Shown here piece after piece: positions 1 to 24,448 of a DNA stretch of 24,448 nucleotides. The notes beneath the pieces were generated by a model. The model searched no databases and was not told the DNA's origin. It worked only from the letters and a program-made list of their open reading frames with translations. Positions within the stretch are counted from its first letter, which is position 1. The number at the start of each line of letters is the position of its first letter. A program made the translations under genes and the position numbers. The DNA is from Dictyoglomus sp. NZ13-RE01. GTDB lineage: Bacteria > Dictyoglomota > Dictyoglomia > Dictyoglomales > Dictyoglomaceae. The DNA is taken from positions 1 through 24,448 of the forward strand of contig NIRF01000018.1 of NCBI GenBank assembly GCA_002878375.1, written 5' to 3'.

Positions 1-1
1 A

Positions 2-124
2 AGCTTTTTTAGAAAGAGCTCTAATTGATGGTTTTTTCTCTTTTATTAAACTCATTATTAACACAATTAAAATTTCTTTTATCTTTTTTCTTAAAGAAAA
101 ATCTGGTAGAATATTAATGACCAT
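2..124 (-). CDS. N-terminal fragment of a probable transposase, cut by the window edge
   Basis: Reading leftward, an ATG follows a strong GGGAGGTG ribosome site by six bases and opens 41 codons that run off the window without a stop. The translation is rich in Lys, Ile and Leu. It begins MVINILPDFSLRKKIKEI and later reads KEKKPSIRALSKKA, which looks like the start of a helix-turn-helix as in DDE-type insertion-sequence transposases. That reading is by resemblance only; no catalytic residue is visible. The ORF sits just upstream of, and divergent from, a substrate-binding protein gene that has lost its 5' end, which is what an insertion-sequence end would produce. It could instead be an unrelated small gene. 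Confidence 0.5.
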   Translation of the reverse strand, partial: MVINILPDFSLRKKIKEILIVLIMSLIKEKKPSIRALSKKA

Positions 125-131
125 AGTTTTC

Positions 132-186
132 ACCTCCCGGGGTTTGGATGTTATCTCTTTCTAATCTAATTCTAACCCTGGGAGGT
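132..186 (-). promoter_or_regulatory. Inverted repeat that covers the ribosome site of the transposase-like gene
   Basis: Bases 132-144 and 174-186 are complementary over 13 positions with a single G/T opposition (139 with 179), around a 29-base loop. The left arm contains the Shine-Dalgarno sequence of the minus-strand gene starting at 124. In an RNA transcribed leftward through the whole region the ribosome site would be paired, whereas RNA started inside the loop would lack the outer arm. The repeat is seen directly; the regulatory role is inferred from known insertion sequences such as IS10 and IS50. Confidence 0.5.
148..175 (-). promoter_or_regulatory. Weak candidate promoter inside the hairpin loop
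   Basis: On the minus strand TTAGAA (175-170) and TAACAT (153-148) are separated by 16 bases, giving a poor but usable -35/-10 pair. Transcription would start near 141, downstream of the outer arm of the inverted repeat, leaving the ribosome site of the transposase-like gene free. AT-rich sequence makes chance matches likely. Confidence 0.25.
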
Positions 187-242
187 TTTTCTTTTCAAAA
201 ACTGATTACAGGTCAGCCTGGAATTTATATGGTACAGCTACT

Positions 243-1919
243 GTGTCTGGTACAAACGAGCTTCTCTACTTACCACTCTTCTTCTACAGCAATGCAAAAG
301 ATTTATGGCTTCCTGCCATTGGAGAAACTTATAAAGTAGTAAATAAGACAACTCTCCAGATAAAGATAAGACCTCAAGCAAAATGGAGCGATGGAAAGCC
401 AATTACAGCGGATGATGTAGTATATACCTTTGAATTAACAAAGAGGATCGGAACAGGACCTGGTGCTGGATGGGATTCCTACATTGCAAGCATTAAGAAG
501 GTTGATGACAAGACTGTAGAATTTGTAATTAAGACTCCAAATCCCAACTACATGTCCTTTGTAGGGTATGCCCTTGGAACAAGAATTGTTCCAAAACATG
601 TATATGAGGAGTTAGAAAAGAAGGGAGCAAATGCAGTAAGAGAGTTTGTTAATGGAGATCCTGCAAAGCAAGTAGTTTCTGGACCATACAAATTATACTT
701 TGCAGATGAAAATAATGTAATATATCAAAGAATAGAGAATTGGTGGGCAAAAGATATATTTGGACTTCCAAAACCAAAATATGTTGCCCATGTAATTTAT
801 AAGGATAACCCAAGTGCAAACCTTGCCTTTGAAAAAGGAGATGCAGATTGGGCAAGCACCTTTATCCCTGCAGTGTATGAACTTTGGGAAAAGAAAGGAT
901 TACCAATAAGAACTTGGTTCAAATCTAAGCCATATTACATGCCAGATGGTGTAGGATTTGTCTATATCAGTTATAAGCATAAAGCCTTGGCAGATCCAGT
1001 AGTAAGAAAAGCAGTAGCATATGCAATACCTTACGAGGAAATGTTAGATAAAGCATACTTTGGATATGGTAGCCAAGCACATCCATCTTTTGTTATTGAT
1101 CTATTTGAGTCCTATAGACAATGGATAGATTATGGGTATTCTAAATATGTATGGGGTACTAAAGATGGAAGAGTTCCAACAGATTTGAAGAAGGCAAATG
1201 ATTTATTAGACAAAGCAGGATATAAGAGAGGACCAGATGGAATAAGAAGAACTCCTGATGGACAGAGGCTTGGACCTTACACCATATCTGTACCATATGG
1301 ATGGACCGACTGGATGATGATGTGTGAAATGATAGCAAAGAATTTACAAGCTATAGGATTAGATGTTAAGACAGAATTCCCAGATTGGTCTGTTTGGGCG
1401 GATAGAATGACTACAGGAAACTTTGACTTCATCATCTCCTGGAGTACTGGTCCTGGATTTGATCATCCATGGAATATTTACAGATTTGTACTCGACTATA
1501 GGTTAACATTACCCTTCGGACAAAGCTCTTGGGCTGGTAACTGGGAAAGATATAATAATCCAGAAGTGATGAAGATATTAGATGAGATTGCTGCAACATT
1601 AGATTCAGCAAAGAAGAAAGCATTATATGCAAAACTCCAAAGAATAGTACAGACAGAAATGCCTGCAATTCCAGCATTCTACACTGCCCACTGGTATGAA
1701 TTTAATGAAACCAAGTGGGTTGGCTGGCCAAGAGAGGAGAATCCATGGTGGTATCCTGTTGCTTGCTGGTCTGCAAACAGCCTCCCAGTTCTATTTGGAA
1801 TAGCTCCAAAAGGACAAACACCTGAAGTTCCTAAGTGGCTTGCACCAGTAAGCAATGGTGGAGTATTAATTCCTACCACCGATATATTCAATGCCTTAGC
1901 AAAGGCAAAAGCAAAATAA
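243..1919 (+). CDS. ABC transporter substrate-binding protein, family 5, N-terminally truncated
   Basis: This encodes the extracytoplasmic solute-binding subunit of an oligopeptide or oligosaccharide importer (SBP_bac_5 fold), as shown by the family-typical stretch WSDGKPITADDVVYTFEL near residue 50, the overall length and the downstream dpp/opp-like genes. Thermophile members of this family often bind oligosaccharides. The only start is a GTG at 243 with no ribosome site. The frame stays open and protein-like back to 165, just after TAA at 162-164, and no ATG lies in that extension. The signal peptide and the first lobe strand expected before 'SGTNELLYLPLFFY' are missing, so the product could not be exported as it stands. 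The break coincides with the transposase-like end at the left edge. It may be a pseudogene. The rest of the frame is intact. Confidence 0.8.
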   Translation: MSGTNELLYLPLFFYSNAKDLWLPAIGETYKVVNKTTLQIKIRPQAKWSDGKPITADDVVYTFELTKRIGTGPGAGWDSYIASIKKVDDKTVEFVIKTPNPNYMSFVGYALGTRIVPKHVYEELEKKGANAVREFVNGDPAKQVVSGPYKLYFADENNVIYQRIENWWAKDIFGLPKPKYVAHVIYKDNPSANLAFEKGDADWASTFIPAVYELWEKKGLPIRTWFKSKPYYMPDGVGFVYISYKHKALADPVVRKAVAYAIPYEEMLDKAYFGYGSQAHPSFVIDLFESYRQWIDYGYSKYVWGTKDGRVPTDLKKANDLLDKAGYKRGPDGIRRTPDGQRLGPYTISVPYGWTDWMMMCEMIAKNLQAIGLDVKTEFPDWSVWADRMTTGNFDFIISWSTGPGFDHPWNIYRFVLDYRLTLPFGQSSWAGNWERYNNPEVMKILDEIAATLDSAKKKALYAKLQRIVQTEMPAIPAFYTAHWYEFNETKWVGWPREENPWWYPVACWSANSLPVLFGIAPKGQTPEVPKWLAPVSNGGVLIPTTDIFNALAKAKAK

Positions 1920-1939
1920 TGAATTAAGGAGGAAGTGAA

Positions 1940-2968
1940 ATGCGGGACCATGCACTAAATCCTTTTATAAAGTACCTTGGAAGAAGATTCTTATTCCTAC
2001 TTATCACATATTTTATAGCTCTGACTATAGTGTTTATCCTGCCCCGAGCAATACCTGGAAACCCATTGGCAAGCCTGCTGGGAAGAATTTCCCAGCAGGC
2101 TCAGGTTAATCCTGAGTATATAAGAAGTGTTGAAAAAACTTTAATGGAGGAATTTGGGCTTGGAAAACCTGTAATTGTGCAATATTTTGAGTTTATTGGA
2201 AAGGCTTTAAAAGGAGATTTAGGAACATCTATATCAGCATATCCCAAAAAAGTACTTGATTTGGTTATTCCAGTAATCCCATGGACTTTGGCTTTATTAA
2301 TTCCTTCAATTTTGATTGCGTGGATTGTGGGAAATACGCTTGGGGCTTTTGCTGGTTATAGAAGGGGTTCTTTAGTAGATAAAATTGCTCTGAATACCTC
2401 CCTTGTCATTGGTCAAATACCATACTACTGGCTTGGTATGCTTTTAATTTTTGCTCTTACTGTGAAACTTAAAATTTTCCCAGGGCAAGGTGGTTATACT
2501 CAGGGAACTATTCCTAATTTTAGTCTTAATTTTATTTTAGATGTTTTGTCTCATTACATTTTGCCATCACTATCCATTATTATTTCTTCCCTTGGAGGAT
2601 GGGCTATTGGAACAAGAATGTTAGTAGTTAATGAGCTTGATTCTGATTATGTAAGTTTTAGTGAGCATTTAGGAGTAAAAAGTAATACCATATTTGGATA
2701 TGTCTTTAGGAATTCTTTGCTTCCTCAGGTAACTGGACTTGCTCTAAGTCTTGGAAGTTCCTTGGGTGGTGCCCTTATAACAGAGATTATCTTTAATTAT
2801 CCTGGAACAGGATATCTTCTCTTTAGAGCTTTAAGTACCTTAGATTACCCTCTTATTCAAGGAATTTTTGTTATTCTTATAGCATCCATATATCTTGCCA
2901 ATTTCTTTGTGGATTTTGTATATGCGGTAATAGATCCAAGAGTAAGATTAGGACAAGGAGAGAGCTAA
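1940..2968 (+). CDS. ABC transporter permease, DppB/OppB type
   Basis: This is an inner-membrane permease of a peptide or oligosaccharide ABC importer, 342 residues as usual for the family. It has an N-terminal membrane helix (about residues 10-32), a periplasmic stretch with RAIPGNPL, then the multi-helix permease domain from about residue 95. The EAA-type cytoplasmic loop that docks the ATPase lies near residues 231-265 (NELDSDYVSFSEHLGVKS and following). A good AAGGAGGAAG ribosome site precedes ATG 1940. It follows the binding protein by 20 bases and the next permease starts one base after its stop. A 13-bp perfect hairpin lies inside its early codons. Confidence 0.93.
   Translation: MRDHALNPFIKYLGRRFLFLLITYFIALTIVFILPRAIPGNPLASLLGRISQQAQVNPEYIRSVEKTLMEEFGLGKPVIVQYFEFIGKALKGDLGTSISAYPKKVLDLVIPVIPWTLALLIPSILIAWIVGNTLGAFAGYRRGSLVDKIALNTSLVIGQIPYYWLGMLLIFALTVKLKIFPGQGGYTQGTIPNFSLNFILDVLSHYILPSLSIIISSLGGWAIGTRMLVVNELDSDYVSFSEHLGVKSNTIFGYVFRNSLLPQVTGLALSLGSSLGGALITEIIFNYPGTGYLLFRALSTLDYPLIQGIFVILIASIYLANFFVDFVYAVIDPRVRLGQGES
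2072..2101 (+). repeat. 13-bp perfect hairpin inside the permease coding sequence
   Basis: AGCCTGCTGGGAA (2072-2084) is followed by the four-base loop GAAT and its exact complement (2089-2101). It is far more GC-rich than the surrounding gene and codes for about residues 45-54 (SLLGRISQQA). No U-tract follows, so it is not a standard terminator. It could stall ribosomes, mark an RNA processing site, or protect upstream mRNA. Confidence 0.7.
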
Positions 2969-2969
2969 A

Positions 2970-3812
2970 ATGTTAAGAACTATTTTTAAACCATTATTCA
3001 GAAATAAAAAGTTTATCTCCGCTTTTTCTGTTTTTATTTTGATCGTCTTGATGGGAATCGTTGGTCCTATTTTGTATCCAAAGGACCCTACAGCCTATGC
3101 AGGTCCTATGGAATCTCCTCCATCTAAGGATTTCCCTTTAGGGACAGATACCTATGGTCATGATCTATTGGCTCAGCTTTTAAATGGTATTAGAACCTCT
3201 CTTTATATTGGATTTTTGTCTGCTGTTATTTCTATGATCATTGGTCTTCTAATTGGGTCTATCTCTGCGGTAAGAGGTGGTGTTGTAGATGATCTTTTGA
3301 TGTCCTTTACTAATATTGTTTTAACCATACCGCAGATCCTTTTAGCCATATTAATTGCTACATATCTTAAGGTGAGGAGTGCTGAGGTTGTGGCAATCCT
3401 TTTGGGAATCTTAGGTTGGCCATGGTTTGCTCGTGCTGTTAGGGCTCAACTTTTATCCCTAATTAATAGGGAATATGTTTATTTATCAAGGCTTGCAGGC
3501 TATACAGATATTCAAATCGCCTTTGAGGACCTTTTACCTGGCATTGCTACCTATGCATTGATGTCGTTTATCCTATTCATAAATGGTGGAATAATGGGAG
3601 AAGCGGGATTAAGCCTCATAGGTTTAGGACCTACAAAGGGAGTTTCTTTGGGATTGATTCTTCAATGGGCTGTATTAATGGAAGCGGTTAGAAGAGGTAT
3701 GTGGTGGTGGTTTATACCTCCTGGAGTGATAATTGTTGCTTTAACCTCCTCCCTATTAATAGTTACAACAACGATGGATGAAATATTCAATCCAAGATTG
3801 AGGGAGAGGTGA
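2970..3812 (+). CDS. ABC transporter permease, DppC/OppC type
   Basis: This is the second inner-membrane permease of the importer and pairs with the gene upstream. It has 280 residues, with an N-terminal helix at about 16-38 and the OppC-type segment FPLGTDTYGHDLLAQLLNG near residue 52. The permease domain carries the EAA loop around residues 167-195 (REYVYLSRLAGYTDIQIAFE). It starts one base after the previous stop, with a GGAGAG ribosome site inside that gene's end, and its stop overlaps the ribosome site of the ATPase gene. Translation is therefore probably coupled along the operon. The solute is unknown. Confidence 0.93.
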   Translation: MLRTIFKPLFRNKKFISAFSVFILIVLMGIVGPILYPKDPTAYAGPMESPPSKDFPLGTDTYGHDLLAQLLNGIRTSLYIGFLSAVISMIIGLLIGSISAVRGGVVDDLLMSFTNIVLTIPQILLAILIATYLKVRSAEVVAILLGILGWPWFARAVRAQLLSLINREYVYLSRLAGYTDIQIAFEDLLPGIATYALMSFILFINGGIMGEAGLSLIGLGPTKGVSLGLILQWAVLMEAVRRGMWWWFIPPGVIIVALTSSLLIVTTTMDEIFNPRLRER

Positions 3813-3817
3813 TAAAA

Positions 3818-4804
3818 ATGGGAGAAAGATTATTAGAGTTAAAGGATATAAAAGCATACTATTTGATTGGAAAGCAATATGTTAGAGCAGTGGATGGAGT
3901 ATCTATTGATATAGATGAAGAAATTGTAGGTATTGTAGGGGAAAGTGGAAGTGGAAAATCTACACTAACAAATGTAATGCTAATGAGTATAAAAAGACCT
4001 CTAACTTTAGTTGATGGCAGTGTATATCTTTATTCCAATGGAAACGTCATTAATCTATCATCTTTAAGTAGGGAGGAGCTTCAGAAGAAGATTTGGGGAA
4101 GAGAAATGTCTATTATCCCTCAGTCCGCCATGAATGCTCTTATGCCTACAAAAAGAATTCGTAGCTATATTCTTGATGTAATGAGGTCCCACTTTGAAGA
4201 GATAGATGAGAAAGAGGTCTTGAAGAAGGCAGGAGATAGATTTGAGGAGATTGGTATTTCTCGGGAGTACTTAGATAGGTACCCCTTTGAGCTTTCTGGC
4301 GGAATGAAACAGAGAGCAGTTATAGCGGTAGCTACCTTATTAAATCCAAGGCTTCTTCTTGCAGATGAGCCCACATCTGCATTAGATGTGGCAACACAAA
4401 AGATGGTTTTGAAGACTATTAAAGATTTGAAGGATAGAAACATTGTTAAGAGTATAGTTTTTGTAACTCATGATATAGCTACAGTAAGGCAGATAGCGGA
4501 TAGAATGGTAGTAATGTATGCAGGGAAAATAGTTGAAGAGGCAAGCACCGAAGAGATAGTAAATGAGCCTTATCATCCTTATACAAAGGGGCTTTTACTT
4601 TCAGTAGTAACACCAGAGCCAGAAGTAAAGAAAAGAGGAATTTCATATATTCCAGGTACACCACCTAATCTAATCAATCCTCCTTTGGGATGCAGATTTT
4701 ATCCTCGTTGTCCCAACAGAATGCCTATCTGTGAAAAGGAGGAGCCTGTGCTGAAAAGCATAAATGGTAGAAAGGTTGCATGCTTTTTATATGAGAAGAG
4801 GTGA
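3818..4804 (+). CDS. ABC transporter ATP-binding protein, DppD/OppD type
   Basis: This is one of the two cytoplasmic ATPases that power the importer. It has Walker A GESGSGKST near residue 41, signature LSGGMKQR, Walker B LLLADEPTSALD and the H-loop VTHD. The C-terminal oligopeptide-type extension holds four cysteines (CRFYPRC, PIC, VAC), the pattern that binds an iron-sulfur cluster in some DppD proteins. I prefer ATG 3818 to the in-frame GTG at 3809, because GAGAGGTGA overlapping the upstream stop is a ribosome site correctly spaced for 3818. The junction with the next ATPase gene has the same layout. Confidence 0.93.
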   Translation: MGERLLELKDIKAYYLIGKQYVRAVDGVSIDIDEEIVGIVGESGSGKSTLTNVMLMSIKRPLTLVDGSVYLYSNGNVINLSSLSREELQKKIWGREMSIIPQSAMNALMPTKRIRSYILDVMRSHFEEIDEKEVLKKAGDRFEEIGISREYLDRYPFELSGGMKQRAVIAVATLLNPRLLLADEPTSALDVATQKMVLKTIKDLKDRNIVKSIVFVTHDIATVRQIADRMVVMYAGKIVEEASTEEIVNEPYHPYTKGLLLSVVTPEPEVKKRGISYIPGTPPNLINPPLGCRFYPRCPNRMPICEKEEPVLKSINGRKVACFLYEKR

Positions 4805-4809
4805 TTAAA

Positions 4810-5628
4810 ATGCCATTACTTGAGGTAAGAAATTTAAACAAGATCTATGAGCTTGGGTTTATAAGAAAAAAGTATATTCATGCGGTAAAAAATGTATCCT
4901 TTAGTATGGAGCAAGGAGAGATTGTATCTTTGGTGGGAGAGAGCGGTTCTGGAAAAACAACCACTGCAAAGATAATTCTTGGATTGGTAAAGCCAACCTC
5001 TGGAGATGTAATTATAGATGGAAAGAGATTGGAAGACTACTTTAAGAATATGGAAAGTGTTAGAGATTTGAGAAGAAAGGTTCATGCAGTCTTTCAAGAT
5101 CCTTTTGCCAGCTACAATCCCTTTTATCCTATAGATAGGGTGCTTCACCAGGCAATAAGGTTAATTGGTTTTAGTCCAGAAAGTAACGAGGCAAAGGAAC
5201 TAATAGATATTGCACTGAAAAATGTGGGCTTAGATCCAGAATCAATTCTTGGTAAGTATCCCCATCAGCTTTCCGGAGGAGAAAAACAAAGAATTATGAT
5301 TGCCCGTTGCTTTTTATTGATGCCTAAACTTATTGTGGCAGATGAGCCAGTATCAATGATAGATGCCTCTACCCGTGGAGGTGTAATAAAACTTTTTGAA
5401 AAGTTGAGAAAAGTGCAAAACACATCTGTTTTATTTATAACTCATGATATGGGATTAGCCTATTATATATCTGATAGAATCCTTATTATGCACTTAGGAG
5501 AGATTGTAGAAGAAGGAACACCAGATGAAATAATATCCAATCCTAAGCATGAATATACAAAAAGACTTATCGGGAGTATTCCTACTCTATATAAGAAGTG
5601 GGAAGATTTGGAAAAGGCTAAGGTTTAG
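4810..5628 (+). CDS. ABC transporter ATP-binding protein, DppF/OppF type
   Basis: This is the second ATPase of the importer, forming a heterodimer with the upstream ATPase. It shows Walker A GESGSGKTT near residue 40, a Q-loop in VFQDPFASYNPF, signature LSGGEKQR, Walker B LIVADEPVSMID and switch ITHD. It is about 272 residues long and lacks the cysteine-bearing C-terminal extension of its partner. ATG 4810 is chosen over GTG 4801 because AGAGGTGA, which overlaps the upstream stop, is well spaced for 4810. A strong terminator starts at its stop codon, so this is the last gene of the operon. Confidence 0.93.
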   Translation: MPLLEVRNLNKIYELGFIRKKYIHAVKNVSFSMEQGEIVSLVGESGSGKTTTAKIILGLVKPTSGDVIIDGKRLEDYFKNMESVRDLRRKVHAVFQDPFASYNPFYPIDRVLHQAIRLIGFSPESNEAKELIDIALKNVGLDPESILGKYPHQLSGGEKQRIMIARCFLLMPKLIVADEPVSMIDASTRGGVIKLFEKLRKVQNTSVLFITHDMGLAYYISDRILIMHLGEIVEEGTPDEIISNPKHEYTKRLIGSIPTLYKKWEDLEKAKV

Positions 5629-5655
5629 GGACTGGATTTATCCAGTCCCTTTTTA
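5628..5655 (+). terminator. Rho-independent terminator of the ABC transporter operon
   Basis: GGGACTGGA (5628-5636), loop TTTA, TCCAGTCCC (5641-5649), then TTTTT. The perfect 9-bp stem begins on the last base of the ATPase stop codon. Confidence 0.92.
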
Positions 5656-5787
5656 TTTTTAGGTAAGACTCCTTCTCTAATCCTTTTGTTTTTTCCTCTG
5701 GAGCCACTTCCTAGTAATGCAAGCCCTATGACTAAAAAAGCCCAGTGATAACCTTGAGATATGGAGAAGAATCTTTCATGCTTTTGA

Positions 5788-5852
5788 ATGCCTACCTCTC
5801 CAGCTCTTTTTAGGAGGGGGTGGGGAAGGTGGAGGTCTGGAGAGGTAGGCAT
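5788..5852. repeat. 16-bp perfect palindrome with a 33-base G-rich loop
   Basis: ATGCCTACCTCTCCAG (5788-5803) and its exact complement (5837-5852) flank a loop that is strongly purine/G-rich on the plus strand, with runs GGGGG, GGGG and four GG pairs between 5813 and 5835. It lies between convergent operons, 14 bases past the stop of the minus-strand gene pair. There is no U-tract on either side, so it is a poor terminator. The composition is unlike its surroundings. It could be a copy of a small palindromic repeat family, an RNA 3'-end stabiliser, or the 5' part of a small minus-strand RNA. Confidence 0.7.
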
Positions 5853-5860
5853 CTAGAATT

Positions 5861-5889
5861 ATTATACTAAGATCTCACCCTCCATGCAA
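5861..5889 (-). promoter_or_regulatory. Candidate promoter reading into the palindrome
   Basis: On the minus strand TTGCAT (5889-5884), a 17-base spacer and a perfect TATAAT (5866-5861) would start RNA near 5854, at the very edge of the palindrome. The -10 box overlaps the stop codon of the gene ending at 5867. A perfect TATAAT is not rare in AT-rich DNA, so this is only suggestive. Confidence 0.35.
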
Positions 5890-6358
5890 TACCACATAAG
5901 AAAAGGAAACTAACTATTATTGGTGACAGGTTAATAAATAAGAATTCCGAAATAAATTTTGATATAAAGGAAAAAAGCATGAAAAAGAAAGGATAAGCGT
6001 AAGTTCCTTTCCAATGTAAAGAAATAGTAACAAGTATAAGAAAAATTATTATTGAGTTTATTAGATTATTTATTAAGGCATATGGATTAATGATGCTTAA
6101 AAGTAACAAGGGGACTGAAAGGAGAAAAGGTAAAAGAATATGAGTAAATTTTATAATTAAAGAGTAGGTATTTAAGTATAGAAAAAGAGCTAAAATAAAT
6201 AAGAGTTCTGGAATAAAATAAATATCAAAAGGTATGTAGTCTCTAATGGAGAAAAGAATTAGACTTAAAGTAAAGATTCTCAGAATACCTTTAATTTCGT
6301 AGATATTTAGAGACTGTATGAAAAATAGAACGGTAGGAATAAGATAAAGTATACTCAA
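5867..6358 (-). CDS. Multi-pass membrane protein of unknown function
   Basis: This 163-residue protein is almost entirely hydrophobic, with six or seven likely membrane helices and only short polar turns. I do not recognise a family. The start is a TTG at 6358 whose last two bases overlap the TGA stop of the upstream gene (TTGA). An AGAAGG ribosome site lies about ten bases before it, and there is no internal ATG, so the TTG is well supported. It is translationally coupled to the 290-residue protein upstream and probably works with it. Its end abuts a 16-bp palindrome. Base composition matches the region, and nothing suggests recent transfer. Confidence 0.72.
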   Translation of the reverse strand: MSILYLIPTVLFFIQSLNIYEIKGILRIFTLSLILFSIRDYIPFDIYFIPELLFILALFLYLNTYSLIIKFTHILLPFLLSVPLLLLSIINPYALINNLINSIIIFLILVTISLHWKGTYAYPFFFMLFSFISKFISEFLFINLSPIIVSFLFLCGIAWRVRS

Positions 6359-7227
6359 GATGTTTCTACCTTCTCCCTAATAAATTTTATAATGGCGGAA
6401 GTCAAGGGCTTCCCCACAAGTCTTGTCAATTCTTTTTCAAAGTCAGGAATATTTGATAAAAACTTTGTTTTACTATCATTAGGACTAAAGTATTTTTCAA
6501 AGACATAAAGCCCCTTTCCCCCAGCAATTCTTTTAACATATTCTGAAAGGGTAATATAGATTTCATCTGAGATCTCTTCAGAAAAGAGAAGGGGAAGTGG
6601 TTTTGGAGATGTATCCTTTTCATAAGAAAATATATTTATTATAGTCTTGGGATTAGAAAGGATTGGAATGAAAGAATCAGGAATATTATTAGGAAAATCT
6701 CGAAGGGGGAAAGAGTTTTTGACGTATCCATCTTCTATGATTATAGTTTTCCCGTCATAACTAAAGAGGTATTCCTTTTTATCTTCGCATACAAAGCAGA
6801 TTATTCCTGTAAAGTTTATATCAGAAAGTAGACTAAAGGGTTCATAAATATCTAAGTTTTTAAAGGATATATTTTTAAATATTAATTCTCCATAAAATAG
6901 GGATAAGAGGGATGATACTATTTCATTAGAGTATATACTGTATATATTTACTATAGAACTTTTATCAAAGCCATTAAGGTGTTTTAAAGCTTCCTCATTT
7001 AAGTATATGTTTTCTCCATTGGAAAAGGAGCTTGCAATAAAAGACTCCTTAGAATAGAGAAGAGTAAACTGATTTTTTGATTGTCTAAGTTCTAATAGTT
7101 CATATCCTAAAAAACTCCTATAGTAATTTAAATATTTACGAAGATTAAAAAGGGAGAGATTTATGTTTTTTAGCTTTGTATCAAAGAACCTATTAAAGGG
7201 GAGCTCCTCTAATAGAAATTTTCTCAT
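6355..7227 (-). CDS. Uncharacterised cytosolic protein with two similar halves
   Basis: This 290-residue protein has no signal peptide and no membrane helix. Two segments resemble each other: about 18-68 (KNINL, then FLGY, then FTLLY and FIASSF) and about 117-166 (KNISF, then FTGI, then YLFSY and TIIIED). Each looks like a short helix followed by beta hairpins, reminiscent of PATAN/DUF4388-type modules that pair an 'F.G' strand with a 'F.dG.i' strand. That family link is inference. The C-terminal third (about 215-290) is helical and ends in a Lys/Glu-rich tail. ATG 7227 has an AAGGGGG ribosome site. It overlaps the following membrane-protein gene, so the pair is an operon. Confidence 0.72.
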   Translation of the reverse strand: MRKFLLEELPFNRFFDTKLKNINLSLFNLRKYLNYYRSFLGYELLELRQSKNQFTLLYSKESFIASSFSNGENIYLNEEALKHLNGFDKSSIVNIYSIYSNEIVSSLLSLFYGELIFKNISFKNLDIYEPFSLLSDINFTGIICFVCEDKKEYLFSYDGKTIIIEDGYVKNSFPLRDFPNNIPDSFIPILSNPKTIINIFSYEKDTSPKPLPLLFSEEISDEIYITLSEYVKRIAGGKGLYVFEKYFSPNDSKTKFLSNIPDFEKELTRLVGKPLTSAIIKFIREKVETS

Positions 7228-7257
7228 TTATTTCCCCCTTAAAATATTTCCTTAATT

Positions 7258-7286
7258 ATTATACCACATAGGTCTTTATAAATTAA
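7258..7286 (-). promoter_or_regulatory. Candidate promoter of the minus-strand unknown gene pair
   Basis: On the minus strand TTAATT (7286-7281), a 17-base spacer and a perfect TATAAT (7263-7258) would start RNA about 24 bases before ATG 7227. The position in an 82-base divergent gap fits. The -35 box is weak. Confidence 0.45.
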
Positions 7287-7309
7287 CATTTTTATATTAA
7301 TATTAAGAT

Positions 7310-7963
7310 ATGTGGTTGTTAATTTTAGCTATTGCTCCGGGCATAGCCCTTTCTTGGTATATTTATAATAAGGATAGGTTAGAGAAGGAGCCTCTAAGAC
7401 TTCTTTCCCTTTCTTTTTTATTAGGAATTCTTGTAGTGCCTTTTACTGCTCTCATAGAGATAATAGCGGATTATATTATTTTCCCTAATAAAGATAGTAT
7501 TTTAGATCTTGCTTTTTACTCTTTTTTCGGTATAGGACTTATAGAGGAGGGCAGTAAATTCCTAATTATTTATAAATACCTATATCCAAAGGAAGACTTT
7601 AATAATCCCTTTGATGGCATTGTTTATTCTGTAATGGTAGGATTAGGTTTTGCTACATTAGAAAACATCTTTTATGTGGTTGAAGGAGGAGTTTCTACAG
7701 CTATTTTGAGAGCTATCTTGGCCATCCCTGATCATTTTCTTTTTTCTCTTGTGATGGGCTATTTTTTAGGACTTGCTAAGTTTACCTATCAGTTTCCTAA
7801 TAATATAATGAAAGCTATCATTTATCCTTCCTTTCTTCATGGAATTTATGATTTTCTCATATTAGCCCATATATGGTGGCTTACACCATTAATCTTTCCT
7901 TTTGTTTATATAATGTTGAGAAGATATTTAAAAAAGGGTAAAGATTTGATTAGTTGGAGGTAG
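7310..7963 (+). CDS. PrsW-family glutamic intramembrane protease
   Basis: This is a predicted membrane protease of the PrsW type (CPBP/ABI-related), the family that cuts membrane-bound anti-sigma factors and other small membrane proteins. It has 217 residues and about seven helices. The conserved residues are visible: E79-E80 and K83 (GLIEEGSK), FDGIVY at 101-106, E118 in GFATLENIFY, H142 in IPDHFLF, and H177-G178 in FLHGIYDF. The start at ATG 7310 has no convincing ribosome site (AATATTAAGAT precedes it), so initiation is weak or the mRNA may be leaderless. It diverges from the unknown gene pair and overlaps the ribosome site of the phosphatase gene downstream. The substrate is unknown. Confidence 0.88.
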   Translation: MWLLILAIAPGIALSWYIYNKDRLEKEPLRLLSLSFLLGILVVPFTALIEIIADYIIFPNKDSILDLAFYSFFGIGLIEEGSKFLIIYKYLYPKEDFNNPFDGIVYSVMVGLGFATLENIFYVVEGGVSTAILRAILAIPDHFLFSLVMGYFLGLAKFTYQFPNNIMKAIIYPSFLHGIYDFLILAHIWWLTPLIFPFVYIMLRRYLKKGKDLISWR

Positions 7964-7968
7964 TTAAA

Positions 7969-8682
7969 ATGATAAAAAGTGTATGGTTTGATTTAGATGG
8001 CACTTTGCTAATTAATGATGTTGATATTTTTTTAAAGGAATATTTTAAGCTTATAGCCATTAAAATCAAGGAGAAATCCCTTGGTGATCCTTCTGAAATA
8101 ATTTCTCATTTGCAAAAAGCAGTCTATTATATGGTAGAAAATAAAGGTCCTAAAAATAATGAGGATGCTTTTTGGGACCATTTTGGGCAGTATGTAGATA
8201 AAGATGCATTTTATAAATTTTTTGATGAGTTCTATAGGATAGATTTTCCAAGATTAAAATATCTTACCAAACCAAATCCATATGCTAAGGATGTTGTAAA
8301 ACTTGCTTTTGATTTAGGATTGAAAGTGGTTATTGCGACGAATGCAGTATTTCCATTAATAGCTATAAAAGAGAGACTTTCTTGGGCAGGTGTGGATAAT
8401 TTCCCCTACTTTTTGATAACCTCTATGGAGAATATGCACGCCTGTAAGCCATCTATTGAGTATTATAAGGAGATCTTAGAGATTGTTGGGGAAGAGCCTG
8501 AATCTTGTCTCATGGTGGGAAATGATATAAAAGAAGATTTAATAGCTAAGAAACTTTTAATCAATACTTATCTTATATCAGATGATAGGAAAATGGATTT
8601 AAAATCATTGGAGATTAAACCTGATTTTATTGCTCCATTAAAGGATCTGATGGAGATTCTTCCTCTTCTTTCTAAGGCTTAA
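7969..8682 (+). CDS. HAD-superfamily hydrolase, subfamily IA
   Basis: This is a cytosolic phosphatase-type enzyme, about 238 residues. The four HAD motifs are in order: DLDGT with nucleophile Asp8 and acid Asp10, IATNA near residue 122, the lysine of ACKPS near 158, and VGNDIKEDL near 184. A helical cap lies between motifs I and II, as in subfamily IA. ATG 7969 is chosen over the in-frame TTG at 7954 because TTGGAGGTAG, overlapping the end of the PrsW gene, is its ribosome site. Substrates of these enzymes cannot be read from sequence; sugar phosphates, nucleotides and phosphoglycolate are all possible. Confidence 0.87.
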   Translation: MIKSVWFDLDGTLLINDVDIFLKEYFKLIAIKIKEKSLGDPSEIISHLQKAVYYMVENKGPKNNEDAFWDHFGQYVDKDAFYKFFDEFYRIDFPRLKYLTKPNPYAKDVVKLAFDLGLKVVIATNAVFPLIAIKERLSWAGVDNFPYFLITSMENMHACKPSIEYYKEILEIVGEEPESCLMVGNDIKEDLIAKKLLINTYLISDDRKMDLKSLEIKPDFIAPLKDLMEILPLLSKA

Positions 8683-8697
8683 AATATAGTTTATAAT
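8669..8697 (+). promoter_or_regulatory. Candidate promoter of the small membrane protein gene
   Basis: A perfect TATAAT at 8692-8697 lies 30 bases before GTG 8728. The matching -35 (TTTCTA at 8669-8674, 17-base spacer) is poor. The gene could instead be read from upstream. Confidence 0.3.
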
Positions 8698-8727
8698 TAA
8701 ACAAAAGTCTGAATGGGAGGTGAGATT

Positions 8728-8943
8728 GTGTTTAGTAAGATACTCATTATTCTTATAGGTGTATTGCTTGTAGTTTTGGGTATTTGGGGTATAGTTTCTT
8801 GGTGGAGCTATTTTGTGAAAGCTCTTATGGCTTCTGTTCCTGCCTTTTTAATTCTATTAGGAATAATCTTAGTAATCTTTGGCTATTCTGAGATAAAAAG
8901 TCTGCTGGCAGAGAAAAAGGAAAAGAAGGAATCATCACAATAA
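8728..8943 (+). CDS. Small two-helix membrane protein of unknown function
   Basis: A 71-residue product has two membrane helices (about 4-24 and 35-56) joined by a tryptophan-rich loop (IWGIVSWWSYF) and a highly charged Lys/Glu tail (AEKKEKKESS). I do not recognise a family. The start is taken as GTG 8728 because GGAGGTGA at 8716-8723 is ideally spaced for it. The longer reading from ATG 8713 would place the ribosome site inside the gene. It follows the phosphatase gene by 45 bases. Small proteins of this shape are often regulatory subunits of membrane enzymes, but nothing here proves that. Confidence 0.72.
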   Translation: MFSKILIILIGVLLVVLGIWGIVSWWSYFVKALMASVPAFLILLGIILVIFGYSEIKSLLAEKKEKKESSQ

Positions 8944-8947
8944 AAGA

Positions 8948-8970
8948 TGGGGAGGAATTGTTCCTCCCCA
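8948..8970. terminator. Hairpin terminator between convergent genes
   Basis: TGGGGAGGAA (8948-8957), loop TTG, then the exact complement (8961-8970). On the minus strand the stem is followed by TCTTTTA, so it best serves the 2-hydroxyacid dehydrogenase gene ending at 8978. On the plus strand no U-tract follows, so termination of the small membrane protein gene would be weak. Confidence 0.72.
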
Positions 8971-8977
8971 AGAGGTA

Positions 8978-9907
8978 TTAATATCCCAATCTTTTATCCA
9001 CCACATTTACCATCTTACTTATATCAGGATAAGCATTAAGATTTTTTAGAAAGATTTCTAATAATCTATCCATATAAAAGGGAGTAACACCTGCTATATG
9101 AGGAGTAATGATAACACTAGGGAAATTCCAAAGGGGGCTTTCTTTGGGAAGGGGCTCTTCATAGGTAACATCTAATAAGGCTCCTTTTATTCTATTTTCC
9201 TCTAAGGCTTTTATTAGAGCGGATTCTTTTATGATCTGTCCCCTTCCTATATTTACAATTATGGCTGTATTTTTCATAAGACTTAATTCTCTTTCTTTGA
9301 TTAATTCCCTTGTCTCCTCTGTAAGTGGAGCGGATATAACTATGATATCAGATTCTTTTAAAAGTTCATCCAATTCGTTATAAGTTAATAGTTTGTCAGG
9401 AATTACATCCAAATTTTTCTTTTCTAAATTCCTTTTAAGACCTAAGACCCTCATGCCAAAACATTTTGCAATTCTCCCTATTTCTTGCCCTATTTTCCCG
9501 TATCCTATGATACCCATAGTTTTCCCAGTAAGCTCATCACAATCCTCTAAATTTTCTCTTTCCCATTTTCTTTCCATCTGATTTTTTATGGATTTATGAA
9601 TATTTCTCGTGAAAGATAAAATAAGAGCAAAGGTATGTTCTGCAATAGGTTTTGGGTGTACACCACTGGCATTGGTTAATATAACATCAGAGTTTACAAG
9701 TTCTGGATATAAGAAGTTGTCAATACCAGCTCCTCCTGCCTGTATCCATTTTAAATTTTTTGCCATTAAAAATTCTTCTCTTTCTAAATGCCAGCATACT
9801 ATTACTTCAGCGTCCTCTATAGAGTTTACAATTTCAATATCTTTTCTTGTATTTAGTATTCTTTTTATATGCTCTTCTTTAAAGGGGAATTTTATTAATA
9901 TTCTCAT
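8978..9907 (-). CDS. D-isomer-specific 2-hydroxyacid dehydrogenase
   Basis: This enzyme reversibly reduces a 2-keto acid to the D-2-hydroxy acid with NAD(P)H. It has 309 residues. The dinucleotide motif GYGKIG is at 135-140 and the active-site triad is visible: R222 (NIGRGQ), a glutamate at 250/251 (DVTYEEP) and H270 (TPHIAG). The segment after the second Rossmann strand reads LKRN (157-160). Its basic residues, with no acidic one, lean toward NADPH; this is inference. A strong AGGAGGTAG site precedes ATG 9907. It diverges from the tctCBA operon across a shared 175-base gap, so it may process the same imported acid. Glyoxylate/hydroxypyruvate reductase and 2-ketogluconate reductase are the likeliest roles. 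Confidence 0.9.
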   Translation of the reverse strand: MRILIKFPFKEEHIKRILNTRKDIEIVNSIEDAEVIVCWHLEREEFLMAKNLKWIQAGGAGIDNFLYPELVNSDVILTNASGVHPKPIAEHTFALILSFTRNIHKSIKNQMERKWERENLEDCDELTGKTMGIIGYGKIGQEIGRIAKCFGMRVLGLKRNLEKKNLDVIPDKLLTYNELDELLKESDIIVISAPLTEETRELIKERELSLMKNTAIIVNIGRGQIIKESALIKALEENRIKGALLDVTYEEPLPKESPLWNFPSVIITPHIAGVTPFYMDRLLEIFLKNLNAYPDISKMVNVVDKRLGY

Positions 9908-9958
9908 AACTACCTCCTACTTTTTAGTCTTTTATTATTTTATCCAAAGAATTTTTAT

Positions 9959-9987
9959 TTGACATGTAAAAATTATTGTTGTATTAT
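9959..9987 (+). promoter_or_regulatory. Consensus promoter of the tctCBA operon
   Basis: TTGACA (9959-9964), a 17-base spacer and TATTAT (9982-9987) place the RNA start near 9994. This is the best promoter in the window and sits in the divergent gap before tctC. Confidence 0.75.
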
Positions 9988-9995
9988 TTACAATA
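9974..9995 (+). promoter_or_regulatory. Operator-like palindrome over the -10 box
   Basis: TATTGT (9974-9979) and ACAATA (9990-9995) are inverted repeats ten bases apart. They span the -10 box and the predicted RNA start of the tctCBA promoter, where a bound repressor would block polymerase. The IclR-type regulator encoded at 15235 is the natural candidate. The half-sites are short and AT-rich, so chance is possible. Confidence 0.35.
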
Positions 9996-10010
9996 GTATT
10001 GCATATAGTA

Positions 10011-10037
10011 AAAGGAGGTGATATGAATTTTATTTGA
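10011..10037 (+). promoter_or_regulatory. Four-codon leader minigene with a full-length Shine-Dalgarno
   Basis: AAAGGAGGTGAT (10011-10022) matches the whole anti-Shine-Dalgarno end of 16S rRNA. It is directly followed by ATG AAT TTT ATT TGA (10023-10037), a four-residue peptide MNFI. It lies between the promoter and tctC, about 45 bases before the real tctC start. The ribosome site is far stronger than needed and has no longer frame to serve, which suggests a leader that influences translation or mRNA stability of tctC. Confidence 0.45.
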
Positions 10038-10044
10038 TTCCTTC

Positions 10045-10071
10045 CCTTTAAAATTATTCTCTAATTAAAGG
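10045..10071 (+). promoter_or_regulatory. Possible hairpin hiding the tctC ribosome site
   Basis: CCTTTAA (10045-10051) is complementary to TTAAAGG (10065-10071). The second arm is part of the tctC ribosome site AAAGGAGGG. A ribosome stopping at the leader minigene (stop at 10035-10037) would cover the first arm and free the site. The stem is only seven pairs, five of them A-U, so it would be weak at high temperature. Confidence 0.3.
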
Positions 10072-10082
10072 AGGGATTTTTC

Positions 10083-11087
10083 ATGAAATTCAGAATAACC
10101 TTAGCTATCACATTTTTCTTATTGGTCTCCTTAATTCCCCTTCTTGGTGCAAGTGAATGGAAACCAACAAAACCTATAACGATTATTGTTCCTTGGAGTG
10201 CTGGTGGATCAACAGATTTAACAACAAGGACATTAGCAGCTGAGATGGAGAAATATTTAGGTCAAAAAATAATTGTTGTAAATACTCCAGGCGCTGCGGG
10301 TTCTATTGGTACTAAAAATGCTTGGGATGCTCCACACGACGGTTATACTTGGACCGCCAATGCTATAGTTGATATAGTAAAATATCCAGTTTTAGGATAT
10401 CTAAATGTGACTCATAGGGATTGGGCACATTTCTTAGTTATCTATGCGCCAAATGTAATTGCTGTAAGACCTGACTCTAAATATAAAAATTTAAAAGATC
10501 TTATTGAAGATATGAAAGCAAGACCAGGAGAAGTTAAAGTTGCAACTGCAGGAGTAGGAAGTGCTGGACATATAGCTGCAGAAACTCTTGCTATGTATTT
10601 TGGAATAAAATATAGGCACGTTCCTTATGCAGGTGGAAACCCTGCAGTAATCGCTACTGTTAGTGGAGAAGCAGATGTTACTACTCAACTTTCTATGGAA
10701 GTAGCAGAAATGTTGAGAGCTGGAAAATTAAAAGCATTAGCAGTAATGGGTAAAACATCTATTGAAATTACAAGATATGGAAGAATTCCCTCTATAAGAA
10801 CATATTATAGAGATTTTCCTGAGACTGGAGCATATTTTGGGATATTTATTCCCAAAGATGTGCCTGCGGAAGTTTTGTCTGCTGTTACAAAAGCTTTTGT
10901 GAAAGCAGCAGATTCTCCTGCAGTTAAGAAGTATGCAGAAGATAATGGACTTGTTGCAGTTAAAATTTATGGTAAAAAAGCGGACGAGCTTGCCGAACAG
11001 GTTGCATCAAGAATATGTTGGATGCTTTATGATCAAGGAATAGCTCCAATTTCTCCTGAAAAATTCAATATTTTAAGAAGTCAATAA
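10083..11087 (+). CDS. tctC: Tripartite tricarboxylate transporter substrate-binding protein
   Basis: This is the extracytoplasmic binding protein (Bug/TctC family) that captures a carboxylated solute for the TctA-TctB membrane pair. It has 334 residues, with a signal peptide at about 1-23 (Lys/Arg start, hydrophobic core, then GAS before EWKP). Family-typical segments follow in order: KPITIIVPWSAGGSTDLTTR near 30-50, the NTPGAAGSIGT loop near 73-83, HVPYAGGNPAV near 180, and a closing domain. AAAGGAGGG is its ribosome site. It is first in a long operon and is followed by a partial terminator hairpin, which fits the usual need for more binding protein than transporter. The solute is unknown; these proteins bind citrate, other dicarboxylates, sugar acids or aromatic acids. 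Confidence 0.93.
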   Translation: MKFRITLAITFFLLVSLIPLLGASEWKPTKPITIIVPWSAGGSTDLTTRTLAAEMEKYLGQKIIVVNTPGAAGSIGTKNAWDAPHDGYTWTANAIVDIVKYPVLGYLNVTHRDWAHFLVIYAPNVIAVRPDSKYKNLKDLIEDMKARPGEVKVATAGVGSAGHIAAETLAMYFGIKYRHVPYAGGNPAVIATVSGEADVTTQLSMEVAEMLRAGKLKALAVMGKTSIEITRYGRIPSIRTYYRDFPETGAYFGIFIPKDVPAEVLSAVTKAFVKAADSPAVKKYAEDNGLVAVKIYGKKADELAEQVASRICWMLYDQGIAPISPEKFNILRSQ

Positions 11088-11094
11088 TTTACTG

Positions 11095-11119
11095 AGGGGG
11101 GTTATTGAGCCCCCTTTGT
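11095..11119 (+). terminator. Intercistronic terminator-like hairpin between tctC and tctB
   Basis: AGGGGG (11095-11100), a nine-base loop and CCCCCT (11110-11115) are followed by TTGTT. The stem is GC-rich but short and the U-tract is interrupted, so partial termination, or 3'-end protection of tctC mRNA, is likely rather than a full stop. Confidence 0.6.
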
Positions 11120-11135
11120 TAGGGAGGTTAATTAA

Positions 11136-11516
11136 ATGAGAAAAGCAGATTTTCTAACTGGAATATTTTTAATTATTCTCTCTATATTTTTTATAGTTGA
11201 AGCCTTTAAAATGCCTGTTGATCCTGCCTATGGTATTTATGCTTTTCCAGGAATTACTCCTATATTTTTAGCGAGTATTCTCTTAATTTTATCAATTTAT
11301 TTAGTAATAAGATCAAAAGTTAATTTTATTGAGATCTTGAGGGACATGTCTATAAATAAAATGAGAAATAAAGAATTCCAAAATCTCATTTTATCAGGAA
11401 TATTAATGCTTATCTATGTTTTTCTACTGAAAAAAATCCCGTTTTATATTTTGACTTCTCTATTTATTTTTGCCTTTTCGTATATCTTTTATAGAAAAAG
11501 CCTATTTTTCTACTAA
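11136..11516 (+). CDS. tctB: Tripartite tricarboxylate transporter small membrane subunit, frameshifted
   Basis: TctB is the small four-helix membrane subunit that pairs with TctA. The first 121 residues fit the family: KADFLTGIFLIILS at the start, GIYAFPGITPIFLA near 32-46, and a polar middle loop followed by helices. After the AAAAA run at 11495-11499 the frame changes to an unrelated short tail and stops at 11516. The remaining family C-terminus continues in the -1 frame to a stop at 11585-11587, so the intact protein would be about 150 residues. The gene is therefore mutated, mis-sequenced by one A, or read by frameshifting. ATG 11136 has a GGGAGG site. Confidence 0.85.
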   Translation: MRKADFLTGIFLIILSIFFIVEAFKMPVDPAYGIYAFPGITPIFLASILLILSIYLVIRSKVNFIEILRDMSINKMRNKEFQNLILSGILMLIYVFLLKKIPFYILTSLFIFAFSYIFYRKSLFFY

Positions 11517-11587
11517 TCCTTTCTGGAGTTGTTACTTTCGCAATAATTATGCTTTTTTCAAAATTATTTTTAATTCCTATGCCATAA
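11498..11587 (+). other. Out-of-frame C-terminal part of tctB
   Basis: Read in the -1 frame from AAG at 11498, this encodes KKPIFLLILSGVVTFAII and then a final helix ending SKLFLIPMP and a stop. That is the expected last helix and Pro-rich terminus of a TctB protein. It ends 17 bases before tctA. It shows that the break in tctB is a single-base frame change, not an early natural stop. Confidence 0.8.
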
Positions 11588-11604
11588 GAAAGGAGTAATT
11601 TTTT

Positions 11605-13089
11605 ATGGAAGGTATAATATACCTTTTAAATACATTAATAAATTATCTTACAAATCCTTCGATACTTTTTAATTGTGCTTGGGCTACACTTCTTGGAATT
11701 ATTATTGGAGCCTTGCCAGGACTTACAGCTACTATGGGAATTGCTCTTCTTACTGGATTAACCTTTGGTTTTCCATCAGAACTTGCTATAGTAATGCTTG
11801 TTTGCATATATGTTAGTGCAATATATGGGGGAAGTAGATCCGCCATTCTAATAAATATTCCAGGAACTCCAGCAAACGCTGCCACTACTTTGGATGGTTA
11901 TCCTTTGGCAAGATCAGGAAGGGCGGGGGAAGCATTAACTACTGCAACTATTGCATCTGCTATAGGCTCTTTTATTGGTGTTCTTTCTATATTTATCTTT
12001 GCTCCTCTTTTAGGACAGATAGCTTTAAAATTTGGTTCTTGGGAGTTCGCTTGGCTTGCAATATTTGGAATAACCATTTGTGGAACTCTTACTGCACCTA
12101 AAGATCCACTAAAAGGTTGGATAGCTGGATTTTTAGGACTTTTATTAGCTCAGATTGGTATGGAACCAATTGGAGCTTATCCCAGATATTCTTTTGGCTT
12201 TTTACAACTTATGGGAGGTATAGCATTAATTCCTGTATTAGTTGGGGTTTACGGGATACCAGAAATTTTAACAAGTATGAAAGAGTATGGTAAAAGAGAA
12301 ATAATACATGAGATTAAAGGGAGATCAATTCCTAACATATCTATCCTTATTAAAAATTGGGTAAATATTATAAGATCTGGATTGATCAGTGTTTTGATAG
12401 GTGTAATTCCAGGAGTAGGAGAGGACGTTGCTGCATGGGTATCTTATGATCTTGCTAAGAGGGCAAGTAAAGAAAAAGATAAATTTGGAAAAGGCTCCAT
12501 AGAAGGATTAATTGCAGCAGAAACTGGAAATAATGCATGTGTTGGAGGAGCTATAATTCCTGTCTTAACTTTGGCTGTTCCTGGAAGTGCACCAGCAGCA
12601 GTTTTATTAGCAGCGATGTGGCTTCATGGATTAAGACCTGGTCCACTTTTACCTATTGAAAATCCTATGTTTATTTATAAAACAGCTGCTATGATGCTTT
12701 TTGCTACAATTTTAATGACCATATTTGGTTTACTTTTAACAAGACTCTTCCTTAAGATACTAACTATTGATAATGCAATTTTAATGCCTATTATTTTTGT
12801 TCTTTGTGTTTTAGGTGTTTATGCAATAAACGTAAGAATATTTGATATTTTTGTAATGCTAATCTTTGGAATAATAGGATATTTTATGAGAATTATGGAA
12901 TATCCAGCTGCACCATTTGTTTTGGGTTTCATTCTTGGACCTATGGCGGATGAAAATATTAGAAGAGCATTGATCATTACAAAAGGAGACATAACTCCAT
13001 TTTTCACAAGACCAATATGTATTGTACTTATAGTTTTAACTCTTTTATCTGCTCTTGTGAGATATAGACCAAAAGTGAAGGAGGGATAA
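11605..13089 (+). CDS. tctA: Tripartite tricarboxylate transporter large membrane subunit
   Basis: TctA is the 12-helix transport subunit that moves a carboxylated solute into the cell with ions. At 494 residues it has the normal length. The family's two mirrored motifs are present: GIIIGALPGLTATMG at 31-45 and VLIGVIPGVGEDVAAW near 262-278. The hallmark INIPGTPANAATTLDGYPLARSG segment lies near 83-105. AGAAAGGAG is its ribosome site. It follows the frameshifted tctB and is followed four bases later by a dehydrogenase gene. Its intact frame suggests the transporter was recently, or still is, under selection. Confidence 0.94.
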   Translation: MEGIIYLLNTLINYLTNPSILFNCAWATLLGIIIGALPGLTATMGIALLTGLTFGFPSELAIVMLVCIYVSAIYGGSRSAILINIPGTPANAATTLDGYPLARSGRAGEALTTATIASAIGSFIGVLSIFIFAPLLGQIALKFGSWEFAWLAIFGITICGTLTAPKDPLKGWIAGFLGLLLAQIGMEPIGAYPRYSFGFLQLMGGIALIPVLVGVYGIPEILTSMKEYGKREIIHEIKGRSIPNISILIKNWVNIIRSGLISVLIGVIPGVGEDVAAWVSYDLAKRASKEKDKFGKGSIEGLIAAETGNNACVGGAIIPVLTLAVPGSAPAAVLLAAMWLHGLRPGPLLPIENPMFIYKTAAMMLFATILMTIFGLLLTRLFLKILTIDNAILMPIIFVLCVLGVYAINVRIFDIFVMLIFGIIGYFMRIMEYPAAPFVLGFILGPMADENIRRALIITKGDITPFFTRPICIVLIVLTLLSALVRYRPKVKEG

Positions 13090-13092
13090 AAA

Positions 13093-14271
13093 TTGGATAA
13101 AGTTAAAGTTGGTATAGTAGGAACAGGTTTTGTTGCGAATATTCATATGGCATCATATAGGGAAAATTTTGCTTTTTGCGAAGTTGTTGGTGTATGTGCA
13201 AGAAATTATGAGCATGCAAAAGGTTTTGCAGAAAAGTATAACATAAAAAAGGTTTATAAAGATTATCATGAAATGTTAGAAGATAAGGATATTGATGTTA
13301 TAGATATATGTACACCCACTAATGTTCATATGGATATTATATTAGAATCTGCAAAAGCCCATAAACATATTATATGTGAAAAACCTCTAACAGGATATTT
13401 TGGGGAAGATACCGAAAAAGAGGATGTAGGGAATATATCGAAAAGATATATGTGGGAGAAGGTTAAGGAGAAAGTAAATATTATAGAAAAAACTTTAGAA
13501 GGAAACAATGTGAAATTCATGTATGCAGAAAATTTTGTTTACTCCCCTGTAGTTTCCAAAATAAAAAGGATGATAGAGGCTTCTAAAAGTCCAATTATTG
13601 AAATAAGAGCAGAAGAGAGCCATTCAGGATCCCATGCGGAATATTCAAGAAGATGGAGGACTTCTGGTGGAGGAAGTCTCTTAAGAATGGGATCTCATCC
13701 TGTTGGTGTAGTTCTTCACTTAAAAGCCTTTGAGGGAAGACTTAGACATGGAAGACCAATAAAACCTATATATGTGGTAGGAGAAGTTGGGAATTTAACG
13801 AAAATATCAGAGGTTCAAAGGGAAGAAAAGCATTACATTTTTACTAATTGGAGAGATGTTGAGGATTGGTCTTGCCTTATAATAACTTTTGAGGATAATA
13901 GTAAGGCAACAATTTTTGCTTCTGATACAAGTCTTGGTGGTGTCAAAAATCTTGTCTATGTTTATACTTCTCAGGGAGTTATATATGGTAATATAACTCC
14001 AAATAGTACGATATTAGCATATGCTCCATCTCCTGATACGTGGAAGGATGAATATATAGCAGAAAAAATTGAGACAAAAGCGGGTTGGAATTTCCCATTC
14101 CCAGATGAAGATTGGATTCGTGGTTACCCACAAGAAATAAGAGGTTTTATGGAGTGTGTAATTCACAATAGGGAACCAATTTCAGATTTTGAATTAGCAA
14201 AAGATACTGTGAATGTAATTTATGCAGGTTATACTTCAGCTGAAGAAGGCGTGAGAGTAAGGGTTTTGTAA
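13093..14271 (+). CDS. Gfo/Idh/MocA-family NAD(P)-dependent dehydrogenase
   Basis: This is a cytosolic oxidoreductase acting on a sugar, inositol or sugar acid. It has an N-terminal Rossmann fold with GIVGTGFVA at 7-15, the CEKPL motif at 95-99 whose lysine is catalytic, and the GSHPVG segment near 200-205 with the expected histidine. It has 392 residues, slightly long, with a charged insertion just after the EKP motif (about 102-132). The start is TTG 13093, supported by the GGAGGGATA site at the end of tctA and the lack of a better codon. The position directly after the transporter suggests an early step on the imported compound. Substrate and cofactor cannot be read. Confidence 0.9.
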   Translation: MDKVKVGIVGTGFVANIHMASYRENFAFCEVVGVCARNYEHAKGFAEKYNIKKVYKDYHEMLEDKDIDVIDICTPTNVHMDIILESAKAHKHIICEKPLTGYFGEDTEKEDVGNISKRYMWEKVKEKVNIIEKTLEGNNVKFMYAENFVYSPVVSKIKRMIEASKSPIIEIRAEESHSGSHAEYSRRWRTSGGGSLLRMGSHPVGVVLHLKAFEGRLRHGRPIKPIYVVGEVGNLTKISEVQREEKHYIFTNWRDVEDWSCLIITFEDNSKATIFASDTSLGGVKNLVYVYTSQGVIYGNITPNSTILAYAPSPDTWKDEYIAEKIETKAGWNFPFPDEDWIRGYPQEIRGFMECVIHNREPISDFELAKDTVNVIYAGYTSAEEGVRVRVL

Positions 14272-14284
14272 AGGAGGAATGTGC

Positions 14285-15238
14285 ATGGATGTTATTTCCT
14301 ATGGGGAGGTAATGCTAAGGTTTACTCCTGAGAGATTTAGAACTTTTGTTGCAAGCAATTCTTGGAATGTTGAAGTGGGCGGAACTGAAGCGAATGTACT
14401 TATAAACTTGTCTCTTCTTGGTGTATCAACATCTTTTATTACCTTTTTTCCTGACAACTTTTTAGGCTATAAAGCCTATTGCGAATTAAGAAAATATGGG
14501 GTAGGGGTGGAGAAAACGAGGCTTGTTTCTTATGGAAGAATGGGGATGTATTTTGTAGAGTTTCATCACAGGAGTTTTGGTATTCAAGTAATTTATGATA
14601 GGAAAGATTCTGCTTTTTCTCTTACTCCTCTTTCGGAAGAGGATTTAGAATACTTTAGGAGAGCCAAACTTATACACCTTACAGGTATAACTCCCAGTTT
14701 AAGTGATGTATGCAGAGATAATCAGATTAAGATATTAAAGTCTAAGGGGGGAAATCAGAAGATATCATTTGATGTGAATTTTAGGAAGAAGCTTTGGGAG
14801 GAGGAAGATTTTAAGAGATATCTAAAGGAGGTAATGGATTACATAGACATTTTATTTATAAAGAAAGAGGATTACAATATTCTTTTTTCTAATGAAGAAG
14901 ACGAGGAAAAAATTCTTCATAATTTACAGAAAGATTTTGGAGAAGAAAAGATATTTGTTTTGACAAAGGGAGAAGAAGGAGCGACAGCTATTTATAAAGG
15001 TGAAATGTGTTCTGTCTCTTCTTATAATACTGATATAGTAGATCGTATAGGGGCAGGAGATGCTTTTACTGCTGGTTTTCTATATGGGTATTTAAATAAT
15101 AAAGACTTGAAGGAGTGTGTTGATTTGGGTAACATTTTGGCGAGTGTTAAAATGAGTGTATTTGGGGACTTTATCTCGGTTGATAGAAGAACTTTGGAGC
15201 AATTTTTAGAAAATAGTATAAGGAGCGTAGAGAGATGA
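14285..15238 (+). CDS. PfkB-family sugar kinase, 2-keto-3-deoxygluconate-kinase-like
   Basis: This enzyme phosphorylates a sugar or keto-sugar acid with ATP. It has 317 residues and starts with the SYGEVMLRFTPE pattern usual in 2-keto-3-deoxygluconate (KDG) kinases. It then shows GGTEANV near 32, SFDVNFRKKLW near 161-171 (the KDG/fructokinase-type D-N-R-LW motif), and the second PfkB signature DRIGAGDAFTAG at 253-264 with catalytic base D259. ATG 14285 is preferred to ATG 14279, which lies only a base or so from the AAAGGAGG site. It overlaps the IclR gene by four bases. A KDG role fits a sugar-acid pathway, but no aldolase is in the window. Confidence 0.88.
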   Translation: MDVISYGEVMLRFTPERFRTFVASNSWNVEVGGTEANVLINLSLLGVSTSFITFFPDNFLGYKAYCELRKYGVGVEKTRLVSYGRMGMYFVEFHHRSFGIQVIYDRKDSAFSLTPLSEEDLEYFRRAKLIHLTGITPSLSDVCRDNQIKILKSKGGNQKISFDVNFRKKLWEEEDFKRYLKEVMDYIDILFIKKEDYNILFSNEEDEEKILHNLQKDFGEEKIFVLTKGEEGATAIYKGEMCSVSSYNTDIVDRIGAGDAFTAGFLYGYLNNKDLKECVDLGNILASVKMSVFGDFISVDRRTLEQFLENSIRSVER

Positions 15239-15999
15239 AGAATAAAGTAGGAATTGGTTCTGCAGCTCAAACCTTAGAGATTTTGGAAATTTTAATCTTA
15301 GCAGGAAGAGAGTTATCCCTTAAGGAGATAGCTCAAAAGACTAATCTTCATATTTCCACTGTCCATAGATATCTTTCTACTTTGATTGATAAGGGTTATG
15401 TAAGGAAATTACCATCGGGGAATTATAAGCCTGGATTTAGAATTCTTGAGCTTTCTAATTATGTTCTCCAAAGCTTAGATATTAGGGAAATTGCCCATCC
15501 CTTTCTTGTAGAACTAATGAATAATACAAAGCAAACAGTTCATCTTACTATAAAGGACGGTTATGAAGGGGTCTATATAGATAAAGTGGAGGGTCCAGAA
15601 ACTCTACCTATGATGTCAAGAATAGGAATGAGGATGCCTCTTTATTCTACAAGTTTTGGAAAGGTACTACTTGCTTATAGTAGTGAAGAGGAAATTGAAG
15701 ATTATTTAAGACATGTGCCTCTGAAACCAAGAACTAAGAATACTATAACAGATCCAGAAAAGTTAAAGGAGGAGCTTAGGAAGGTAAGAACCTTAGGTTA
15801 TGCTTTTGATGATGAGGAGAATGAAATAGGGATTAGATGCTTAGGAGTACCCATATTTGATTATGCTGGAAAGGTTATAGCAGCTATTTCCATATCAGGT
15901 TACTTTCTGAATTTTGAGGGGGAGAGGAAAGAAAACTTGATTTTGGAGCTTAAGAAAACAGGGGAAAATATAAGTAATGTTTTAAGAAGCAGAAGATAG
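15235..15999 (+). CDS. IclR-family transcriptional regulator
   Basis: This is a DNA-binding regulator of 254 residues. A winged helix-turn-helix occupies about 8-70 (LSLKEIAQKTNLHISTVHRY, then a wing DKGYVRK), and the IclR effector domain fills about 80-250, with RIGMRMPLYSTSFGKVLLAY and ISISGYFLNF as typical segments. Family members such as KdgR and IclR bind small organic or sugar acids and control catabolic genes. It overlaps the kinase gene (ATGA at 15235). It probably controls this operon, possibly through the palindrome at 9974-9995 before tctC; that target is inference. Confidence 0.93.
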   Translation: MKNKVGIGSAAQTLEILEILILAGRELSLKEIAQKTNLHISTVHRYLSTLIDKGYVRKLPSGNYKPGFRILELSNYVLQSLDIREIAHPFLVELMNNTKQTVHLTIKDGYEGVYIDKVEGPETLPMMSRIGMRMPLYSTSFGKVLLAYSSEEEIEDYLRHVPLKPRTKNTITDPEKLKEELRKVRTLGYAFDDEENEIGIRCLGVPIFDYAGKVIAAISISGYFLNFEGERKENLILELKKTGENISNVLRSRR

Positions 16000-16009
16000 G
16001 AGGTTTATT

Positions 16010-17158
16010 ATGGACTTATCCACCAATTATGTTGGCTTAAGGCTTAAAAATCCTATTATTGTTGCTTCATCGGGGCTTACGGAAAATCTTAAGAATATGA
16101 AAAAAGTGGAAGAAAATGGAGCAGGTGCCTTAGTAGTAAAATCTCTATTTGAAGAGGAGGTATGTAGGGTTTCTCCTACTCCCAGGTTTGAGATAATCTC
16201 AAGAACTATGGGACCTCTTCGTTCTCAAACCTTATACTCCTTTGAGCAAGCAAGTCCCTTTTCTCCAGAAGAGTATTTTAAAGAAGTTAGTAAGGCTTTG
16301 AGTATTTTATCAATTCCTGTAATTCCCAGTATTAATTGTATAACCAATGAGGGATGGCTTAAGTACTCTAAAATGGCACAGGAGATTAATGCTCCTGCAT
16401 TAGAGCTGAATGTTTCTTGTCCTCATGCTTCCATCTCTTTTAGGGGACAGGACGTAGATGATACAATTATTAATACAGCAAAACTTGTTAGGGAAAATGT
16501 TGACATACCCTTGATTGTAAAATTGCCTATGCAACTTTCTTCTCCTCTTGCTGTTGCTAAAGAGTTAGAAAGGATAGGTATAAATGGGATTGTAATGTTC
16601 AACAGGTTGACAGGTCTTGATATAGATCTGGAAAAAGAAAAGCCTATTATGCATGGAGGATATGCCGGGCATGGAGGACCATGGGCTCTAAATTATACAT
16701 TGAGATGGATATCCACATCCTCTCCTCATTTGAATATCTCCATTTCCGCATCAGGTGGCGTGGGAAGCGGAGATGATATTGTAAAGTATATCATGGTTGG
16801 GGCGGATGCAGTGCAAGTCTGTAGTATCATTTATCTTATGGGGTATGAAATAATTTCCTCCCTTTTAAATGGAGTAAAAAGATTTATGGAAAATAAAGGT
16901 TACACATCCTTAGAAGATTTTAGAGGGAAGGTTTCAGGGAAAGCTATTCTTGGAAATTATGAGATTGATAGAAGGCATTATTTAAAAGCTCAGATTGATG
17001 AAAACTTATGTAATGCTTGTGGAATATGCAAAAAAGTATGCATCTATGATGCTCCAATTCCAAAAGATGGAAAATATTTTATAACTGAGCTTTGTGATGG
17101 ATGTGGTCTATGTCCTAAATTATGTCCTCAGAAAGCAATTACAATGGTAAAAAGATAA
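16010..17158 (+). CDS. Dihydroorotate-dehydrogenase-like FMN enzyme fused to a 2[4Fe-4S] ferredoxin
   Basis: This 382-residue protein resembles the PreA subunit of bacterial NAD-dependent dihydropyrimidine dehydrogenase. The FMN barrel covers about 1-300, with GLRLKNPIIVASSGLTEN at the start, ELNVSCPHA, the lysine of LIVKLP, and the flavin-phosphate segment ISASGGVGSGDD. From about residue 332, CNACGICKKVC and CDGCGLCPKLCP form two four-cysteine clusters. It should pass electrons between a flavin-bound substrate and a partner. It is followed after 15 bases by a second flavoprotein, not by the usual PreT partner. With no pyrimidine genes nearby, a role in the acid pathway is more likely than pyrimidine breakdown. 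Confidence 0.88.
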   Translation: MDLSTNYVGLRLKNPIIVASSGLTENLKNMKKVEENGAGALVVKSLFEEEVCRVSPTPRFEIISRTMGPLRSQTLYSFEQASPFSPEEYFKEVSKALSILSIPVIPSINCITNEGWLKYSKMAQEINAPALELNVSCPHASISFRGQDVDDTIINTAKLVRENVDIPLIVKLPMQLSSPLAVAKELERIGINGIVMFNRLTGLDIDLEKEKPIMHGGYAGHGGPWALNYTLRWISTSSPHLNISISASGGVGSGDDIVKYIMVGADAVQVCSIIYLMGYEIISSLLNGVKRFMENKGYTSLEDFRGKVSGKAILGNYEIDRRHYLKAQIDENLCNACGICKKVCIYDAPIPKDGKYFITELCDGCGLCPKLCPQKAITMVKR

Positions 17159-17173
17159 GAAAGGATTGAGGCT

Positions 17174-18853
17174 ATGAAGATTATTAAGAGAGATTTAGTG
17201 ATTATTGGTGGTGGTTCTGCAGGAATGCGTTCTGCTCTTTCCGCCTATGAAAAAGATCCTACTCTTTCTATTCTTCTAATTGCAAAGAAGCCTTTAGGGG
17301 TTGGAGGAGTAACTGCACAAGCTTTTTCTGACAGAATGGCTTTTCATGCTACTTTATCTTATACTCTCCCTCCTCAAAAAAACTATTTGTATCATGCATT
17401 AGATATTTACAAGATTGGAGGAGAGGTCTCAGACTATAATTTGGCAGAAATATTGGCTAAGAATAGCGAGTCCGCTATTCAGTATTTGATATCTATTGGA
17501 GTTCCCTTTGTTAGAGATAAAGAGGGAAAGATAGATCAATTTTTAACAGATGGCTCTATCTATCCAAGAGCTTGTTATGTAGGCCCTAATACTGCTATTG
17601 AGATAGCAAAGGCACTACATAGAAAAATAAAGGAAACAAAGATTGAAGTTATGGAGAATGTAATGGCTTATGATTTTATATTAAAAGGAAATAGAGCTGT
17701 AGCCTTAAAAGCCATAGATACAAGTACCCAAGAAATTCTTGTTATTCAGGCAAAAGCCTTTATCTTGGCTGCAGGTGGGGCGGGAGAAATATATCATCAA
17801 AATGTTTTTACCTCAGAAATGACAGGCGATGGTTATGCAATGGCTTTGCGAGCTGGGGCAGAATTGGTAAATATGGAGTTTATGCAGATTGGTTTATGTC
17901 ATCCCAACATATTATTTGCTGAGTCAGGTAGTATATTTAGGGCTTTACCTAAAATTGTAGATGAGAATGGAAAAGAATTTTTACTGGATTATTTAGAGGG
18001 AGAAGATAGAGAAAATTTATGTGCTTTAGAATTTAAGAAGGGAGCTCATTGGCCTGTTTCTTATGAATCTCCAACAAAGGTTATTGATCTTGCCATTTAT
18101 TATCATACCCTTTTAGGACATAAAGTTTATATGGATTTCAACAATAATCCTTCCTACCTGATTTTTGAACATATCCCCGATGAGATACTTCGTTGGAGCG
18201 AGAAAGTAGGGAAGGAGATTTTTAAAGACACAAAACCTTTTGAAAGATTAAGAATTATTAATCCTACTATTATTGAATGGCTGAAAAAATACGGTATAGA
18301 TCTTGAAAAGGATAGACTTCCTGTACAAAATGCTCTACAGCACTTCCAAGGAGGAGTAACTCAAGTTTTTGGAAAGATTGCAGGGGAGAGTGCTATAGAG
18401 TTTGCTAAAAATAAAGATTTCGTTGAAATTTCGGAAGAAGATTTAAAGGAAGAAATTAAAACTATCGGAATTCCAGCGGAAAAAGCAAGGAAGAGAATAA
18501 AAGATATCATGTCGAGTTATGGTTTCTTGGTAAGAATTGAGGAAGGAATAAATAAAGGACTTATAGAGCTTTCTGAGATTAGAAAAGAAGGTATTGCTTT
18601 AGATGAACATGGACCTTCTTATTACTTAGAAACCTTAAATATGTTGGATGTGGCGGAAGTTATTTTGACTGCTATTAAGATTAGAGATGAGAGTAGAGGT
18701 CCCCATTTAAGATTCATAAAGTTTGAGCCCCCCGTCATGGAATTTTTACCTAAGAAAGAGAACTGGAATAAGTATATTGTGATAAAGAAAAAGAATGGCA
18801 AGTTAAGTTATGAGATTAGAGAGCCTGTAAGACCAAGGGAGGATATAAAATGA
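17174..18853 (+). CDS. Fumarate-reductase/AprA-type FAD protein with an internal gap
   Basis: This is a flavoprotein of the FrdA/SdhA/AprA/NadB superfamily. It shows the FAD Rossmann motif GGGSAG at 12-17, AKAFILAAGGAGEIY, and TGDGYAMALRAGAELVNMEF as in the family, and a C-terminal helical domain with KIRDESRGPHLR. After QHFQGGV (389-395) the sequence jumps straight to TQVFGKIAGE. Family members carry about 35-40 residues here, including the GL.A.GE and HGANRLG.NS motifs that bind FAD and supply a catalytic arginine. The reading frame is kept. The protein may be inactive, or specialised. It lies between the ferredoxin-type FMN protein and a zinc dehydrogenase gene, which it overlaps by four bases. 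Confidence 0.85.
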   Translation: MKIIKRDLVIIGGGSAGMRSALSAYEKDPTLSILLIAKKPLGVGGVTAQAFSDRMAFHATLSYTLPPQKNYLYHALDIYKIGGEVSDYNLAEILAKNSESAIQYLISIGVPFVRDKEGKIDQFLTDGSIYPRACYVGPNTAIEIAKALHRKIKETKIEVMENVMAYDFILKGNRAVALKAIDTSTQEILVIQAKAFILAAGGAGEIYHQNVFTSEMTGDGYAMALRAGAELVNMEFMQIGLCHPNILFAESGSIFRALPKIVDENGKEFLLDYLEGEDRENLCALEFKKGAHWPVSYESPTKVIDLAIYYHTLLGHKVYMDFNNNPSYLIFEHIPDEILRWSEKVGKEIFKDTKPFERLRIINPTIIEWLKKYGIDLEKDRLPVQNALQHFQGGVTQVFGKIAGESAIEFAKNKDFVEISEEDLKEEIKTIGIPAEKARKRIKDIMSSYGFLVRIEEGINKGLIELSEIRKEGIALDEHGPSYYLETLNMLDVAEVILTAIKIRDESRGPHLRFIKFEPPVMEFLPKKENWNKYIVIKKKNGKLSYEIREPVRPREDIK

Positions 18854-19935
18854 AATCTGGAGCAATGGTCCTTGAAGAATTTAATAAACCTCTTATTTGG
18901 AGGGAGATAGAAATTCCTGAAATTCCAAAGGGAGGGGTTTTAGTTAGGATGGTTTCCTCTGGTGTGTGTGGTTCTGATGTGCATATGTGGGAAGGCAAAG
19001 ATCCTCGTGTTCCCTTACCAATAATTTTAGGACATGAGGGAGTTGGAGAGATTGTTTATATAAATGGAGAGAAGAAAGATTTAAATGGAGAAGAATTAAA
19101 AGAAAAAGATTTAATTACATGGAATAGAGGGATTGTATGTGGTAAATGTTTTTATTGTAAGGTGGCAAAGGAAGAATATTTATGTCCTAATAGAAAAATT
19201 TATGGAATTAATAGGAGTCTAAAGGAATATCCATATTTATCAGGAGCATATAGTGAATATATGATATTGGATCCAGAAACTGAGATAATCAGGTTGCCTG
19301 AAAATGTGGATCCTGATGTAGCAGTTATAGCAGGTTGTTCTGGGGCAACCGCCATGCATGCTTTTGACGAAATAAAAGAAACCCTTGTGGGAAAAACCGT
19401 GGTAGTGCAGGGGGCAGGTCCTTTAGGAATTTTTGCACTATCCCTTGCTCGTTTTCACGGGGCTGAAAATCTATTGGTTATTGCAGGAAGCGTAGAAAGA
19501 CTTGAGATAGCTAAAAATATTGGCATTGATGTAATTCTGAATAGAAGGGAGACTACTCCTGAGGAAAGAAAGAGAAAAGTTATGGAAGTCACCCATGGAA
19601 GAGGTGCGGATATAGTTATAGAAGCTACCGGAGATAGTAAGGCTCTTTTAGAAGGAATAAGTCTTTTAAGAAAAGGAGGATTATATTTAATAGTAGGTGT
19701 TGCTACACCTCAAGAAAGTATCCCTCTTGATATATATGAAATAGCATCAAAGAATCTAACGATAAAAGGGATATGGGTAAGTTCAGGAAGACATGTATAT
19801 CAGGCAGTATCTTTTGTAGCAAAAAATCAGAATATTTTTGAGTCTATTATTACTCATCGTCTTCCTCTTAGGGAAGCAAATTATGCTCTTCAGCTTATGA
19901 GAGAGAGAAAAGCCCTTAAGGTAGTATTAAAGTAA
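18850..19935 (+). CDS. Zinc-dependent alcohol/polyol dehydrogenase (MDR family)
   Basis: This is a medium-chain NAD(P)-dependent dehydrogenase, 361 residues. Catalytic zinc ligands are visible at C40 (GVCGSDVH), H62-E63 (LGHEG) and C163. Structural zinc cysteines are C97, C100, C103 and C112. The cofactor motif is GAGPLG at 189-194. It is closest in style to sorbitol- or threonine-type enzymes. The second Rossmann strand ends IAGSVERL, without the aspartate typical of strict NAD enzymes. It starts inside the stop of the flavoprotein gene (ATGA) and runs nine bases into the 3' end of the rhamnulokinase gene on the other strand. It probably oxidises an alcohol group in the same pathway. Confidence 0.9.
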   Translation: MKSGAMVLEEFNKPLIWREIEIPEIPKGGVLVRMVSSGVCGSDVHMWEGKDPRVPLPIILGHEGVGEIVYINGEKKDLNGEELKEKDLITWNRGIVCGKCFYCKVAKEEYLCPNRKIYGINRSLKEYPYLSGAYSEYMILDPETEIIRLPENVDPDVAVIAGCSGATAMHAFDEIKETLVGKTVVVQGAGPLGIFALSLARFHGAENLLVIAGSVERLEIAKNIGIDVILNRRETTPEERKRKVMEVTHGRGADIVIEATGDSKALLEGISLLRKGGLYLIVGVATPQESIPLDIYEIASKNLTIKGIWVSSGRHVYQAVSFVAKNQNIFESIITHRLPLREANYALQLMRERKALKVVLK

Positions 19936-21399
19936 TATCTCCTTATATCTTTTGTATTCCTTTTCCCATGTTTCAGTATTTTCAGGATAATATATTTTAG
20001 GCTCAAAGGAATTTTTTATTATCCTCCTCCCCTCTTCAATGTCTTTTACTATTCCTCTTGATATGGCTTGGATTATGATATTGCCCATAGCTGTTGCCTC
20101 TATAGGTCCTGTTACAACGGGCACTCCTAAAACATTTGCAGTAAATTGAGAGAGAAGACTGTTCTGAGACCCTCCTCCTACAATATGTAGCATTCTAATC
20201 TTCTTCTTAAGTATTTTTTCCATGCTCTCGAAAACCTCTTTATATCTAAAGGCTAAGCTTTCAATAATGCATCTTGCTATCTCTCCAATAGTTTCTGGCA
20301 CTTTTTGATTAGTTTTTCTACAATAATCCTGAATAGCTAAAACCATATTAGGAGGATTTAAGAAGGAGACATCATCAGGATTAATAAAACATTGGAAAGG
20401 TTTTGATTCTTCTGCTAATTTTGTTATTTCTGAATAAGAAAGTTCTATTTCTTCCCTCATCCATACTCTTCTTGCGCTCTGTAAAAGCCAAAGCCCCATG
20501 ATGTTTTTCAAAAACCTAAAGGTTTTATTTACTCCTCCCTCATTTGTAAAATTTGCTGTTAATGATTCTTCATTTATTATAGGTTCTTTTAGTTCTACCC
20601 CCATGAGGGACCATGTGCCAGAACTAATGTATGCCCAATCTTTACCTTCCGCAGGTACACCTGCAACTGCACATCCTGTATCATGTTCACAAGGGGCAAT
20701 AACAGAGACATTTTTAAGCCCTAATTCCCTTTTTATACCTTCCGAAAGCTCTCCTATATAACTTCCAGGAGGTAGAATTTCAGGCATAATATTTATGGGA
20801 ATACCAAAACTTTCAAAGAGTTCTTCCTCCCAATTATCCTTAATAGGATTATAGAGTTGAGATGTAGAAGCTATAGAAAACTCTGTTTTTATTTCTCCTG
20901 TTAGCATGAAATTAAATAAATCAGGCATAAATAGAAGCTTATATGCAGATTTAAAGAGGGATGAATTCTCTAATACCATACTATACAATTGAAATAAAGT
21001 ATTTATTTGCATTATTTGAATACCTGTTAAAGAATAGATCTTTTCCTTAGGCATAACTTGGAAGGCTTTTTCTAAAATACCATCAGTTCTATGATCTCTA
21101 TAGCATACAGGAAGTCCTGCCAAATATCCTTCCTTAGTGATTAGTCCAAAATCAACACCCCAAGTATCAATTCCAATACTCTCAATATCAGGATGTTTTA
21201 AAAAGGCTTTATTTATTCCTTCCTTTATTTCTTGAAAAATTTGAGGTACATTCCAATATAATCGACCTAAAATCTCAACGGGTCTATTTATGAATCTATG
21301 GACTTCTTCAACTTCTAATTTGTTCTCTTTTAGAATCCCTACCAAGGCTCTTCCACTTTCAGCCCCTAAATCAAAAGCAAGAAATTTCTTAGGCTCCAT
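19927..21399 (-). CDS. rhaB: Rhamnulokinase
   Basis: This enzyme phosphorylates L-rhamnulose to L-rhamnulose 1-phosphate. It is a FGGY kinase of 490 residues: N-terminal ATPase fold with FAFDLGAESGRALVG-like start at 5-20, the rhamnulokinase-specific EEVHRFINRPVEILGRLYWN at about 32-51, PCEHDTGCAVAGVPA around the catalytic aspartate, and MLHIVGGGSQNSLLSQFTA in the C-terminal domain. AAGGAGGAAG precedes ATG 21399. It is last in a minus-strand operon and directly follows the rhamnose isomerase gene. Its 3' end overlaps the convergent dehydrogenase gene by nine bases, and I see no terminator there. Confidence 0.93.
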   Translation of the reverse strand: MEPKKFLAFDLGAESGRALVGILKENKLEVEEVHRFINRPVEILGRLYWNVPQIFQEIKEGINKAFLKHPDIESIGIDTWGVDFGLITKEGYLAGLPVCYRDHRTDGILEKAFQVMPKEKIYSLTGIQIMQINTLFQLYSMVLENSSLFKSAYKLLFMPDLFNFMLTGEIKTEFSIASTSQLYNPIKDNWEEELFESFGIPINIMPEILPPGSYIGELSEGIKRELGLKNVSVIAPCEHDTGCAVAGVPAEGKDWAYISSGTWSLMGVELKEPIINEESLTANFTNEGGVNKTFRFLKNIMGLWLLQSARRVWMREEIELSYSEITKLAEESKPFQCFINPDDVSFLNPPNMVLAIQDYCRKTNQKVPETIGEIARCIIESLAFRYKEVFESMEKILKKKIRMLHIVGGGSQNSLLSQFTANVLGVPVVTGPIEATAMGNIIIQAISRGIVKDIEEGRRIIKNSFEPKIYYPENTETWEKEYKRYKEILL

Positions 21400-21419
21400 A
21401 AGGGCTTCCTCCTTACTTC

Positions 21420-22613
21420 TTAACTTCTTTCCTTAATAATCTTCTCCAAATAGCCACTTTCTCTAAAAGCCTTCAATGGGTCTAATGGGAGATTCATCTC
21501 TTCCCTTACTTTGTAAATTAATGGCATAACGTCTGTGTCAAAAGCGGACATTAATGTGTTCTCTGCCATAACTATATCTCCTTCCTCTTGATATTTCTTT
21601 AAGGCTTTCATATCTACAATTAGTGCCTTTGCATATAATCTGTATATATTCTCTACGCTTTGAATCATCTCTTCTATTTTATTCTTTAAGTTATGTGATT
21701 CATCTATCATATAGGCTATATCAACCTTTAATCCATCCTTTTCTGCCTTTATTATTTCATGGAATATAAGAAATAGCTCGTAAGGATTAATAGAACCTGT
21801 TGTTAAATCGTCATCTGCATATTTCTTGTTATTAAAATGGAAACCTCCTAATTTTTCTTCATCTAATAATACTGCTACAATTTGTTCTATGTTTGTACCT
21901 AAGGGATGGTGTCCTAAGTCTACTAATACATATGCTCTATCTCCTAATTTCTTTGATAAATTAAAAGCAGATCCCCAATCAGGTATATCAGTATGATAGA
22001 AGGCAGGCTCAAAGAATTTGTATTCAATAAGTAGTCTCATATTTGGTTCTAAATGTTTATAAACTTCTTTTAGGCTCTCTTCTAATCGATGTTTTCTTGC
22101 TCTAAAATCATCTTGCCCTGGATGATTGGTACCATCTGCAAGCCAAAGGGATATGTCTCGTGATTTTAGTTTTTTAGCAATCTCAATGCACTCTAATATA
22201 TGGTTAATTGCCTTTTTCCGAATCTTCTCATTAGGATGGCACAAGCTCCCCAATTTATAGTCATCATCTTGGAACAAATTAGGATTTATTGCACCGGGTC
22301 TAACACCTAAAGATATAGCATAATTATAAAGCTCCTCCCAATTATCTGTCATATCCCAAGGAATATGGAGGGCAACAGTAGGACATATACCTGTTAACTT
22401 ATGAACTATACTGGCATCCTGGATCTTTTCCTTAACATTTCTTGCGGAACCCTTTTGTTTAAATATGGCAAATCTTGTCCCTGAATCCTGATATCCCCAA
22501 CTTGGAGTTTCCACTTTAAAATTTTTAAGGCGATCTTCTATCTCATCTACATTAATTCCTTTATCTTCCAATTTCTTTCTTAATATCTCATAGCTTTTTT
22601 CATAATCTTTCAT
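21420..22613 (-). CDS. rhaI: L-rhamnose isomerase, RhaI type
   Basis: This enzyme converts L-rhamnose to L-rhamnulose. It is the xylose-isomerase-fold type known from Pseudomonas stutzeri and Thermotoga, not the E. coli RhaA type. The metal ligands align by position and spacing with those I recall for the P. stutzeri enzyme: E197, D232, H259 and D267 for one site, and H235 and D269 for the other (IEYK, VDLGHH, GFHFNN, YADDDL). It has 397 residues. An AGGGGGTT ribosome site lies at the end of the upstream kinase gene, two bases away. It is followed by rhaB, so rhamnose use is well supported. Confidence 0.92.
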   Translation of the reverse strand: MKDYEKSYEILRKKLEDKGINVDEIEDRLKNFKVETPSWGYQDSGTRFAIFKQKGSARNVKEKIQDASIVHKLTGICPTVALHIPWDMTDNWEELYNYAISLGVRPGAINPNLFQDDDYKLGSLCHPNEKIRKKAINHILECIEIAKKLKSRDISLWLADGTNHPGQDDFRARKHRLEESLKEVYKHLEPNMRLLIEYKFFEPAFYHTDIPDWGSAFNLSKKLGDRAYVLVDLGHHPLGTNIEQIVAVLLDEEKLGGFHFNNKKYADDDLTTGSINPYELFLIFHEIIKAEKDGLKVDIAYMIDESHNLKNKIEEMIQSVENIYRLYAKALIVDMKALKKYQEEGDIVMAENTLMSAFDTDVMPLIYKVREEMNLPLDPLKAFRESGYLEKIIKERS

Positions 22614-22615
22614 AA

Positions 22616-23560
22616 TTATAAAACCCCCTTTGCACGGTCTTTTAAAAATCTTTCCACCTCTTCTCTATAGGGCATAGCAGGAGCGGTTCCTATTTTTGTA
22701 ACATTTAAAGCTGCCACCGCATTAGCAAAATATACTGCGGAGATTAAATCCTTTCCTTCTGCAAGGGCTACAGCTAATCCTCCATTAAAAGCATCCCCAG
22801 CTCCCGTAGTATCTACAACTTCCACTTTAAAGGAGGGGACATAAGTAGATCCTTCCTCATTTACCACTAATGCACCATCTTTCCCAAGAGTAACTACTAC
22901 TTCTTTTACTCCAGAAGAGATAATCTCTCTTGCGGCTTTTTCTGCATCCTCTATAGATTCTATTTTCATCTCTGTAATAAGTTCCAATTCACTTCTATTT
23001 GGAGTAATTAGATCAACCTTCTTCCATATTTTTTTATCCAATTTTCTTCCAGGGGCGGGATTAAGAATTGATAAAGGTTTTTCCTTTTTAGAAACCAAGT
23101 CTATAGTATAAGCTACTGTTTCCACAGGTATTTCTAATTGGAGAAGAACCACATCTGCTCCCAATATAATATCTTTTGCCTTCTCCACAAGCCCTCTATC
23201 TACCTCCATATTAGCTCCAGGCGCTACCACTATCATATTTTCTCCTGTTTTATCATCTACCATTATTAAAGCTATTCCTGTATGAGTTTTATCAGTTATT
23301 TTTAAATAATCTATATTTATGTTTTCATTTAAAAAATTATTTCTTGCTACTTCTCCAAAATAGTCTTTCCCTATACATCCTACAAAATAGACCTCTGCTC
23401 CTAATCTAGCTGCACACACTGCTTGGTTAGAGCCTTTGCCTCCAGGTCCCATTTTAAAAGGACCACCCAAAACTGTTTCTCCTGGTTTTGGAAGCCAAGG
23501 AGCTTTTGACATAAGATCAGTATTGTAACTTCCTACTATAACTATTTTTTTCTTTTCCAA
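22616..23560 (-). CDS. rbsK: Ribokinase-family sugar kinase (PfkB)
   Basis: This 314-residue carbohydrate kinase has ribokinase hallmarks: GSYNTDLMSKAPWLPKPGET at 10-29, GPGGKGSNQAVCAARLGAEV near 38-57 and DTTGAGDAFNGG near 250 with the catalytic aspartate. The start is TTG 23560, placed nine bases after a GGGAGGTGA site. No ATG lies nearby in frame. It sits between a sugar permease gene and the rhamnose isomerase gene. A dedicated rhamnulokinase follows, so this enzyme probably handles another sugar, such as ribose from mixed oligosaccharides. The ribose assignment comes from family resemblance and is not certain. Confidence 0.87.
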   Translation of the reverse strand: MEKKKIVIVGSYNTDLMSKAPWLPKPGETVLGGPFKMGPGGKGSNQAVCAARLGAEVYFVGCIGKDYFGEVARNNFLNENINIDYLKITDKTHTGIALIMVDDKTGENMIVVAPGANMEVDRGLVEKAKDIILGADVVLLQLEIPVETVAYTIDLVSKKEKPLSILNPAPGRKLDKKIWKKVDLITPNRSELELITEMKIESIEDAEKAAREIISSGVKEVVVTLGKDGALVVNEEGSTYVPSFKVEVVDTTGAGDAFNGGLAVALAEGKDLISAVYFANAVAALNVTKIGTAPAMPYREEVERFLKDRAKGVL

Positions 23561-23579
23561 GAAGAATCACCTCCCAAAT

Positions 23580-24440
23580 TTATCCTTTAATAGCACCAAA
23601 GGTTAACCCTCTAACCAAATATTTCTGGAAGAAGATTACAAGAAGGATACTAGGAATAGTAGCTACTAAAGATAGAGCAGAAAGTTCTCCCCATTGGATT
23701 CCATGTCCTCCAATTAACTCTGAAAGAACCACAGGAAGAGTTGTCACACTTGACCGTGTGAAAATAAGAGCAAATAGAAATTCATTCCATGCAAAGACAA
23801 AAACAAATAAAGTTGCTACAACTACACCAGGTAAGATAAGGGGAAAGGTAACTTTCCAGAAAGCCCTAAATCTTGTGTAACCATCTACTAATGCTGCTGA
23901 TTCTATTTCTTCGGGTAAATCCTCTACAAATCCTTTTATAAGCCATATAGCAAAAGGAAGATTAATTAAAAGATAGGAAACAATCAATGCTATATAAGTG
24001 TCAATAAGACGAAGATTTAGAAAAATTATAAAAAGAGGCATAACAGCAATTATAGGAGGAGCAAAAAGTAAGGAAAGAACAAAGAAAGATAAATTTGGAC
24101 CTCCATATTTAAATCTTCCTATTCCATATCCTGCAAAAAGAGCAAGAATTAAAACAAGCAGAGCATTTAAACTTGCTACAATAAGACTATCTTTTACTCC
24201 TTTAGCTCCTCCTAATTCAAAAGCTCTCTGAAAATTACCAAAATCAAAATGATTAACAAAGAATATTGGAGGATAATGGAAAAACTCTCCTTTTTGTTTG
24301 AAAGCACCTATAAATATCCAATAAATAGGAAAGGCAAATACTATAATAAAAAAGAGAAGAAGTAAATTTTGGAGCCAGTGAATTATTTTTTTCCTTCTAA
24401 CTCTTCTTTTAAATTCTTCATAAGCCTTCTCATTTATCAT
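23580..24440 (-). CDS. Sugar ABC transporter permease, MalG type (CUT1)
   Basis: This is the second inner-membrane subunit of a CUT1 carbohydrate importer, 286 residues with six helices. The first helix lies at about 20-42 after a charged N-terminus. The ATPase-docking EAA loop reads EEIESAALVDGYTRFRAFWK near 178-197. The ending VRGLTFGAIKG is typical of MalG relatives. It is taken to start at ATG 24440. Only eight more bases are visible and the frame is open through them, so the start could lie further out and the ribosome site is not seen. Its partner permease and binding protein should lie just beyond the right edge. The operon context suggests rhamnose or rhamnose-containing glycans as cargo. 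Confidence 0.9.
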   Translation of the reverse strand: MINEKAYEEFKRRVRRKKIIHWLQNLLLLFFIIVFAFPIYWIFIGAFKQKGEFFHYPPIFFVNHFDFGNFQRAFELGGAKGVKDSLIVASLNALLVLILALFAGYGIGRFKYGGPNLSFFVLSLLFAPPIIAVMPLFIIFLNLRLIDTYIALIVSYLLINLPFAIWLIKGFVEDLPEEIESAALVDGYTRFRAFWKVTFPLILPGVVVATLFVFVFAWNEFLFALIFTRSSVTTLPVVLSELIGGHGIQWGELSALSLVATIPSILLVIFFQKYLVRGLTFGAIKG

Positions 24441-24448
24441 TTGGATGC

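Follow-up and report, generated by a model that had tools for sequence, protein, structure and literature searches.

Which substrate is degraded by a gene block of the hot-spring bacterium Dictyoglomus sp. NZ13-RE01 that joins a carboxylate importer to dehydrogenases, a sugar kinase, two flavoproteins and an IclR-family regulator? The initial annotation had read it as an undescribed acid-oxidation pathway with its own importer, held together in one regulon. Within the 24,448-nt stretch that was analysed (the window), all ten genes were found at or near the positions at which they had been called and their families were confirmed with Pfam and NCBIfam (Table 1), nearly all scoring under the curated NCBIfam cut-offs. 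All three parts of a TTT transporter (TctC, TctB and TctA) are present by Pfam, TctB being frameshifted in the assembly. The genes for TctCBA, Gfo/Idh, PfkB, IclR, the PreA-like protein, the FrdA-like protein and the Zn-dehydrogenase (ZnDH) lie on the same strand with short gaps (48, 88, 3, 7, -4, 10, 15 and -4 nt, in order from TctC to ZnDH). Rfam and tRNA scans gave no match. An account of this gene set was not found in the open-licence papers that were searched, in agreement with the earlier statement that no characterised pathway has exactly this composition.

Table 1. Features of the locus, in positions of the window.
Feature	Position	Strand	Basis or remark
D-2-hydroxyacid dehydrogenase	8978..9907	-	Pfam 2-Hacid_dh_C; divergent; membership doubtful
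Promoter-like TTGACA-17-TATTAT	9959..9987	+	Read from sequence; putative
Putative operator of the operon's IclR regulator, TTTACAATAGTATTGCATATAGTAAA	9987..10012	+	Matrix match 15.5
TctC solute-binding protein	10083..11087	+	Pfam PF03401; nearest solved structures are TTT/Bug proteins
TctB, frameshift near 3' end in NZ13-RE01 assembly	11136..11516	+	Pfam PF07331
TctA permease	11605..13089	+	Pfam PF01970, 483 bits
Gfo/Idh/MocA dehydrogenase	13093..14271	+	Pfam PF01408; orthologues adjoin TTT transporter genes
PfkB kinase, predicted KDG kinase	14279..15238	+	Top matches among solved structures: KDG kinases 2afb, 1v19
IclR-family regulator, KdgR-like but under cut-off	15235..15999	+	PF01614/PF09339
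PreA-like FMN/2x[4Fe-4S] protein, DPD-type catalytic Cys137	16010..17158	+	Alignment to dihydropyrimidine dehydrogenase
FrdA-fold flavoprotein, non-fumarate-reductase clade	17174..18853	+	36 residues absent at 18358/18359 junction
Zn-dependent dehydrogenase (ZnDH)	18850..19935	+	Nearest solved structure 1vj0
Rhamnulokinase and rhamnose isomerase, neighbours	19927..22613	-	In D. turgidum and D. thermophilum likewise next to the pectin locus

The genes turn up together again in Dictyoglomaceae and in no fewer than eight Pseudothermotoga-type genomes, which is beyond chance. Their linkage holds in related genomes, in the form of two blocks that can partly be separated. In D. turgidum the order is RhaA-RhaB-pectate lyases-pectinesterase-ABC-GH4-PfkB-IclR-PreA-FrdA-ZnDH, so that the last five genes close a pectin locus of rhamnose genes, pectate lyases, a pectinesterase, a sugar ABC transporter and an alpha-galacturonidase; this order matches the published annotation of Dtur_0427-0440 (PMC5167688). 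That the importer is a defining part of the system, as had been supposed, is not supported, since D. turgidum and D. thermophilum have an ABC transporter in place of TctCBA beside the core, and in the Dictyoglomaceae genome G002 TctCBA and the greater part of Gfo/Idh are gone but FrdA-ZnDH is kept. PreA and FrdA are both encoded in G001 and G002, but are unlinked in these two genomes. Pseudothermotoga shows the fixed order TctCBA-Gfo/Idh-PreA-FrdA-ZnDH, with PfkB absent from the cluster. PreA homologues of two further genomes (G102 and G086) were not counted because they have no FrdA neighbours.

A palindrome scan with GC filter gave no common motif; a motif emerged after visual alignment of the promoters and matrix scoring. 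This matrix was trained on the pectin-operon promoters of four relatives (L041, L042, L044 and L052). Its maxima fall on the TctC promoter of the window, which is the best match there, on that of L039 and above the Gfo/Idh remnant of L040. As random 24-kb sequence scored at least 14.9 in 4 of 40 simulations, the case for the operator stands on its position and not on its score. By gene order and this predicted operator, the core PfkB-IclR-PreA-FrdA-ZnDH belongs to the Dictyoglomus pectin locus and has its operator in common with the TctCBA operon. Since a matrix from the pectin promoters of relatives peaks at the TctC promoter, core and TctCBA operon are likely under one regulon. The regulon claimed by the initial annotation is supported in this respect, but the D-2-hydroxyacid dehydrogenase is a weak member, being divergent and absent from the corresponding neighbourhoods of the other genomes read. 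An IclR-family regulator of pectin and KDG (2-keto-3-deoxygluconate) genes is also known from the enterobacterial KdgR regulons, which differ in operator and gene content, and the IclR protein of the window stays under the KdgR cut-off (186 against 275).

As an alternative, the TctCBA-Gfo/Idh half might be a module of its own that takes up and oxidises a different carboxylate and is linked with the pectin core in some lineages only. A second TctCBA-M24-Gfo/Idh module occurs without PreA/FrdA, and G002, D. turgidum and D. thermophilum lack this half but possess the core. Against this, both halves have the operator in common and the Pseudothermotoga order is fixed; we regard a separate module as unlikely, though a serious contender.

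Regarding the substrate of the core, the suggestion that the kinase points to a sugar acid is supported: the PfkB sequence is nearest to characterised KDG kinases (2afb, 131 bits; 1v19, 123 bits), although no NCBIfam model reaches its cut-off, and five Dictyoglomaceae genomes contain no other close homologue of KDG kinases, with next-best matches at most 68 bits against at least 463 for orthologues. As anticipated, an aldolase and a dehydratase-like protein are encoded elsewhere. KDPG aldolase (PF01081) occurs once per Dictyoglomaceae genome, away from the locus (G000:C4:97943-98506), and a dehydratase-like gene lies at G000:C9:19785-20159. Neither uronate isomerase UxaC (PF02614) nor mannonate dehydratase UxuA (PF03786) gave a match in the five Dictyoglomaceae (G000-G004), whereas UxaC was found in all five Thermotogota tested and in 7 of 14 controls. 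The solved structure nearest to ZnDH, 1vj0 (E 1.5e-154), is, judging from gene order, presumably T. maritima TM0436, the aldH product. T. maritima aldH-pelB is up more than 17-fold on pectin (PMC3750489). The UxaR regulon of that organism (aldH-pelB-gnd-uxaRED-gntEK, kdgAK-uxuBA) resembles the present system in its pectin context, a probable ZnDH orthologue, KDG kinase and KDPG aldolase; it differs in having a GntR instead of an IclR regulator and in possessing UxaC/UxuA, and PreA and FrdA are not named there (PMC3750489). The classical UxaC-UxaB-UxaA-KdgK-KdgA hexuronate pathway (PMC6353982) likewise converges on KDG and KDPG, but in the five Dictyoglomaceae genomes UxaC and UxuA were undetected and the flavoproteins are present.

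A KduI/IolB-family isomerase gene is adjacent to or near that for KDPG aldolase in G000, G003 and G004, and therefore an ordinary unsaturated-uronate route could give KDG without the flavoproteins. Lyase products would pass via 4-deoxy-5-keto-uronate, this isomerase and ZnDH, as substitute for KduD, to KDG and on to PfkB and KDPG aldolase, with PreA/FrdA as accessories for redox balancing. The pectate lyases within the locus and the closeness of ZnDH to 1vj0 fit such a route; however, the G000 isomerase passes the IolB cut-off (268 against 205), and PreA and FrdA are kept together in two phyla, which is unusual for mere accessories. We consider it rather improbable.

The PreA-like protein aligns to the C-terminal part of dihydropyrimidine dehydrogenase, with which it has in common the FMN domain, the catalytic cysteine of an invariant NVSCPH (NxSCPH) motif and two [4Fe-4S] motifs. 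It differs from dihydropyrimidine dehydrogenase/PreA by its sugar-acid context, the lack of a PreT partner nearby and a score of 173.6 against the PreA equivalog cut-off of 335; its AlphaFold model was of low confidence (pLDDT 54) and was left out of the analysis. For the FrdA-like protein, the model of the L023 orthologue has the FrdA/SdhA fold (pLDDT 76; top PDB match 5vpn_A, E 1e-37), and fold and FAD motifs of the fumarate reductase/SdhA/AprA superfamily are common to the intact orthologues. These proteins differ from that superfamily in having no adjacent SdhB-type partner and altered active-site motifs: QFHPTG and RDxxxR, both present in the compared fumarate reductases, SDH and NadB, are replaced by QIG and by SPTKVID or NxSGYID, and RLGGNS by RPGGNS. 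That PreA is a dihydropyrimidine or dihydroorotate dehydrogenase and FrdA a fumarate reductase, both unrelated to a sugar acid, would suit their folds and sequence families but is very unlikely, as the FrdA-like proteins form a clade of their own without these signatures and no pyrimidine genes were seen nearby. The label 'fumarate reductase' is an annotation trap for a gene without the catalytic signatures of that enzyme. An archaeal FrdA group (L126-L132) was set aside as fumarate reductases because of fumarase-like genes nearby and the presence of QFHPTG. Other archaeal cousins adjoin KDPG aldolase, PfkB and ZnDH (L033), PfkB and PreA (L032), MR/enolase dehydratase-like genes (L029, L123, L124) or ZnDH (L030, L124). 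A Thermotoga-like inositol route (IolG/IolM/kinase), suggested by the resemblance of Gfo/Idh, ZnDH and PfkB at the level of families and by the IolB-like gene elsewhere, was rejected as extremely improbable given the pectin context and scores far under the curated cut-offs (90 against 355, 149 against 450 and 122 against 300, respectively).

On balance we favour a regulon for the breakdown of uronates from pectin, with KDG as the point of convergence and an uncharacterised flavoenzyme pair among its members. Pectin fragments or the free sugar acid would enter via the ABC or TctABC transporter, and ZnDH, plus Gfo/Idh where present, would convert hydroxyl groups of the acid to keto groups or back. 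The FMN/FeS protein of PreA type and the FrdA-fold FAD protein, probably partners, would perform a single two-electron conversion of an intermediate that derives from a uronate; this conversion may substitute for a portion of the UxaC/UxuA route. PfkB would phosphorylate KDG, KDPG aldolase would split the product, and the IclR protein would sense a pathway acid. Acid oxidation is not supported as the overall chemistry, because turning galacturonate into KDG requires, overall, a gain of two electrons and the removal of water. More tentatively, and with doubt prevailing, the PreA-like and FrdA-fold proteins might replace isomerase, reductase and dehydratase altogether in a route that starts from galacturonate or a different acid of pectin, ends at KDG and is common to Dictyoglomus, Pseudothermotoga and some archaea. 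Pseudothermotoga genomes hold UxaC alongside their cluster, and since PfkB is also absent from it, that cluster may serve another acid.

In NZ13-RE01 itself, TctB (about 150 aa in relatives) ends early by a frameshift, its lost C-terminus being encoded in another frame, and 36 residues are absent after V395 of the FrdA-like protein, including the GLYAAGE...GGQHGANRPGGNSLLD FAD motif that is retained in all aligned FrdA-like relatives. As this loss removes the FAD motif, the 'fumarate-reductase-type flavoprotein' proposed before is probably an inactive copy, barring an error of the assembly. With FrdA and TctB both looking damaged, the NZ13-RE01 copy of the gene block may be non-functional. The two lesions had escaped the initial annotation, as had the pectin context, the common operator, the absent uronate isomerase and the altered FrdA active site.

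Growth of D. turgidum on pectin has been reported, and the published genome analysis of this species offered only sugar epimerases for galacturonate. If the favoured reading of a KDG-forming uronate regulon is true, the block would fill this galacturonate gap of D. turgidum with an undescribed enzyme subfamily and would provide specific proteins to assay.

By profile comparison, all ten reading frames recognised in the initial annotation were present and belonged to the families named there. From TctC to the Zn-dehydrogenase (ZnDH) the genes run in one direction throughout, with intergenic gaps of 48, 88, 3, 7, -4, 10, 15 and -4 nt in that order. The D-2-hydroxyacid dehydrogenase gene is divergent from this run, and none was seen adjoining the cluster in the neighbourhoods examined in other genomes. 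Upstream of the cluster lies a complete ABC transporter operon of the oligopeptide/oligosaccharide type.

Coordinates of features in the window and in loci of other genomes
Feature	Sequence	Position (nt)
OppABCDF-like ABC transporter operon	window	243-5628
Operator match	window	9987
TctC to ZnDH gene run	window	10083-19935
Operator match	L039 (G001)	6007
URO-D-family gene	L039 (G001)	13111-14205
Operator match	L040 (G002)	11283
URO-D-like gene	L045 (G033)	29-1189
PreA-PreT/GltD-like fusion	L045 (G033)	1439-4015
Second TctCBA module	L077	6182-12551
Second TctCBA module	L078, L079, L080, L081, L082	
Cluster with KDPG aldolase and TRAP transporter	L088	3530-9684
Lachnospiraceae FrdA-fold genes	L034, L036	near 10001

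In the genomes taken as D. turgidum and D. thermophilum, an ABC sugar transporter and GH4 are followed by PfkB-IclR-PreA-FrdA-ZnDH, and in D. turgidum this core shares a single block with pectate lyases and rhamnose genes. The block agrees with the published Dtur_0427-0440 numbering, in which Dtur_0427 is annotated as rhamnose isomerase, Dtur_0430-0432 and 0435 as pectate lyases, 0433 as pectinesterase and 0440 as alpha-galacturonidase (PMC5167688). In two further genomes, G001 and G002, PfkB-IclR-PreA lies on another contig, 3' of a pectate lyase and GH4, and FrdA-ZnDH is separate. A dedicated importer, as initially proposed, is not supported as a defining feature of the cluster: in G002, of the same genus, TctCBA and the greater part of Gfo/Idh are gone, and the core of D. 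turgidum and D. thermophilum has an ABC transporter instead. Among 103 Thermotogota genomes, 11 gave a PreA match; TctCBA-Gfo/Idh-PreA-FrdA-ZnDH was complete in eight of these neighbourhoods, a ninth ends at a contig edge, and around the match in the other two the cluster was absent. A second conserved module (TctCBA, M24 peptidase-like, Gfo/Idh, DctP-like) occurs in Dictyoglomaceae and one Thermotogota genome.

A TATACAA-type element was found to be common to the pectin-operon promoters of four loci (L041, L042, L044 and L052), from which an operator matrix was built. Its top match in the whole window (score 15.5) falls on the TctC promoter, a score that is modest on its own, with maxima of up to 18.7 in simulated 24-kb sequences. 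Its best matches in L039 and L040 lie 5' of TctC in G001 and 5' of the Gfo/Idh remnant in G002. Because all three fall on expected promoters, their positions support one IclR regulon comprising the TctC operon and the pectin operons, linked via a putative operator.

The pathway is proposed to converge on 2-keto-3-deoxygluconate (KDG). The solved structures closest to the window PfkB are KDG kinases, and in five Dictyoglomaceae genomes no close homologue was found besides it and its orthologues. Each of these genomes has one KDPG aldolase. In the NZ13-RE01 genome this aldolase forms an apparent operon with a KduI/IolB-family gene, whose product exceeds the IolB cut-off. A galactarate/altronate dehydratase-like gene was present in three of the five genomes; neither UxaC nor UxuA was detected in any of the five, two of which are single-contig. 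Genes for a regulator, a D-2-hydroxyacid dehydrogenase, a KDPG aldolase, a TRAP transporter and an SDR are clustered in locus L088, an arrangement that resembles the uncharacterised Thermotoga UctR locus. For ZnDH, 1vj0, which we take to be T. maritima TM0436, was by far the closest solved structure. From gene order, TM0436 is aldH of the aldH-pelB operon. This operon is induced by pectin (PMC3750489).

The two flavoproteins were compared with characterised folds and with relatives. The alignment of PreA with dihydropyrimidine dehydrogenase covers the catalytic cysteine (the position altered in the 1h7x chain), and PreA carries two [4Fe-4S] motifs. In G033, a PreA-like domain is part of an 858-aa fusion with a domain that, judged by its sequence, resembles NAD(P)H-dependent PreT/GltD and would draw electrons from NAD(P)H; a URO-D-like gene adjoins the fusion gene. 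In the FrdA-like clade the fold is that of SDH/FRD, with QIG in place of QFHPTG and SPTKVID or NxSGYID in place of RDxxxR. Sequences from Dictyoglomus, Pseudothermotoga and G033 group together in the tree with good support. Archaeal cousins have KDPG aldolase and PfkB (L033), PfkB and PreA (L032), MR/enolase dehydratase-like genes (L029, L123, L124) or ZnDH (L030, L033, L124) nearby. In G001 a URO-D-family gene adjoins FrdA-ZnDH. Lachnospiraceae FrdA-fold proteins also bear the QIG signature, one with TctC/TctA and a mandelate-racemase-like gene nearby (L034), the other with CoA-transferase-like and TRAP-like genes (L036).

Alignment of the window FrdA with relatives revealed an in-frame gap of 36 residues between V395 and T396, a stretch that contains the GLYAAGE...GGQHGANRPGGNSLLD FAD motif in all aligned relatives. 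TctB stops early, and a stretch similar to the C-terminus of its relatives was found in another frame. The window corresponds to contig 18 in a 34-contig assembly of about 1,927,012 bp, obtained from Illumina metagenome reads (PMC5854780), and both lesions may therefore reflect an assembly fault.

In going from galacturonate to KDG, two electrons are taken up on balance and water is lost, so that a reductive flavoenzyme step would be chemically plausible. The acid-oxidation pathway initially proposed is only partly supported: the gene linkage and the hint of a sugar acid are borne out, but oxidation does not fit this net reduction. Taken together, the cluster is best read as a pectin/uronate regulon that leads to KDG and includes an as yet uncharacterised step by two flavoproteins.

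Follow-up and report, generated by a model that had tools for sequence, protein, structure and literature searches.

FrdA, SdhA and L-aspartate oxidase (NadB) share a common fold in which an FAD-binding domain (PF00890) is followed by a C-terminal domain (PF02910). In the FrdA fold, a block containing the motifs GE and HGANR holds the diphosphate and the ribityl side of FAD. Arginine 390 of E. coli FrdA forms a hydrogen bond to the substrate carboxylate and is required for covalent flavinylation (PMC5773532, PMC9557727). The flavoprotein that we describe here is encoded in a window of 24,448 nucleotides (the whole stretch of DNA that was analysed) from Dictyoglomus sp. NZ13-RE01, a hot-spring bacterium. 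It has the domain order and fold of these enzymes, and the top Foldseek matches are 1kf6, 1nek and 1knp, but it scores far below their NCBIfam cut-offs and lacks the GE/HGANR block. The features on which the argument rests are the following.

10083-13089, forward strand: tripartite-tricarboxylate-type uptake system TctC-TctB-TctA (ORFs, identified by reading the sequence and not by family scan).
13093-15999, forward strand: Gfo/Idh-type oxidoreductase, PfkB-type sugar kinase and IclR-type regulator (identified in the same way).
16010-17158, forward strand: PreA-like, DHOD-like FMN protein with two C-terminal [4Fe-4S] motifs (PF01180, 1.1e-27; Fer4 domains at 327-379).
17174-18853, forward strand: FAD flavoprotein ORF of the fumarate reductase/succinate dehydrogenase type with a 36-residue deletion (559 aa; PF00890, PF02910).
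17192-17224, forward strand: N-terminal dinucleotide-binding motif DLVIIGGGSAG (GxGxxG), kept (sequence and alignment).
18338-18358, forward strand: QHFQGGV block, kept, directly 5' of the deletion, with His390 corresponding to FrdA H355 (alignment).
18358/18359, forward strand: deletion junction, with 108 bp (36 codons) missing that in relatives read KI.E.A.T...GLFA.GE.AGGQHGANRPGGNSLLD (codon alignment).
18359-18388, forward strand: TQVFGKIAGE block, kept, directly 3' of the deletion (alignment).
18850-19935, forward strand: Zn-dependent alcohol/threonine-dehydrogenase-like protein, whose start ATG overlaps the flavoprotein TGA.

The domain scan places the flavoprotein in the superfamily, with PF00890 at residues 7-240 (1.3e-28) and PF02910 at residues 439-546 (2.1e-7), both above their gathering cut-offs and in the expected order. 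The PF00890 match spans only profile positions 1-253 of 414, and the C-terminal FAD-domain block, GLxAxGE...HGANRxGxNS with the catalytic arginine of FrdA R390, is absent. No NCBIfam equivalog cut-off was reached in a scan of the window protein alone: the best score was for TfrA (200.6 bits, cut-off 718), NadB gave 150.9 bits (cut-off 452.75), FrdA gave 110.8 bits (cut-off 932.7), and SdhA was likewise far below its threshold. With scores this low, "fumarate reductase" names the fold and not the reaction. The genes beside it encode the PreA-like protein and the Zn-dehydrogenase; none encodes an FrdB/SdhB-type iron-sulfur subunit, and no adjacent gene for a membrane anchor was seen.

The first-pass annotation had described an in-frame jump from QHFQGGV to TQVFGKIAGE, across a site where the family would normally hold about 35-40 residues, and had offered a clean deletion of 100-120 bases as one explanation. 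Our alignments bear this out. Across the junction the 559-residue ORF reads ...LPVQNALQHFQGGV/TQVFGKIAGESA..., with the codons GGA GGA GTA / ACT CAA GTT in frame. All eight of the close orthologues compared, six from Dictyoglomaceae and two from Thermotogota, have exactly 108 nt (36 codons) at this point. On either side of it the codons align cleanly, and the sole ambiguity of sequence at the junction is a microhomology of at most 1 bp, a figure taken from an alignment anchored at the correct GGAGGAGTA. A deletion between direct repeats was rejected because the junction has no repeat. We also looked for the motifs elsewhere in the protein, and for homologues relative to which it has no gap, and found neither. 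The missing segment has no copy elsewhere in the NZ13-RE01 genome: the better hits there, on contig C6 (49% identity) and contig C1 (29%), fall in different and distantly related flavoproteins. Nor does any HGANRPGG-coding stretch occur within the window. These negative searches led us to reject relocation of the motif within the protein or the genome. The flavoprotein gene is single-copy, no second copy being found in the NZ13-RE01 genome.

Alignment with the closest homologues, proposed by the first-pass annotation as a check together with structure modelling, shows that the gap belongs to this genome alone among those compared. Each of seven Dictyoglomaceae genomes, the window genome included, has one orthologue; the other six are 76-77% identical to the window protein up to residue 396 and 61-73% identical from residue 396 onward, where the alignments pick up again past about 35 extra residues. 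Outside the gap, intact orthologues such as those of D. thermophilum (L042:5558-7342) and of two Thermotogota loci (L026, L027) are 62-75% identical to it and, unlike it, keep the 36-residue GE...HGANRPGGNS block. A regular expression for the pattern GG[IV]...HG[AS][ND]R.GGN...QVFG matched 28 of 28 homologue loci, which include archaea, Clostridia and Thermotogota and some of which are duplicates of one genome. A close homologue occurs in 11 of 103 Thermotogota genomes, and all 11 keep the 36-residue piece; more distant bacterial and archaeal relatives likewise have exactly 36 residues here, and the segment is near-invariant across bacteria and archaea. Both of the other genomes assigned to this GTDB genus are among those that lack the gap. 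As no relative in the family, in the Thermotogota or further away has it, we reject a subfamily trait, and the earlier suggestion of a different use of the fold finds no support as a trait of the lineage.

The gene order around the flavoprotein is TctC-TctB-TctA, Gfo/Idh, PfkB, IclR, PreA-like DHOD protein with two [4Fe-4S] motifs, flavoprotein and Zn-dehydrogenase. The stop codon of the flavoprotein and the start codon of the Zn-dehydrogenase overlap in an ATGA at 18850-18853, which suggests that the two are likely to be translationally coupled. Similar clusters occur in Thermotogota (L026, L027), and the intact Dictyoglomaceae and Thermotogota orthologues lie in a similar operon with a PreA-like protein and a Zn-dehydrogenase. 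The PreA-like gene adjoins the flavoprotein in four of the six other Dictyoglomaceae as well as in L026 and L027; the Zn-dehydrogenase lies 3' of the flavoprotein in L039-L042, L044, L026 and L027; and the TctC-TctB-TctA order upstream is repeated in L039, L026 and L027. The PreA-like FMN/Fe-S protein is likely to be the redox partner of the flavoprotein. It shares a DHOD-like barrel and two C-terminal 4Fe-4S motifs with the PreA-type subunit of NAD-dependent dihydropyrimidine dehydrogenase, but scores 173.6 bits, short of the 335-bit PreA cut-off, and, unlike that system, has no PreT gene beside it. The first-pass annotation had suggested that a lineage with a different use of the fold might rely on this neighbouring FMN/ferredoxin protein. 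The neighbour is real and conserved in the operon, but it does not explain the gap, because it also stands beside intact flavoproteins. In another genome (G033, L045:1439-4015), an 858-residue PreA-like protein whose gene adjoins flavoprotein and Zn-dehydrogenase genes carries, as we read its sequence, a module resembling a GltD/PreT-type pyridine-nucleotide oxidoreductase between the DHOD barrel and the 4Fe-4S motifs. This fused module hints that electron transfer in such operons may be linked to NAD(P)H.

The composition of the operon varies among related genomes. The PfkB-IclR-PreA-like genes and the flavoprotein-Zn-dehydrogenase pair are together in the window and in genus g2, whereas in G001 and G002 they are on different contigs (L050 and L051 for the former, L039 and L040 for the latter). 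In G002, which is of the same genus, the Gfo/Idh gene orthologous to window positions 13093-14271 is reduced to a 137-residue C-terminal open frame (L040:6734-7219, minus strand) directly upstream of an intact flavoprotein, and the Tct transporter is absent from the locus. A close Tct orthologue is missing in other Dictyoglomaceae, with only a distant TctA (42-44% identity), encoded elsewhere, in D. thermophilum and D. turgidum. A literature search for the operon or its substrate returned nothing specific.

We consider it probable that a recent in-frame deletion of 108 bp arose on the NZ13-RE01 lineage and disabled the flavoprotein. Such a deletion would remove the FAD-holding strand and loop (GLFA.GE.AGGQHGANRPGGNS) together with the arginine equivalent to FrdA R390. 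In alignment, the deleted block matches positions 363-399 of the E. coli FrdA chain. The glutamate of the GE strand, the GGN loop and, as the first-pass annotation had claimed, the counterpart of R390 (chain residue R391, mature R390 in the numbering of the literature) all lie within it; the counterpart of FrdA H355, which neighbours the block, is kept. AlphaFold2 models of the window protein and of an intact relative, both built on shallow alignments (12-13 sequences), differ in mean pLDDT (70.0 against 76.1), in pTM (0.75 against 0.83) and in their match to E. coli FrdA 1kf6 (TM 0.61 and rmsd 8.7 Å against 0.75 and 5.3 Å). The window model is weakest around the FAD pocket, in blocks covering residues 41-140 (pLDDT 30-47). 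This drop in model confidence and in FrdA match is supportive of a loss, though not decisive. Taken together, the conservation of the block, the published roles of R390 and the poorer model argue strongly that the deletion would disable the enzyme, and the shortened protein is predicted not to bind FAD in a catalytically useful way. The otherwise intact ORF is a counterpoint, as it would also fit an assembly error or a still-functional protein, and the deletion is known from one genome of its species. Being in frame, the deletion would spare translation of the Zn-dehydrogenase gene that overlaps the flavoprotein gene. The flavoprotein would belong to an accessory catabolic operon of a carboxylate transporter, Gfo/Idh dehydrogenase, sugar kinase, PreA-like protein and Zn-dehydrogenase, and since related genomes, too, have lost parts of this operon or have them in broken form, its loss is plausibly tolerated.

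The evolution of the rest of the gene suggests that the event is young. When three operon neighbours are used to fix the topology, the window branch makes up 27.6% of the flavoprotein's amino-acid tree length, comparable to its share in those neighbours (PreA-like 24.7%, IclR 35.0%, PfkB 25.2%). Values of dN are 0.16-0.20 against a dS of about 1.6, and the 559 codons contain neither a stop nor a frameshift. Normal constraint therefore acted on the gene for almost the whole time since it diverged, and the gap is recent, or an error, or tolerated.

The explanation that survives next best, though we regard it as unlikely, is an artefact of assembly or population, in which all or most cells carry an intact gene and 108 bp were dropped from the IDBA-UD consensus, for example through a chimeric read or a bubble-merged minor variant. 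The normal evolution of the remaining gene, like that of an intact one, agrees with this. So does the origin of the record, a draft of 34 contigs and 1,927,012 bp (Illumina MiSeq, IDBA-UD) binned from a New Zealand metagenomic enrichment and reassembled (PMC5854780). Our survey of gaps against D. thermophilum, which took in about 22% of the NZ13-RE01 genome (365 orthologue pairs, 121,689 aligned residues), bears on both sides. Several frameshifted genes were present in the sample, so lesions or errors do occur in the record. At L067 (G000:C1:276182-278236), two adjoining genes carry frameshifts when compared with D. thermophilum, with two frameshifts in one of the genes, and these may be either pseudogenes or local assembly errors. 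In the 365 pairs, the flavoprotein gap was nevertheless the sole one of at least 12 residues whose two flanks, at 87% and 73% identity over 15 residues, are strongly conserved, which argues against both an accident of alignment and a kind of event that is common in this assembly. A generally artefact-ridden assembly was rejected, as the sample held frameshifts but no second clean interior gap. That the loss is exactly in frame also speaks against an artefact. A de Bruijn assembler requires k-mers that span a junction; at a junction with no repeat on which the path could collapse, this favours reads that truly crossed it. A real deletion, carried by at least some of the population, is therefore our preferred reading rather than an artefact.

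It is improbable that the short protein folds and works, holding FAD in some other way or serving the PreA-like FMN/Fe-S partner as a scaffold without catalytic activity. The intact, in-frame ORF, its unaccelerated rate and the retention of the N-terminal Rossmann motif, the QHFQGG block and the C-terminal domain would suit such a variant. However, few parts of the family are conserved as well as the lost block, which also holds the R390 counterpart. No relative does without this block, and the predicted model is degraded around the FAD site. We give slightly less credence still to the specific form of this idea, in which selection maintains an FrdA-type flavoprotein that lacks the GE/HGANR block, binds FAD in a new manner or does without it, and acts with its PreA-like FMN/Fe-S partner. 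An old deletion in a long-decaying pseudogene is very improbable and is not supported. A key motif is gone and relatives have lost other pieces of the operon, but the frame is open throughout, the window branch has no different a share of amino-acid change than in the neighbouring genes, and dN is low.

In summary, a recent loss-of-function allele is the most likely explanation, a draft artefact the next, and a working variant or an old pseudogene the least likely. The gap in NZ13-RE01 is thus most likely not a new kind of enzyme, but a recent loss in a single strain or an artefact of the draft. If real, it would be a clean but ordinary natural loss-of-function allele in an accessory catabolic operon, with the caution that automatic annotation would still label the deleted product a fumarate reductase flavoprotein. 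The intact operon, with its carboxylate transporter and its PreA-like, FrdA-like and Zn-dehydrogenase proteins, is common to Dictyoglomus and some Thermotogota, and is arguably of more interest than the gap itself.
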